The notes under the pieces: model-generated
Databases searched by the model: none
What the model was told of the DNA's origin: nothing
The model's input: the letters and a program-made list of their open reading frames with translations, nothing else
Shown here: in pieces, positions 1 through 64,000 of the stretch
How the letters are laid out: each line of letters begins with the position of its first letter
Numbering within the stretch: the first letter of the stretch is position 1
Assembly (NCBI GenBank): GCA_028713285.1
Contig: JAQTOP010000003.1
Location: forward strand, 1 to 64,000
Direction: 5' to 3'
DNA length: 64,000 nucleotides
Origin: Terrimicrobiaceae bacterium
Lineage (GTDB): Bacteria > Verrucomicrobiota > Verrucomicrobiia > Chthoniobacterales > JAATET01
Position numbers and translations under genes: made by a program

Positions 1-337
1 GTTCCTCCTCGTCGAGGCCCAGATGCAGGGCTTCCGCGACGAGCTGGCGCAGCGCGGGTTCGAGCTGCCGCCGCCGCTCCGCCGGCGAGGCCCGCTTCAA
101 GCCCCGGGCGACAAACGTGCCCTGCCCGCGCCGGGTCTCGACAAGCCCCTCCCGCTCCAGAAATTGATAAACCTTCGCAATCGTCAGCGGATTCACCTTC
201 ACCTCCGCGGACAAATCCCGCACCGACGGCAATTGTTCCCCCGCCGCCAACTGGCCGCTCGCAATCCGCTCGCGAAGCTGTTGAAACACCTGCCGGTAGA
301 TCGGCACCCCGCTCGATGGATGGATCGAAAGATACAT
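1..337 (-). CDS. GntR-family (YtrA-like) transcriptional regulator, N-terminal part, truncated by window start
   Basis: Minus-strand translation MYLSIHPSSGVPIYRQVFQQLRERIASGQLAAGEQLPSVRDLSAEVKVNPLTIAKVYQFLEREGLVETRRGQGTFV is a typical GntR wHTH; the frame stays open to position 1. Confidence 0.88.
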   Translation of the reverse strand, partial: MYLSIHPSSGVPIYRQVFQQLRERIASGQLAAGEQLPSVRDLSAEVKVNPLTIAKVYQFLEREGLVETRRGQGTFVARGLKRASPAERRRQLEPALRQLVAEALHLGLDEEE

Positions 338-444
338 TGCGTTGGTGTTGTAGTTCTATAATACACTACCACCCGGCGGGCAATGTTTTTTCGGCTGCGC
401 GTTTCCCATGGCGTCGCGCCGTCCGCGATGGCATTGATCCCTCC

Positions 445-1110
445 ATGACTCCACAGCCCGCAACGCCCCGGCCCGTCGAGCGATTTCCGGCGCTCGACGC
501 CATTCCTGGTGTGCGAGCGGCCTTTCTCACGCGCATCCCCGCCATCGATGCCGCGGCCGACCGCGAGACGGCCCTTGCAAGGCTCCAGCCCGCGCACCAA
601 GCGCTCGTTTCCCAACTGGGATTCGCGCCCCCCATCTTCGCAGAGCAGGTCCACAATGACGGAATTGCCATCGTCGCTGCGCGCCCGGCGCAGCCCGTCG
701 CCGGCGCGGACGGCCTTGCCACCGCGACTCCCGGTCTCACGCTGGGCATCCATGTCGCGGACTGCGCGGCGGTCTTCCTCGTCGATCCGCGCCGCCGCGC
801 CGTCGCCCTCGTCCACTCCGGACGCAAAGGCACGGAGTTGAACATCCTCCGTCGCGCGGTCGATTCCCTGCGCGAAGCCTTTGCCACAGACCCTGCGGAC
901 CTCGTCGCCGTTGTCAGCCCATGCATTCGCCCGCCGGCATACGAGGTCGATTTCGCGGCGACGATCGCCGCGCAGGCCCGCGCCATGGGCATCAGCGCCT
1001 TTTACGACGACGGCATCTGCACGGCTTCGCATCCCGCGCGCTACTATTCCTACCGTCGCGAACTTGGCCGCACCGGCCGCATGCTCGCCCTGCTGTCTCT
1101 CGTGCCATGA
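445..1110 (+). CDS. Laccase-domain / polyphenol oxidase family protein (YfiH/PgeF-like)
   Basis: EQVHNDG, GADGLAT, HVADCAAVFLVD, VHSGRKGTELNIL motifs of the family; start chosen at MTPQPATP. Confidence 0.8.
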   Translation: MTPQPATPRPVERFPALDAIPGVRAAFLTRIPAIDAAADRETALARLQPAHQALVSQLGFAPPIFAEQVHNDGIAIVAARPAQPVAGADGLATATPGLTLGIHVADCAAVFLVDPRRRAVALVHSGRKGTELNILRRAVDSLREAFATDPADLVAVVSPCIRPPAYEVDFAATIAAQARAMGISAFYDDGICTASHPARYYSYRRELGRTGRMLALLSLVP

Positions 1111-1802
1111 GCGGCCGCACCTTCGATCCCGCGCGGCCCGAGCGCATGGATGTGCCGCAGCCCGTGTCGCGCGAGCTGGAAAAGGATCTCGCGAATCTCG
1201 CCACGCTCAACCGCGTCTTCGGCAGCCACGCGCTTGTGCTCGGCCACTTGCGCCGCCGGCTCCTGCGTGGCCGGACGTGGCGCATCCTCGACCTCGCCAC
1301 CGGAGGCGGCGACATCCCGCGCGCCATTGCCTCGTGGGCTTCGCGGCGTGCCATTGATGTCGCCATCGACGCTGTGGATCAGCAGGCCTCCACGCTGGAA
1401 ATCGCGCGCCGCCTGTCGGCAACATTCGACAACATCACGTTTCACCGCGGCGATATCCGGGATTTTGGCGACGGGCAAAAATGGGACGTCGTGCTCTGCT
1501 CGCTTGCGCTTCACCATTTCTCCGAAGAGGACGCCGTGCGCATCCTGCGTCGCTGCGCCGCGCTCGCGCAACATCACGCGCTCGTCGCGGATCTCCGCCG
1601 CTGCGCGGCCGGCACGCTGGGCGTCGATCTGCTTACGTCCGTCTGGATGCGCGAACCGATGACGGTTGCCGACGCCCGCACCTCGGTGCGCCGCGCATTC
1701 TCCTTCGACGAGTTCGCCGCGCTGGCGGACTCCGCCGGCTGGCGCGGCTTCGGACATGCCCGTAAATTCTGCTTCCGCCAGGCGCTCTGGCTCGATCGCT
1801 GA
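1107..1802 (+). CDS. Class I SAM-dependent methyltransferase
   Basis: ILDLATGGGDIPRA motif I, LCSLALHHF; ATGA overlap with upstream gene. Confidence 0.8.
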   Translation: MSGRTFDPARPERMDVPQPVSRELEKDLANLATLNRVFGSHALVLGHLRRRLLRGRTWRILDLATGGGDIPRAIASWASRRAIDVAIDAVDQQASTLEIARRLSATFDNITFHRGDIRDFGDGQKWDVVLCSLALHHFSEEDAVRILRRCAALAQHHALVADLRRCAAGTLGVDLLTSVWMREPMTVADARTSVRRAFSFDEFAALADSAGWRGFGHARKFCFRQALWLDR

Positions 1803-1847
1803 TTTTCCTGTTTTCCAGTTTCCCGGATTCCCCGTAGTCCTTGTGCG

Positions 1848-2714
1848 GTGAACAGCATGACCGGCTACGGACGCGGGGAGGCCACCTCGGCGGGAATCCG
1901 CTGCGTCGTGGAGTGCGCATCGGTCAATCGCAAGGGACTCGAGGTCGCCTGTCAGCTTCCGCGCGAGCTTTCGGCACTCGAAGTCGTTATTCGCGAGCGT
2001 GTCGCCCACCGCGTCGCGCGCGGTCGCGTGAATGTCGGCGTCGCCGTAACAATCGCCGGAGGCGGCTCAGCGGCCGAGATCGACCGCGCGCTCGCCCGCG
2101 ATCTGCTTCGAGAAATTCGCTCACTGCAAAAGGAACTTGCACTTGCCGGCGATTTGGACGTGAACACGCTGCTCGCCCTGCCCGGGGTCATCCGCACGCC
2201 CCAGCAGACAACGGCCGACTACGAACCGATCATTGCGCGCGCGCTCGACATCGCGCTCACCGCCCTCTCAACCATGCGCGCGAAGGAGGGCCAAAGCCTG
2301 CATCGCGACCTGACGAAGCGCCTCGCGGCGCTGCGCAAGGCGCGCACCCGCATGGCGAAGCTCGCGCCGGAAATCGTGGTCCGCTATCGCAACGAACTTC
2401 GCGCCCGCGTCGAGCGAACGGGCGTGCAATTGCCGGTCGATGACATGAGGCTCGCCACCGAAATCGCGCTCTTCGCCGAACGATGCGATGTCTCCGAGGA
2501 ACTCACGCGGCTCGACAGCCACTTTGCGCAGATCGCCGAAAAGCTCGATATGGCCGGGCCGGTCGGCCGCGCACTCGAGTTTCTCACGCAGGAAATCTAT
2601 CGCGAACTCAACACTCTCGGCTCGAAGGCCGGCGACTCCGCACTCACGCGGCTCGTCGTTGATTCGAAGGTCGAACTCGATAAAATCCGCGAGCAGGTTC
2701 TCAATGTCGAATAA
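1848..2714 (+). CDS. YicC family protein
   Basis: MNSMTGYGRGEA N-terminus and TEIALFAERCDVSEELTRLDSHF...LDFLTQEIYRELNTLGSKA-type C-terminus. Confidence 0.92.
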   Translation: MNSMTGYGRGEATSAGIRCVVECASVNRKGLEVACQLPRELSALEVVIRERVAHRVARGRVNVGVAVTIAGGGSAAEIDRALARDLLREIRSLQKELALAGDLDVNTLLALPGVIRTPQQTTADYEPIIARALDIALTALSTMRAKEGQSLHRDLTKRLAALRKARTRMAKLAPEIVVRYRNELRARVERTGVQLPVDDMRLATEIALFAERCDVSEELTRLDSHFAQIAEKLDMAGPVGRALEFLTQEIYRELNTLGSKAGDSALTRLVVDSKVELDKIREQVLNVE

Positions 2715-3330
2715 CTCCCCCGTCTTCCACCGCACCGGCATCCTGTTCGTCCTCTCCGCGCCCTCCGGCGCCGGCAAGACTACGCTCACCGCCGCGCTGC
2801 GGCAAAAGCCCGACTTCGTTTACGCGGTCTCCTGCACGACGCGCGCGCCGCGCTCCGGGGAAATCAACGGGGAGGACTACACTTTTCTGGACGATGCGGA
2901 TTTCCAGGCGCGGATTACCGCGGGCGAATTCCTCGAGCATGCCGAGGTCCATGGCCGCCACTACGGCACGCTCAAGCGAACCGTGCTGGATCAGCTCCGG
3001 ACCGGCATCGACGTGCTCATCGACATCGACACGCAGGGCGCCGCAAGCATCCGTGCATGCGCGGATCCCTTCATTCAGGCAGCCCTCGCGGACGTGTTCA
3101 TCATGCCTCCGAGTCTCGACGAACTCCGCCGCCGGCTCATGCGGCGCGGGACCGAAACCGATGAGCAAATCCAAATGCGTCTGACAAATGCCGCCGCCGA
3201 GATGGAACGTTGGCGCGAATATCGCTACACGATCATCAGCGGCTCCATGGAAGAGGACATCGAAAAATTTCGCGCGGTCATGCGCGCCGAACGCTACCTC
3301 AGCCGGCGGCTCAGCCTCCACCCAGCATGA
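2704..3330 (+). CDS. gmk: Guanylate kinase
   Basis: GILFVLSAPSGAGKTTL P-loop, VSCTTRAPRSGEINGEDYTFL. Confidence 0.93.
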   Translation: MSNNSPVFHRTGILFVLSAPSGAGKTTLTAALRQKPDFVYAVSCTTRAPRSGEINGEDYTFLDDADFQARITAGEFLEHAEVHGRHYGTLKRTVLDQLRTGIDVLIDIDTQGAASIRACADPFIQAALADVFIMPPSLDELRRRLMRRGTETDEQIQMRLTNAAAEMERWREYRYTIISGSMEEDIEKFRAVMRAERYLSRRLSLHPA

Positions 3331-3926
3331 GCGTGAAAACCATTGTTCTTGGCGTTGGAGGCTCCATCGCAGCCTACAAGGCGGCGGACCTCACCAGCCG
3401 CCTCACGAAGCGCGGCTGCGATGTGCATGTGGTAATGACGCGCGCGGCGACGGAATTCGTCACGCCGCTCACATTCAAGACGCTCTCACGCAACCCCGTG
3501 ACGACCTCCGTTTTCGACGAAAAGGAGTCGTGGCATCCCGGCCATATCGATCTAGCCGACCGCACATCCCTTTTGCTCATCGCGCCCGCCACAGCCAATC
3601 TGCTCGCCAAGCTCGCGCACGGCATCGCCGACGACGCCATTACTTCCCTCGCGCTCGCAACGCTCGCGCCGATCCTGATCGCGCCGGCGATGAACGGAAA
3701 GATGTGGCTGCACGCCGCCACGCAAGACAACGTCAAACGCCTGCGCGATCGCGGCGCGGAATTTATCGGACCCGAGGAAGGCCTGCTCGCGTGCGGCTAC
3801 GAGGGGCTCGGGCGGCTGTGGAACGTGGAGGACATTGCCGCGCGGGCCGAAGCCATTTTGATGGACCGCCGAATGGCCCGAAAATTGCGGGCTAAAAAAT
3901 CAAGTGCAAATGGAAAAATTCGTTGA
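3327..3926 (+). CDS. Flavoprotein, phosphopantothenoylcysteine decarboxylase (CoaC-like)
   Basis: LGVGGSIAAYKAADLTSRLTKRG, APATANLLAKLAHGIADD, APAMNGKMW motifs. Confidence 0.85.
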   Translation: MSVKTIVLGVGGSIAAYKAADLTSRLTKRGCDVHVVMTRAATEFVTPLTFKTLSRNPVTTSVFDEKESWHPGHIDLADRTSLLLIAPATANLLAKLAHGIADDAITSLALATLAPILIAPAMNGKMWLHAATQDNVKRLRDRGAEFIGPEEGLLACGYEGLGRLWNVEDIAARAEAILMDRRMARKLRAKKSSANGKIR

Positions 3927-3974
3927 CGCATTTCAGGTAAGAACTTATGCACAGTTCGCAGTGAGTTATTCACA
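3924..3974 (+). promoter_or_regulatory. Putative promoter (TTGACG-N17-TATGCA) overlapped by two DnaA-box-like 9-mers
   Basis: TTATGCACA (3946-3954) and TTATTCACA (3966-3974), both TTATNCACA, exactly 20 bp apart, upstream of the Lys/Ala-rich ORF. Confidence 0.35.
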
Positions 3975-4021
3975 AAGTTTTCACATTTTCCGCGCCTGCG
4001 GTAAGAGAGGGGGGATATCCA

Positions 4022-4183
4022 ATGGCAGTTGCTAAAAAACCAGCAGCCAAGAAACCTGTCGCCAAAAAAGCTCCGGCTAAGAAAGCCGCAGTGAAGAAGG
4101 CTCCCGCCAAGAAAGCGGCCGCGAAAAAGCCGGTCGCAAAGAAGGCAGTCGCGAAGAAAAAGGCGGCCCCGAAGAAAAAGTAA
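4022..4183 (+). CDS. Histone H1-like Lys/Ala/Pro-rich DNA-binding protein
   Basis: Reading frame absent from the ORF track because it is short: MAVAKKPAAKKPVAKKAPAKKAAVKKAPAKKAAAKKPVAKKAVAKKKAAPKKK. Confidence 0.8.
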   Translation: MAVAKKPAAKKPVAKKAPAKKAAVKKAPAKKAAAKKPVAKKAVAKKKAAPKKK

Positions 4184-4220
4184 CCCTCCATTGGGTGCTT
4201 CGGCATCCAGTGAAGCATCT

Positions 4221-4265
4221 AATTGGGAGAAGCAGTCCACCGCGGCGGCTTCTCCCAATTGTTTT
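4221..4265 (+). terminator. Rho-independent-type terminator
   Basis: Perfect 13-bp inverted repeat AATTGGGAGAAGC / GCTTCTCCCAATT followed by a T-containing tail. Confidence 0.7.
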
Positions 4266-4406
4266 CCGGGCCGGAGGAGGGACGGGCGGGGATTCACCCG
4301 CATGCATTCCGCCGGGATGCGCAGGGAGACCCCGTCGGAAAAAAAGCCTCCGACTCGCAAGCCGGAGGTAATTCCGAGGTTCTCTCGCGTCTCGGAGAAC
4401 GATGGA

Positions 4407-4736
4407 TCAGGCCGCTGCGTCGAGCTTGGTGACAAGGTCGCCCTTGCTGGTAAGACCGGTAATCTGGTCCCTCTTCTCCCCGTTTTTGAAGATCAGCATC
4501 GTCGGGATCGCCTGAATACGAAATTTCGCAGCCGTCTGTGGATTGTCATCGACGTTGACCTTGCCGACCTTGACGGCGCCAACCTTCTCATCGGCGATCT
4601 CGTCGATGAGCGGGGCGATCATGCGGCACGGACCGCACCAGGGAGCCCAGAAGTCCACCAGCACGGGGGTGGAGGAGGCGATGACCTCGGTGTCGAAGTT
4701 GGCGTCGGTGAGTTCGATTACATTTGCGCTGGCCAT
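4407..4736 (-). CDS. trxA: Thioredoxin
   Basis: LVDFWAPWCGPCRMIAPLIDEIA, WCGPC active site. Confidence 0.95.
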   Translation of the reverse strand: MASANVIELTDANFDTEVIASSTPVLVDFWAPWCGPCRMIAPLIDEIADEKVGAVKVGKVNVDDNPQTAAKFRIQAIPTMLIFKNGEKRDQITGLTSKGDLVTKLDAAA

Positions 4737-4778
4737 GGGATAAGAGCGGGTTGGGTGTGCCGCGAAGGCGACGACCGG

Positions 4779-5393
4779 TTACAACATCATCCAGATCTGG
4801 ATCGCGAGGGCGATGACGGCGGTGGCGAGGGCGGCGATGGCAAGGTTCATGGGAATTTCTTCTTCGATGGTTTCGGTCGCGAGGGCGGGTTCACTGGTCT
4901 GGACGTTGAAGGTGGCGCTGGCGGTCTGTGAAGGTACCGGCCTTGGCTGCAAACGGACGGTAGCCTGCGGCTTGGGCGCCAATCCGGGATGGGAAGCCAC
5001 CTTTGCGGTTTCCTTCTTTGCCTGCGGCTTGACGGCGGCCGGCGCGGGCCCGACCACGGCTGGCCGCGGCATGCCACCGGGTACCGCCGGTGAGGCGGCG
5101 GGTTGCGGCGCGGCGGGAGCGGTGGGTGGACCGGGAGGCCTGGGCGCACCGGGAAAACTCGGTGGCTTCGGAACGCTTGGGGCCGACGGGGGCTGCAGGC
5201 CCGTTGGCGGCCTGGGGATCGAAGGGCGTGGCAGAACCGGTGCGGCAGACTCCGCAGGAGCTTCGGCTGGCGCGGCGACCGGTTTCGGAGGTAGATTGAT
5301 CATGGCCGTCTCGCGCGGAGTGGACGCGAGGGGCTGGCCGTCCCGCCGCGATGGGAGAACAATGCGCACAGTTTCTTTTTTCGGTTCGCTCAT
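4779..5393 (-). CDS. Proline-rich protein with a single C-terminal transmembrane segment
   Basis: MSEPKKETVRIVLPSR N-terminus, Pro/Ala-rich middle, C-terminal IPMNLAIAALATAVIALAIQIWMML. Confidence 0.6.
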   Translation of the reverse strand: MSEPKKETVRIVLPSRRDGQPLASTPRETAMINLPPKPVAAPAEAPAESAAPVLPRPSIPRPPTGLQPPSAPSVPKPPSFPGAPRPPGPPTAPAAPQPAASPAVPGGMPRPAVVGPAPAAVKPQAKKETAKVASHPGLAPKPQATVRLQPRPVPSQTASATFNVQTSEPALATETIEEEIPMNLAIAALATAVIALAIQIWMML

Positions 5394-5543
5394 GGTGAAT
5401 TACTTGGGCTCGTGGATTCCGGGGTTTTGCGAATAGCGCAGCCTTCGCTTTTTCCAAAATCGGCGATTCGTGTCAATCTCGCAAGGCGGTCTGAATGACA
5501 TACCTTACAGAAACGTGCCGATAGCGCAACGTTCTGGACCCGC

Positions 5544-7703
5544 TCAGGGTGTGGCAGGGTTCTTGCCGCCCGTCTGGGCGGAAGCGGTCTTGCTGCCTTT
5601 CAACAAATCGGTGAGATCGGCGCTGATGCGGAGCGCTTCGTTGCGAATCGCATCGGGAAGAACCGCGTCTTCCTTGGTCTCGCGGTCGTCATCCGCGGCG
5701 TCGAATATCGAGCCCTTCTTTTTTCGGTCGAAAGCGACCTTCTTCAACTCGGACTGGGAGACATTATCGAGCGTGACTTCATAGGCGACGGCATCGAAGG
5801 CGGCGCCGCGGTTGGCGCGATCCTTTGTTCGGGCTTCCCGCCGGGCGGCGTCCTCAGCGAGTTCCTTCTTGCGATCTGCAAGATTGAGCGAGACCGAGTT
5901 GTCCGACAGTCGTTTCCGAAGGTGCCGCATGTCCTCGGAGATGTAACGAAATTCCGGATCTGCGGCGACGCGCTGGCTCGATAATGCCTGCAATTGCCCC
6001 ATGAACGATGCGAGATCGTCGTTGCGATCAATGCGTCGCGGGGCAACCTCGTCGTAAGGCAGGGGATTCGGCAGCGCGCCCTCTCCGATCTCGGGATTGT
6101 CGGTGAGCGAGGGAAGAACGATGTCCGACTTGACTCCCTCGAGTTGGGTGGAGCCACCCAGGACGCGATAGAATTTGTTAATTGTCAGCTTGAGCGCGCC
6201 CGCATCGGCCGCGCCGAGGCTGAAGAATGGCATGAAACGCCCGATGTCCAGCATGGTCTGAACGGTGCCTTTTCCGAAGCTGCGTTCGTCGCCGACGATC
6301 ACCGCACGGTCGTAGTCCTGCAAGGCGGCCGCAAAAATCTCACTCGCGGAGGCGCTCAGACGGTTCGTCACGATCACGAGCGGGCCGTCGTATGCGGGTT
6401 TTGAGTTCTTGTCGTAGGAGACGGCGACCTTGCCGTTCGAGTCCTTCGATTGAACCACAGGACCTTTCGGGATGAACAGGCCGGTGAGGTTGATCGCCTC
6501 TTCCAGCGAGCCGCCACCGTCCATGCGCAGGTCGATCACCAGACCCTGGATTCCCTCCTTTTTCAATCGCTCGAGGAGCAGCGAAACGTCCTTCGTGGTG
6601 CTTACCGCGCCGGCTTCATCGCTGTGCCCAAGGTCGGCGTAAAACGAGGGCACCTCGATCCAGCCGAGGCGGAGCGGGCGTCCGTCAGGGCGGGTGAGGT
6701 CGATGATCTCGGCGCTCGCCTTCTGCTCCTTGAGCTGCACTTCGTCGCGACGAATGGCGATGATCTTGCGCTTGGAGGGATCCGACGCGTTCGCCGGGAC
6801 GACCTGCAAACGCACCGTCGTTCCGCGCTTGCCGCGAATCTTTTCCACGACCTTGTCGAGCTTCATGTCCACGACATCCTCGAATGGCGCGTCTCCCTGC
6901 GCCACGGCGGCGATGCGGTCGCTGACCTTGAGGCGTCCGTCAAGGTCCGCCGGGCCGCCGGGCACGATTTCCTTGATCTTCGCGTAGCCATCCTCGCTTT
7001 GGAGGACGGCCCCGATGCCATCCAGCGACTTTTTCATTTCGATCTCGAAATTTGCGAGCTCGGATGGGCTCATGTATTCGGAATGGGGATCGTAGGTGCG
7101 CGCCAGCGCGCCGAGAAAACCGGAGACGACGCTCTCGTCATCCATTTCGTTGACATTGCGAAGAAGCTGGTCCTGCCGGCGTTTCACAGTCTTCGCGGGC
7201 GTGTCCACCGCGTGTTCGGCGAGCGTCTCCTGCAGCAGCTCGGCCTCGATCCGTTTGCGCCAGAGGTCGTTCAACTCGGCGGCGCTCTTCGGCCAGGGGG
7301 CGTTCTTTCGATCCAATGCCACGGATTCCTTCGTCGCAAAATCGAACTTCCCGCCGGCGAGCTCCTTGTTGCCTGCGACGCGGTCGGTCACATGCTGCTT
7401 GTAGCGGGCGAAGATATCGCGCGCGGGGTCGAGGTTGCCGGCCAGGATCGCGTCATCCAGGGTAGTGGCGTATTTGGCGCTCAGATCGTCGATCTCCGCC
7501 TGCGTGAAAAACAGCTTGTTCGGATCGAGATCCTGGAGGTATTGCGCGAGCAATTTTTGCGAGATGCTGTCGTCGAGCTTGTGCCGGGAATAGTGACCCT
7601 GCTCGAGCAGTCGCGCCACGGAGACGGCGACTTTGTCCAGGTCTGCGGCCCTCGCGGAACCTGCAATAAACACGGCGACGAGCGCCGTCGTGATGAGCCT
7701 CAT
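5544..7703 (-). CDS. Carboxy-terminal (tail-specific) processing protease, PDZ/S41
   Basis: Signal peptide MRLITTALVAVFIAGSARA, PDZ region, VIVTNRLSASASEIFAAALQDYDRAVIVGDERSFGKGTVQ; annotated longer ORF N-terminus judged spurious. Confidence 0.9.
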   Translation of the reverse strand: MRLITTALVAVFIAGSARAADLDKVAVSVARLLEQGHYSRHKLDDSISQKLLAQYLQDLDPNKLFFTQAEIDDLSAKYATTLDDAILAGNLDPARDIFARYKQHVTDRVAGNKELAGGKFDFATKESVALDRKNAPWPKSAAELNDLWRKRIEAELLQETLAEHAVDTPAKTVKRRQDQLLRNVNEMDDESVVSGFLGALARTYDPHSEYMSPSELANFEIEMKKSLDGIGAVLQSEDGYAKIKEIVPGGPADLDGRLKVSDRIAAVAQGDAPFEDVVDMKLDKVVEKIRGKRGTTVRLQVVPANASDPSKRKIIAIRRDEVQLKEQKASAEIIDLTRPDGRPLRLGWIEVPSFYADLGHSDEAGAVSTTKDVSLLLERLKKEGIQGLVIDLRMDGGGSLEEAINLTGLFIPKGPVVQSKDSNGKVAVSYDKNSKPAYDGPLVIVTNRLSASASEIFAAALQDYDRAVIVGDERSFGKGTVQTMLDIGRFMPFFSLGAADAGALKLTINKFYRVLGGSTQLEGVKSDIVLPSLTDNPEIGEGALPNPLPYDEVAPRRIDRNDDLASFMGQLQALSSQRVAADPEFRYISEDMRHLRKRLSDNSVSLNLADRKKELAEDAARREARTKDRANRGAAFDAVAYEVTLDNVSQSELKKVAFDRKKKGSIFDAADDDRETKEDAVLPDAIRNEALRISADLTDLLKGSKTASAQTGGKNPATP

Positions 7704-7769
7704 ACGGGATAGACTTGCAGAGGATCGCGATAAAATCAAACTACGCATGGCACAATTGACCATATTCCC

Positions 7770-8381
7770 GTGATAAGGTTCGAAGAATTTACCGGCGGCA
7801 TGCTCGATACGAATGCGTTTTTGCTGCGCGGACCGTCCGGCACCCTGCTCATCGACGCGCCGCAGCAGGCGGACAGCCATTTTGCCCGCGAAGCCATCGA
7901 CGCCCTCCTGCTCACCCACGGCCACTTCGACCACGTGGCGGATGCCGCCGCGATCCAGCGCCGTCACGCGTGTCCCGTCTATTATCATCGGGATACAGCG
8001 CCCATGGTCACGGAACCGAATTTCTTTCGCGCCCGGGGATTTCCGCTCGATGTGGAACCGGTGGACGGCGGGAAGCTGCTCGCGGCCGCGCCCGTTTGCG
8101 AAATCGCGGGATTGCGCTTTACCGTGCTGGAGGTGCCGGGCCATTGTCCGGGCAGCCTGTGTTTTTACTTCGAGGCGGAACGGGCGCTGTTCGGCGGCGA
8201 CGTGCTTTTTCGCGGCGGCATTGGGCGCTGGGACCTGCCCGGCGGCGATCACGACCTGCTTGTTGACGGCATTCGCAAAAAAATCCTCACCCTGCCCGGC
8301 GAGACCCGCGTCTATCCCGGCCACGGTCCCGTAACGACCGTCGGGAACGAACGCACGACGAATCCGTGGTTGCGGGAATGA
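7770..8381 (+). CDS. MBL-fold metallohydrolase
   Basis: LLTHGHFDHVADA (HxHxDH), VPGHCPGSLCFYF, VYPGHGP. Confidence 0.9.
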   Translation: MIRFEEFTGGMLDTNAFLLRGPSGTLLIDAPQQADSHFAREAIDALLLTHGHFDHVADAAAIQRRHACPVYYHRDTAPMVTEPNFFRARGFPLDVEPVDGGKLLAAAPVCEIAGLRFTVLEVPGHCPGSLCFYFEAERALFGGDVLFRGGIGRWDLPGGDHDLLVDGIRKKILTLPGETRVYPGHGPVTTVGNERTTNPWLRE

Positions 8382-8475
8382 TTTCTTCGCGGCAATCAGA
8401 GTTCTTTTCTGGACTTTGCGCGCCGCTTGGAGAACTTATCTCGCATCCTTTCCGAATCCATTCCTCTCAGAAGCC

Positions 8476-9765
8476 ATGCCAAATTTCACATATGTCGCCC
8501 TCGACGCGCGCGGTCAGCAGGTAACCGGAGTCATCGAAGCTGCCTCGCAAAACGAAGCGGTCGGCGCATTGAGACAGGCTGGATATTTTCCGAAGTCCGT
8601 TGATGTCGAGTCGAAAGCCTCGAAGGCCAAGGCGGCCAAGGCCGTCGCAACGAAATCGACGGCTGTTGCGGGGAAAGGCGGCAGCTTCTCGCTCTTCAAG
8701 CGCCAGTCGGTCAAGGGCAAGACGCTCATGATTTTCACCCGCCAGCTCGCGACTCTCATCGACGCCGGCCTCCCGCTCCTGCGCAGCCTCACCGTCCTCG
8801 GGAAGCAGGAAAAGGACATCGTCCTGCGCTCGACCATCGCCCAACTCGCGGAGTCCGTGCAGGGCGGCAGCACCTTCTCGGACAGCCTCTCGGTGCATCC
8901 CAAGATTTTTAACAAGCTCTACGTGAACATGGTGAAGGCCGGCGAGCTGGGCGGCGTGCTCGAGCTCGTGCTGCTGCGGCTTGCGGAATTCCAGGAAAAG
9001 GCCCAGCGCATCAAGAACAAGGTCGTCGCCGCGATGTTCTACCCGATCATCGTACTCTGCATCGCCCTCACGATTCTGGCGTTCCTGCTCGTGTTCATCG
9101 TGCCGAAGTTCGAAGCGATCTTCGCCGACATGCTCAACGGCAAACCGCTCCCCGGCCTCACCCGTTTCGTCATCGGCGCGAGCGATCTCGTGAAGAACAA
9201 TGTCATTTGGATCATCGCGGTGGCGATTGTGGTAATCGTCGCATACAGACTGATCGCCCGCACCGCGAAGGGAATTCGCGCCATCGATATGGTGAAGCTG
9301 CGCGCTCCGCTCTTCGGCGATCTCACCCGCAAGAGCGCGATCTCGCGCTTCTCCCGCACGCTCGGCACGCTCGTCACCAGCGGCGTGCCGATCCTCCAGG
9401 CTCTCACGATCACCCGCGAGACGGCCGGCAACGTCATCATCGCCGACGCGATCACGAAGGTGCATGACGCGGTCAAGGAGGGCGAATCCGTCGTCGCCCC
9501 CCTCGAGGCGAGCGGCGTTTTTCCGCCGATGGTGATCAGCATGATCGACGTCGGAGAAGAAACCGGCCAGCTCCCCGAGATGCTGCTCAAGATCGCCGAG
9601 GTTTATGATGACGAAGTGGACAACGCCGTCCAGGGCCTCACTTCCCTCCTCGAGCCGATCATGATCGTTTTTCTCGCCGTCATCGTAGGAACAATCGTCG
9701 TCGCGCTCTTCCTCCCGCTCATCAGCATCATCAGCAATCTGCAGGGCGGCGCGAGCGGCGCGTAG
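8476..9765 (+). CDS. Type II secretion / type IV pilus inner membrane protein (GspF/PilC family)
   Basis: FTRQLATLIDAGLPLLRSL, MIDVGEETGQLPEMLLKIAEVYDDEVD, LTSLLEPIMIVFLAVIVG. Confidence 0.92.
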   Translation: MPNFTYVALDARGQQVTGVIEAASQNEAVGALRQAGYFPKSVDVESKASKAKAAKAVATKSTAVAGKGGSFSLFKRQSVKGKTLMIFTRQLATLIDAGLPLLRSLTVLGKQEKDIVLRSTIAQLAESVQGGSTFSDSLSVHPKIFNKLYVNMVKAGELGGVLELVLLRLAEFQEKAQRIKNKVVAAMFYPIIVLCIALTILAFLLVFIVPKFEAIFADMLNGKPLPGLTRFVIGASDLVKNNVIWIIAVAIVVIVAYRLIARTAKGIRAIDMVKLRAPLFGDLTRKSAISRFSRTLGTLVTSGVPILQALTITRETAGNVIIADAITKVHDAVKEGESVVAPLEASGVFPPMVISMIDVGEETGQLPEMLLKIAEVYDDEVDNAVQGLTSLLEPIMIVFLAVIVGTIVVALFLPLISIISNLQGGASGA

Positions 9766-9792
9766 GCGCAGGGCGGATTCCCCCGAAAGACC

Positions 9793-10320
9793 ATGAAGTC
9801 GAGAACTCCCCTCCCCCGAGCGGCGGCGCGAGATGCGTTCACGCTCATTGAAATCCTCGTCGTCATCGCGATCATCGCGATCCTTGCCGGTCTGCTCCTG
9901 TCCACCGCGGGCTTCGTGCAGGAAAAGGCCGGCAATGAACGGGCCAAGGTGGAACTCGCGGGACTGGAGAACGCTCTCGAGGCCTACAAGCTCGACAATG
10001 GCGCGTATCCGGACGGCGACGGAAGTGACAACTCCACAAAGGACCTGCTGGATGCGCTCAATCGCACGCCCGCGAAACAAAGTCCTCCCGGCAAAATCTA
10101 TTTTGAAGTCCCGGGCAAGATGCTCCCGTCCACCGGCGGGAGTTCGTCCTACAATGACAAGCTGACGGCTGCGAAATATCTGCAGGATCCCTTCGGCAAT
10201 CCTTACCACTACCAATTCCCAGGCAAGGATGACCGCAGCGGGACGAATTTTTTCGATCTTTGGTCCCAGGGAAAGAAGAACGATCCGACCGCCACCAACA
10301 AGTGGATCAAGAGCTGGTAG
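9793..10320 (+). CDS. Type II secretion pseudopilin (GspG-like)
   Basis: Prepilin signature FTLIEILVVIAIIAILAGLL and GspG-like C-terminal DPFGNPYHYQFPG. Confidence 0.85.
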   Translation: MKSRTPLPRAAARDAFTLIEILVVIAIIAILAGLLLSTAGFVQEKAGNERAKVELAGLENALEAYKLDNGAYPDGDGSDNSTKDLLDALNRTPAKQSPPGKIYFEVPGKMLPSTGGSSSYNDKLTAAKYLQDPFGNPYHYQFPGKDDRSGTNFFDLWSQGKKNDPTATNKWIKSW

Positions 10321-10329
10321 CCGCCGGAG

Positions 10330-10953
10330 TCAGGCAGCGGCCCCGTTGATCTGCGGCCAGTGGTCGATCACGATCTGCGACCAGGTTTCCAGGTCCTCAC
10401 GATCCACGAGCAGCGCCTCCGGGGTGACGAACTCCAGTTGCGCGATCGCCGCCTCGCCGGGACGCACATCGTCCGATTCGAGATCCACCACGTGAACCAC
10501 TCCGAGATGCACCCGCCCCACCTCGTTGGAATCGTCATTGATCAATCCCGCCACGCGATCCGTGAAACCGCCGCCGAGTTTTAATTCCTCGGCGATCTCC
10601 CGCTCGACCGCGACGCGGTAGGCGTCCGCATCGAAAGCGAACAATCCCTCATCCGCGTCGTTGATATGCCCGCCGATGCCTATGGATGCTTTCGTCACGA
10701 GCCTTTTCTCGCCCGATTTCGCGCCGCGCACGTAGCGGAGGATGCGGCCGCCGTGCGTGAAAACCGCATAGGGAATGATCTGCTTGAGCGACGGATCCGT
10801 CTCGGCACTGGATCGGGGCGCGAAGAAATTGCTCTCCCGGCGCAGAAAGACGTCGAGATACCGCTGCGGCCCGGCGCGGAAGCCCTGGAAGCTCCCGAGT
10901 TCGTCGAACAGCGTGCGGCGGACCACGAGAACATGTTCGTCGGATTTCGGCAT
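10330..10953 (-). CDS. NUDIX-like hydrolase family protein
   Basis: GIGGHINDADE...EREIAEEL resembles a Nudix box; family placement tentative. Confidence 0.6.
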   Translation of the reverse strand: MPKSDEHVLVVRRTLFDELGSFQGFRAGPQRYLDVFLRRESNFFAPRSSAETDPSLKQIIPYAVFTHGGRILRYVRGAKSGEKRLVTKASIGIGGHINDADEGLFAFDADAYRVAVEREIAEELKLGGGFTDRVAGLINDDSNEVGRVHLGVVHVVDLESDDVRPGEAAIAQLEFVTPEALLVDREDLETWSQIVIDHWPQINGAAA

Positions 10954-10984
10954 CCGGCGACTCTGCGGCACGCCGCCATGCCGC

Positions 10985-11572
10985 TCAAGGCGATTCCTCG
11001 ATCCACGCCGCCAGCCGGCTGCGCAGCTCGGTGCGTGCGCGGAAGAGCATGCTCTTCACAGCCGGAACGGTCACGCCCAGCACTGCCGCGATCTCTTCGT
11101 AGGGCATCTCCTCATACCGCCGCAGGATCAGCGCCATGCGGGGCTGCTCCGCGAGCGACTGGATCGCGGCATCGATGGCGTCCCGCAATTCCGCCGTCGC
11201 GAGTGCGTCCGACGGCGATGCCGCGCCGGAATCGGCAAACTCCCTCGGCGCGAAGTCGTCCGGCTCCTCGAGGGGCACGGTGCGCGCGCGGCCCCGCCGC
11301 CGCACTTCGTTGAAGACGAGGTTGCGCGTGATCGTGAGCAGCCACGTCGTGAATTTCGCGCTCGGCTCCCAGCGCGGCGCGCTCTTCCACACCCGAATGA
11401 AGACCATCTGCGCGAGATCCTCCGCCTCGTCGGGCGAGCCGAGCATTCTGGCAATCGTCCCCACGACGCGATGCTGGTGCCGCTCGACGAGCGCGGTGAA
11501 TGCCTCCGCGTCACCCGCGCGCACCCGCGCCATCAAATCGAGATCATCCGGCCCGGTGGGGAACTCTGCCAT
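10985..11572 (-). CDS. ECF-type RNA polymerase sigma factor
   Basis: DEAEDLAQMVFIRVWKSAPRW (region 2), EMPYEEIAAVLGVTVPAVKSMLFRARTELR (region 4). Confidence 0.9.
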   Translation of the reverse strand: MAEFPTGPDDLDLMARVRAGDAEAFTALVERHQHRVVGTIARMLGSPDEAEDLAQMVFIRVWKSAPRWEPSAKFTTWLLTITRNLVFNEVRRRGRARTVPLEEPDDFAPREFADSGAASPSDALATAELRDAIDAAIQSLAEQPRMALILRRYEEMPYEEIAAVLGVTVPAVKSMLFRARTELRSRLAAWIEESP

Positions 11573-11697
11573 CGGGACTCCATACTGCGCAACCGCCTGA
11601 TCAACCACCAGCAATTGAACCCCGGTCCCCGCGAAACGGCGCATGAATTTCGCCTCGCGCGCCGCGCGCCGCGCCGGTGTATGCTCGCGATTCGCCC

Positions 11698-12861
11698 ATG
11701 CCCGTCGTCGCAAGCTACTGCACCACATTTCTCAAACCGGAGATGCTCCACATCTACCGGCAGGTCACAGGGCTCCGCACGTTCGGGACGTTCGTCATGA
11801 CGAAGGAACGTCAGTGCCCCGACCGCTTTCCGTTCGACGCCATCGAGGTGCTGCCGCGCCCGCGCATCCATTTCCTTGCGCGCTTCCACAAAAAATACCT
11901 CCGCCGCATGGAACCCGTGTTCTATCGCGGTGAATACGACCAGCTCGCAGCGGTGCTCGCGCGCCGCCACGCGGACCTCCTCCACGTCTATTTCGGCCAC
12001 ACCGGCGTGCATCTTCTGCCGTTTATTCGGAACTGGAGCGGACCGGCTCTCGTCTCCTTCCACGGCATGGACATCATGTCCCGCGCCCGGGAACCGGGCT
12101 ACGACGCGCGCATGCGCGAGCTCCTCGGCCTCCTGCCCATGGTCCTCGCCCGCAGCGAATCGCTCGCCCGTCGCCTCGCCGCGCTCGGTTGCGATCCCGC
12201 GAAGATTCGCATCAATCGCACCGGCATCCCGCTCGACGACTTTCCCTTTCGCGAACGCACCGCACCCGCCGACGGCGCATGGCGGCTTGTTCAAGCCTCG
12301 CGGTTGATTGAAAAAAAGGGCCTGGATGACGCCCTGCACGCGTTTGCCGGATTTCGCTCCGTGCATCCTCTCGCGCAATTGACGATCGCCGGCGACGGAC
12401 CGCAGCGCGGGGAACTCGAAGCGCTCGCCCTCCAGCTCGGCATCGCCGACGCAGTCGCGTTTCCGGGCTTTCAATCGCAGCAGGAACTCCGCGCGCTTTT
12501 CGAGCGCAGTCATTTCTTTCTACATCCCAGCCGCATGACCGGGGCGCAGGATCAGGAGGGCGTGCCGAATTCCATGCTCGAGGCGATGGCCGCGGGCCTG
12601 CCCGTTGTCGCCACGAGGCACGGCGGCATCCCCGAGGCGGTCACGCACGGCGTCGAAGGACTGCTCACCGCCGAGCGCGACTGGGACGGCCTGCGCGATT
12701 CGCTGCTCACGCTCTCCGCCGATCCCGCGCGCTGCATGGAGATGGGCCGCGCCGCCTCGGAATCCGTGCGCGCGAAATTCGAGCAGGGCGCCTCGATTGC
12801 AGCGCTCGAAGGATTTTACTCGGAACTCATCGAGTCGCACCGCCGCAACGCCAGCCGATAA
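11698..12861 (+). CDS. Glycosyltransferase, GT4-like
   Basis: LVQASRLIEKKGLDDAL, IAGDGPQRGELE, EGVPNSMLEAMAAGLPVVATRHGGIPE. Confidence 0.88.
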   Translation: MPVVASYCTTFLKPEMLHIYRQVTGLRTFGTFVMTKERQCPDRFPFDAIEVLPRPRIHFLARFHKKYLRRMEPVFYRGEYDQLAAVLARRHADLLHVYFGHTGVHLLPFIRNWSGPALVSFHGMDIMSRAREPGYDARMRELLGLLPMVLARSESLARRLAALGCDPAKIRINRTGIPLDDFPFRERTAPADGAWRLVQASRLIEKKGLDDALHAFAGFRSVHPLAQLTIAGDGPQRGELEALALQLGIADAVAFPGFQSQQELRALFERSHFFLHPSRMTGAQDQEGVPNSMLEAMAAGLPVVATRHGGIPEAVTHGVEGLLTAERDWDGLRDSLLTLSADPARCMEMGRAASESVRAKFEQGASIAALEGFYSELIESHRRNASR

Positions 12862-13409
12862 ATCGGCTTCGCCAGCGCGGCGAATTTCCTTTGGAACTCG
12901 GTCTCCGGATAAATTCGTCCATCCTCCCAATCCGCCTCGCGAAAGCCGGGGAATCCCGCCGCCACCCCGATCATCGCAGCGAAATACGGCGCGTCGTCCG
13001 TCATCACGCGCAACGTCCCGCCCGGCTCGATCACGCGCCATGCTTCGTCCAGAAAGGCGCGATTCACGAGCCTCCGCGCCTGATGCCGCCGCTTCGGCCA
13101 CGGATCGGGAAACGACACATGCACCACCCGCGCGACCCCATCCGGCAACAAGTCGCGCAGCGTTTCCAGGCCCTCGCCCGGAACGACGCGGGCATTCGCA
13201 AGGGCCAGCCGTTCGATCTTGGCCCGGCTTTTCTCGACGCGGCCTCTCTGCCTTTCGATGCCGAGAAACCGCACGCAGGGAAATTGCCGCGCCATCGCAA
13301 CCACGAATGTGCCCTTGTGGCAGCCGAGGTCGATTTCAAGCGGCTCTCCGGACCGCAGCCATTCGAGCGGCGGATCGGCCGGGCCGGGAGCATCGAGCGC
13401 GGCGTTCAT
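12816..13409 (-). CDS. trmB: tRNA (guanine-N7-)-methyltransferase
   Basis: LEIDLGCHKGTFVVAMA, FLGIERQ, VSFPDPWPKRRHQARRL signature. Confidence 0.88.
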   Translation of the reverse strand: MNAALDAPGPADPPLEWLRSGEPLEIDLGCHKGTFVVAMARQFPCVRFLGIERQRGRVEKSRAKIERLALANARVVPGEGLETLRDLLPDGVARVVHVSFPDPWPKRRHQARRLVNRAFLDEAWRVIEPGGTLRVMTDDAPYFAAMIGVAAGFPGFREADWEDGRIYPETEFQRKFAALAKPIYRLALRRCDSMSSE

Positions 13410-13410
13410 C

Positions 13411-14646
13411 TCAACCACCTCCGAGGACACGATCAAGCCAGCCGCGCCGCCGAGGCTGAAATGCTCCGCACTTCGAAAGAGTCGCCCGCAATTCCGCCGT
13501 CGTTCGCTCCGCGGAGAAGAGCGATACGCATCGCATCCGCCCGGCCTCTCCCATTGCGCGGGCGCGCGCAGGATCGTCCAGCAGCTCGCCGAGCCGCGCG
13601 GCCAGCCGCTCCACGTCGTGCTCGCCCACGAGATAACCCGTCCCGCCATCGGCCACCATCTCCGGAATGCCGGCCACCGGCGTCGAAATCACCGGGTTCG
13701 CCGCCGCCATCGCTTCGGCGATCACCGTCGGCAGATTGTCCTTTCCTCCCCCGGATTCATTCACGCACGGGAGGGCGAATACGGTCGCGCGAGCCAGCAG
13801 ACCGGCGATTTCCTCCTCGCTCTTTGGTCCGACGATTTGAATGCGCGAATCGCCCGCCGCCGCCGCACGCAGCTCCTCCTCCAGCGGCCCCTGGCCCACG
13901 ATACGGCATTCGAACGGACGATCACCCAGCCTCCGGCACGCGGCGATCAGATCCACGAAGCCCTTCTTCTCGATGTAGCGGCCGACGGAGACAATCAGCG
14001 GCTGCACGGCATCCGGCTCCCCGCGGTGGAACCGCTCGAGATGGATGCCATTATAGACACGATGAATCTTCGCTGCATTCGCCGGATGCTGTTCTCTCAA
14101 ATACCGCGCGCTGTAGTCGCTCACCGTGATCACGCACTCAGCGTCGCGAATAAGCATTTCCAGACGCTCGCGGGGCTCGTCGCAAAAAATGTCATTCGCG
14201 TGCGCGGTGAAGCTGTAACGCACCCCGGCGAGCCGTTTGAGCCAGAATGCCGTGCGCGCGGCAGTGCCTGCAAAATGCGTGTGAACGTGCGCTACGCCCC
14301 GCCGCGCCATCTCGGGCGCGAGCCACAGCGCCTCGTAGATGCGGCGTTTCTCGCTCTCGCCTCCCCAAAGCTCGCGCAACTCTCCGATCGCCCGTCGCGC
14401 GTTGCGGCGAAACGCGCCGTCGGTCTCGATCTGGTGCTCAAAGGAAACCGGCAGATAGGTCGTCGCGTCCGCCAGCCCGGCGGGAAAATCCTGTCTCGGT
14501 TCGCCGCCCGGATTGCGGATCGAAAAAATCGGCGCTTTCACGCCCTGGCGGCGCATCTCCAGCACCTCGCGAAAGCAGAACGTCTGCGTGAACGAGGGAA
14601 ATCGCTCGAACAGGTAGGCGAACGGCTCCCCCTGCGATCCGGCCAT
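13411..14646 (-). CDS. Glycosyltransferase, GT4-like
   Basis: VSVGRYIEKKGFVDLIAACRRL, ESGGGKDNLPTVIAEAMAAANPVISTPVAGIPEMV. Confidence 0.88.
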   Translation of the reverse strand: MAGSQGEPFAYLFERFPSFTQTFCFREVLEMRRQGVKAPIFSIRNPGGEPRQDFPAGLADATTYLPVSFEHQIETDGAFRRNARRAIGELRELWGGESEKRRIYEALWLAPEMARRGVAHVHTHFAGTAARTAFWLKRLAGVRYSFTAHANDIFCDEPRERLEMLIRDAECVITVSDYSARYLREQHPANAAKIHRVYNGIHLERFHRGEPDAVQPLIVSVGRYIEKKGFVDLIAACRRLGDRPFECRIVGQGPLEEELRAAAAGDSRIQIVGPKSEEEIAGLLARATVFALPCVNESGGGKDNLPTVIAEAMAAANPVISTPVAGIPEMVADGGTGYLVGEHDVERLAARLGELLDDPARARAMGEAGRMRCVSLFSAERTTAELRATLSKCGAFQPRRRGWLDRVLGGG

Positions 14647-14656
14647 GCGTTGCGGC

Positions 14657-15925
14657 CTAGGCCGCGCTCTTGTCCTGCTTGCGGCGGATGAGCGGCGAGC
14701 GCTTGCCCTCGACGACGGCGCGATTCACGGTGACGTCGGCGATGTCTTCGCGGCTCGGCGCTTCGAACATGATGTCGAGCATGATCCGCTCCATCATCGC
14801 GCGCAGCGCCCGGGCGCCGGTGCCCTTTTTCACGGCCTCGGCTGCCATTGCGCGCAGGGCATCCTTCGTGACGGTGAGCCCGACGCCATCCATCGCCATG
14901 AGTTTCGAGTATTGCTTCACCATCGCGTTCTTTGGCTCCGTGAGGATGAGCATGAGTTCGTCCTCGGTGAGCGGATCGAGCGCGGCCACGACCGGAAGCC
15001 TCCCGATGAACTCGGGGATCAAGCCGAAAGCGAGCAGATCCTCGGGCTCGACCGCGCGCATGAGGTCGCGGGACTCGTCGCCGATGGTTCGGAAATCGCG
15101 TGCGTGAAATCCCATCGCCTTCGCGCCGAGGCGGCGCTGGATGATTTTTTCGAGACCCACGAACGCTCCGCCGCATACAAACAGAATCCGGCTCGTATTG
15201 ACCTGGATGTATTCCTGCTGCGGATGCTTGCGTCCGCCCTGCGGCGGGACGTTGCACACGGTGCCCTCGAGAATCTTGAGCAGAGCCTGCTGCACGCCCT
15301 CGCCCGAGACGTCGCGCGTGATGCTCACGTTATCGGTCTTGCGCCCGATCTTGTCGATCTCGTCGATATAGACGATCCCCATTTCGGCGCGCTTCACGTC
15401 ATAATCCGCGGCCTGGAGCAGGCGCAGCACGATGTTTTCGACATCCTCGCCGACATAGCCGGCCTCGGTGATCGTCGTCGCGTCCGCTATCGTAAACGGC
15501 ACGTCGAGCGTGCGTGCGAGCGTGCGCGCGAGCAGCGTCTTGCCCGAGCCGGTGGGGCCGACGAGCAGGATGTTGCTCTTCTCGATCTCGACTTCGACCA
15601 GCGCGTCGATGCGCAACGAATCGGGCGCGGAATCCTGAATGATCCGCTTGTAGTGGTTGTGCACCGCGACGGAGAGAACCCGCTTCGCGGTCTCCTGGCC
15701 GATGACGTGCTGATCCAGCTCGCGCTTGATCTCCGCAGGCTTCATCACGCGCACCGCGGCGCTCTGCCTGCGCGAATCGTCGCCGATTTCCTTGTCGAGG
15801 ATGCTCTTGCAGACGGTGATGCAACTGTCGCAGATATAGACACCGGGCCCGGCGATGAGCTTGCGCACCTCGGCATGACTCTTTCCGCAGAAAGAACACA
15901 TCGTGAGATTGGACGGCCGTGCCAT
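14657..15925 (-). CDS. clpX: ATP-dependent Clp protease ATP-binding subunit ClpX
   Basis: [27 protein letters not shown] zinc finger, [48 protein letters not shown]. Confidence 0.97.
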
Positions 15926-15937
15926 GCTGCGTGGACC

Positions 15938-16558
15938 TTACTCCGCCGGTTTCGTTTCAGGAAGCACCGCCGCGAATTCCTTTCGCGATTTCACCACTTC
16001 ATCGACGAGGCCGTATTCCTTCGCCTCCTCTGCGGTCATGTAATAGTCCCGGTCCGCGTCGCGTTCCACCTGCTCGATGGGCTTGCCCGTATGCAGCGAA
16101 AGGATTCGGTTCAATCGCTTCTTGAGCTTGAACATGAACTCGACCTGCCGCTCGACGTCGCTGGCCTGCCCCTGCGCTCCGCCGGAAACCTGGTGGATCA
16201 TGATGTCCGAATTCGGCAGCGCGTAGCGCTTTCCCTTCGTGCCGGCGGCCAGCAGCACGGCGCCCATGCTGGCGGCGATGCCCATGCAATACGTCGTCAC
16301 ATCGCACGTCACGAATTGCATCGTGTCGTAGATCGCAAGCCCGGAGGTCACCGAGCCACCCGGCGAGTTGATGTAGATGTTGATGTCCTTTTTCGGGTCT
16401 TCCATTTGCAGGAAGAGCAACTGCGCGATCACAAGATTCGCGACGTGATCGTCAATCGCGGTGCCGATGAAAATAATGCGGTCCTTGAGGAGCCGCGAAT
16501 AGATGTCGTAACTGCGCTCGCCGCGCCCGGTTTGCTCTACAACGATGGGAACCAGCAT
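15938..16558 (-). CDS. clpP: ATP-dependent Clp protease proteolytic subunit
   Basis: [77 protein letters not shown]. Confidence 0.97.
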
Positions 16559-16579
16559 GGAATGGACTTCTGAGATGAA

Positions 16580-17911
16580 TTAAGCCGTTTGCGCGGGCTG
16601 CGCCGAGGGCTCGCGCACCGTAACATTCGACGTGATGAAATCAAGCGCCTTGCCCACGAGAATCTGCTCGCGAATCTGGCCGAACGCATCGCGCTTCTGC
16701 AAATCCTTCACGAATTTCTGCACCGGCACCTGGTAGCGCGCGGCGAGCTGCGTGACGTGGAAGGCGAGATCCTGCTCGGTGACCTTGAGGTTTTCCTTTT
16801 CGGCGACGCGCATGAGCAGGAAGGTCGTGCGCACGCGCTCCGTGGCGCTCTGCTTCGCAGCGCCGAGAATCTCGTCCTCGTGCGACTTGAGCTCTTCGTC
16901 GCTCACGCCGCGGCCCTGGTTTTCCTGCACGATCTCGCGAAGGATGCCGCTCATTTCATTGTTGATGAGGTGGACGGGCAGCTCGCACGTGACCTGCGAA
17001 AGCAGATACTGGATCGCGCCGCTCCGTTTCGCAGTTTCAAATTCGTTTTCTGCGCGCTTCTCCAGCTCCGTGCGCAGGCGGTCTCTCACCTCTGCCATCG
17101 TCTTCCCGACGTCCAGCTTGTTTGCGAGCGCGTCGTCCAGCGGAGGCAACTCGCGGGTGCGAATCTCATGCAGCGTCACCGCATACGCGAGTTGTTTCCC
17201 GCGGACCGCGGCGAATGGAAAATCCGCGGGGATATCGAGCGTGAACTCGCGGCTCTCCCCGATGCTCAATCCCACGAGCGCCTCGCAGAAGCCCGGCGCG
17301 AGGGTCTCGGGCGCGAGGCGAATCCACCAATTCGGCTTGCCGGCGAGGAGGGGCGGACAATTCTCCACCGCCTCGGCCAGCGGCCTGCCCCCGGTCGTGC
17401 CGGCATAGGTGAGCACGGCGAAGTCGCCCATCTCGAGCGCGCGGCCCTCGACGCTCTGGAAGTCGGCGTGCTGCTCGGCGATACCCTGCAGCGCCTCATC
17501 GACTTCGGCATCCGTCACCGCGCGCTTCGCCACCTCGAGTTCGATCTTCGAGTAGTCGGGCAGCTCGAAATCGGGCGACGTGACGACCGTCGCGGTGAAG
17601 CGCATCGACTTGTCCGGAGCGATCTCGATGCCTTCGACCTTCGACACGGTGATGACGCGGATTTTCTTCTCCTCGATGGCCTCGTTCATCGCCTGACGCA
17701 GGAGCTTGTTCGTGAGTTCCTCGCGGATGTCGGCGCTGAACTTGCGATCCACGAGAGCTTGCGGCGCCTTGCCGGGGCGGTAACCGGGCAGGCGCGCCAT
17801 CTTCTGAAACTGCCTGGCCACCGTCTGCCATTCACGCTCGACGCGCTCGGGTTCGAGCTCGACGCGGAGCGTGGCAATGCAGTTGGGCTGGGATTCTACG
17901 ACGACGTTCAT
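16580..17911 (-). CDS. tig: Trigger factor
   Basis: N-terminal ribosome-binding-like region with PGYRPGKAPQALVDRKF, PPIase-like middle; upstream of clpP-clpX. Confidence 0.92.
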   Translation of the reverse strand: MNVVVESQPNCIATLRVELEPERVEREWQTVARQFQKMARLPGYRPGKAPQALVDRKFSADIREELTNKLLRQAMNEAIEEKKIRVITVSKVEGIEIAPDKSMRFTATVVTSPDFELPDYSKIELEVAKRAVTDAEVDEALQGIAEQHADFQSVEGRALEMGDFAVLTYAGTTGGRPLAEAVENCPPLLAGKPNWWIRLAPETLAPGFCEALVGLSIGESREFTLDIPADFPFAAVRGKQLAYAVTLHEIRTRELPPLDDALANKLDVGKTMAEVRDRLRTELEKRAENEFETAKRSGAIQYLLSQVTCELPVHLINNEMSGILREIVQENQGRGVSDEELKSHEDEILGAAKQSATERVRTTFLLMRVAEKENLKVTEQDLAFHVTQLAARYQVPVQKFVKDLQKRDAFGQIREQILVGKALDFITSNVTVREPSAQPAQTA

Positions 17912-18073
17912 ATTGCGAATCGACCACTCAAGCACACGCACCCCACCCCGACAACCGCGAACCGCCCCGCAAAAATTGAACGCTGGCTGCCGGGCAAGGC
18001 TCGAAGAGAATAATTTCAACCGCAGTTCCCGCGTGTTACCGTCCCCGCGCCATCAGCCACAGGTTCTAATTTC

Positions 18074-19861
18074 ATGACATTCCCACACTCCGCCCTTTTT
18101 TCGCTGCTCCTGCTCTCCCTCTCCGCATGCGGAAAAAAATCCGGTGCGCCGCAACCCCAATCACCCGCCGTAAAGGACGCAGCGATCCAGGTCGAAACCA
18201 GCGGGGAGCCGGACCCGATGGCGGTCCCCTCCGCGCTGAGAGGCGGCTCCTACGCGACGTGGGGTGGCGCATTTCCAAAATCGCTGAACATGTGGCTCGA
18301 CTACAACTCGTTTTCCGCGCAGGTCTGCGGCCTCATGTTCGAGCCGCTCGTCGAGATGCATTCGACGAAGGACGAACCCGTGGGCGCGCTCGCCAAGTCG
18401 TGGGAAATCTCGCCCGATGGCAAGACCTATACGTTCACGATCAATCCCGCCGCGCGATGGAGCGACGGCCAGCCGGTCACCGCGGAGGATATCCAGTTCT
18501 ACTACGACGTGATGATGAACCCAAAAAACCTCACATCGCTCTTCCGCGTCGATCTCTCGCGGTTTGCGCGGCCCGAGGTCGTCGATGCGCACACGGTCCG
18601 CATCACCGCCAGCGAGCCGCACTGGAAGAACTTCTGGACCGCCGCGGGCTTCGTCGCCCTGCCGAAGCACGCCTGGAAGGACGCCGATTTCAACAAGCAG
18701 AACTTCGAATTTCCCGTCGTGAGCGGACCCTACGAACTCTCGGACGTGAAGATGAACCGCTCGATCACACTCAAGCGCCGCGGCAACTGGTGGGGACGCG
18801 TGAAGCAATACAACGTCGGCAAATACAACTTCGATCAGCTCGTTTTCAAATCCACCGAGGATCGAAACAAGGTGCTCGAGATGCTCAAGAAGGGCGACAT
18901 CGACGCGTATCCCGTTTACACCGCGCAAATCTGGGCGGAGAAAACGGACTTCCCGCAGGTGCAGAAGAACTGGATCGTGCGGCAGAACGTCTTCAACAAG
19001 GAGCCGAAAGCTTTCCAGGGCCTCGCGCTGAACATGCGCCGTCCAATCCTGCAGGACGTGCGCGTGCGCCAGGCGCTCGCCCATCTGCTCAATCGCGCCC
19101 TCATGAACGAGAAGCTCATGTTCAACCAGTATTTTCTGCTGAACTCCTATTTCCCCGACCTCTATCCGAACAATCAAAATCCCGCCGCGCCGATCACCGA
19201 GTACGATCCCGAGAAAGCGCGCGCGCTGCTCAAGGATTCCGGCTGGCAGGTCGGCCCCGACGGCGTTCTTGCGAAGGATGGCCAGGCGTTTTCCCTCACG
19301 ATTCTGCATTACGACAACTCCGATCTTCGCCATCTAAACATCTACCTGCAGGACCTCAAGGCCGTCGGCATCGACGCGAAGCTTGACATCGTCTCCCGCG
19401 CCACTTTCACGAAGCGCGTGGACAGCCACGACTTCGACATGATCTGGACGAATTGGAGCGCCTCGCGCCTTCGCGATCCGGAGACGCTCTGGTCCTCGAA
19501 AACCGCGGACGACATCGCGACGCAAAATCTGTCCGGTGTGAAGGACGCGGAAATCGACAAACTCATCACCCGGCAGAAGACCGAGATGGATCTCGGCAAA
19601 CGCAACGAAATCCTCAAGCAGATCGACGCGCGCCTCGTCACGATCGTCCCCTACGTGCTCATGTGGCAATCCGGCTCCGCGCGGCTGTTGTATTGGAACA
19701 AATTCGGCACGCTTCCGACGGTGCTGCCGAAATACGGCACCGAGGACGCCGCGCTCGTCTATTGGTGGCTGGATCCCGCGAAGGACGCGGCGCTCCAGGC
19801 CGCGCAGAAATCCGGCGCGGCGCTGCCGGCGCTCCCCGCCGAGGTGCATTTTCCCGAATGA
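18074..19861 (+). CDS. Peptide/oligopeptide ABC transporter substrate-binding protein (family 5)
   Basis: Lipoprotein-like N-terminus LLLLSLSACGKK, LAKSWEISPDGKTYTFTINPAARWSDGQPVTAEDIQFYYDVMMNP. Confidence 0.92.
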   Translation: MTFPHSALFSLLLLSLSACGKKSGAPQPQSPAVKDAAIQVETSGEPDPMAVPSALRGGSYATWGGAFPKSLNMWLDYNSFSAQVCGLMFEPLVEMHSTKDEPVGALAKSWEISPDGKTYTFTINPAARWSDGQPVTAEDIQFYYDVMMNPKNLTSLFRVDLSRFARPEVVDAHTVRITASEPHWKNFWTAAGFVALPKHAWKDADFNKQNFEFPVVSGPYELSDVKMNRSITLKRRGNWWGRVKQYNVGKYNFDQLVFKSTEDRNKVLEMLKKGDIDAYPVYTAQIWAEKTDFPQVQKNWIVRQNVFNKEPKAFQGLALNMRRPILQDVRVRQALAHLLNRALMNEKLMFNQYFLLNSYFPDLYPNNQNPAAPITEYDPEKARALLKDSGWQVGPDGVLAKDGQAFSLTILHYDNSDLRHLNIYLQDLKAVGIDAKLDIVSRATFTKRVDSHDFDMIWTNWSASRLRDPETLWSSKTADDIATQNLSGVKDAEIDKLITRQKTEMDLGKRNEILKQIDARLVTIVPYVLMWQSGSARLLYWNKFGTLPTVLPKYGTEDAALVYWWLDPAKDAALQAAQKSGAALPALPAEVHFPE

Positions 19862-20868
19862 CCGCCTACATCGTCCGGCGGCTGCTCCTGATGCTGCCGA
19901 CCCTCCTGGGCATCACGCTGGTCTGCTTCGCGCTCATCCAGTTCGTGCCGGGCGGTCCGGTCGAGGAAATCATCTCGAAGGTCCGCGCCTTCGAGAGCGC
20001 GCGCGGCGCGAATGCGAAGACCATCTCCACGGAGGAGATCGCAAACATCAAGGCCTACTTTGGCTTCGATAAGCCCGCCTACATTCGCTATTTCACCTGG
20101 CTCGGCAATCTCTTCCGCGGCGACTTCGGCAACTCCTACGTGTATCAGCAACCGGGGCTCCAGGTGATCGTCAGCAAAATGCCGATCTCTCTTTTCTTCG
20201 GCCTCGTTTCGTTTCTCCTGTCGTATTCCATCTCGATTCCGCTGGGGGTGAAGAAGGCCATGTCCCATGGCAGCCCGGGCGATGTCGCCTCCTCGGCGCT
20301 CATCTTTGCCGGTTACGTGATCCCCGGTTACACGCTCGGCATCCTGCTCATCATCTTCTTCGCCGGCGGCAGCTACTTCGACTGGTTTCCGCTCGGCGGC
20401 ATCGTCGGAGACAATTTTGAAAACCTGTCGCCCATCGGCAGGGCGCTGGACTTCCTCCACCACATGGTCCTGCCGCTCATCTGCTACATGATCGGCGATT
20501 TCGCCGTGCTCACGCTCCTCATGAAAAACAACATGCTCGAGGAGCTGCACAAGGACTACGTCCGCACGGCGATGGCGAAAGGATTTTCGTTTCGCGATGC
20601 TGCATGGCGCCAGGCCTTCCGAAATGCGCTCATCCCCGTGGCCACCGGCATCGGCTCGCTTTTCGCGGTCATGTTCACCAGTTCGCTCCTCATCGAGCGT
20701 GTGTTCGACATCGACGGCATGGGCCTGCTTTTTTATAACTCCGTCTTGGGTCGCGACTACAATGTCGTCCTGGGCATCATCGTCCTGAGCAGCTTCTTCA
20801 CCATGCTGGGCCGGCTCTTTAGCGACATTGTCTATGTGGCAATCGATCCGCGCATTCGTTTCGATTGA
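19858..20868 (+). CDS. Peptide ABC transporter permease (YejB-like)
   Basis: MTAYIVRRLLLMLPTLLGITLVCFALIQFVPGGPVEEII; binding-protein-dependent permease motif DYVRTAMAKGFS. Confidence 0.9.
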   Translation: MTAYIVRRLLLMLPTLLGITLVCFALIQFVPGGPVEEIISKVRAFESARGANAKTISTEEIANIKAYFGFDKPAYIRYFTWLGNLFRGDFGNSYVYQQPGLQVIVSKMPISLFFGLVSFLLSYSISIPLGVKKAMSHGSPGDVASSALIFAGYVIPGYTLGILLIIFFAGGSYFDWFPLGGIVGDNFENLSPIGRALDFLHHMVLPLICYMIGDFAVLTLLMKNNMLEELHKDYVRTAMAKGFSFRDAAWRQAFRNALIPVATGIGSLFAVMFTSSLLIERVFDIDGMGLLFYNSVLGRDYNVVLGIIVLSSFFTMLGRLFSDIVYVAIDPRIRFD

Positions 20869-21900
20869 ATGCTCTCCCCGCTCACCAAAAGCCGCCTCCG
20901 GAAGTTCCGTTCGATCAAGCGGGCGTGGTGGTCGTTCTGGATTCTCACGATCGCGTTTGTCTTCTCGCTCTTCAGCGAACAGCTCGTCAATGACCACCCG
21001 CTTCTCCTCCGCTATGGCGGCCACTGGTATTTCCCCACGCTGCGATTTTACCCCGCGAACGCCTTTGGCGGACGCTACAAAACCGAGGCCGACTACCTTG
21101 CGATCCGCGGCGATCCGGCCTTCAACGCGCACGGCGGATGGATGCTGCTTCCGCCGATCCCGCACAGCCCGCTTCATTCCTATCTCGATCTCGCTGGCGC
21201 CCCGCCGCATCCGCCCTCCTGGCAGCACTGGCTGGGCACCGACAGCTCGGCGCGCGACGTGCTCGCACGGCTGATTTACGGCTTCCGCATCTGCATGACT
21301 TTCGCGCTTTCGCTCGCGGCGATCAGCGCCGTGCTCGGCATCATCATCGGAGGAATGCAGGGCTACTTCGGCGGCAGGTTCGATCTCACCATCCAGCGAC
21401 TGATCGAAATCTGGTCGGCGCTGCCGTTTCTTTACGTGGTCATCCTGCTCGGCTCGATCTACGGCCAGAACTTCACCATTCTCCTCACCGTCATGGCGCT
21501 CTTCGAATGGATCGCCCTCTCCTACTACATGCGCGGCGAATTCTACAAACTGCGCGAGCAGCCCTATGTGCTTGCCGCACGCGGCCTCGGCGCCGGACAC
21601 CTGCGCATCCTGTTCAAGCAAATGCTGCCAAATGCCATGACGCCCGTTATCACGCTGCTCCCCTTCAGCATCGTCGGCGGCATCTCCTCGCTCACCGCGC
21701 TCGACTTTCTCGGCTTCGGCCTCCAGCCGCCCACGCCGTCCTGGGGCGAGCTGATGCAGCAGGGGCTCCAGAATCTCCAGGCGCCATGGATCGCGACCTC
21801 CTCGGTCGGCGCCTTGTTTCTCACGCTGCTCCTCGCTAGCTTCGTCGGCGAAGGCGTGCGCGATGCGTTCGATCCGAAATTCCGCCTCAGGCTCCAATGA
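20869..21900 (+). CDS. Peptide ABC transporter permease (YejE-like)
   Basis: WLGTDSSARDVLARLIYGFRI, YVLAARGLGAGHLRILFKQMLPN. Confidence 0.9.
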   Translation: MLSPLTKSRLRKFRSIKRAWWSFWILTIAFVFSLFSEQLVNDHPLLLRYGGHWYFPTLRFYPANAFGGRYKTEADYLAIRGDPAFNAHGGWMLLPPIPHSPLHSYLDLAGAPPHPPSWQHWLGTDSSARDVLARLIYGFRICMTFALSLAAISAVLGIIIGGMQGYFGGRFDLTIQRLIEIWSALPFLYVVILLGSIYGQNFTILLTVMALFEWIALSYYMRGEFYKLREQPYVLAARGLGAGHLRILFKQMLPNAMTPVITLLPFSIVGGISSLTALDFLGFGLQPPTPSWGELMQQGLQNLQAPWIATSSVGALFLTLLLASFVGEGVRDAFDPKFRLRLQ

Positions 21901-22742
21901 ACCCGCCGCTCCTCGACGTCCGAGATCTTTCCATTTCCTTCGAGACCGAAGAGGGCCGGCTCGACGCGGTCATCGGCTCATCGTTCAAACTCGATCCTGG
22001 CAAAACGCTCGCCATCGTCGGCGAGAGCGGCAGCGGGAAAAGCGTCACCGCCCTCGCGCTCACCCGGCTCCTCCCCGAACCCCCGGCGCGTTTCGTGAGC
22101 GGCGAGATTTTGTGGAAAGGAGCGGACGTGTTGAAAATGACGCCCCGGCAGCTCCGCAAAATTCGCGGCGGCGAGATCGCCTACATTTTCCAGGAGCCCT
22201 CCACCTCGCTGAATCCGGTCCATACGATCCGCAGCCAGATCGCCGAGGCCATTCGCCTGCACCGGCCCGAGGTGAGCGACATCGACGCCGAGGTTGTAAA
22301 ATGGCTCGACGCCGTCGGCATCGTGAATCCCGCGCAGCGCATGCGCGACTACCCGCACCAGCTCAGCGGCGGCATGCAGCAGCGCGCGATGATTGCCATG
22401 GCCCTGAGCTGCCAGCCCGATCTGCTGGTCGCTGACGAGCCCACCACCGCGCTCGATGTCACCATCCAGGCGCAAATCCTCGACCAGCTCCGCGAACTCC
22501 GCGAACGCCTCGGGATGGCCGTGATTCTTATTACGCACAACTTCGCAATCATCCGCGGCCTGTGCGATCAGGTCGCCGTGATGTTCCGAGGGCGGATCGT
22601 CGAATTCGGCTCTTCGGAAGAAGTTCTCTCCCGCCCGCAGCATCCTTACACCCGGGCGCTCATCGATTGCATCCCGAAGCTCGGCGCGGGGCACAAGCGG
22701 CTGCATACGATCGATTACGCCGCCATCGAGCGAGCGCTGTAA
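21897..22742 (+). CDS. Oligopeptide ABC transporter ATP-binding protein (OppD-like, single ATPase domain)
   Basis: [57 protein letters not shown]. Confidence 0.92.
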
Positions 22743-22762
22743 GCGGGCGCGAATTTCGGAAC

Positions 22763-23701
22763 ATGCTCGCCACTCTCATCGTTGGCCTCCTGCATGTGAC
22801 AATGCCGTGGGACCCGCCCCCTCCTCCGCCCGAGGGCGCGAAGCTTGTCCTCACCCAGCCGCCGTTTCCCGATCCCCCGCCCGAAGGTTCCGTGATCGAC
22901 GTGCCCGGCGAGCGCGAGCTGCCGGCGAACTGGCGCTCCAGCACACGCGCCAACCCGAAGACAAAGGGCAACGCGGGTCTGGACGCGCTCATGGCCTCGG
23001 GCAGCGGCCAGTTCTGCCGCGACCAGCTCTACGCCGTGCAGCAGGAGCTCCGCGGCAGGCGCGTCGCAGTGATCGATCTGCGGGAGGAGCCGCACACGTT
23101 CCTCAATGGGGCGGCGATCTCCTGGGGGCCGCCCGCCCTCGGGGGAGATGATCGCAGAGCGCCCGCTGTCGAGCGGATCGAACGCGCATGGACGAAACGC
23201 CTCGTGGACGCGAAATTCACCACCGCCACGGAATATGCTCCGGGCATTTTCGCCAATGAGAAGACGTGGGAGCCAATCGCCTTGAAGCTCGACGTCCGCG
23301 ACGCCGGAGTCGAGTCCCACCTCGTCGCCGAGGCCCGCTGGGGCTATTTCCGCATCGCGGCGCCGGATACCATCGTTCCGCGCGATCGGGATGTGGATCG
23401 TCTGATCGCCCTCGTGCGCGGCCTCGACGAAGGCCTGTGGCTGCACTTCCATTGCGACACCGGCGGCAACCGCACCACGCTCTTCCTCACGCTCTACGAC
23501 ATGATGCGGAACTACGCGCGCGCCTCACGCCCTGAGATCATCGCGCGCCAGCGCCGGCTTGGCGGCATCGACCTGCTTGCGGGTCCGGGCAAAGCCGGGC
23601 GCGCCGACTTCCTCGCGCGGTTTTTCGACTACTGCTGGCAATGCGGCCCGCACTTCCGCCGCAGTTGGTCCTCGTGGAGTCGCAAAAATGCGGCCCGGTG
23701 A
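22763..23701 (+). CDS. Protein tyrosine phosphatase-like / PTP-like phytase-type protein
   Basis: CX5R signature HCDTGGNRTTLFLTLYDMM; Pro-rich N-terminus. Confidence 0.6.
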   Translation: MLATLIVGLLHVTMPWDPPPPPPEGAKLVLTQPPFPDPPPEGSVIDVPGERELPANWRSSTRANPKTKGNAGLDALMASGSGQFCRDQLYAVQQELRGRRVAVIDLREEPHTFLNGAAISWGPPALGGDDRRAPAVERIERAWTKRLVDAKFTTATEYAPGIFANEKTWEPIALKLDVRDAGVESHLVAEARWGYFRIAAPDTIVPRDRDVDRLIALVRGLDEGLWLHFHCDTGGNRTTLFLTLYDMMRNYARASRPEIIARQRRLGGIDLLAGPGKAGRADFLARFFDYCWQCGPHFRRSWSSWSRKNAAR

Positions 23702-23734
23702 AAAAATCCGACGCCCGGTCCGACAGCGAATCTG

Positions 23735-24418
23735 CTACGCCGGTCTGGAATTGGCCGGTTCGTCCAATTCGCCGCGGCCGTAGAATTTCACGCCGAGCTT
23801 GATCTTGCTCCGGCCGGCCAGTAGCCGCCAGGCGTTCGTATCGCGCAGGGAGTAGATGCAACCGCAATACTCCTGCTGGTAAAATTCCTCGCGCTTGGAA
23901 ATCTCGATCATCCGCTGCGCCCCGCCGCCCTTGCGCCAGTTGTAGGTCCAGTAGCTCATACCCGGATACCGCGCCGCCGCGCGCTCGCCACTGCCATTGA
24001 TCTGCTCCATGTTTTTCCACCGGGAAATACCCAGGCAGCTCGTGATGACGGGAAACCCCTGCTCGTGGGCAAACAGCGCCGTCCGCTCGAAACGCATGTC
24101 GAAGCATGCCGTGCAGCGCGCGCCGCGCTCCGGCTCCCATTCCAGGCCCTTGACGCGTGCAAACCAGTTGTCGGTGTCGTAGTCCGCATCGACAAACGCC
24201 ACGCCGGCCCTTTCGGCAAAGCGGATGTTCTCCTGCTTGCGAAGATCGTATTCCTTCCGCGGGTGGATGTTGGGATTGTAAAAAAAGATCGTGTAATCGA
24301 TCCCCGAGGCGGCCATCGCCTCCATCACCTCGCCAGAGCACGGAGCGCAGCACGAGTGGAGCAGCACCTTGCGGCGGCCCGCGGGTGGATCAATCACAAT
24401 GCGTTCGTCTTCGTTCAT
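23735..24418 (-). CDS. queH: Epoxyqueuosine reductase QueH-like
   Basis: [68 protein letters not shown]. Confidence 0.9.
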
Positions 24419-24539
24419 CGGGTAGGGTTGATCATCGAATACGGCAGGGCCTGCGTCAACCGCCGGGCCGGCGTTCCGGCTCGAACGCATGATTTGAATT
24501 TTCCCGGCGACTGCGCGTTATTGTCAGCATCGACATGCC

Positions 24540-24854
24540 ATGAAACCGATCCTGCTCTTCGCATCGATTGCAGCGCTGCTCGCCTCCGCCATTCCGGCGC
24601 AGGCCGGGTCGCGAGTCAGCTTCTTCTTCAGTTCCGGCGGCTACGGCTGCGCTCCCCGTTACTATGCGCCGCCGGTTTGCTACGCGCCGCGTCCTGTGTT
24701 CTATTGCGCGCCCCGCGTCGTCTATTGTCAGCCTGCGCCGATCTATTATGCTCCGGCGCCGGTGGTTTACGCTCCGTACGCGCCGATCTATCGCGCGCCT
24801 GTCGTCGGGGTCGGCGTGAATGTCTGCCCGGTGGCGTTCGGCTGGCGGCGGTGA
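24540..24854 (+). CDS. Small secreted Tyr/Pro/Cys-rich protein
   Basis: Signal peptide MKPILLFASIAALLASAIPAQA then repeated YxAPP/CYAP motifs. Confidence 0.55.
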   Translation: MKPILLFASIAALLASAIPAQAGSRVSFFFSSGGYGCAPRYYAPPVCYAPRPVFYCAPRVVYCQPAPIYYAPAPVVYAPYAPIYRAPVVGVGVNVCPVAFGWRR

Positions 24855-24973
24855 CCTCCGCCCGAGTTCCGGGCACTTTTCCACGGCGGAAAGTCCATTG
24901 ACAAACCGCAGCGAAAACTCGATTAAGAACGACTCGCAAATGCCGCGGAAAACGTCGGCGGCGTCGCGCGAAC

Positions 24974-25049
24974 GGTGGCCGTAGCTCAATGGTAGAGTCC
25001 CAGATTGTGATTCTGGTTGTTGCGGGTTCGAGTCCCGTCGGTCACCCCA
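24974..25049 (+). tRNA. tRNA-His (GTG)
   Basis: GGTGGCCGTAGCTCAATGGTAGAGTCCCAGATTGTGATTCTGGTTGTTGCGGGTTCGAGTCCCGTCGGTCACCCCA; anticodon loop TTGTGAT, G-1:C73 pair, encoded CCA. Confidence 0.95.
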
Positions 25050-25439
25050 CGCTTTTTTGAGGCGTAATTGCCTGTAGACTCGCTCAAATACAGGCTTGGC
25101 GGGCGATTGATGCAAAATAGCGAAAATGCATCTCGGTGCCGTTTGGGCGGCAGATTTGTCCTGCATTGTCCTGCAAATCAGAACCCGTTGGGCTCACCCC
25201 AGAGCCATCGGCGGGTTTCCTCTGCCGGAGACACACTGAACGAGACGGAACATGCTGATCGCGAAAACGCTTTCACCGGACAGAACCGGTTCCAAGCTAC
25301 ATCCTCGCCGCCCAAATGGGACGGCCATTGATCGCAGTTTAGAAGGCCGGCGGGCACGGGCCTCCGCTGGCTGAGCCGTTCACAAAGTCGCTCCCAACTC
25401 GGAGCAGGTGTCGGTTTTTGTTGGGCGACAGTCGCGGGC

Positions 25440-25763
25440 ATGAACACGACCATGCCCCTGCACATCGAGAACGACATCCGTCACGCCGACCGTCGCCACC
25501 CGGTTGACTTCATTGAACCCGCGCCAAGCCGCGACGATAGCATTCAGCGCACTTGCGAGGTCCTCCGCCAGACCTTCGGCTGGGTGGCGCAAGGTGCGAC
25601 CGTTGAGCAGAAAGGCCTCCGCGCTTCGGTCGTCCTTTATTGCGTTCGGGCCGACCTGATCGGCGCTCGCACCCTCCTTGAACTCGCCTTGCTGACCGGA
25701 GCACCACCGCTCGCGCTCAATCAACTCGTGGCGGATTTCTGCCACCGCATTAACTGGAAATGA
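25440..25763 (+). CDS. Hypothetical protein of the mobile region
   Basis: ORF with ATGA-type overlap with the downstream Toprim gene. Confidence 0.5.
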   Translation: MNTTMPLHIENDIRHADRRHPVDFIEPAPSRDDSIQRTCEVLRQTFGWVAQGATVEQKGLRASVVLYCVRADLIGARTLLELALLTGAPPLALNQLVADFCHRINWK

Positions 25764-26767
25764 ACTCCCTGCCGCTTCATGGGGAACATGGCGGCGGGGT
25801 CACACCGACCCTCGCCGACCAACTGAGGGCCATTTCCTTGCCCGCGTTGCTCGCATGGCACGGATTGGCTCCCAGGCCGGAGGGGGCGAGTTTCCGGGCA
25901 AAGTCGGATCATCATAATCTCGTCGTGACCGGCAACCGCTGGTTCGACAACAGGACAGGAACGGGTGGAGCCGGAGCCATCGACCTGCAAATGCACCTCA
26001 CCGGCGAGGACTTTTCCGCCGCATCCCGCACACTCGCGGATCAATTTCGGCCTGCGGCCATTTGCCGCCAAGGCATCATATTTCCGTCCGCAAGTGCCAA
26101 TAAGTCCGACTCCGAGCGGCTTCCTTTCCCCCAGCTCATGGCGAAATACGCCGTGAAGGACGACGGCAATTGGTCGATTGCTCGCGCCTACTTGGTCGAA
26201 ATGCGGGGGATCGAACCGGCCATCGTGGACGAACTTCATGCGGTCGGTTCGATTTTTGCGAACGATCATCGCCCGAATCCGAGCCTCGTCTTCCTTCACC
26301 GAACCGATTGCGGAAAGGTCCTGGGGGCGACCTTGCGGGAAACCCGACAGGATTCGGCTTTCCGCCCCTGCCTCGGAAATAAACTCACTGCCTGGTTTGC
26401 GGTTGGCAGTGTCCGGGACGCACACGCGGTCGCCGCGGTCGAATCCCCCATCGACGCCTTGAGCTATTACTGCCTCTACGCGGGCCGAACCGACCGACTC
26501 GCCGTCGTGAGTTGCAGCGGCTCGACCGTGCCAGCGGAGCTGATGGTTCAAACATACGACCGCCGCCAATCGTTTGTCGTTGCTCTCGATAATGACGCCG
26601 CCGGAGAGCGAGGTTGGAAAAAGGCATGGGATGAAACCGCGGACTGGTCGGGTTTCAAAATCACGTCTGACCGTCCATTGCGGAAGGATTGGAACGCCGA
26701 CCTTTTGGCCGTGCGGCCACCGGGCAAGCAACGGCAGCGCCCTCAGCACTCGCTCTTCCATGCCTGA
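25760..26767 (+). CDS. Toprim-domain / DUF3991-like plasmid primase-type protein
   Basis: AVAAVESPIDALSYYCL and FVVALDNDAAGERGWKKAW (Toprim-type acidic motifs). Confidence 0.65.
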   Translation: MNSLPLHGEHGGGVTPTLADQLRAISLPALLAWHGLAPRPEGASFRAKSDHHNLVVTGNRWFDNRTGTGGAGAIDLQMHLTGEDFSAASRTLADQFRPAAICRQGIIFPSASANKSDSERLPFPQLMAKYAVKDDGNWSIARAYLVEMRGIEPAIVDELHAVGSIFANDHRPNPSLVFLHRTDCGKVLGATLRETRQDSAFRPCLGNKLTAWFAVGSVRDAHAVAAVESPIDALSYYCLYAGRTDRLAVVSCSGSTVPAELMVQTYDRRQSFVVALDNDAAGERGWKKAWDETADWSGFKITSDRPLRKDWNADLLAVRPPGKQRQRPQHSLFHA

Positions 26768-27023
26768 GAAACTGCCCAGTTTTATTTACGGCGCGATCTA
26801 TCGCACAAAGTCAGGTCGCAAAGACGCATCGGCGACCGCCGCCCGGTTCAACTGCTATACGCCCGCCTCGCCCGAGATTCCGCAGGCAGCCTATGTGGCG
26901 GATTGCTGGGTTTGCGATGCGCATGGACGCATCGACCCCGGTCTCAACGTCTCTCCAATTCCGGTCCGAAAAGAAGATCTCGGCCGGATCATCAACACCA
27001 TCTGTCACGGCCAGCGGCTGTGA
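26760..27023 (+). CDS. Small hypothetical protein
   Basis: MPEKLPSFIYGAIYRTKSGRKDASATAARFNCYTP; overlaps preceding gene stop. Confidence 0.5.
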   Translation: MPEKLPSFIYGAIYRTKSGRKDASATAARFNCYTPASPEIPQAAYVADCWVCDAHGRIDPGLNVSPIPVRKEDLGRIINTICHGQRL

Positions 27024-27043
27024 CGCATCCACACAAACTCATC

Positions 27044-27256
27044 ATGCCTCAGCCCATTGCTGACCTCCACACGACCATTCTCGAAGACTACTTCTTCCGC
27101 TACATCGACCGTCGAATCGGTGCGGACGAGACGCCGCTTTTCACGCAGACGCTCGACGGAGAGGCCCTTTCCGCCGTCATCGCCCGAGAGTTCGAGCTGC
27201 CATTGCACTACGCGGAGGCAGCGATCGACATGGCCCGGATCGAGGTCGCGCTATGA
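27044..27256 (+). CDS. Small hypothetical protein
   Basis: MPQPIADLHTTILEDYFFRYIDRRIGADETPLFTQTLDG; ATGA overlap with ardC. Confidence 0.5.
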   Translation: MPQPIADLHTTILEDYFFRYIDRRIGADETPLFTQTLDGEALSAVIAREFELPLHYAEAAIDMARIEVAL

Positions 27257-27828
27257 GCCGGGACATTTACGAGGCCATCACCGCGCGCTTCATCGAGCAG
27301 TTGAAAAGTGGGACGGTGCCGTGGCAAAAGCCGTGGCTCTCGGCGCAGAACATCGTTTCGCAGAAGCCGTATCGCGGCATCAATTCCCTCCTGCTTGGCT
27401 CCGCTCCTTTTAAGTCACCCTTCTGGGTTTCGTTCAAGCAGGCCCTCGACCTTGGCGGTCACGTCCGCAAAGGCGAGAAATCCACGCCGGTTATCTATTA
27501 CAAAGTTCTCGAAAAACGGGACGCCGAAGGAAAACTTTTCGTGCGGGCAGACGGCACGCAGGCCCGAGTTCCGTTCATTCGCTGGTCGAATGTCTTCAAT
27601 CTCGACCAGACCGAGGGAATCACGCCACCGGCCTTAACCCTCCCGCAGACCGACCAGCGGCCATGCGAAAAGGCGGAGGCCATTGTTGCCGAGGCCAAAC
27701 TCTGCCCGATCCATCATGTGGGCTTTGCGGCCATTTACTCCCCGCAGCGCGACGTGATCCAGATGCCAGCGTCCGCCACTTTTCGCACGTCGGAGGACTA
27801 TCACCACACGCTCTTTCACGAAATGATC
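27253..27828 (+). pseudogene. ardC: ArdC-family antirestriction/zincin protein, N-terminal part, interrupted by RIT element
   Basis: MSRDIYEAITARFIEQLKSGTVPWQKPW...RGINSLLL...VRKGEKSTPVIYYK...FHEMIH; frame runs on into RIT left end. Confidence 0.85.
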
Positions 27829-27915
27829 CATAATGCCGAAACAGGGATTATGCCGTATGGCCTGCGCAGGAGGCCTGTTGGCCGAGCTCTGTCCATGCGG
27901 TGGTTCGGCATTATC
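27829..27915. repeat. RIT left terminal inverted repeat
   Basis: CATAATGCCGAAACAGGGATTATGCCG...TGCGGTGGTTCGGCATTATC; about 8 differences from the reverse complement of the right end. Confidence 0.9.
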
Positions 27916-27942
27916 CTGACTACTCAGAAACCACTGAGTACC

Positions 27943-29166
27943 ATGAATACAACCGATAAATTGAAGAGCTGCGTCGATCCTTATGTGGACTCGTTCGCAG
28001 AAAGCTTTGCCGCTTCCCACTACAAGGAGGCGACGATCAAAACCTACAGGAATCTCGTGCGGAAACTGGGCCGCCTGATGGATGCCGCCGGGGTCGCCCC
28101 CTCGGCATTGACCCCTGACCTTGCTGATCAACTGGCGCGAACGACGGGGCGAGGACGAAATGCGGCGATCCGCTTTCACCATCTTGCCCGACGATTTGCA
28201 GAGCATCTGATTGATATCGGAGTGGCACAGCCGGTGCCATTGACCGAAGCTCAGATCGCACGGGCGGCGTTGCTGGCGGACTACGAAGCCTATCTCGTCA
28301 AGCAGCGAGGTCTGAGCCCACGCTCCATCTATCATGTTTTGCGTTTTGCTCACCGGTTCCTCGATTATCGTTTTGGAACTGGTAAGATCGACCTGACACG
28401 TCTTCGGGCCGCCGACACCATGGGCTTCGTTCAGCACTTGCTGACCAACAAGTACCCGTATCGACACAGGCCAGCCACGACCCATCTTCGGACCTTCTTC
28501 CAGTATCTGTTCGGGCGCGGGGTAACGGCGAGCAACCTGGCCCTGAGTCTCCCCAAGACGGCAAAGCGCTGGAACGCGAGGTTGCCCCGGCACTTGTCGC
28601 CCGATGGGGTTGAGGCCGTTCTTTGCTCGGTGCGAGGGAACCCCCAGCATGGCGCGCGCGATTATGCCATGCTGATGATGATGGCGCGGCTCGGTCTCCG
28701 CGCGGCCGAGGTCATCGCAATCCAGCTCGACGACATTGACTGGCGTGCGGGTGAGTTGCTGGTCCGCGGCAAGGGTAAGCTCCATGATCGCTTGCCGATC
28801 ACAGCCGAGGTTGGCGAAGTCCTGAGCCGATATCTTCGTGAGGAGCGTGGTGAGACGAGTTGCCGAACAGTGTTCGTCACGCACCGGGCGCCGCATCGTG
28901 CGTTCAAGGGCGGCCAGATCGTCAATGCCATCCTCAAGGATGCCTTGGCCGCAACCGGCCAGAAGCCGGTTACTCCCTATGTGGGATCGCATCTTCTGCG
29001 TCATAGTCTGGCAACCCTCCTGGTGAATGCGGGAGCGTCAATCGACGAGGTGGGCAATGTCTTGAGGCACCGATCACGAACCTCGACCATGGTGTATGTG
29101 CGGCTCGATATCGACGGGCTGAGATCCATCTCGCAGCCCTGGCCGCTGGCAGGAGGTGTGCAATGA
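27943..29166 (+). CDS. RIT tyrosine recombinase A
   Basis: LGLRAAEVIAIQLDDIDW, RGKGKLHDRLPI, SHLLRHSLATLLVNAGASIDEVGNVLRHRSRTSTMVYVRLD. Confidence 0.88.
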   Translation: MNTTDKLKSCVDPYVDSFAESFAASHYKEATIKTYRNLVRKLGRLMDAAGVAPSALTPDLADQLARTTGRGRNAAIRFHHLARRFAEHLIDIGVAQPVPLTEAQIARAALLADYEAYLVKQRGLSPRSIYHVLRFAHRFLDYRFGTGKIDLTRLRAADTMGFVQHLLTNKYPYRHRPATTHLRTFFQYLFGRGVTASNLALSLPKTAKRWNARLPRHLSPDGVEAVLCSVRGNPQHGARDYAMLMMMARLGLRAAEVIAIQLDDIDWRAGELLVRGKGKLHDRLPITAEVGEVLSRYLREERGETSCRTVFVTHRAPHRAFKGGQIVNAILKDALAATGQKPVTPYVGSHLLRHSLATLLVNAGASIDEVGNVLRHRSRTSTMVYVRLDIDGLRSISQPWPLAGGVQ

Positions 29167-30104
29167 ACCTCACGCCTCAACTCGACCAATACTTGAGCGT
29201 CAGACGCAGCCTTGGTTATGATCTTCGCACCGCTGAGCGTGTGCTTCGCCGCTTCGCCCGGTTCGCCGATCAAGAAACGGCTCCGCATATCGACACTGCG
29301 CTGTTCCTGCGTTGGGAGGCGAGCCTGCCCAATGCGGGCAAATCGACGCGATCGGCCCGGCTCAGCATGGTGCGACTGTTCACACAATGGCTGAGTAGCC
29401 TCGACCCGGCCCACGAAGTGCCACCGCGCGGGCTGCTGCCCGCCGGCTCCGGCCGACCCCGCCCGTATATCTATAGCGAGGCCGAGATCGCATCGATCAT
29501 CGCTGCGGCTAAGACGCTGCGGTCGACCTACGGCCTGCGCGGGTTGACCTGCTCGACCTTGTTCGGGCTCATCACCGTCACCGGCCTCAGGATCAGTGAA
29601 GCTCTGGCGCTCGACCCGAGCGACCTCGACGTCGAGAACGGCGTGCTGCACGTCCGGCATGGGAAGCTGGGCAAGGAACGACTGCTGCCGCTCGACCCAA
29701 CGGTAGTGGTGCAACTCCTTAGCTATGCGACCGAGCGCGACCGGCTGCTTGGACGTGTCCCCGATGCGTTCTTCGTCACCTGTCAGGGAACGAGATTGAC
29801 CGACTGTAGCGCACGTTACAACTTCGCGCACACCTGCCAGCGGATCGGCTTGCGAGCTGACCAGCATTGCAGCCGGCATGGCCGGGGACCGCGCATCCAC
29901 GATCTTCGCCACACCTTCGCCGTGCGGACGATGATCAACTGGTATCGCACCGGCAAAGATCCGGCACGGGAGATGATCCGGCTGACGACCTATCTGGGCC
30001 ATACTTCCCCCGACAATACGTTTTGGTACCTGGAAGCAGTGCCAGAGTTGCTTGATCTGGCAATGGCCCGGGCCATCTCCAATGGCGAGGAGGCAGACCA
30101 ATGA
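29163..30104 (+). CDS. RIT tyrosine recombinase B
   Basis: TGLRISEALALDPSDLD, GKLGKERLLPL, IHDLRHTFAVRTMINWY, YLGHTSPDNTFWYLE. Confidence 0.88.
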   Translation: MNLTPQLDQYLSVRRSLGYDLRTAERVLRRFARFADQETAPHIDTALFLRWEASLPNAGKSTRSARLSMVRLFTQWLSSLDPAHEVPPRGLLPAGSGRPRPYIYSEAEIASIIAAAKTLRSTYGLRGLTCSTLFGLITVTGLRISEALALDPSDLDVENGVLHVRHGKLGKERLLPLDPTVVVQLLSYATERDRLLGRVPDAFFVTCQGTRLTDCSARYNFAHTCQRIGLRADQHCSRHGRGPRIHDLRHTFAVRTMINWYRTGKDPAREMIRLTTYLGHTSPDNTFWYLEAVPELLDLAMARAISNGEEADQ

Positions 30105-31093
30105 ACGCCGCCACCTTGCCCGCGCTGATCCAGCGCTTCTTCACCGACCGGCTGTGCGTTCAGATGGAGGCCAGCCGCCATACAGTGGCAAGCTACCGCG
30201 ACACGTTCCGCCTGCTCTTGCGGTTCGCGAGCACTCGACAGGGCAAGCCCCCAGCCAAACTTACGGTCGAAGACATTGACGCCGATCTGGTCGCCGACTT
30301 CCTCGTTCACGGCGAGACCATGCGAGGGAATACGGCGCGTAGCCGCAATACGCGACTGGCCGCGGTTCGCTCGTTCTTCCGCTACGTCGCGTTGACTGAT
30401 CCCACCTGGCTGCTCCACAGCCAGCGCATCCTGGCGATGCCCAGCAAACGCTATGTGAAGCGCGCGGTGAGCTTCCTCGACGCCGAAGAAATGGCGGCAC
30501 TGCTGGCGGCTCCGGACCGCACGACCTGGACGGGGCGACGTGATCACGTGATGCTCCTTATCGCGATCCAGACAGGCTTGCGGGCTTCCGAACTGGTGGC
30601 TCTGCGGTGCGGCGACCTTACGCTTGGCAGCGGCGCTCATATCCGCTGCATGGGCAAGGGTCGGAAGGAGCGTTGTACGCCTCTGCGTCGTGACACCGCC
30701 AAGCTGCTTGTGGCATGGATCGGCAACTGTTCGGACGACACCAGACCGTTGTTCCCGTCGATCCGGGGCGAGGGACTGAGCCGCGATGCGCTTGAGCATC
30801 TGGTGCGCAAGCACTGCCTCACCGCCTCGCGCACGTGCCCGAGTCTTGCTGCTAAGCGGGTCACGCCACATACGCTTCGCCACAGTACCGCGATGGACTT
30901 GCTTCATCATGGTGTTGATCAAGCGGTGATAGCCCTCTGGCTCGGACATGAGTCAGTCGCGACCACCCAGATCTACATCCACGCCGACATGCGGATAAAG
31001 GAAAAGGCCCTCTCCCGTGTCGCCGCTCCGGCGCTGCCGCCAGGACGCTTCCAACCCGATGACCAACTTCTCTCGTTCCTCGATGACCTCTGA
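30101..31093 (+). CDS. RIT tyrosine recombinase C
   Basis: TGLRASELVALRCGDL, GKGRKERCTPLR, TPHTLRHSTAMDLLHHGVD, WLGHESVATTQIYIHAD. Confidence 0.9.
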   Translation: MNAATLPALIQRFFTDRLCVQMEASRHTVASYRDTFRLLLRFASTRQGKPPAKLTVEDIDADLVADFLVHGETMRGNTARSRNTRLAAVRSFFRYVALTDPTWLLHSQRILAMPSKRYVKRAVSFLDAEEMAALLAAPDRTTWTGRRDHVMLLIAIQTGLRASELVALRCGDLTLGSGAHIRCMGKGRKERCTPLRRDTAKLLVAWIGNCSDDTRPLFPSIRGEGLSRDALEHLVRKHCLTASRTCPSLAAKRVTPHTLRHSTAMDLLHHGVDQAVIALWLGHESVATTQIYIHADMRIKEKALSRVAAPALPPGRFQPDDQLLSFLDDL

Positions 31094-31178
31094 TAATGCC
31101 GAACCACCGCATGGCCAAAGCCCGGCCAATAGGCCTCCAGCGGAGGCCATGCGGCATAATCCCTGTTTCGGCATTATG
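31092..31178. repeat. RIT right terminal inverted repeat
   Basis: Reverse complement CATAATGCCGAAACAGGGATTATGCCGCATGGCCTCCGCTGGAGGCC... matches the left end. Confidence 0.9.
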
Positions 31179-31181
31179 GAT

Positions 31182-31202
31182 CTTATGCCGAATCGGCATA
31201 AG
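31182..31202. repeat. Perfect 21-bp palindrome at the RIT right junction
   Basis: CTTATGCCG-AAT-CGGCATAAG. Confidence 0.9.
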
Positions 31203-31667
31203 ATTCACGCGACCGGTCACGGTTCGCGACTGGATCGCGAAGGCATCACCAAGCCGGCGAAGTTCGGTTCGGATCGCTACTCGCGGGAAGAATTGGTTGC
31301 CGAGCTTGGCGCGGCCTTCCTCTCGAACGAGGCCGGAATTCTGAACGACGTTCAATTCCAGAACGCCGCCTCCTACCTCGCTTCATGGATTCAGAAGCTC
31401 GAAAACGATCCGAAGCTGATCGTTTCCGCCGCCGCGCAGGGCCAGCGCGGCAGCGATTTCGTTCGCGGCATCCAGCATGTCGAGGGCGTGTCCGAGCAGG
31501 AGCCGGTGTTTGCCATTGAGGAACCGGGCGTCGTCGAGAAGCCGGAACTCGTCCCTGCTTCACTCGCCGGAGAGAGCATTCCTGCTCGCTCTTCATTCAT
31601 GCCAGCGCGGCGAAGTCACACCGAGACGATGCCGCGCCAGACTCAGCGGAGGGGAATGACCCTATGA
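31203..31667 (+). pseudogene. ardC: ArdC-family protein, C-terminal part, downstream of RIT insertion
   Basis: IHATGHGSRLDREGI...EELVAELGAAFLSNEAGI...NAASYLASWIQKLENDPKLIVSAAAQ continues the interrupted gene; a restart ATG lies at 31185 within the junction palindrome. Confidence 0.85.
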
Positions 31668-32126
31668 GATCGCAGCACAACTATGGAAGCCGGTTGCGCA
31701 CTCGCGCTCGGCTCGCGCTCATTTGGCCTGCCGCTGCGTCCGGCCAAATCAGCGCCACCTTTCACGCGAACGGCGCGCGGGCCGCCCGATTGAAGGAGCC
31801 GGTCGCTCCGCTCAGCGGCCTCCTTCAAACCGGCGGCTGCATCCAGCCGAGATCGGCTTCCGGGAAACCGACAGGCACCATCGAAACCGCATCGGTGGTT
31901 ATTTCGTCCGAGTTCATCTGCACTGACCACGCTCATTTGCCGGAGCCGCTGACGGCACCAGGGGCGGCGCAGACTTGCCCCGCGTGCCTACCGTCTCCAT
32001 CAAATCAGCGCACCTTTCTCGACCCGCTTGGTCACGCCCGCCCATTCGATCCGTCCTCACGCCTCCCGTTGGTCGGGCTGCGGGGGGATCGAATCGGCAG
32101 CGTCATCGTTTCACCAAGGGAAGGCA

Positions 32127-32393
32127 GGAAACGGGAAGTTTCCGTTTGTGGTGGAGCTTCCACGAGTCCGGCATACCAAGGGGAGACCTCTCCTATCTCG
32201 GGCCGGTTCAATCCTTCACCCGCCCTCAGACACCTTGCATTTCCTTACCTCTCCGGCATTTCGTCCCTTCCAAATGTAATAGGGCAAAGTGATTTCCCCG
32301 GGGGAAATCACAGCCCTGCTTTTTTGCGCGGCAAAAAAGCTCCGTTCTCCGCGTGTCAGGCACGCTCCGAAGCACAGCGGTTTCTCCGAAACC
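32127..32393. other. Candidate oriT: cluster of inverted repeats upstream of RHH/relaxase genes
   Basis: IRs at 32127-32143, 32151-32163, 32289-32311 (GTGATTTCCCC-G-GGGGAAATCAC), 32318-32340 (GCTTTTTTGC-GCG-GCAAAAAAGC), 32379-32393. Confidence 0.55.
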
Positions 32394-32420
32394 GGAAATT
32401 ACTTAACGTCATTAAATAAA

Positions 32421-32651
32421 ATGCCGCGCAACGCAAAACCCGGCACGACCCGCATCGACCTGGACATTTCCGTGGGAGCGAAATTGCGCTTCGCGACCAT
32501 TCACGACGCGCTCGGTTTCAAAACGAAAACCGAGACCTTCGAGGCCATCGTCTATGCCATCTCGACCGAGGGAAAAATCGACCCGCACACGCTTGAACGC
32601 ATCGAGCGCAAGCTCGACCGCCTCACGGAACACCTGGAGGATTTCGCATGA
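32421..32651 (+). CDS. Small relaxosome accessory-like (RHH-type) protein
   Basis: MPRNAKPGTTRIDLDISVGAKLRFATIHDALGFKTKTETFEAIVYAIS; immediately upstream of relaxase with ATGA overlap. Confidence 0.6.
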   Translation: MPRNAKPGTTRIDLDISVGAKLRFATIHDALGFKTKTETFEAIVYAISTEGKIDPHTLERIERKLDRLTEHLEDFA

Positions 32652-33775
32652 AGAATGGAATGATTTTTCCATTCAAGAAGACGTGGCGATCACGCCTCGA
32701 TCTGGAATACCTCGACGAGAATTCCGAGCGGAAGCATTCGTCGCGGCAACGCTCCGGCGAGTCGTTGGAAAATTCCCGCGCGGGAAAGCAGCTCAAACAA
32801 TTTGCCGACTACGCCTCGAAGGAAACGCTCGGGCAGGTTCACGCCGGCGGTTTCTTCCATCAATTGATCCTCGCGAACCCGGACGGCACGCGCTCCGCGC
32901 CGTCCCAGCTCACCAACGCGGAAAGAAAACATCGGATTTCCGAAGCGTGGTTCGAGCACATCCGAAAGTTTCCCACATCATCGGATAATCCCGTCATCCA
33001 GCATCGCCTCGTCTTCACGATGTCGCAGCCGTTTCACGACAAGCTCGTGGCGGCCGGCATCAATCCCGATCGCGTCCTGCAGTCCACGATGAAAAAGATC
33101 ATGCGGAAATTTGCGGAGCGGTTTCATCCTCATGATGCCATCGGCTACGCCTACGGCATTCATCACGACACGGACCACCTTCACGTCCATGTCGCGCTCT
33201 GCCCACGCACGGCGAAAGGAGGCTATGTCGGATGCAGCATGTCCCGGTCAAATACCGCCGGGAACAAGAACCAGATGACCTACTTGAAAACGTGCTTCGA
33301 GCAGGAGAACCAACGCTGGAGCCAGCTCCTCGATTCCCCGGAAAAGTTGCAGGCGCTTCTTTCGCAGCGGTTCGACGCGGACCGGATCACGTTTTCTCCA
33401 CGTCTGACGAACGCGCACGCGGAGGCGCTGCGGAACGCGCAGACTGCCGAGGCGATCCATTTGCAACGCTCCTTTCAAAGCATCCGCAATCTCGAAGCGG
33501 CCATTGTCGCCAAGCGCCAGTTTCTCGCGGCGAAGCGCAACGCGAATTTCCTCTCGCGTTTGCTGCGTCAGCGCAAACCCAAGTTCACCCGCACGGCGGA
33601 AAAAATCGCCGCCGCCGTGGATCGCCGTTCTCTCCGCGAAATGCAGACGCTCCTTTTCCAAATCAAGCGCGACTACCGCGCCGCCCACAAACGCTACTCG
33701 AAAACCCACGGATTCGACTCCTATGCCCATCGAAGCTCCCACGCGCCTACCCACCGGCAGCAGAACACTCTCTGA
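32648..33775 (+). CDS. Conjugative relaxase, HHH-motif mobilization protein
   Basis: AYGIHHDTDHLHVHVALCPRT = relaxase motif III; LVFTMSQPF upstream. Confidence 0.8.
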   Translation: MKNGMIFPFKKTWRSRLDLEYLDENSERKHSSRQRSGESLENSRAGKQLKQFADYASKETLGQVHAGGFFHQLILANPDGTRSAPSQLTNAERKHRISEAWFEHIRKFPTSSDNPVIQHRLVFTMSQPFHDKLVAAGINPDRVLQSTMKKIMRKFAERFHPHDAIGYAYGIHHDTDHLHVHVALCPRTAKGGYVGCSMSRSNTAGNKNQMTYLKTCFEQENQRWSQLLDSPEKLQALLSQRFDADRITFSPRLTNAHAEALRNAQTAEAIHLQRSFQSIRNLEAAIVAKRQFLAAKRNANFLSRLLRQRKPKFTRTAEKIAAAVDRRSLREMQTLLFQIKRDYRAAHKRYSKTHGFDSYAHRSSHAPTHRQQNTL

Positions 33776-33971
33776 TTTCGTCGTTTGTCAGAACTTCGTG
33801 TTTCGGCCCGCGAACGTGGACGGCTGCTCGCACCTCACCTACGAGGACGGCACTGCCGTCACGACCGTAAATTTCAAATCCTATACGCAAAGTATTCCCG
33901 ATCCAGAGCGGCGGCTTTTCGATTTTCTCGTCAGTCGGCTCAATCCCAAATCCAGCGATGAAACTCATTGA
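33723..33971 (+). CDS. Small hypothetical protein between relaxase and T4CP
   Basis: MPIEAPTRLPTGSRTLSDFVVCQNFVFRPANVDGCSHLTYEDG; overlaps both neighbours. Confidence 0.5.
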   Translation: MPIEAPTRLPTGSRTLSDFVVCQNFVFRPANVDGCSHLTYEDGTAVTTVNFKSYTQSIPDPERRLFDFLVSRLNPKSSDETH

Positions 33972-35490
33972 TTCGTTTCTATTTCTGGCATCCCTCATCG
34001 GTGCGCTCGCGGGGTATTTTCTGCTCGTGCCTCCGCTTTCGTTCGTCGTCATTGGCTTGGGCGCGACTTTCGCGGCGTGGAGTTTGTTCGCCGACTCCAA
34101 TTCCGGGAAAGTCGTTCTCCGACTCGGCGGCGTTTCGTGGTCGATGGAGGATTTCGTTCGCGGCTGGCTCGTCACCGGACGCACCGGCTCGGGTAAGACC
34201 CAATCCGCGATCAACGCGATCACGTTCCAGATTTTTCAGAACGTCAAAAATTGGGGCGGAGTCTGCCTCGATCAAAAAGGCCTCTATTGGGAAATCCTCG
34301 TGCAGATGGCCGCGCACTTCGGACGTGGCGAAGACCTCATTTTGCTGCAAACGCGGCCGGAAGGAAAAGATGCGCTCTGGCGTCCGCCGCACACTATCAA
34401 TCTCACGGGAAACCTCGGCGTGCCCGCATCCACCTACGCGAAGGTCATCGTGGATACCGCGATGTCGCTCACCGGCGGACGAGGTAACAATCCCTTTTTC
34501 CCGACGAAAGCCCAACTCGCGATTCAGACCGCGTTCGAAATCCTTCGGCACATCGACGCCTACGTCACTATTCCGAACATCCATCGGCTACTGCTCAACC
34601 CGGAAGACTCCGACGCGACGTTGGAGACGCTGATGAATCGAGGCGATCAACGTTCGCACGAACTCCTCACCGCGTTTCGTGGCTATCTCGACCAACCGCC
34701 GGAGCAGCTTGGCGGCGTGCAAGGCACCCTCAGCACGTATCTCGAGTTTTTTCTCAATCCGGAAATCTCCGAGGTCTTTTGTGCGAACGAGCCGACGTTT
34801 TCCGTCTCCGAGATCGACACCGGAAAAATCGTTTGCCTCGCGATGCCGCAGAAGTTTCAGAGCGAACGGCTCTACATCAACACGATCCTGAAACTGTCCT
34901 ACTATTTCCATGCCCTCAGCCGGTTTGACAAATCCGCGGAGGAACGCGCGGCGGCCAATCTCATTATCCTGTTCGCGGACGAGGGGCAGGAAATCATCAC
35001 GGGGGCCGAATCTGCCTTTGCCGATCATCGCGCGGCGGGTGTCATCCGCGAGGCACGCGCGACGATCGTTCTCGCCACGCAAGCCTACACGTCGATTCAC
35101 GGCGCCCTCGATAAACGCTACGCCGACGTGCTCATGCTCAACTTGAGCAACGAACTCATTTTTACCGTCGCGAATCACGACTCCGCCGTCATCGCCTCGA
35201 AGAACATCGGCGAGCGTGAAGTCGTCGAGAAATCCTGGGGCTGGGCCGCGGGAAAGCGGTCCTACAATTACCAGCGAAAGATCAAGCCGTTCTTCGAGCC
35301 GTATCAATTGCGGAAGCTGCCGAAGTTCACTGCCGTCATTCGCCATTGCGAAAAGCCGTTCCGTAAACGGCTCGTCGCACCGATCAATCCCGACGGCACC
35401 TATCCCGCGTGGTTCACGCAATCGCGCCCCGACTACGCACTGCGCCAGAGGCTCGGTAAATCTCGAAAACAACCCGGCTTCCCAACATGA
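33958..35490 (+). CDS. Type IV coupling protein (VirD4/TraD/TraG-like)
   Basis: Two N-terminal TM segments, GWLVTGRTGSGKTQSAINAI Walker A, ANLIILFADEGQEII Walker B. Confidence 0.88.
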   Translation: MKLIDSFLFLASLIGALAGYFLLVPPLSFVVIGLGATFAAWSLFADSNSGKVVLRLGGVSWSMEDFVRGWLVTGRTGSGKTQSAINAITFQIFQNVKNWGGVCLDQKGLYWEILVQMAAHFGRGEDLILLQTRPEGKDALWRPPHTINLTGNLGVPASTYAKVIVDTAMSLTGGRGNNPFFPTKAQLAIQTAFEILRHIDAYVTIPNIHRLLLNPEDSDATLETLMNRGDQRSHELLTAFRGYLDQPPEQLGGVQGTLSTYLEFFLNPEISEVFCANEPTFSVSEIDTGKIVCLAMPQKFQSERLYINTILKLSYYFHALSRFDKSAEERAAANLIILFADEGQEIITGAESAFADHRAAGVIREARATIVLATQAYTSIHGALDKRYADVLMLNLSNELIFTVANHDSAVIASKNIGEREVVEKSWGWAAGKRSYNYQRKIKPFFEPYQLRKLPKFTAVIRHCEKPFRKRLVAPINPDGTYPAWFTQSRPDYALRQRLGKSRKQPGFPT

Positions 35491-36332
35491 ACTCTGATTA
35501 TTCCGCCATCATTCAGCACCTCTCCGGCCTCGAAGGTCACCTCTCGGCGAAGATCAAAGGTCAGGATCACGTCATTCCTCGTGTCTGCTCCGTGCTGGAG
35601 CGCGCGCAACTCGGCTTGCAGCCAGAGGACAAGCCGCTCGCCTCACTTTTGTTTCTCGGTCCTACCGGCGTCGGCAAAACGGAGCTGACGCTCGAGTTTG
35701 CCCGCTATCTTTTCGGCGGCGATTCCGTGTTCCGCTTCGATATGTCGGAGTTCCTCCACGTCGATCATGTGAAGCTCTTCATGGGCGACGAAACTGGCCG
35801 GACCGGCCGCCTCGGGCACGTGCTGGCGGAAAATCGCACGGGCGTTCTCCTTTTCGACGAAATCGAGAAGGCCCATCGCCTGATCTGGGACTTGTTCCTT
35901 CAAATGACGGATGCCGCCCGCATCACATTGGCCGATCACCGCACCTACAACCTTTCCGGATTCGTCATCGTTTGCACGAGCAACATTGGCTCCCGGCAAC
36001 TCCTTCGTCCGACTCGCCTCCCCTTCGCGACATTGGAACGCGCGATCCTCGCCGAGCTTCATGGCGTTTTTCGCCCGGAATTCATCGGTCGCTTCGACGA
36101 GAAAATCGTTTTCAAGCCGCTCTCTCCCGACACCCAGCGGGAAATCGCCCGGATCGCCATTGCCGAGGAACTCACTCGAATCCGTGAACGAGGATTCGAC
36201 CTCTCGATCTCCGAGGACACTTTTGAATTGCTGGTTCGGCGTGGAATCCACAAGGAACTCGGTGCCCGTCGGCTGAAAAAGACGATTCAGAAATTCATCG
36301 GCGACGCCGTCCGCCACGCGATCAAATCCTAA
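35487..36332 (+). CDS. Stand-alone ClpB/ClpA-D2-like AAA+ ATPase
   Basis: LLFLGPTGVGKTELTLEFARYLF, GVLLFDEIEKAH, VIVCTSNIGSRQLL, EFIGRFDEKIVFKPL, ELGARRLKKTIQKFI; no N-domain, NBD1 or M-domain. Confidence 0.85.
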   Translation: MNSDYSAIIQHLSGLEGHLSAKIKGQDHVIPRVCSVLERAQLGLQPEDKPLASLLFLGPTGVGKTELTLEFARYLFGGDSVFRFDMSEFLHVDHVKLFMGDETGRTGRLGHVLAENRTGVLLFDEIEKAHRLIWDLFLQMTDAARITLADHRTYNLSGFVIVCTSNIGSRQLLRPTRLPFATLERAILAELHGVFRPEFIGRFDEKIVFKPLSPDTQREIARIAIAEELTRIRERGFDLSISEDTFELLVRRGIHKELGARRLKKTIQKFIGDAVRHAIKS

Positions 36333-36360
36333 GCTCCAGAGGGATTGCGGAAGCCGTGTC

Positions 36361-37131
36361 CTAGAAAGTGACTGGGCGGTCGTTTCCTGCCGCTCGCTCC
36401 AGTGCATTCGGCCTCCGCAGAGCCTGCCGTAAGCGAGTGGACGACCTGCGCCCCAGCCGGATCGGTGTTGCGCAGCCCGCGATTTCCACGTCGAGTTCGT
36501 CGCGGCCGTTCATCACGACCTTCTTCACGGCCTGGATGTTGACGATGAACGAGCGATGCGTGCGCAGAAAATGCGGCTTCGGCAAAATGCGCTCCCATTC
36601 GCTCATGCTCCGTCGGATCAGCATCGAGCTTCCATCCACGAAGCACACCCGCGAATAGTTTTCCTGCGCTTCGATGGCGCTGATTTCCATGACGAAGGCC
36701 ACGCGCATTTGCGTATCCGTGCGCAGAAAGATTTTGTCGTCTTCGGAGAGCGAAGCGCAGACCGTCGGCGGCTGCCGGACGATGCGTTGCAGCGCATGGG
36801 CCAGCCGTTCGGGACTGACCGGCTTCACAAGATAGTCCACGGCATTGACCTGGAACGCTCGCACCGCGAACTCATCGTAGGCCGTCACGAAAATGATCGC
36901 GGGAATCGGATCGAGCTTGGGCAGCAGGTCGAACCCGTCGCCGTCCCGCATCTGCACGTCGAGAAAGATCAAGTTCGGTTGAAGGTCCAGGCAGAGCTCG
37001 GTGGCCGCCGCCACGGAATTCGCCTCGCCGATGACTTTGACGTGGGAATGCTCGCGCAACAGCTCCTGCAAGACTTCTCGGGCGGGAGGTTCATCATCGA
37101 CGATGACGGCGCGCAATTCTGGCAGGTTCAT
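36361..37131 (-). CDS. LytTR-family response regulator
   Basis: MNLPELRAVIVDDEPPAREVL, LIFLDVQMRDGDGFDLL, VTAYDEFAVRAFQVNAVDYLVKPV, LytTR HFLRTHRSFIVNIQAVKKV. Confidence 0.93.
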   Translation of the reverse strand: MNLPELRAVIVDDEPPAREVLQELLREHSHVKVIGEANSVAAATELCLDLQPNLIFLDVQMRDGDGFDLLPKLDPIPAIIFVTAYDEFAVRAFQVNAVDYLVKPVSPERLAHALQRIVRQPPTVCASLSEDDKIFLRTDTQMRVAFVMEISAIEAQENYSRVCFVDGSSMLIRRSMSEWERILPKPHFLRTHRSFIVNIQAVKKVVMNGRDELDVEIAGCATPIRLGRRSSTRLRQALRRPNALERAAGNDRPVTF

Positions 37132-38216
37132 GCGGGAATATCCACTTGGACGGTCACCCATCCGGCTTCTTTCAAAATCCGCAGACAGTCTTTTCCGGGA
37201 TAAAGCAGCGCAAGCCGACGACGGAGATTTTCCAGTCCGAATCCGCCAAATGGGCGTGGGCGCTGCTCGTCCACCCATGTCCCGGTATTGGCAACCTCGA
37301 CACGTAGCGTCGATGGCTCCGGCTGGGAAACGGTCAAACGAACCCGCAATGGCAACGGGGATGTCTTACGACCATATTTGATGGCGTTGTCCACCAAGGG
37401 CAGAATGAATACTCCCGGCACGAGCTTGTTGCGAGCCGATTCCTCCAGCCTGCATTCGATTTCCAGCTCGTCCCGAAACCTCGCCTTTTCGATGGCGAGA
37501 TAACCTTTGATGGCGTCGAACTCGCTCCCAATCGGCACCTGATCGCGATTCCGATTGTCCAAGGAATATCGAAGATAATCCGCAAGCGCCTGCAGTAAGT
37601 CTTTGAGGCGCTGGCCAGGATGAGAGGCTTCCGCGCGCAGCGCCGTCAGGGCATTGAGGATGAAATGCGGATTCATCTGCACGCGTAATAATTGCAATTC
37701 CGCCCTTTGCTGCTCGGTTTCCACTCTCGCCAATTGCACCTCCCGATCCGCCGCTGCGCGCATGTATCGAATCCCGAAATACAGCAGACTCCAGCACATG
37801 AAGACGCTGGCACAGAAATAGATCATCCGCATCGTATTCACCTCGCCAAACAGCACGGCGTCTTCGAGAGCAATCTTATGGTCTAGCGCCAGAGAAAACA
37901 GCGCGAGCGCCCATCCGGCGAGCAAACTTACGATTCCAATGAGGATGGCATTGCCGAGGATGGGCCAGTGACGCCCATAGGCTTTGCAATAAATGGCTCG
38001 CATCCCGAGCGTTATCAGAAAGGCCAATCCATCGCGGACAAATGTCGTGATCAGTGCCGCTCGAACGCTCCCCAAAAGCAGCACCTTCGTTGGAAAGGAT
38101 AAAACGAGATACGCGCCCCATCCCGCGAGTTGGAATTTCCAAAAAGGCGTGAAGCCTTTTACCTCCCCGTGCCCCTCACCCAGCGCCAGAGGCAACTCGG
38201 TGATTTCATTTCCCAT
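37128..38216 (-). CDS. LytS-type sensor histidine kinase (His_kinase family)
   Basis: Multiple TM segments, QLLRVQMNPHFILNALTALRA, FILPLVDNAIKYG, GFGLENLRRRLALLYPG. Confidence 0.92.
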   Translation of the reverse strand: MGNEITELPLALGEGHGEVKGFTPFWKFQLAGWGAYLVLSFPTKVLLLGSVRAALITTFVRDGLAFLITLGMRAIYCKAYGRHWPILGNAILIGIVSLLAGWALALFSLALDHKIALEDAVLFGEVNTMRMIYFCASVFMCWSLLYFGIRYMRAAADREVQLARVETEQQRAELQLLRVQMNPHFILNALTALRAEASHPGQRLKDLLQALADYLRYSLDNRNRDQVPIGSEFDAIKGYLAIEKARFRDELEIECRLEESARNKLVPGVFILPLVDNAIKYGRKTSPLPLRVRLTVSQPEPSTLRVEVANTGTWVDEQRPRPFGGFGLENLRRRLALLYPGKDCLRILKEAGWVTVQVDIPA

Positions 38217-38268
38217 ACCTGGGCCACGGTGGATTTTTTCAGAATAGCCCTCGCGAGCCAAATCTCCT

Positions 38269-38517
38269 TCAATTGGCCTTTGGTACTGTCACGACCTCCA
38301 TCGTGCCGTCAGACTTGTAGGAATACTTCACCTCCTTGCCGTCGCGACCCGTGAAGGAAACCATGCGCCAGGAAGAGTCGTAGGTGTATCGGTCAATCGA
38401 GCCGTCGGGATACTGGTAGGCGATCAGGTGTCCCTCGTTGTCATAGATCTGCTCCGCATGCGCCGAAGCGAAAGCCGCACCGAGGAATACCATGCCCAGC
38501 AAGAGGAACCTTTTCAT
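38269..38517 (-). CDS. Small secreted YD-repeat (Rhs-like) protein
   Basis: Signal peptide MKRFLLLGMVFLGAAFASAHA then IYDNEGHLIAYQYPDGSIDRYTYDSSWRMVSFTGRDGKEVKYSY. Confidence 0.6.
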   Translation of the reverse strand: MKRFLLLGMVFLGAAFASAHAEQIYDNEGHLIAYQYPDGSIDRYTYDSSWRMVSFTGRDGKEVKYSYKSDGTMEVVTVPKAN

Positions 38518-38926
38518 TCCCCGGACAGTAGGAGACCGTCGCCTTGCACTGCAAGGATTTTCATCAGCCCTTTTCCCTATTTCATGAGGGATCATACTCC
38601 GCCAGCAGTGCTTCCCGCCTTTCCCGGCTCACTCGAAACCTCCCCTTCGCATCCACCCTCAGCGATTCCACCGATCCATTTCTTCCATATTTGTTATACC
38701 CTCTCGATATGACGCTTATGGATCGCCCCTCGCTACTGGTGCTCCGCGTGTCGCTTACAATGAGTCGGACGAATCCCAGCTTCAGCGGATGCATCCTTTT
38801 GCCCCATACCCACCAGAAGGCGCTTCGCCTCCCATTCCTTAGCCTGCTGAAGCCCTCTTACTCGTCCTGAACAACGCGGCAACTTGAATAGAAGCGCATC
38901 AGCGAGATCCGATGAATATAACACTC

Positions 38927-40075
38927 CTATCGAGAGTTCTCCGCAGCTCCGTTTGAAAACCGAGCCTTGATATATTGTCGAGCAGGCTTTTCCAGAAACT
39001 TGTGAGAGAGAAAAGCCGCTCCGAAAACAATTATAAGTGTGACTGAAATATAAGAGAGCTTGAAGACTGACGAGGCATTGAAAATTCCAATCGTATCCAT
39101 TCCCCAGAGGGCGAGGACAAACAGGATGAGTTTCATTGCCGGAATGTGAATGAGATAGACTGGATAACTTAGATCACCAAGCAAGCGGCAGAAGCTTTCA
39201 ATCTTTTCACTCGCTATTTTCAATATCGATATTTGATACAATAGCGGCAAAGCAGCCAAGGGTAACAGCTCTCTCGGGATCACGTTCAAGGCAGTACAAC
39301 TGAACGCAACAAGACCCATTGTAAATATAGGACGTGAAAAGTCGGGAGGCTGCTCGTTGCAGATGGCGCGGTACAAAAATGCTCCGCCTGCGAATCCGGT
39401 AATGCCGCGTAGAAGCAGGCTCGATCCAGAGATTGGATCAATACCGAATTGGTATAGAACATTGCATCCCAGCGATAAGGTGCTCAATAGTAAAGCCAAG
39501 GCTGGCGTGATGCGAATGTAGCGATAAAGCCATCGGAACAGAGGATAAAGGGTGAGATATAGTAAAAGTTCGACGCTGATCGACCATGCAGGAAAATTGA
39601 TACTGTTATGAACTCCTCCAATAGCAGTCCATTGTTGAATTCCGATAAAGTTCTCTACGATTAGCAAGGGAGGCCATACATCCAGAAGGGGAGCATGCTG
39701 ACTTGGAAAATCAAAAGCGTAAACTCGTTTAAATCCACTCGCTGAACAAATTGCAAAAAGAGTCAACGCAAATGTTGTCGCAACGAGGTAGAGAGGATAT
39801 ATTCTTGCTATACGGGAAGCAAAATAGTTTTGCCATCGAGCAGAACCCTCTGGACGGTGAATATAAATGAGGATAAAGCCGCTTAATGTAAAAAATATAT
39901 CCACAGCTTGGTTATTCCAGCCGTATAGTTCACCGTAACACTTAGATAATAGACATTTGGATGGCCATAGCTTCTCGAATTGGCCGTGCCCCAGGAAGAC
40001 TACAATCGCTAATAGCCCCCGCAATAAGGCATGCCCTGCGAGGAATTTAGGTGACGATACCGTGGGCGTTGCCAT
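38927..40075 (-). CDS. Acyltransferase family 3 (OafA/YrhL-like) membrane protein
   Basis: LRGLLAIVVFLGHGQF, QAVDIFFTLSGFILIYI, AWSISVELLLYL, many TM segments. Confidence 0.85.
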   Translation of the reverse strand: MATPTVSSPKFLAGHALLRGLLAIVVFLGHGQFEKLWPSKCLLSKCYGELYGWNNQAVDIFFTLSGFILIYIHRPEGSARWQNYFASRIARIYPLYLVATTFALTLFAICSASGFKRVYAFDFPSQHAPLLDVWPPLLIVENFIGIQQWTAIGGVHNSINFPAWSISVELLLYLTLYPLFRWLYRYIRITPALALLLSTLSLGCNVLYQFGIDPISGSSLLLRGITGFAGGAFLYRAICNEQPPDFSRPIFTMGLVAFSCTALNVIPRELLPLAALPLLYQISILKIASEKIESFCRLLGDLSYPVYLIHIPAMKLILFVLALWGMDTIGIFNASSVFKLSYISVTLIIVFGAAFLSHKFLEKPARQYIKARFSNGAAENSR

Positions 40076-40125
40076 AGATAGCTCATCGTCAAAGCCTATA
40101 GCTGTTAATAAAGCTCGCTATCCAC

Positions 40126-40368
40126 CTAATCGGCGCAAGCTTTTCTCTGAAAAAACCATTTAATAAATGGAATAAATAGCAATAGAAGCAAAACTGTAAT
40201 CCCTAGATACAGAAAAACGCCAATTCGTCCGGGAATATTTAAAAATTCCAAAAGTTGATGAATTGTCTTTTTTCTGGTCACGACAAGCAATCCCATTGGC
40301 CAGAGTGTACTTACCACTAACCATGTGATGTAGAAAACCCCTCCTAGTAAGACCTTTCTCGGCACCAT
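40126..40368 (-). CDS. Small two-TM membrane protein; candidate Rhs-coupled immunity/accessory
   Basis: MVPRKVLLGGVFYITWLVVSTLWPMGLLVVTRKK...VFLYLGITVLLLLLFIPFIKWFF; start 1 nt after the Rhs stop codon. Confidence 0.5.
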   Translation of the reverse strand: MVPRKVLLGGVFYITWLVVSTLWPMGLLVVTRKKTIHQLLEFLNIPGRIGVFLYLGITVLLLLLFIPFIKWFFQRKACAD

Positions 40369-40369
40369 A

Positions 40370-43300
40370 TTACTGCGACAATGTTCCAGCTAATGAATCA
40401 GAAAAGCCTCCTGCTAGACCGCCCACGAACCCAGTTCCAGCAGCGCCAAATAGATTCACGGCGTTTTCAATTTCAGTACTAATACCAGAATGGCTAGCGA
40501 AAGCTCCCAACCCCCACGCACCCGCCCCTGCCGCAGCACCTATTGCTCCAGATGCAAGCGCCGCACCTACCGTTCCAGAGGGATTGCAAAATGCCGTTCC
40601 ATTAAGAAGGTTTCCTATTAAACTACTAAGAGCCCCTGAAACAAACCCTCCTGCTACCGGATTATCCAGTGATCCCCCTACAAGGCCGCCAATCCCTCCG
40701 GCAATGGCACCTGTTAACGCTCCCCACCCTCCTCCAGAAGCTTGACCTGCGAATCCACCAGAGATGGCTCCGACCACACCACCAACCACTGCCAATACAG
40801 GGTCACGCCCGTCTCGGTCAATTGTCGTAATAGGGCTATTATAGCAATAGCAATAAAGATTTGAGGGAGGATAATTATTCGATGGATCTCGGGATAGCCA
40901 CCTCCCGACTTCTGCGTCGAACGCACGATAGGGGGCGAGCGTCAGCTGCGCTCCTTGGTGATAAAAGTGTCCTGTATAAAGGAATGTGGCGTCCAATGTA
41001 CCGTTCAGCTTTGTGATCCGCCCATAAGGGTCATAGTCGTATTGCGCTACGATGGCCGTAGATGAGTTTGTCATCTCCCGAACACTTCCGAGGTGATCTC
41101 GAGTGTAAAAATAATTGCCAGCGCTCGATCCTCCGATCCATTGTTCCCCGAGAGGATAGAAGCGCTTCGTTACCGTCGTGCCGGTGGCATTGCGCTCCTC
41201 AACGATTCGCAGACCACTCCATATCCAAGTGCGAGTTGTGCTGCCGTTGAGCTTTTCAGACACTCGCCGGTTAAAGCCATCATACGCGAATTCATAGACG
41301 TTCGAGCCGACGGTTATTTTCGTTAGACGGTTCTCAGCATCCCATTCATAGCTCTTCGTGCCGTCTGATAGAAGGTTGCCATTGTTGTCGTAAGTATAAG
41401 TCGCGGTCGACGCTCCCGACGAGGAAACCAACCAGTGCTTAATCGGTGTCGTGTTGTGGTTTGGGCTGTAATCGGTAGCCGTTATCGAGAGGGTCATCGT
41501 CCCCGACGCGTTGATTTGCGTCGAAAAATTGTTTCCAGAATCAACCGGGACACCTGCACCCTGCACCGTAACCGTCGCTGCTTCGTTGGTATGCCCAGCC
41601 ACGAGTAGTTTGCCACCTCCAGAGCGATAGACGAGTTGATTGACAGAATTGGGGGTCCAAGTGGTCAGCGTAGAATCTCGCTGCTCGCTTGTGCGATTCC
41701 AAGCTTTGTCGTAGCCATAGGAGAAAGTCTTGTCCGTCGTGCCGGTGCTTACAACTTTACGTATGGCGGATGTCAGCTCATAAACACCATCGTAGCCATA
41801 AGTATATTGGTTCGCGGCAGAAGCTCCAAGCTGGGTTTGCATGGACTTAATCCGTCCGTCCAACGAGTAGCCCACATAATCAAACTTAGAAAGAATGCTG
41901 GATGGATTAGCGCCGTCGGACAGATTTAGGATTTGTGAAAGCCGACGATCGCCCGAATTTCCAAAGTATTGAAAGGTTGTGGATTGTCGATGCCCAGTTG
42001 TTCCATTTGGATAATCGATTTCTTTGATTCTATTCGTCGTCCCATCATAGACCGGAAATGTGAAACTTCCCAAATTTGTGTCTAACTGAGTGAGGCGACT
42101 TAGATTGTCAAAATACCACATGATCTTGTTTTCAGTGCCCGCAGATCCCACGTTGCTCGTCTTCGAGCGACCGATGGCATCGTAGGTATAAGTGATTTTG
42201 TCGGAAGTCCCACTATCCAAAGGTCCATCTTCAGTAAATAACTTCAACGCACCCAACGTTCCGACCGGCACATAGGTGTAATTCGTCGTGCCAGAGCCGT
42301 CCAACATCGAAGTGACTCGTTTGTAAACGGTGTCGTATCCCCACGATACGCCAGGTGCAGACCCTCCAGAATAGGCAACGCTCGCCAACGTATTATCGAC
42401 ATTGTAGTGATATGTCTTTGTTTGTAGGTTTCCATTTACAAGAGTTGAAAGCCGCCCGCTCAGAGATTCGTAAGTGGACGTTTCCGATTTGGTATCCGCA
42501 TAAATCTTTTTGACCACACGGCCATCAATATCCCTATTCCACTGCGTCGTGTGACCGTTGCCATCGATCATGGAATCAAGGCTGCCGCACTTGCACCATT
42601 TATACTGATTGGTATGGTTAAGGGCGTCGATTTGAGCGACCATCCGGCGAAGGGCGTTATAGCGATAAATCGTCGCGGTTCCCGAGCGATCACGATAAGT
42701 GCCGAGATCAAGTTTATCGTAGGTAAAGTTTTCCGATGAGGTATCGGGATATTGAATCTTGGTCGGGCGGTCGATGTTGTCGTAAAAATATGTAAGTATG
42801 TAGTTATCGCTATTTGTCTTTGTGTAGATTCGCTGGGCGCTATCGTAGGCAAAATTCAGAGTCTCGGCAGTGTTAGGCCGAATAATCGTTTTTAACTTGC
42901 CGTAATCTGCGGCACTGGCAGTCGTTTGATAAATGAACTGCGTCGTCTCATTAAGCGCATTGAGAATCGTGAGAACGCGGCCATGACTGTCATATGTGAA
43001 GGTCGTCGGCTGGCCGGAAGCATCGATATACTTTTTGGGACAGCGTGGTGGATAGCTGGCATTTGGATAGCCTGTATCGTATTGAAACTCTGCGACGGTA
43101 TCGAAGCCGGATGCCGTCTTTTGCTTAATATATTGGACGTCAATTCCGTTGGAAAGATATAGAAAATCCGTTTCCCGCCCTTTCGGATCGGTGATTTTAG
43201 TGACATTTCCTTGAGCATTATATTCATACAGAGTCGCCTGGGTCTTGACGACCCCGGAGGCGTCCTCAACGGTTCGAGCGACGATTTTTGGCTGAGATAC

Positions 43301-45550
43301 CGGCCCAAGCCGAGGCGGATCGTATGGGTTGTCGTAATAATACCAAATGCGAGATTCCAAGGGATCTTTCTCGCTTTCTAAAATTCCGGTGATGATGGAT
43401 CCCGTGCCCCCATCCTTATGCAGCCAGTGATAAATATGCGCTTTCGTATAATCTCCAGGTGCCTCCATCCATTGCTTTTTCGTCCAATAGAAACTATCGC
43501 GATACTGCATGTAGCTGTTTACAAAGGCACCGGAGGGAATTGTATTCGGCGTCCCTGCTGCAGTCGGAACTTCGTTCGTTGGAGCGGTTGTATTGAGTGG
43601 ATTCGAATACGGATTAAATTCGACGCGCTCGATTGCTCCATAAGGGTCTTTAGCCTGGACCCACCGTAAGAGTGGTTCCGGTGAATTCACTCCGGGAATA
43701 TCGCCGAAAATGAAGCTCGTTTTTCCATACGGGGTGGTAAGAGTTGTAAGTTGACCGCTAGGATTGTATTCAAAACTCGACGTAATGAGAACAGGGTCGG
43801 TGATCGATTGTAAGCGCCTGACACCATTCACGGTTGAATATACAAACGACGCATATCGACTGAAACGATCTCTTACTTTAGTTACACGATACGGATCGCC
43901 GTCATTGTACTCAAGTTGAGTGTAATTGGACGCGGCTCCAAAAGTTACCGTTGCATCATAAACTCGGTTAATGCGAGAGGGGTAGATCGCGTCGTATTGA
44001 AACTGGAGTATACTTCCAACAGGATCAATAATCTTGGATAGAAAAATCCTTCGACTGCTTCCAGAACCTACGACCTGCGAGTAAACATAAGAAGCTCCGT
44101 TCTGTAAGGTTCGAGTATAAGTAACCGGCGAGGTTGTAAATTGGAGCGTCGCGGGACTTTGGGTATAGTCTTGGAGGTATTTTCCCGAGGAGGAATTATA
44201 AGTATAAGATTCGGCCCCACCTCCCGGAAGCTGGATTTTCAAGCTACCTGAACCAGTTGTTCCCGAGTCTTCAAGATACGATGCCCAAGAACACTCCCAC
44301 TGCGAGCTAAAATTGGTATATGTTAAGCTGGCTGGCTGATCGGCCTCAACCTGATTGTAGTTAACACGAAGAGTTACGTCGGGACCAAAAGCGGGCTTGT
44401 ATGAAACAGGGGTGTCGCCCACGGTCAGACTGGCTGTCATCGCGAAAAATTGATACTGGGCCATTGGCGATGTCGGGCAGCCTTGACACGTAACGTCGGT
44501 ATTTTTTGTGTCCGAGCCATCTTGTCCGCTGGTGTACCCCTTTCCGAAAACATGCTTAGCCTCCTCATGATCAACGGAGGTCCAGCCATCGGGAAGTTTC
44601 CCAGCAGGGATGAGGAAATAGCCTGAGGCTTCCTGATCGAGCGTAGAGGCAGTGATCCAATGCCTCGTTCCAAATGTCGGATCGACCATCAGGTAGCGAT
44701 CTTTGTTTTTTGCAACAATGGCTCCATAGTGACCGACCTTCCAGTTAACTACGGAAGGAACGATGACCGTCGCGCCCGGAGCGCGCTTGGCCATTTGGAA
44801 ATTCATCCCTAGCTTATCGGCCAAAGCCGCAACCTGCGTTAGCGAAAAGCCGGTGGTTGCAGAAGGTGTTTCCTGGGTAAAATGCGTTCCTACATCTTTG
44901 TTTTTGGAGCGTAGGATCGAAGCCAAAGCCTCCGGACCGCACCGGAACGATACTTCCGGTTTGTTATTCATCATCCACAGACCATCTCTGGCTGCATGCA
45001 AATACACATTGGCACCATCGGCAATCGACCGTCCGTTTAGCGAGCCGAGGACATTCGTTAACTCATCCTTGCGTCCGAGCCTGGACAACATCAGCGAGTA
45101 TTTTGCAATTGCAAAATCCCCGACGCGTTTCGCTTCCGGAGTCGAAAGATCATTTGTTAGCTCCCAAGCATGCTTCCACGCGGCCAAAGCCTTTGTGAAC
45201 TCGCCATCATTGTAAAAGAGTTGTCCCAGATTTAGCCAAACGGAAGCCGTCCAAGACGAATTGGGGAAATCCTCGGCAAATTTTTCCAACGCGGAGTTGT
45301 CGTCTGCGCTATCCTGAGCTTGAAATTCCCGCAATGCCTCGCCCAAGGCATTGCGCTCGGTCTGCGATTGCTTTTCTAAAACTGGAATCAAACCTTCAGG
45401 AAGTGCCGGAAAGCTTGTTAACTCCTGTAAGGACGGAGACGCGGAAACTGGAATTTCTCCACTGCCCGCATTTGAATTCTGTAGCCAAGCCGTCGAGAAG
45501 ACGACCGCAAGCCCTACTGCGAGTGTCTTTGATGATTTAATCATTATCAT
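40370..45550 (-). CDS. Rhs/YD-repeat protein with N-terminal TPR-like and C39-type peptidase domains
   Basis: C39 triad candidates: FRCGPEALASIL, WKVGHYGAIVAK, YLMVDPTFG; tens of YDxxGR-type repeats; core-end YRAFDAEVGRWLSRDPSNNYPPSNLYCYCYNSPITTIDRDGRD; Gly/Ala-rich tip. Confidence 0.88.
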   Translation of the reverse strand: MIMIKSSKTLAVGLAVVFSTAWLQNSNAGSGEIPVSASPSLQELTSFPALPEGLIPVLEKQSQTERNALGEALREFQAQDSADDNSALEKFAEDFPNSSWTASVWLNLGQLFYNDGEFTKALAAWKHAWELTNDLSTPEAKRVGDFAIAKYSLMLSRLGRKDELTNVLGSLNGRSIADGANVYLHAARDGLWMMNNKPEVSFRCGPEALASILRSKNKDVGTHFTQETPSATTGFSLTQVAALADKLGMNFQMAKRAPGATVIVPSVVNWKVGHYGAIVAKNKDRYLMVDPTFGTRHWITASTLDQEASGYFLIPAGKLPDGWTSVDHEEAKHVFGKGYTSGQDGSDTKNTDVTCQGCPTSPMAQYQFFAMTASLTVGDTPVSYKPAFGPDVTLRVNYNQVEADQPASLTYTNFSSQWECSWASYLEDSGTTGSGSLKIQLPGGGAESYTYNSSSGKYLQDYTQSPATLQFTTSPVTYTRTLQNGASYVYSQVVGSGSSRRIFLSKIIDPVGSILQFQYDAIYPSRINRVYDATVTFGAASNYTQLEYNDGDPYRVTKVRDRFSRYASFVYSTVNGVRRLQSITDPVLITSSFEYNPSGQLTTLTTPYGKTSFIFGDIPGVNSPEPLLRWVQAKDPYGAIERVEFNPYSNPLNTTAPTNEVPTAAGTPNTIPSGAFVNSYMQYRDSFYWTKKQWMEAPGDYTKAHIYHWLHKDGGTGSIITGILESEKDPLESRIWYYYDNPYDPPRLGPVSQPKIVARTVEDASGVVKTQATLYEYNAQGNVTKITDPKGRETDFLYLSNGIDVQYIKQKTASGFDTVAEFQYDTGYPNASYPPRCPKKYIDASGQPTTFTYDSHGRVLTILNALNETTQFIYQTTASAADYGKLKTIIRPNTAETLNFAYDSAQRIYTKTNSDNYILTYFYDNIDRPTKIQYPDTSSENFTYDKLDLGTYRDRSGTATIYRYNALRRMVAQIDALNHTNQYKWCKCGSLDSMIDGNGHTTQWNRDIDGRVVKKIYADTKSETSTYESLSGRLSTLVNGNLQTKTYHYNVDNTLASVAYSGGSAPGVSWGYDTVYKRVTSMLDGSGTTNYTYVPVGTLGALKLFTEDGPLDSGTSDKITYTYDAIGRSKTSNVGSAGTENKIMWYFDNLSRLTQLDTNLGSFTFPVYDGTTNRIKEIDYPNGTTGHRQSTTFQYFGNSGDRRLSQILNLSDGANPSSILSKFDYVGYSLDGRIKSMQTQLGASAANQYTYGYDGVYELTSAIRKVVSTGTTDKTFSYGYDKAWNRTSEQRDSTLTTWTPNSVNQLVYRSGGGKLLVAGHTNEAATVTVQGAGVPVDSGNNFSTQINASGTMTLSITATDYSPNHNTTPIKHWLVSSSGASTATYTYDNNGNLLSDGTKSYEWDAENRLTKITVGSNVYEFAYDGFNRRVSEKLNGSTTRTWIWSGLRIVEERNATGTTVTKRFYPLGEQWIGGSSAGNYFYTRDHLGSVREMTNSSTAIVAQYDYDPYGRITKLNGTLDATFLYTGHFYHQGAQLTLAPYRAFDAEVGRWLSRDPSNNYPPSNLYCYCYNSPITTIDRDGRDPVLAVVGGVVGAISGGFAGQASGGGWGALTGAIAGGIGGLVGGSLDNPVAGGFVSGALSSLIGNLLNGTAFCNPSGTVGAALASGAIGAAAGAGAWGLGAFASHSGISTEIENAVNLFGAAGTGFVGGLAGGFSDSLAGTLSQ

Positions 45551-48516
45551 TGCGGAATGGCCCCTACTGGTTGGTCAAGGGTAATCGTGGGAGGGGTAGT
45601 ATCGGAACTACTGCCGGAAGGCGCTACAGAGCGCGTTGGATCGAGAGGAAAGGCATCCAAAGCATCGCTGACACCGTCTCCGTCGGTATCTGTAAGATAC
45701 GGACTGGTTCCACGTGCGATTTCGGTGGCGTTAGAAATCCCGTCTCCGTCAATATCTGTATTTACCGGATCGATTCCCGAACCAACGGAAATCCCGTCCC
45801 AAACGCCATCGCCATTGGTATCCTTGATTTGCGGATTAGTGCCATAATACAATTCCCATCCATTCGAGAGTCCGTCCCCATCATCATCCGCGATCCATTC
45901 GGAAGGATAGAGGGGGTTGTGAATATCCGCCAAGGCATCGAACAAATCTCCTTTGCTATACGGATTGGTCGTGGGGTTGTTTGGATCATCTTCAAACTCG
46001 TATTCGTATTTGTTGATCAAGCGATCATTATCTGGATCACCAGTTGCGTTTTGTGCCGTCAGATTGCCAAAATACTTGATTTCCCACCAATCGGGCAGGC
46101 CATCACCGCCACCCGTGTCCTGATCTCTAAACTCATCGGCTCCAATATCTGGGGCTAGGCCTGAAGGCCTAGATTCACCCTGGAAATCAAAAGCCGCATT
46201 ATTCGACGCAGCACCGTGGTCGATAGCAAAAGATCCTTTAATAAGATACCCGCTACGAGTTAGTCGAGGATCCCAATTGGTGGCGCCGAATTGCCCACCG
46301 TAAATAATACTATTTTGAACCGTGACGTCGGGCGCGTTAAATTGAATTTCGGGTAGCGCGTTATTGACATTATCCCAAATAATGCTGTTGACGATCCGCA
46401 GCTTTCCGTAACCGGAAATACTGTTTGCATTGGTCCAGCCGGAGTTCCGCATAAAGGTGCAATTTATGAAGGAAACATTGCCGCTAATTATTTGAACTGC
46501 CGCCGCACCAGAAAACCCAGGACCGTTATTATTATCTGAAAAGATACAATTCACAAATCGCTGCTCAAAATTGATACTCCCATAAGTATTGCAATATACT
46601 GCATATCCCGTATAGGCGTAATTGTGGTGCAGCCAAAGTCCACTTACGACGCTCGCTTGGTATAAGTTTAGCATCGAGTCTCCCGACGACGACCCATTTG
46701 TTATCTCCACCGGCTTATTGCCAGCCTCGCCCAACAATAAGACGGGTTTATAAATATAGACAGCCGCCGCGTATGCAGGGCCTTGCTTAATGTCTATCAC
46801 CGCGTAATCGTCATTTGCTCCCAAGGCATTGAGCGCTCCAGAAATAGTCTTGTATTGGTGCGCAGAGGGATTGTCGACTGAGAGATTGGAATTTGCCTGC
46901 AATACGGCTGGCGGGTTGCTTACTGGATGAGTGGGATCAGAGACTCGACCGTAAGTGAATGGAGCCCAGCCGTGTTTATATTCGTATACGTTCGGCACGC
47001 CATCTCCATCGGCATCTTCCAAGCCGTCCAAAATGTCCTTGGGCCGCATACCATGAGCGACTTCATATCCGTCATCGATTCCGTCTCCGTCCGTGTCTGC
47101 ATTGTTCGGATCGGTGCGATAAAAGGCTTCCGCTTGATTGTTTAGACCGTCGCTATCTGGATCGGCAGTTGGATTCGAGACTGTGACGTTGTCGGGATTC
47201 GTAGCATTGGCGGTGACATAATCAGACGCAATCGTTGCATCTGGTATGACATTATTAAACATTTCGATTTCATCGATCACCCCTTTAAGAGGTTGGCTCT
47301 GATACCCGTCGCTGGCAAAAGTTAAACCATAGGAGCCAAATTTAGCGACATCAACATCCAAGTTCCAAACCGTAGAATCGCTTCCAACTAGCGCACCATC
47401 GATAAATAACTTTCGTTGAGTAGGAGTGTAAGTCAGCGCCAATTGGTGCCATTTATTGGGAGTCCAGTAGATGTTATTTGCCGCGGGGGTATTCCAACCG
47501 ATCCAGTGTCCGTGTCCGTCTATTTCGCCGAATGTGAGTTGCCGATAACCTGTTTGGGCGTGTAAAGCCCACCATGCGATGCTATTGTTTCCCGTCCACG
47601 CACCAAGCTCTACAAACCGACTAAAAGTTCCAGACATTGCCGACTGGGAGGGATCCCAATCGGTTTTAAACCAAAATCGGATGGTTCCTTGTTTTAGAGA
47701 AACATTCGACGAACCATCATACCGAGTTCGTGCATACCGGATTGTTTGACCGTTCGTATCAATTCGCAATCCCTTGCCGATAAACCCGTCCACCAGCTGC
47801 GCATTGACAGCCTGAGGAAGCTGCCCTTGGTCAGAAGCCCAATTTAAGCGATCAAAACTAAAAGATGAAATCTTTTGGGCTTTGAAACTAGTGTAATCAT
47901 TGGGATTAGTGTCATCCAGATATTCCTGATAGTTGCTTAGACCATCATTATCGGAGTCGACGAATGGGCTGTTTCCCACATGACCGAAGTATTGAGTTTC
48001 CCAAACGTCAGGCAGCCCGTTTTTATCAATATCAAGAGGCGTAAGATCGGGAACGATCTGAGCGATAATTTGAATAGATTCCGAATATTCTGGAGTGTTT
48101 GTTCCGGGATGTTTCCTTTCGGTTATAAAAGTAACGGTGAAAAGATATGCCGTACTGGATATAATGCCGGTGAGATCTTTCGGAACTTGAAAATTAGAAG
48201 GAGTCGTCGAATCACCAAGACTTGTAATTACAAGATTACCTAAAGAATTAGTATAGCTAAACTGATGAGCTTTCCAGCCTGGAGCTGGCTTCGCCGTGGC
48301 GTTAAAGGTATAAGAAACAGGCTCCAAATATAGATTGCGAGACGCCGAAATGCCCGGATCAGCTTGAACGACGACTTTGCAAGGATTCTTGAACTGATGG
48401 GTCGCAGTCCCGGCGGAGCCCTGTGTATATGTCGCCAACGGAACCGCCTCTGCGGGGAATGCAATAGCCAATAAAACTGCTACAAGCGAGCCAACTTGGG
48501 GCCAAGATTTTTTCAC
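45547..48516 (-). CDS. Secreted LamG / right-handed beta-helix / TSP3-like calcium-binding repeat protein
   Basis: GTG start, signal peptide; GTIRFWFKTDW...NKWHQLALTYTPTQRKLFIDGALVG (LamG); repeated DxDxDGxxD motifs; FINCTF / IVNSIIWDN beta-helix pattern. Confidence 0.8.
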   Translation of the reverse strand: MKKSWPQVGSLVAVLLAIAFPAEAVPLATYTQGSAGTATHQFKNPCKVVVQADPGISASRNLYLEPVSYTFNATAKPAPGWKAHQFSYTNSLGNLVITSLGDSTTPSNFQVPKDLTGIISSTAYLFTVTFITERKHPGTNTPEYSESIQIIAQIVPDLTPLDIDKNGLPDVWETQYFGHVGNSPFVDSDNDGLSNYQEYLDDTNPNDYTSFKAQKISSFSFDRLNWASDQGQLPQAVNAQLVDGFIGKGLRIDTNGQTIRYARTRYDGSSNVSLKQGTIRFWFKTDWDPSQSAMSGTFSRFVELGAWTGNNSIAWWALHAQTGYRQLTFGEIDGHGHWIGWNTPAANNIYWTPNKWHQLALTYTPTQRKLFIDGALVGSDSTVWNLDVDVAKFGSYGLTFASDGYQSQPLKGVIDEIEMFNNVIPDATIASDYVTANATNPDNVTVSNPTADPDSDGLNNQAEAFYRTDPNNADTDGDGIDDGYEVAHGMRPKDILDGLEDADGDGVPNVYEYKHGWAPFTYGRVSDPTHPVSNPPAVLQANSNLSVDNPSAHQYKTISGALNALGANDDYAVIDIKQGPAYAAAVYIYKPVLLLGEAGNKPVEITNGSSSGDSMLNLYQASVVSGLWLHHNYAYTGYAVYCNTYGSINFEQRFVNCIFSDNNNGPGFSGAAAVQIISGNVSFINCTFMRNSGWTNANSISGYGKLRIVNSIIWDNVNNALPEIQFNAPDVTVQNSIIYGGQFGATNWDPRLTRSGYLIKGSFAIDHGAASNNAAFDFQGESRPSGLAPDIGADEFRDQDTGGGDGLPDWWEIKYFGNLTAQNATGDPDNDRLINKYEYEFEDDPNNPTTNPYSKGDLFDALADIHNPLYPSEWIADDDGDGLSNGWELYYGTNPQIKDTNGDGVWDGISVGSGIDPVNTDIDGDGISNATEIARGTSPYLTDTDGDGVSDALDAFPLDPTRSVAPSGSSSDTTPPTITLDQPVGAIPQ

Positions 48517-50675
48517 AATTTTGCCTGGTCTTGCTGAATTTCCGAAGACTGACTCTGGAGAAAATCAATAGAATACGTGGTTTCAGCGGCAATTTGAGCT
48601 ACTGGGATACCGCTTAGAAGCCGGCATCTGACGTCCAACTCCTGCTTCCAATGCATGCCTAGAGAGCTACCCAGGGCAAGGCGCAAAGATTGAACATTGC
48701 TCTGAACCTTGGGACGGTCATTACCCTGAACCGAACGCAAGGCGAGCCAATAATAGGCATAAGCGCACGCCGAATAAGTCGGAGCCTGCCCAACAATCCA
48801 TTCAAACCATTTGAACGCATCCGCTGTCTTGTTACGTTCAATCAGTGACAGAGCCTGGGGAATTCCAATTTCTGCCACCCCATTCGGCGGTGTGGCCGAA
48901 TCATTCAAATATTGTTGAGCTAAGGAATCGGCTTGTGTAAAATTCCCAACATGGCGGTATGCATCGAAAACTAGTGACAAATACTGCCAAAAGACTCCGG
49001 CCTTAGTCCAAAGCCAGTTTCGCTGGTACGCTGTGAGCTGCTCCCATTGCTTGATAATGGATTTGTCCTTTCCAAAATCACTTTGCCGCCGTGAGAGTTT
49101 GAAAAGAATCTGAAGTGCGGCAGTCGGATTTTCCTCTGAAGCTAAAAGATTAACCGCAAGATTCTCTCCTCGTTCAAATACCTGCGGAGCAAGATCAGCA
49201 GCCTGAGATGGTGCTTGACTCATCTGCCTAGCCAAGTCTAGCAACAGTTCGTAATCTTGAATTTGATTAGCGGTCGCCAACAATTGAGGAGCTGCGGCAT
49301 CCAATGCTTCTGTGTCGTCCAATTGAATAATGCAGCGCATCCACTCAATCGTGGCCAATACTTGAAACCGAGGCGGAATATTTTTGAGCGCTGAAAGTTT
49401 TTCAAACAAGGAAGCCGCTACAGATATATTTCCTTGGCTACGCTGCAAACTGGCCAACAGCCAGAGTGATTTATTGTCGCTCAGCGTCTGAGGATCAGAC
49501 TCAATCAGATTGATCGCTAAATCAGGTCGCTTGGCTTGGACGCAAGCTCGAGCCAAGCCGTGTAGAAAGATATGTCTCCAAGATGCTCCATGACGAGAAA
49601 CCCCTTCTGCAAGTAAACTGTCTGTTTCCGGTGACCCATTTCCGACCAGCTTTTGAATAACTACTGCTTTGGCCGCTCCGAGCCATTCCATCGGGCCAAG
49701 GTTTGGAGTGTTTATTAGATCCGCAGCTGCGTTTATATCGGAAGAATTGCTAGCAAGCTTCATTTTTCCGAACTGAGCTTGCAAAATGTAGTAAGGATCT
49801 TCTCCGGCCTGAATCGTGGCAAGTTCGATCCAGCTGGAATTATTGTATGCACGTAGAGTCTGGACAATCAGTAATTTCGCGCGTCCCCGAACGGAAGGAA
49901 CTGCTTGGGAAAGTCCGTCAATAAGTGGTTTGCCGATTCCAGATCGCCCGAGTTTTTGGGCGGCCGCAATCAAGACCGGCCAAGCAGAGAGTGTCTGGGC
50001 GCTAAATTTTCCAACCGTTAGAGCGTCCAAAGCCCCGCTATAAGCAGTTTCGTAATCTTCGTTGACTAAAGCGATTCGAGCCTGTGCAATTCTTGCCGAG
50101 AAAGCTCCTTTCGGATCCAGTTTAAGTGACTCTGCATAAAAACCCGCAGCCCGATCAGTTTCTCCTTCAATCCAAAACTGCTGCCCAATCCGAAACGCAA
50201 CGGTGCTCGGTAAAATAGGAGTTGGCGCAATTTGAATACTTCCACTCTGGGCGAAAGTTTGGGAAGCGGTGCCAAGTTGCGTATTATATTGCTGGTAAGC
50301 TTGTTTCGCTTGGTTCAGCGCCCTAATTGCAGTCTTGCTTGCCCCGTCAATATCAGCATTTCGCAATTGTGCAGTGACTCGGCCAAGCGCAGCCTTGAAC
50401 CAGTTAGTGGAAGTGCCACTCCCTATCTGCCAAGCTTTTTGAAAAGTATCGGAAGCTTGGGCGAATTTTCCCTGTAGGAGAAGGGCTTGCCCCGCCAAGG
50501 AAGCGATTTGACATTTTCGATCATCCGAGAGTGCCGGTGTAGCCGACAGTTCATCGAGCATACTTAAAGCAGAATCGAATTCGCCTTTATTAAGCTGCTT
50601 TACGACCTGTCGGAGGCCAGTAGCAATGGCACCACCACCTATTTGACTGATCGGCTGTTTTTTGCGGAAGGCCAT
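48513..50675 (-). CDS. Large TPR-repeat protein
   Basis: Repeated TPR-like helices (AGQALLLQGKFAQASDTFQKAWQIG, GRVTAQLRNADIDGASKTAIRALNQ...); GTGA overlap with downstream gene. Confidence 0.7.
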   Translation of the reverse strand: MAFRKKQPISQIGGGAIATGLRQVVKQLNKGEFDSALSMLDELSATPALSDDRKCQIASLAGQALLLQGKFAQASDTFQKAWQIGSGTSTNWFKAALGRVTAQLRNADIDGASKTAIRALNQAKQAYQQYNTQLGTASQTFAQSGSIQIAPTPILPSTVAFRIGQQFWIEGETDRAAGFYAESLKLDPKGAFSARIAQARIALVNEDYETAYSGALDALTVGKFSAQTLSAWPVLIAAAQKLGRSGIGKPLIDGLSQAVPSVRGRAKLLIVQTLRAYNNSSWIELATIQAGEDPYYILQAQFGKMKLASNSSDINAAADLINTPNLGPMEWLGAAKAVVIQKLVGNGSPETDSLLAEGVSRHGASWRHIFLHGLARACVQAKRPDLAINLIESDPQTLSDNKSLWLLASLQRSQGNISVAASLFEKLSALKNIPPRFQVLATIEWMRCIIQLDDTEALDAAAPQLLATANQIQDYELLLDLARQMSQAPSQAADLAPQVFERGENLAVNLLASEENPTAALQILFKLSRRQSDFGKDKSIIKQWEQLTAYQRNWLWTKAGVFWQYLSLVFDAYRHVGNFTQADSLAQQYLNDSATPPNGVAEIGIPQALSLIERNKTADAFKWFEWIVGQAPTYSACAYAYYWLALRSVQGNDRPKVQSNVQSLRLALGSSLGMHWKQELDVRCRLLSGIPVAQIAAETTYSIDFLQSQSSEIQQDQAKL

Positions 50676-50698
50676 ATCTCCGGATTATCGAAAGTAGG

Positions 50699-50726
50699 AG
50701 CCCAAGGCGCCTAAGCGCCTTGGGCT
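50699..50726. repeat. Strong hairpin in leader of TPR gene
   Basis: AGCCCAAGGCGC-CTAA-GCGCCTTGGGCT, perfect 12-bp stem. Confidence 0.85.
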
Positions 50727-50771
50727 GAGCCATCCCATAAGCCTCTTCTGAGGTTGGGGGTAGGCAAATTG

Positions 50772-51026
50772 TTAAATATAAACTGTGCATCCATATTTTA
50801 TACGTCGCGCCACTTTTATCGCAGCCTCGACATTATCGAAACGTGCCCGGCGGCATAAACGAAGAAAGGAAGGTGAGCAACTCGCGGGGTCGTTTGGCTT
50901 AATTCGGACTGATTTCTTTTCTTCTCTTGGAGCGATTGCTTTAATTCCAATCGCTATCAATGGCGTCGATGCGAGCGTGCCGAAACACGCAAGTTTGAGA
51001 AAGCCGCGTCTTGTTGCCTTGCCCAT
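50772..51026 (-). CDS. Small protein with twin-arginine-like signal
   Basis: MGKATRRGFLKLACFGTLASTPLIAIGIKAIA; upstream in same direction as the TPR-LamG-Rhs genes. Confidence 0.45.
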   Translation of the reverse strand: MGKATRRGFLKLACFGTLASTPLIAIGIKAIAPREEKKSVRIKPNDPASCSPSFLRLCRRARFDNVEAAIKVARRIKYGCTVYI

Positions 51027-51103
51027 GACAGGGAAAAGGAGTAGTTACTACATCCCAGCCTGTCAACGAGGTTTTCGAACTAAATTTTAGTTTCTATAAG
51101 TCA

Positions 51104-51916
51104 ATGAAGTTCCGCGCGTTAAGTGCCTTCTGCGCTCTTTTTTTACCGCATTTATACGGAAGCGAGATCGTATATTTCTATGCCTTGGACGCAGATTTGT
51201 CGGCGTTCAAGGCTCAGGTGGACGCCGTAGTCCCCTCGAAAAATGTTTTGGGAAGCACGGTTACGACGATGAAACTTGGAGGTCACCATATTTATGCCTT
51301 GAAGATGGGAAGCGGATGTATGCAGACAGCTGTGGCTGCGGCTATCGTTCTGTCACGGTTCCCCTGCGACTTGGCGATCTCAACAGGACCCGCCGGACGG
51401 CTATCTAATCAGCTATCCGTCGGGGAATGCGTACGAATTGCCGATGTTGTGGAGTATCAAAAAGGCAGCCAGTCGCAGGCGGGATTTGTTCTCGGCAAGG
51501 ATGCCTCTACTGTCCTTTCCCCTGAGTTTCCAATTCCCGAAGCGACGCCTCAAATGCTGAAAGACTGTCGTTCGATCCGACTCGCTTCAGGAGAACTCTT
51601 TATCGCCTCCAATGTGTTTCGCGAACGGTTACGTGAAACAACGAAAGCACAGGCTGTCGATATGAACTTGGGGGGACTTGTGAATGTTTGCGCCAAAGTG
51701 GGCGTTCCCCTCCTCGCTTGGAAGGTTGTTAGTGATTCAGCGGACAATTCTGCATCCACTGATTTTCAAGAGTTTGTAAAAAGATACAGAGGCGAAGCCG
51801 GCACAATGGCTGCCAAGCTTATCAAATTACTTCCGAAAAATCCTAATGATCCCGAGAATCATTCCAATCTCAAGTCGTTGCTCGATTCCGTTGAAACGTC
51901 TACCTGGGGAAAGTAA
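51104..51916 (+). CDS. Secreted nucleosidase/phosphorylase-superfamily protein (PNP_UDP_1-like)
   Basis: Signal-peptide-like N-terminus; LAISTGPAGRL, VDMNLGGLVNVCAKVGVPLLAWKVVSDSAD resembles MTA/SAH nucleosidase C-terminus. Confidence 0.65.
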   Translation: MKFRALSAFCALFLPHLYGSEIVYFYALDADLSAFKAQVDAVVPSKNVLGSTVTTMKLGGHHIYALKMGSGCMQTAVAAAIVLSRFPCDLAISTGPAGRLSNQLSVGECVRIADVVEYQKGSQSQAGFVLGKDASTVLSPEFPIPEATPQMLKDCRSIRLASGELFIASNVFRERLRETTKAQAVDMNLGGLVNVCAKVGVPLLAWKVVSDSADNSASTDFQEFVKRYRGEAGTMAAKLIKLLPKNPNDPENHSNLKSLLDSVETSTWGK

Positions 51917-52155
51917 TCTGCGCAATATTGAAGGCTGGGCGATCGGCACAGTTCAGCGCGTGAGGCGGTCCATCGGGCTGAGGATGCCGCCAGACCGGCA
52001 GCCCATCGCGGCCACGCGAGGCCCCAAAACTTCATTAGCGCAGATAGGGCATCCGACCTTTTCTGTCGATGAATACGGGGAATCTGGATTCTCGTAATTG
52101 CGGACTGAATCGGGGCCAGGCAGCTCATCGAGTCTCGCGCGACTCTTCTATGGCA

Positions 52156-52183
52156 CAAAAAAACCTCGGCAGTAAGCCGAGGT
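52156..52183 (-). terminator. Minus-strand intrinsic terminator-like hairpin
   Basis: ACCTCGGC-AGTAA-GCCGAGGT flanked by an A-run (T-run on minus strand). Confidence 0.55.
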
Positions 52184-52493
52184 CGACCAGGTTTCGAAAT
52201 GTGTTCAGGTTAATTCATACGAGGCGGCTAGGGATTAATCGCTTACGCGTCCCGGCTAGGGGTTAGCTGCAGTGTCTTGTTGGGCTGCTCAACGCCTTTC
52301 GATCTGTAGCGACTTATCGAAAATCCGGCTGGGGCGCCGGTCGGCCACTCGATTGCGGCAGGCGTTGCGCCAGCCAGATTCGCTGTGACGAGTGGTCGGA
52401 AATGACCGCTTCGTCACTATTTGAGACGCGCTCCTCACACACCATCTGACGGTTCCTCCGACGCCGTGTCGGAGTTCTCAAAGCCACAAAGCT

Positions 52494-52859
52494 ATGAGAA
52501 ACTTGAACGTCATCGGTCCCGAAGTCCGCCGACTGCGCAGCAGGCGAAATTGGTCGCAGAACGACCTTGCCATCAAACTTCAACTCCTCGGCATGGAGGA
52601 TGCCACCCGCTGCAAAATCTCAAAAATCGAGTCCCGGCTCGTGTGGGTCTCCGACGATGATTTGATTTATCTCGCCCGCGCGCTCGGCGTCGGCACCGAA
52701 GAGCTTTATCCCGACTACATCCGCTGCGCCAAGCAGCTCTGCCATGCAATCGGCATGTCGAAAGCCTCGCGCTTCGGGGCGTTCATCATCGGCTTGATAG
52801 GTTGCTCCCAACTGGGAGCAGCCGCTTTTCATTTCGCGCATACGGTGCCGCTCCTATGA
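52494..52859 (+). CDS. XRE-family HTH protein with C-terminal hydrophobic segment, first gene of T4SS operon
   Basis: IGPEVRRLRSRRNWSQNDLAIKLQLLGMEDATRCKISKIESRLVWVSDDDLIYLARALGV; C-terminal FGAFIIGLIGCSQLGAAAF. Confidence 0.75.
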   Translation: MRNLNVIGPEVRRLRSRRNWSQNDLAIKLQLLGMEDATRCKISKIESRLVWVSDDDLIYLARALGVGTEELYPDYIRCAKQLCHAIGMSKASRFGAFIIGLIGCSQLGAAAFHFAHTVPLL

Positions 52860-53101
52860 ACACCCCAATCTTCGCAGTCGCCCTGGATGGAGCCATGTCC
52901 GAGGGCCTCGGAATCATCTCCAAATTCCTCTTCCTCATCGCCGTCGTGGTCATCGCTCATGGCGGCTGGCAAGTCCGCACGGGCAACGCCGATATGGGCA
53001 AAATGTCCATCGTGGGCGGCCTGCTTATCGGCCTCGCCGTCGTCATCGCCGAAGCGCTGTTTCAAGCGGGCGGCCTGCCCACCATTTCGGTCGGACAATG
53101 A
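52856..53101 (+). CDS. TrbC/VirB2-like pilin subunit
   Basis: Two hydrophobic segments, LGIISKFLFLIAVVVIAHGGWQVRTGN...IVGGLLIGLAVVIAEALF; first in VirB2-3-4 order. Confidence 0.65.
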   Translation: MNTPIFAVALDGAMSEGLGIISKFLFLIAVVVIAHGGWQVRTGNADMGKMSIVGGLLIGLAVVIAEALFQAGGLPTISVGQ

Positions 53102-53421
53102 ACATCGTTGCTACGCACGCCGGCGACGATAGCGACGGCAAGATCTGGGGCATCGAGGGAATGAACATCCTGTTCATTCTCGCGGGCCTTCTTTTGAGCG
53201 TCGGTTTCGCGCTCATGCTTTCACGCCACCACGCGCCGGCGTTCAGCGTCGGCGCTGGTGCGCTGCCGTTCGTTCTCACGACCGGTTACGTCTTCGCGCT
53301 CCGGCAGGGTAAGCCGAAGTCGTTCGACACGGATTTGCTGGAAACCTTCGCCAACGGCACGGGCTGGATGCCGCCCGCCATTCAACCGCGCAATCCCCTC
53401 TCCTCTCATGCAAGCACCTAA
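53098..53421 (+). CDS. TrbD/VirB3-like small membrane protein
   Basis: Two TM segments; lies between the pilin-like gene and VirB4. Confidence 0.5.
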   Translation: MNIVATHAGDDSDGKIWGIEGMNILFILAGLLLSVGFALMLSRHHAPAFSVGAGALPFVLTTGYVFALRQGKPKSFDTDLLETFANGTGWMPPAIQPRNPLSSHAST

Positions 53422-56110
53422 CGGTTGGTTTTCGGATGACCTCGTGATTTGGAACGACCTCGATAAACGCGGATTCGTTTCCAAGGGCTTCGTTCTCGAC
53501 GTGCCAGACTTGCGGCACGCCAGCGAGCATGCCCTGGACGGCTTCTATCAATCCGTCCGGCAATTTCTACATACGCTGGACGAATCCACCCGCGTTCAAA
53601 TCCGCTGGTCGGTGGACTCTGACTACCGTGACGAATTAACGGCGTATAAAACCGTGACCGACGAACGGTGCGCCCCGGATTCGTGGGCGGCCATTTCCCG
53701 CAACGAGCGATTCAATCGGTATTGGAGGGCGATGCAATCAGGCCAGCTTCGTCGGGAGAAACTCGTCTTGTTTCTTTCCAAGCGGATTGCCGCCAATCCT
53801 CCCACTGGCGCGAGCAAGGCCATTCTCGCGGAGCACTACCGCCGCATCCTCGCGCAATACAATGAGGGATTCAGCCAGCACGGGCGCGTCATTACCTCTC
53901 TCTTCGAGCCGCATGGATGCCGCGTCACGTCCATGTCCACGGACGATTTGTTTCGCTACTACGCGACGTTCTTCAATCCCTCTTACCTCCGGCGCGACAA
54001 TTACGATCCCATCGGCCAGTTCCGCGAAGAGGAAACCATTCACCAAAATTGCTGGCACCAAGGGATGCAAGGGGGAAAGGCCTTCGGCTTTTTTTCGGAT
54101 GGGTTTTACCACAACCTCATCATTCTGAAACGGCGTCCGCAGCGCACGCGGCGCGGGATCTTCTGGGCGATCACTTCGCTGCCATTTTTAGACTATTCGA
54201 TCACGGTCAACCTGTATCCGCAGAACGTTCGCCGGGAAATCAGCCGGGCGGAGAAGTCCCTCGAGCGCGTGCGCGGCGACTACGCGGCGGAGGGCAAGCA
54301 TTCGCTCCTTACGTCGAAAGCGGTCAAGGAAGAGCGGATCAAAAATCTCGCCCAAGGGGACACGATTCCTTTCCTCTACGACTACGTAATCCATGTTTGG
54401 GACGCCTCCGAGGGCGGGCTGATTTCCAAAACCCGGCAGATCGAAACCGCCTTCGGCCAGATGGAGGACGCCCAATGCTGGACCTCCAATCTGTCGTCCG
54501 CCGCCACGACGAAAAACGTCTGGTTCCAGACGTGGCCGGGCTGGGTCTGGGGCAAATATACGCACCATGCCGACAGCGGCCTCGACGAATGGCTGGCGGA
54601 CATCCTGCCGTTTTCCTCCACGTTCACCGGACACCTCGACGGGGCCGAAGCCCTTTACGACGGGAGCAACCGGAATCTGATCGGCGTTCGCAATTTCATT
54701 TCCGGCACGCCGCAGCTTGCGGTTCTGCTCGGCATGACCCGCGCCGGCAAGTCGGCCTTTATGTGCGATCTGCTCTCGCAGACCGACCCCTACTACGACT
54801 TCACGTTGATCGTTGAGGAAGGACTGTCTTACGGCATCTGGTCGCAGGCCCAAGGCGGGACGCCCATTGTCATCCAGCCGGACGGAGACCTGTGCCTGAA
54901 CTATCTCGATACCCAGGGCGCACCGCTGACGAACCTCCAGATTACCACCGCCGCCGCGCTGGTAGCGAAAATGGCGGGCCATCCCGCCGACGAGGATAAG
55001 CGCAGCCTGCGACTGGCTCAAATCACGCAATACATCGAACAACTCTATTCCGATCGCTTCGACGAATGGATTTCCGAGGACAGCACGCGGTTGGACCTGG
55101 CGGCGCGGCACGCGATGGCGGCTCTCGCTTACAAGGCGGCGCATCTGCCGGTGTCGGCCACTTTCCTTGAGGCGTGGACCGAATTGCGCCATGCGGCTAG
55201 CGAGGATGAGCGGCAGTCCCTCATCGCGAAGCCCACCGCGGAGGACGTTTCCCGATTTATCAAATCCCCCAACACGGAACGGTATGTCCGCAATACGGCG
55301 TTCTCGTTCTTCCAGCCCACGGATTACCCGACCCACGACATGCTCCAGCAAATGATGCTGGTGGCTCCGTTCCCGGAACACGACCGCACCGAAATCAATC
55401 ATCTGGCAACCTTGCTCGCTCCGTGGAACGAGCAGCGGCTCGTCTGTGGACACTCCACGTTGTCGATCACGGGGCGGCTCGCTCACTTCGACCTGACCTA
55501 CATCCCGGAATCCAATCGGCAATTGAAGGAACTGGCGGGCTTCCTCATCGCGAACTACGGCCGTCAGCACATCATCACTCTACCGAGAGGCGCGCGGAAA
55601 CGGGTCATCTTCGAGGAGGTCGCCCGAACCCTCGACATTCCCGGCGGGGAACAGCTCGTTTCCGAGTTCTATGCGCAGTTAAGCAAGTTCTCCACCTGGA
55701 TCATTAGCATCGTCCAGCAATACAGCCGATTTCAACGCTCGGGCATTCGCCCCATCGTCTTCGGCAACGCCAAGCAGTTCTTTTTTACCCGGATGAATGA
55801 CCGGCGCGATATTGAGGATGTCGCGAAGGATATTGATTTGTCCGAGGCCACGAAGGAGGCGGTTTCCCGTTACCCTTTGCCTGAGCATCTTCCGCCTCAG
55901 AATAAGTATGCGGCTCTGACCTATTATCATTTGGACGTTCAGCAGCCTCGTTGCGGGACGATTCATAACCGCGTCTCTCCCGAAATGCTCTTCTGTTCCT
56001 CTTCGACCGGGGAGGACTTCGACAACCGGAGCCGTCTGCTCCGCAACCATAAAGACATCGTGAGCGGGATTCTTTCTGAGTCTGCCGCGCCTTCACCAAC
56101 CAAACCCTGA
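53408..56110 (+). CDS. VirB4/TrbE-like conjugation ATPase
   Basis: Walker A AVLLGMTRAGKSAFMCDLLSQ; VirB4-like VIFEEVARTLDIPGGEQLVSEFYAQLSKFSTWIISIVQQYSRF; ORF track start (53258) extended, MQAPNGWFSDD chosen. Confidence 0.85.
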   Translation: MQAPNGWFSDDLVIWNDLDKRGFVSKGFVLDVPDLRHASEHALDGFYQSVRQFLHTLDESTRVQIRWSVDSDYRDELTAYKTVTDERCAPDSWAAISRNERFNRYWRAMQSGQLRREKLVLFLSKRIAANPPTGASKAILAEHYRRILAQYNEGFSQHGRVITSLFEPHGCRVTSMSTDDLFRYYATFFNPSYLRRDNYDPIGQFREEETIHQNCWHQGMQGGKAFGFFSDGFYHNLIILKRRPQRTRRGIFWAITSLPFLDYSITVNLYPQNVRREISRAEKSLERVRGDYAAEGKHSLLTSKAVKEERIKNLAQGDTIPFLYDYVIHVWDASEGGLISKTRQIETAFGQMEDAQCWTSNLSSAATTKNVWFQTWPGWVWGKYTHHADSGLDEWLADILPFSSTFTGHLDGAEALYDGSNRNLIGVRNFISGTPQLAVLLGMTRAGKSAFMCDLLSQTDPYYDFTLIVEEGLSYGIWSQAQGGTPIVIQPDGDLCLNYLDTQGAPLTNLQITTAAALVAKMAGHPADEDKRSLRLAQITQYIEQLYSDRFDEWISEDSTRLDLAARHAMAALAYKAAHLPVSATFLEAWTELRHAASEDERQSLIAKPTAEDVSRFIKSPNTERYVRNTAFSFFQPTDYPTHDMLQQMMLVAPFPEHDRTEINHLATLLAPWNEQRLVCGHSTLSITGRLAHFDLTYIPESNRQLKELAGFLIANYGRQHIITLPRGARKRVIFEEVARTLDIPGGEQLVSEFYAQLSKFSTWIISIVQQYSRFQRSGIRPIVFGNAKQFFFTRMNDRRDIEDVAKDIDLSEATKEAVSRYPLPEHLPPQNKYAALTYYHLDVQQPRCGTIHNRVSPEMLFCSSSTGEDFDNRSRLLRNHKDIVSGILSESAAPSPTKP

Positions 56111-56116
56111 GCCCTT

Positions 56117-56425
56117 ATGAAAACCGTTATTCCGTTTGTTTCTTGTAGGAAAATAAAAGCTGTCTGTGCGGCGGTCGCGTGGTGTGCGGTCGTGACCTGT
56201 CTGCTCCCGGCGTGTGCGTCGCGCAGCCAATTCCAGAAGGGCTATGAACGCGGCGCGTCGGACACCGTGAAGCGCCAGTATTGGATTTTGCAGGATATGC
56301 AAAAACGGGACGAGGCGAAGGAGTCCCGCCCACGGCTCTCCGTTTATCGGCTGCCGGTCGTTCCCGACCCCAACGCCAAGGTCAAGACCGTCCCCTACGA
56401 CATCGCCATCCCAATTTACGAATAA
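56117..56425 (+). CDS. Small lipoprotein (VirB7/TrbH position)
   Basis: Lipobox VVTCLLPAC; located between VirB4 and TrbJ-like genes. Confidence 0.5.
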   Translation: MKTVIPFVSCRKIKAVCAAVAWCAVVTCLLPACASRSQFQKGYERGASDTVKRQYWILQDMQKRDEAKESRPRLSVYRLPVVPDPNAKVKTVPYDIAIPIYE

Positions 56426-56462
56426 ATCCACCCCAACAACTCAAACCTAACCGCCATTAGCC

Positions 56463-57335
56463 ATGAAAAAGACCGTCTTTATTACCGCATCCGCCGCCGT
56501 TTTTGCCGCTCCCCACGCTCACGCTGTTCTCGGCGTTGGCGACGTGGTGAGTGATCCTGTCGTCGAGGAAGCCACGGTTCAAAAGAACATCTTCGACCAG
56601 TTGAAATATGCCTGGGAGCAAACGCAGTGGGCCGAGCAGCTTTCCAACCTGTCGAACACGCTGACGACCGTGCGGCAGCAATTGGAAACGGCCAACCAAG
56701 TCAAACAGGCCATCGGTGATCCCGCCGCCGTCGTCGGCCTGATTGATAACGGGCTCTTTTCCAGCTACCTCCAAAAGTCAGGGATCACGGACACGTTGAG
56801 CGATCTCGCGGGTATCGCCCAGCAGGGCGCCCAATTGTCCGGGACGATCAAGGAGCTCTTTCAGCCGATCAACCTTTCATCGTGGAAAGACCTCGGAACG
56901 TCCTTCCAAGGCGTGGCTTCGTTCCGCGATCCGAGCGATCCGCTCAAGCAATATCGGGCGGTGGAAAATGCGTATTCCCGTTTTCAGGAATTGCTTCTCC
57001 AAGCTCAGAGCAAGCGGGAGACGCTCAAGGGCCAGATTGCGCAGCTCAACACGCAGTTGAAAGGGGCCAAGGACGACGCCGAGGTGCAGAAGCTCGTCGG
57101 CTCGCTTGCCACGGCGCAGACCGCGCTCGGCGATGTCGATAGCATGGTGGAGACGGCCCATAGCCAGGTCGAATCCCTGCACACCCTCAACCAGAACCGC
57201 AAGGACGAGGAGGAGGTGGCCGCCGAGGACATCAGCCGCGAGCGCAATCAAGAGTCGGCCAAGCTGGCCGCCCAAGCCGAGGCCGACATGCCCGACCTCA
57301 ACCTCCCGAACGACGATTTGCCTCCCGGATTCTAA
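56463..57335 (+). CDS. TrbJ/VirB5-like T4SS protein
   Basis: Signal peptide, FDQLKYAWEQTQWAEQLSNLSNTLTTVRQQLETANQVKQAIGDP, long coiled coil. Confidence 0.7.
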   Translation: MKKTVFITASAAVFAAPHAHAVLGVGDVVSDPVVEEATVQKNIFDQLKYAWEQTQWAEQLSNLSNTLTTVRQQLETANQVKQAIGDPAAVVGLIDNGLFSSYLQKSGITDTLSDLAGIAQQGAQLSGTIKELFQPINLSSWKDLGTSFQGVASFRDPSDPLKQYRAVENAYSRFQELLLQAQSKRETLKGQIAQLNTQLKGAKDDAEVQKLVGSLATAQTALGDVDSMVETAHSQVESLHTLNQNRKDEEEVAAEDISRERNQESAKLAAQAEADMPDLNLPNDDLPPGF

Positions 57336-57357
57336 CCGACACAACCGCGTTCCCACT

Positions 57358-58557
57358 ATGATTCCAGCACTTTCCAATCTTTACGATGCGGCGCTCGAAA
57401 TTCGCACGTTGATGATGCCGTTCGCCTTTGTGCTCTGCGTCATCGGCATCGGCGAAATGGCGTGGCGGGCCGGTTCGGACGCCCGCGCCATTCTCGGCGT
57501 CCTGGTCAAAGTCATCCTCATCGTCGGGTTGCTCGCAAGCTACCCGACGATGATGGAAAAGGGGCAGCAGGCCTTCGTGGAAATGCGCACGAAGTTCACG
57601 AATGCGCGGGATGCCAAGTTTGTGCAGCTTCTGCGTTCCCGCATCGAGAACCAGCCGTCCGATTCCTGGACGGACCTCGGCAAGATTGTTCCCGCCGCCA
57701 TCGGCATGTTTTTCCAAGGCATCGGGCGCTTCATGCTCCTCGTGCTGCGGTTCTTTCAGGAATTCTCCATCGCGGGACTCATTGCGGTTTCACCGCTCCT
57801 GATCGGATTCCTGTTCTTTTCGCCCACGCAATCCCTCGGCATCCAGTTCGGCGTCACCTCGCTCACCGTCCTCCTCTGGCACGTCGCAATTTGTCTCGTG
57901 GACATCGTGATTGTCGCCCTCAGCGATTTGCTTTTCGCGCCGATCACCACGGGCGGGCTGGTGCAGACCACGCAAAATCTGATCGTCGTCCAAAACTGGC
58001 TGCTCTTCCCGTTCATCATGGCATTCGCCGCCATCATCACGGTCTTCTTTTACCTTTCGGTCCCGTTCGTGGCCGGAGCGATCATGAAGGGAATGAGCGG
58101 CACGACCGCCGCCCTGCAGGCCGGAGTTCAAGGCACGATGCAGGCGGCAGGGCTGGCCGTGGGCGCGGGACTCACCGCGGCCGGCGCGGTCGCGACCTTC
58201 GGCGGATCAACCGCCGTGCAGGCGGCACTCGCCGGAACGCAGGCCGCCGGAGGCGCGGCCAGCGCCGCGACACGCATTGCCAGTGACGTTTCCGGCTCGA
58301 TGAGTGGCGGCGATGTTCCGCCTCCGCCGCCCGTGCCGGCCGGGGACGGCAGCGTCGCCAGTGCCGACAACCCGGCGATGGTCGCCCACCAGACGGCCCC
58401 CAATGCCTTTGCCGTGGTGGATCACGGCAAGGGGACGGTCTCCCATCATCCCGGCAGCATCGCCACGCCCCATGCGGCGCAGGCCGCTTTCAATTCCCAT
58501 GCGGCCAAGGCCCAGCCGCTTCCCCCGGATTCTCCGCTCGCCACCCGCAACACCTGA
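57358..58557 (+). CDS. TrbL/VirB6-like T4SS membrane protein
   Basis: Multiple TM segments then Ala/Gly-rich soluble C-terminus; position after TrbJ. Confidence 0.7.
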   Translation: MIPALSNLYDAALEIRTLMMPFAFVLCVIGIGEMAWRAGSDARAILGVLVKVILIVGLLASYPTMMEKGQQAFVEMRTKFTNARDAKFVQLLRSRIENQPSDSWTDLGKIVPAAIGMFFQGIGRFMLLVLRFFQEFSIAGLIAVSPLLIGFLFFSPTQSLGIQFGVTSLTVLLWHVAICLVDIVIVALSDLLFAPITTGGLVQTTQNLIVVQNWLLFPFIMAFAAIITVFFYLSVPFVAGAIMKGMSGTTAALQAGVQGTMQAAGLAVGAGLTAAGAVATFGGSTAVQAALAGTQAAGGAASAATRIASDVSGSMSGGDVPPPPPVPAGDGSVASADNPAMVAHQTAPNAFAVVDHGKGTVSHHPGSIATPHAAQAAFNSHAAKAQPLPPDSPLATRNT

Positions 58558-58565
58558 CATCGCCC

Positions 58566-59198
58566 ATGAAAATATCAGCCGTCACTTCCATCACCAACAA
58601 CCTCATCGCCGCCCGTTTCTGGATGGTGCTGGCCCTCCTCGCCGTGGGGTTCGCCGTGGCCTCTCCCTACCTGACCGTGCAGGCGATGAAGCAACGGGAA
58701 AAGGTCGTCATCCTCGATCCGGGCGGGACGCTCATTTATGCGCCGCTGCTCGGCTTCGAGGAGGCGGGCAACCTTCACGCCTACCATGCGCGTCTCGCGT
58801 GCCTGGCTTTGCTCCAACGCAATCCCATCGGGCCGGATTTGCCGGACTTGCTCAAGCGCCTCTACCTCGAAGATCCCGCTCGCAAGAAAGCCGCCGCGAT
58901 CTATCGGGCGCAAAACCCCGAGTTCAAGGAAAAGCAAATTCACCAGAAGGTCGAAGTCACCAAAATCGACATCCTCGACACTCGCAAAATCAATGACCGC
59001 TCCGGCCAGTCGTATGAGGCCGTCAGCGTTCGCGCCGAGGGCAATCTGGTCCGCACCGGCACGGTCAACAAACTCGAATTCCGCGAGCCGGTGAAATTCC
59101 AAGCCGAGTTCCTTTTCATCCGCAACCCCGACCTCCTCGGCAACGGGCGTCTCCCGCTCGTCGTGCAGGACTTCACATATTCGGAAAAGCCATTGTAA
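58566..59198 (+). CDS. VirB8/TrbF-like T4SS protein
   Basis: Single N-terminal TM segment followed by soluble domain; last gene of the T4SS run. Confidence 0.55.
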   Translation: MKISAVTSITNNLIAARFWMVLALLAVGFAVASPYLTVQAMKQREKVVILDPGGTLIYAPLLGFEEAGNLHAYHARLACLALLQRNPIGPDLPDLLKRLYLEDPARKKAAAIYRAQNPEFKEKQIHQKVEVTKIDILDTRKINDRSGQSYEAVSVRAEGNLVRTGTVNKLEFREPVKFQAEFLFIRNPDLLGNGRLPLVVQDFTYSEKPL

Positions 59199-59345
59199 CG
59201 GCGTTTAGTGTCGAAAATATCGCGTGGAATTTAGCCAACGCTCAACCGCAGGCTTTCAAAAAAGCGCAAATTAGCAGGGGCGTAGCCAAACTTCATCCCA
59301 CGCAACCTTTGGGATATTTTGTTGCCTAGGACATTGCGGATTCTT

Positions 59346-60296
59346 TCAGCGATGCACCCAAGCTTCACCAGGCAACCTTGAGAGAATTTTTGCGATCAAT
59401 TGTTTAAGTTCTTGAATGAGCGCTGTTCCATGGGAATTCAGCAAAAGATTTCTTGGTTTCCAAGCGATCGACAACTTTCGAGAAAATTCTTGTTTGGGCT
59501 CGAGCGTGAAAAACTTCCCGCTTTCTTGCGCGGCAACAAAAAAATCAGGAACAAGCGCGAGGCATCCTATGGATTTTGCAGCATCTAAAACCTGAGCATA
59601 AGAACTTCCCAGAAAAGCCGCCTTAATTTCGATGTCCCTGTCTTCGGCACTTCTACGTAACCGGTCCACGGATCGGCTTTCGGCTAATGCAGCGATTGGT
59701 AAGGTTTGGATCAGTTTCCAAGCGTCCGGCCTGACAGAGCGAATTTTAATGCCTTCGGGTATATATACTCCCAAACGCACGTCTCCGATCGTTTGAGTTT
59801 CCAGATCACCATCATTTACTACATCCATCAAAAGACCGAAATCGACCCGACCATCTTTCAGCCGCGACAGCGTCTCGTCCGTCCGGCAATTGAACAGTTC
59901 GAGAGTTATATCTGGCAGTCTGGATTTGAGTTGTGGAAGCAGGGGCAATAGAGCCCCATGTAGGACACTCTCGCCGCCCGCGACCCTCACAGTTATTGTC
60001 TTGCCTGTTTCTCTCCTTAGAAGGTTGTCCAGCGCCCGAAAATGACTTTCGGCGATCGAATGAAGCTCGGTGCCAGCAGCCGTCAATTCGAACTTCCCTC
60101 TCCTTCGATTGACCAGACGGGTGCCGAAAAATTCCTCAAGCTCTTTGATTTGCCTGCTGAATTGGCTTTGGCGATTGGGATCGCCCGGAGCCGCCTGGCT
60201 GATGCCGCTCGCGTCCACGACTGCGCAGAACGTCTTCAGACGCTCAAAAGAAAGGCCCGATCGTTGAAAAAGCGATAACATCGATGAGTCCTCCAA
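59346..60296 (-). CDS. LysR-family transcriptional regulator
   Basis: LSFERLKTFCAVVDASGISQAAPGDPNRQSQFSRQIKELEEFFGTRLVNRRRGKFELTAAG HTH plus substrate-binding-like domain. Confidence 0.85.
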   Translation of the reverse strand: MEDSSMLSLFQRSGLSFERLKTFCAVVDASGISQAAPGDPNRQSQFSRQIKELEEFFGTRLVNRRRGKFELTAAGTELHSIAESHFRALDNLLRRETGKTITVRVAGGESVLHGALLPLLPQLKSRLPDITLELFNCRTDETLSRLKDGRVDFGLLMDVVNDGDLETQTIGDVRLGVYIPEGIKIRSVRPDAWKLIQTLPIAALAESRSVDRLRRSAEDRDIEIKAAFLGSSYAQVLDAAKSIGCLALVPDFFVAAQESGKFFTLEPKQEFSRKLSIAWKPRNLLLNSHGTALIQELKQLIAKILSRLPGEAWVHR

Positions 60297-60373
60297 TCTG
60301 ACTCTTTAGTCATGATTCTGTCAATTTTTAGTATGGCGGAGTTTGTTCCGCGCTGTAGTATCCGCCAAAGTCC

Positions 60374-62623
60374 ATGACGGAGCCCAACAAAGAAACTGAT
60401 GCCCGAATCCTGATCGACTTGCTCCTGCGAGACGCAGGTTGGGATCCTGCGGACAAATCGCAAGTTCGCACCGAGGTGGCGGCAGTTTCCGCTACGCCGG
60501 ATGAGGTTTCGTCTCTTGTTCAAGAGGCTCCCGTCGCCTATTCGTCCGGCCGATGCGACTATGTCCTCGCTGATAGCAACTCTCGCCCGCTCGCGGTGAT
60601 CGAGGCCAAACGCGGTAAGATCGATCCCTATACTGCGAAGCAGCAAGCGCTGCCTTATGCCAAGCGCATTGGTGCGCCCTTCATTTTTCTCTCCAACGGC
60701 GAGTTGATCTATTTTTGGGATTACCAGAATGACGACGCTCGAGCGGTGAGTTCGTTCTTTTCTCGCCGCGACCTTGAGCGCCTGGTCTGGCTTCGCACGG
60801 AGTCGCAGCCGCTCGCGACCATTCCTATCCCGGATTATTACATCCGTGAGGGCGAGACCCGCCACGTTCGGGTTTACCAGCAGGATTGCATGCGTGCCAT
60901 TGATCACGCCGTGGAGTTGGGCAAGCGACGGTTTCTCATCGAATTGCCAACCGGCATGGGAAAAACAGATCTCATCTGTCTCGCAATGAAACGCCTCATG
61001 CAGGCGGGACGCGCGGAGCGAGTTCTTTTCCTCGTGGACCGCGAGCAACTCGCCAAGCAAGTAATCTCCGCGATTCAGGATATTTGCTCGGATCGGTCCA
61101 GCTACTGGCTTCAAGCCGGAATGGAGCGTCAGGAGCAACAGATCACCGTCTGTCTGCTACAGACCATGACCAGCCGTTATCGTGAATTTACCAGCGGGTA
61201 TTTCGATCTCGTCATCATGGATGAGGCCCACCGCTCCATTTATGGATCTTGGCAAGCTGCGCTTACCCATTTTGACGCTTTCCACGTCGGATTGACGGCC
61301 ACACCTGCGGCCTATATCGAGCGGAATACCTTCACATTTTATCACTGCAAGGACGAACAACCGGACTTTTCGTATCCGATTCAGGATGCATTTCGAGAGG
61401 GCTTCTTGATTCCCTATAAATTCGCTACCGGCATCACTTGCCTGATCGCTGATGGGACGGAAGTGGATGGCCAGCAATACGATCCTGCGGAGTTCGAGCG
61501 TAAATGGACCAACGAGGACTCGAACCGAAAAATGATGGTCGAGTTCGACAGGATCGCGCGTGAGTCCTTTCAAGAGCTTGCGCCCGGACAAAAAGAGCCT
61601 CCGGGAAAATCCATCGTTTTTGCGATCACGAAACACCACGCGGCACGGCTGGCACGCTATCTCAATGAGCTCCATCCCGATGCCGGTGGCCGCTACGCGG
61701 AGGTGATCACCTCAGACATTGCTGACGCAGACGCCGCGATTCGCCGATTTAAGAAAGAAACGTATCCGCAGGTTGCGGTGAGCGTGGACATGCTCACCAC
61801 CGGTTTCGATTGCCCTGACGTGCTCCACCTGGTGTTGGCTCGGCGCGTCTTCTCGCCAACTCTCTACCAGCAGATTCGAGGACGCGGCACTCGCCGCTGT
61901 GATCGCATTGGGAAGAAACGCTTCGTTATCTACGACTTTTTCCGCAATCACGAATATTTCAGCGATTCCGAAACTGATCCCTTTGAAGGGTCCGCTTCCG
62001 GCGGTGGTGGAGTTCCAAGTCCGAAAGGGCCGGGTTCAGGCGAATTGATTGAGCTTGGTCTTACTGACGAATGGCTTGAAGCCGTTTCCTACGTCGAAGT
62101 GGGCCCCGACGGCGAGCGGGTGGACAAAAAGGAATATGTGACTGAGTGGGAAAAGTCAGTCAGGTCAGCCTCGACGGACGATGGCATTCTTCAAAAGGTC
62201 AAATCCGGGGAGTCGTTGACCGCCGAGCAGGAAGAAGAGTTATCCCGCAGGCTCAACCAGCCCCGTCATTACTTCAACGAAGACAATCTCCGCCGCGCGT
62301 ATCGCCGGCCAGGCGGTAATCTCATCGATTTCGTCAAGGCCGCGCTCGGCACCACGAAACTCAAAACCCGTGAAGAGGAAACTTCGGAGAATTTCCAAGC
62401 ATGGCTGATCACGAAGAACTTCTCTCCGCAGCAGGCGAGCTACCTGAGCCTGCTTAAAAATCGTGGCGTAGTGCGTGGAAAGGTGGACGTAGGAGACCTC
62501 TTCCAGCCACCGCTCTCCATCCTCGATGCCGCCAATCTCGGCATCGAACTCTTCGGCGAAGCCGGCCTTAGCGCGGTGATCGAAGATCTCAACCAATCCG
62601 TTTTTCCCGCCCGCACGGCGTAG
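60374..62623 (+). CDS. hsdR: Type I restriction enzyme R subunit (HsdR)
   Basis: AVIEAKRGKIDPYTAKQQALPYA nuclease core, LIELPTGMGKTDLICLA, VIMDEAHRSIYGSW, VGLTATPAA, RRVFSPTLYQQIRGRGTRR. Confidence 0.93.
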   Translation: MTEPNKETDARILIDLLLRDAGWDPADKSQVRTEVAAVSATPDEVSSLVQEAPVAYSSGRCDYVLADSNSRPLAVIEAKRGKIDPYTAKQQALPYAKRIGAPFIFLSNGELIYFWDYQNDDARAVSSFFSRRDLERLVWLRTESQPLATIPIPDYYIREGETRHVRVYQQDCMRAIDHAVELGKRRFLIELPTGMGKTDLICLAMKRLMQAGRAERVLFLVDREQLAKQVISAIQDICSDRSSYWLQAGMERQEQQITVCLLQTMTSRYREFTSGYFDLVIMDEAHRSIYGSWQAALTHFDAFHVGLTATPAAYIERNTFTFYHCKDEQPDFSYPIQDAFREGFLIPYKFATGITCLIADGTEVDGQQYDPAEFERKWTNEDSNRKMMVEFDRIARESFQELAPGQKEPPGKSIVFAITKHHAARLARYLNELHPDAGGRYAEVITSDIADADAAIRRFKKETYPQVAVSVDMLTTGFDCPDVLHLVLARRVFSPTLYQQIRGRGTRRCDRIGKKRFVIYDFFRNHEYFSDSETDPFEGSASGGGGVPSPKGPGSGELIELGLTDEWLEAVSYVEVGPDGERVDKKEYVTEWEKSVRSASTDDGILQKVKSGESLTAEQEEELSRRLNQPRHYFNEDNLRRAYRRPGGNLIDFVKAALGTTKLKTREEETSENFQAWLITKNFSPQQASYLSLLKNRGVVRGKVDVGDLFQPPLSILDAANLGIELFGEAGLSAVIEDLNQSVFPARTA

Positions 62624-62632
62624 CCACTTTTC

Positions 62633-64000
62633 ATGGACCAAGCACTTCGCTCAAAGCTCGACCGCATCACGAACATTCTGTTCGCCGGTGGCGTCAATAA
62701 TCCCGTCACCTACATCGAGCAACTCAGCTACCTCATCTTCCTCAAGCTGCTCGACGAACGCGAAAGCGACATCCAGCGCGAGCGTAAGATGATGGGCGAC
62801 GCCGCGCGCTCGCGCAGCCTCTTCCCGGAGCAGGCCTCCCGCTATCGTTGGACCGAATGGCGCTTCAAGAGCGGCAACGAGCTCCGCGCTTTTCTCCGCG
62901 ACGAGGTTTTCCCTTATATGGCATCGCTCGTGCAGGAAGAGCCGCAGGTCGCCATCTACTTTCAGGACGCACGCCTTGAGGTGGACGACGCCAACGTCCT
63001 CAAGCAGGTCGTGGACGAATTAGACAGCATTCAATTCGGGAAACTCGGCACCGACGTAAAAGGCGACATATACGAATACCTCCTGCAATACCTTGCCACG
63101 CAGGAAGGCGCGCTGCTCGGCCAGTTTCGCACGCCGCGCCAGGTCCGCCTCGCCATGGTCGAGATGCTAAACCCCGATCTAGGCGATACCATTTTCGATC
63201 CCGCGTGCGGCACCGGCGGCTTCCTCATTGATTCCGTCGAATACATCTTGGCTAAATATTCCGACCGCATTTACGAGACGCCAATCTATGGCGAGGAGTG
63301 GCTGGAAAAAAAGGGGCTTACGTTGGAGCAAGCCCGCACTCAGATGCCCAGGCTCCAGACCTGGCGCAAAGGTGCGGGCGAAAAAATCCCCGACTGGGAA
63401 CTGCTTGAACGCTCTATCTTTGGCATCGAGGTCAGCCGCCAGATGATGCGCATCTCGATGATGAACCTTGTCCTCCACGGCATCCGGAACGCCCACGTGA
63501 AGCGCGCCAATGCCCTCTCCGAGATGGGCGGCCTCACCGACGAAGACCTGCGCCGCCGCTACAGAGTCATCCTCTCTAATCCCCCTTTCGCCGGCGTGCT
63601 GCCCAAAGAATCCATCCGCAAAGACCTCCCCACGCAGTCAAAAAAGAGCGAACTGCTCTTTCTCGGCGTCGTCATGGAATCGCTCGCGCCGGGAGGACGC
63701 GCGGCGGTCATCGTCCCCGAGGGTCTGCTCTTTGGCTCCTCCACTGGTCACGTCGAACTGCGTCGGAAACTCTGCGAAGATTTCGAACTACTCGCCGTTA
63801 TCTCGCTCACTTCTGGCGTGTTCAAGCCTTACGCTGGGGTGAAAACCGCCATACTCATTTTCCGTAAGCCCGTCGCGGAACAGAAGCGCACGGATCTCGC
63901 AAAGGTCTGGTTCTATGAAGTGAAAAACGACGGTTTTGACCCGGATAAGATCATCGGCGGCGGACGCGTGCAGACGCCGGAGAAGAACGATCTGCCTAGC
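62633..64000 (+). CDS. hsdM: Type I restriction enzyme M subunit (HsdM), truncated by window end
   Basis: MDQALRSKLDRITNILFAGGVNNPVTYIEQLSYLIFLKLLDE; IFDPACGTGGFLID SAM motif; ILSNPPFAG. Confidence 0.92.
   Translation, partial: MDQALRSKLDRITNILFAGGVNNPVTYIEQLSYLIFLKLLDERESDIQRERKMMGDAARSRSLFPEQASRYRWTEWRFKSGNELRAFLRDEVFPYMASLVQEEPQVAIYFQDARLEVDDANVLKQVVDELDSIQFGKLGTDVKGDIYEYLLQYLATQEGALLGQFRTPRQVRLAMVEMLNPDLGDTIFDPACGTGGFLIDSVEYILAKYSDRIYETPIYGEEWLEKKGLTLEQARTQMPRLQTWRKGAGEKIPDWELLERSIFGIEVSRQMMRISMMNLVLHGIRNAHVKRANALSEMGGLTDEDLRRRYRVILSNPPFAGVLPKESIRKDLPTQSKKSELLFLGVVMESLAPGGRAAVIVPEGLLFGSSTGHVELRRKLCEDFELLAVISLTSGVFKPYAGVKTAILIFRKPVAEQKRTDLAKVWFYEVKNDGFDPDKIIGGGRVQTPEKNDLPS

Follow-up and report, generated by a model that had tools for sequence, protein, structure and literature searches.

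A recombinase-in-trio element in ardC probably belongs to a lineage that targets the second histidine codon of the HExxH motif

In a 64,000-nucleotide stretch of contig JAQTOP010000003.1 from a Terrimicrobiaceae bacterium (the window), we found the ardC gene of an ICE-like region split by a recombinase-in-trio element (RIT, ritABC; PMC3414803). The insert is very likely a complete RIT that is probably active and whose lineage is site specific for the second His codon of the ardC HExxH motif. Judged from the sequences compared here, the insertion is targeted homing by this whole lineage and not a chance gene disruption, because more than 60 relatives nearly always insert at the same active-site codon.

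Results

The initial annotation of the window placed a RIT element inside ardC, and this held: three overlapping tyrosine recombinase genes and a 92%-complementary inverted repeat lie between ArdC-N and ArdC-C (Table 1). All three genes are full length, encode PF00589 domains, and overlap by 4 bp, and the RitB and RitC products are 64-75% and 78-83% identical, respectively, to those of trios annotated on plasmids. The inverted repeat has 91-nt arms (27825-27915 and 31092-31182) when one 6-bp spacer per end is counted, and the repeats alone are about 85 bp. The insert thus combines three adjacent, overlapping RitA, RitB, and RitC genes with terminal inverted repeats and palindromic sequence, as is expected of a RIT. 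As for its boundaries, inverted repeats do flank the trio as first described, but the palindrome with a 6-bp spacer on each side had been missed. Read in the sense of ardC, the order is ardC-5', GATCCA, repeat-ritABC-repeat, TGGATC, TTATGCCGAATCGGCATAA, GATTCA, and ardC-3', so that the N-junction and inner spacers are both GATCCA (the latter written TGGATC on the plus strand) and the outer spacer is GATTCA. A cut after CA and a palindrome on the ardC-3' side, by which we define the ardC-targeting lineage, are both present in the window.

Table 1. Features of the interrupted ardC gene and its RIT element in the window
Feature	Coordinates	Strand	Details
ardC 5' half	27253..27830	+	ArdcN ssDNA-binding domain and start of zincin domain with HEMIH, to CA of second His codon
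N-junction 6-bp spacer	27825..27830	+	GATCCA; NNNNCA pattern recurs in 58 loci
RIT element, terminal repeat to terminal repeat	27831..31176	+	Repeats and ritABC
Left terminal inverted repeat	27831..27915	+	Begins TAATGCCG; arm 27825-27915 counts spacer in
ritA tyrosine recombinase	27943..29166	+	ORF, also in frame with ardC 5' half
ritB tyrosine recombinase	29163..30104	+	ORF and PF00589
ritC tyrosine recombinase	30101..31093	+	ORF and PF00589
Right terminal inverted repeat	31092..31176	+	Finishes CGGCATTA; arm 31092-31182 counts inner spacer in
Inner 6-bp spacer	31177..31182	+	TGGATC, reverse complement of GATCCA
Palindrome	31183..31201	+	TTATGCCGAATCGGCATAA, 19 nt; always on ardC-3' side in relatives, 20 nt there
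Outer 6-bp spacer	31202..31207	+	GATTCA
ardC 3' half including outer spacer	31202..31667	+	IHATGHGSRLDRE onward, remaining zincin domain

Pfam matches in the 5' piece (to 27830) are ArdcN (PF08401) and the first part of MPTase-PolyVal with HEMIH, while the 3' piece, where ardC-C restarts at 31203-31208 (IHATGHGSRLDRE) and ends at 31667, holds the rest of MPTase-PolyVal; no single protein carries ArdcN together with a complete MPTase-PolyVal, since the parts are split over two ORFs. The HExxH...H motif had been described as split at a metal ligand. The gene is indeed cut at that His, but the break falls within the codon, the second His codon of HExxH, between CA and the third base (CA/Y), and both halves keep a His codon: a T at the start of the terminal repeat lets the 5' half still encode HEMIH, and in the 3' half the codon is encoded by the outer spacer and the following C. 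The ssDNA-binding domain and HExxH are undamaged in the 5' half, which stays open in frame into RitA as a single ORF of 637 aa (27253-29166).

This open frame would suit a reading in which the 5' half (ssDNA-binding domain and HExxH, fused to RitA) is the product that functions, with the RIT acting as a device for regulation or domain swapping. The ArdC protein of plasmid R388 gives this reading some support, as its function in conjugation needs no protease activity, its host-range function is kept when a metal ligand is mutated (E229A), and its authors propose that it acts by DNA binding (PMC7213743). Like the window's gene, R388 ArdC has an ssDNA-binding N-terminal domain and a metalloprotease domain with HExxH and a downstream Glu ligand, whereas the split in the window leaves the third ligand on the other fragment (PMC7213743). 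The 5' frame, however, ends a few tens of residues into the element in several relatives (e.g., L016 and L020), so the ArdC-RitA fusion is not conserved, and we regard a functional device of this kind as very unlikely. The initial annotation proposed that loss of ArdC may weaken evasion of host restriction; for the window's ardC, loss, retention, or alteration of antirestriction function are all possible, and our literature search found no test of a truncated ArdC.

The junction region of ardC and RIT occurs once in its own genome. The search for intact homologues and an empty site that the initial annotation had called for found ardC of same-order relatives to be unbroken across the cut (query 1-579 and 3954-4225 abut in genome G018 at 24610/24612). 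An assembly chimera, which that annotation had named as an outcome that would overturn it, is very unlikely because dozens of independent assemblies, as well as complete plasmids, have this junction too. Of the type I restriction-modification genes reported from the same region, an HsdR gene lies at 60374-62623. Direct repeats of at least 22 nt bounding the ICE-like region at tRNA-His were looked for, with none found there.

BLASTN against plasmids returned RIT relatives of about 67-76% nucleotide identity, several of them annotated beside antirestriction or zincin fragments. We assembled a census of 89 loci, 80 of which were gathered by RitC alone with their flanks disregarded, together with plasmid copies, and checked the flanks with ArdC proteins and junction patterns. 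The junction patterns were present on the N side in 58 loci, on the C side in 55, and on both in 46; ArdC homology reached the N junction in 56 loci, the C junction in 53, either one in 64, and both in 45, always at the same codon and cut after CA. Clade members without ArdC homology comprise three true exceptions and 13 contigs whose sequence runs out at the repeat. Of the exceptions, L061, whose outer sides both show the 6-bp repeat TTCCCT, lies in a gene other than ardC, which indicates that the site specificity is strong and not absolute, and L092 and L095 have no recognizable ArdC past the junction. Hosts, as labeled in the records, span about 30 genera and several phyla and are mostly Alphaproteobacteria, with single cases labeled Gammaproteobacteria, Thermodesulfobacteriota, Acidobacteriota, and Verrucomicrobiota, several of which are MAGs.

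The insertion reported initially is therefore real and not a one-off event, ardC being the attachment site of a whole RIT lineage (64 loci). That a RIT with loose or random target choice landed in ardC and disrupted a single gene could be argued from published insertions in assorted genes (radC, IS66 tnpA, and a Tn6049-like transposase), for which no specificity was stated (PMC3414803, PMC2864759), and from L061. Against this, these 64 loci share the same codon although the interrupted ardC genes are often just 30-40% alike, and the assorted target genes sort into clade-specific targets (see below), so that the census effectively refutes a chance event, which is almost certainly the wrong explanation. 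Descent from a handful of ancestral insertions also seems unlikely. Clustered at 50% identity, the ArdC 5' halves of the interrupted genes sort into 18 groups, and those closest to the window's own 5' half match it at 34-38% identity, which points to many independent insertions.

A related proposal holds that ardC::RIT arose on a few occasions and was subsequently disseminated by plasmids and by ardC-ardC recombination. It draws on loci that are near identical over several kilobases (L018/L050 and L034/L035) and on the pair L100/L101, which RIT-RIT recombination can explain. The ArdC halves, however, are too diverged for homologous recombination, empty and occupied sites share a backbone, and at the N side the native spacer is kept (see below), which makes descent or homologous recombination a highly improbable origin of the pattern.

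At the ardC-5' end the bare repeat meets the gene, whereas at the ardC-3' end two 6-bp spacers enclose a palindrome (usually TTATGCCGATATCGGCATAA). The shared layout is ardC-5', 6 bp (NNNNCA), the RIT either way round, 6 bp, the 20-bp palindrome, 6 bp, and ardC-3'. Whichever end of ritABC faces ardC-5', the palindrome stays on the ardC-3' side; ardC and rit run in the same direction in 23 loci and in opposite directions in 19. All three spacers are variable and, read in the sense of ardC, of the form NNNNCA, where the search pattern itself demanded CA in the N and outer spacers and fixed only the two repeat-adjacent bases of the inner one; an unbiased listing of junctions gives the same form. 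The three spacers are equal to one another more often than expected from shuffling (N and inner, 8 versus 1.5; N and outer, 12 versus 2.2; inner and outer, 8 versus 0.94), with none of 20,000 shuffles reaching the observed counts, which suggests that the inner and outer spacers come from past ardC sites. In HExxH, the spacer spans the variable residue that precedes His, and the arms take up the invariant codons. No obvious resemblance was seen between the ardC arms and the RIT half-sites, and a pattern search for solo palindrome scars in 385 genomes of the window's class matched one genome, itself with a RIT in ardC, and thus yielded no scar.

Plasmids L125, L126, and L127 carry intact ardC genes that are contiguous at the cut and 97-99% identical to interrupted copies over the 5' half, giving empty and occupied sites on the same backbone (L125 for L016/L020/L129; L126 and L127 for L021/L043/L128). 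By this comparison, all six insertions with a known empty site (two ardC groups) have the native 6 bp as their N spacer, and the C side holds a foreign 6 bp in four of the six. L020 and L129 carry RITs that are 99.97% identical over 3,350 bp, in opposite orientations, in the same Acidiphilium ardC, with flanks that are 94-97% identical. The spacers are GGGGCA (N), CGGCCA (inner), and GGGGCA (outer) in L129 and GGGGCA, GGGGCA, and CGGCCA, respectively, in L020, the latter being those expected if a circle derived from L129 had integrated via its other junction. Two copies in one Novosphingobium genome (L032 and L057) consist of a 4,550-bp RIT plus cargo, 100% identical, in two ardC paralogues, and their spacers would fit a move from L032 to L057 under the same circle rule. 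This rule of spacer history was derived after seeing the data and has two clean pairs behind it, and the pair L021/L043 is at odds with a single-step history. The flanks of L100 and L101, which share a contig, are C-C and N-N, a pattern that would be expected if a circle of about 29 kb with its own ardC::RIT had fused with a replicon carrying another.

These pairs also bear on whether the element merely stays in ardC and inverts in place, like a phase switch, with no real transposition. Both orientations do occur in the same ardC backbone (L021/L043 and L020/L129), and in some loci, the window among them, the N spacer matches the inner one, a state that would permit inversion. Yet the inner and outer spacers of L020 and L129 differ beyond what in-place inversion would leave (outer CGGCCA versus GGGGCA) and rule it out as the sole mechanism; their RITs are far more alike than their flanks, which indicates that the RIT arrived separately, and identical RITs sit in the different paralogues of L032/L057. 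We therefore hold an element confined to inversion to be very unlikely. Putative movement like that of Tn554 and SE elements (strand-biased circularizing integrative elements), with 6-bp footprints, has comparative support from the intact empty sites and what appear to be moved copies.

In the mechanism that we propose, the mobile form would be a circle of the RIT and the palindrome with two RIT/palindrome junctions, the part of the palindrome being suggested by its position alone. The circle would recombine with ardC through either junction, so that either orientation could result; the native 6 bp would remain at ardC-5' and the 6 bp of the junction used would end up at ardC-3'. As the arms comprise invariant codons and the spacer takes up the variable residue, a conserved protein motif would supply the DNA target, which would also explain how very different ardC genes are tolerated.

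About 20 loci have an extra 1.0-3.1 kb between the repeat and ritA. This cargo encodes a chromate transporter and ChrB (L037), a mercuric-reductase-like oxidoreductase and a MerR-type regulator (L064), a sulfate permease (L053), a DAHP-synthetase-family enzyme (L047), an aminotransferase V (L060), an NADH:flavin oxidoreductase (L055), an alpha/beta hydrolase (L044), or a conserved gene pair whose larger member has no Pfam match (L050); L038 and L040, judged by eye, have a transposase-like gene instead.

For the other RIT lineages, setting aside L121 and the group L107/L108/L110, targets were assigned by reading motifs in the flanks in the light of established family knowledge, and not by profile search; on this basis, we take the target to be IS66 TnpC at DNNxxE in L069, L074, L105, and L122, and an IS3-type transposase at DNPFS/E in L106. 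Tyrosine recombinases at HxLRH presumably serve L093, L096, and L098, and radC at HNHPSG/DP presumably serves L123 and L124, while the flank motif of L109 alone leads us to assume a second site in IS66 TnpC, away from DNNxxE. On the RitC tree, the six target classes need five changes, which is the minimum. The published insertions in radC and IS66 genes fit these classes (PMC2864759, PMC3414803).

Discussion

While RIT elements themselves are already known, ardC as their target is new within the literature searched (Ricker 2013 excepted); our search for ardC with tyrosine recombinase insertions found no report of ardC as a RIT target, with Ricker 2013 and Nielsen 2017 lying beyond its reach. 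Published RITs (Van Houdt 2009/2012, PMC3414803; Ricker 2013; PMC2864759) resemble the window's element in having three overlapping tyrosine recombinases in the order A-B-C over about 3.5 kb and inverted repeats with an overlapping palindrome, and known ones interrupt radC and IS66-type genes. In contrast to our findings, the accessible portions of these accounts describe no target rule, 6-bp spacer system, fixed palindrome side, or cargo (Ricker 2013 stands outside this comparison), and the accessible sections of a 2023 comparison leave RIT target specificity, an empty site, and movement untested (PMC10214605).

SE elements and Tn554 share with the elements described here several tyrosine recombinases, target specificity, and a 6-bp footprint, which in the sections available to us has the 6 bp of the target at one end and those of the donor at the other (PMC10214605). 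They differ in their gene sets (IntA-Tfp-IntB-Srap and TnpABC), and those sections describe neither a 20-bp palindromic linker nor the use of either junction in either orientation. As only three RIT-type recombinases lie between the repeats, the window's RIT is not a member of the Tn554/SE group, but it may work in a similar way. GInt islands, as far as the accessible text of two reports covers them (PMC5385486, PMC10214605), likewise have three recombinase-type genes and integrate site specifically, but they require a fourth essential gene, ginD, and are genomic islands in contrast to a compact 3.4-kb element.

Our results lead us to propose, as a reading that we consider somewhat more probable than its opposite, that RITs as a group are homing elements and that each lineage uses the catalytic-motif codons of one enzyme family, mostly on other mobile elements, as its attachment site (ardC HExxH, radC HNHPSGD, IS66 TnpC DNNxxE, the Glu region of an IS3-type DDE transposase, and tyrosine recombinase HxLRH). 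The site of L109, away from DNNxxE, suggests that such a catalytic-codon rule may not be universal. The ardC lineage would thereby ride conjugative plasmids and ICEs, sometimes with cargo, by way of a palindrome-linked circle and 6-bp footprints. Conjugative elements are the main carriers of ardC, and a RIT that homes to this gene would thus gain passage from cell to cell.

The target choice and movement of RITs have been open questions since their first description, and both can now be tested by means of an exact attachment site, a rule for the spacers, and empty sites paired with occupied ones. Our findings also suggest a way for accessory genes (chromate, mercury, and others) to move onto conjugative plasmids, and split ardC annotations on plasmids can be RIT insertions. 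More generally, these observations suggest that site-specific elements may use catalytic codons as landing sites.

Results and Discussion

The split ardC of the window stands in an ICE-like region (24975-63000) that adjoins tRNA-His, and no flanking repeats of at least 22 nt were found at this tRNA gene. Within the split gene, a single open frame of 637 aa (27253-29166) reads through the terminal repeat and comprises the ArdC 5' half and RitA; in several relatives the frame of the ArdC 5' half ends within the RIT element. The window also contains a block of low GC content (40370-50675; about 48%), in which three of the listed proteins are encoded.

Features of the ICE-like region and the low-GC block
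Feature	Coordinates	Location	Remark
tRNA-His	24975-25049	edge of ICE-like region	
Toprim/primase-like gene	25760-26767	ICE-like region	
Relaxase	32648-33775	ICE-like region	
Coupling protein	33958-35490	ICE-like region	
T4SS-like protein	56463-57335	ICE-like region	
Type I HsdR	60374-62623	ICE-like region	
RHS-repeat protein	within 40370-50675	low-GC block	1726 aa; weak C39-peptidase match
TSP3/laminin-G protein	within 40370-50675	low-GC block	
TPR protein	within 40370-50675	low-GC block	

Some RITs in ardC carry cargo, including chromate-resistance-type genes (locus L037, 1411-3596) and mercury-resistance-type genes (locus L064, 772-3672). Two 100% identical RITs (L100 and L101) lie on one Mesobacterium pallidum contig, one flanked on both sides by ardC 3' halves and the other by 5' halves, an arrangement that RIT-RIT recombination with a circle of about 29 kb would produce. 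Another ardC-clade copy (L061, 3648-7110) occupies an off-target site with the usual palindrome present and a 6-bp repeat, TTCCCT, at both outer sides.

RITs of other lineages (L069, L074, L093, L096, L098, L105, L106, L109, and L122-L124) interrupt radC as well as IS66, IS3-type, and tyrosine recombinase genes, in most cases at a catalytic motif. As for the window RIT in host genome G000, its nearest copies are alphaproteobacterial, and only 5 of 385 genomes of the window's class, the host itself included, contain RitC at E<=1e-80.
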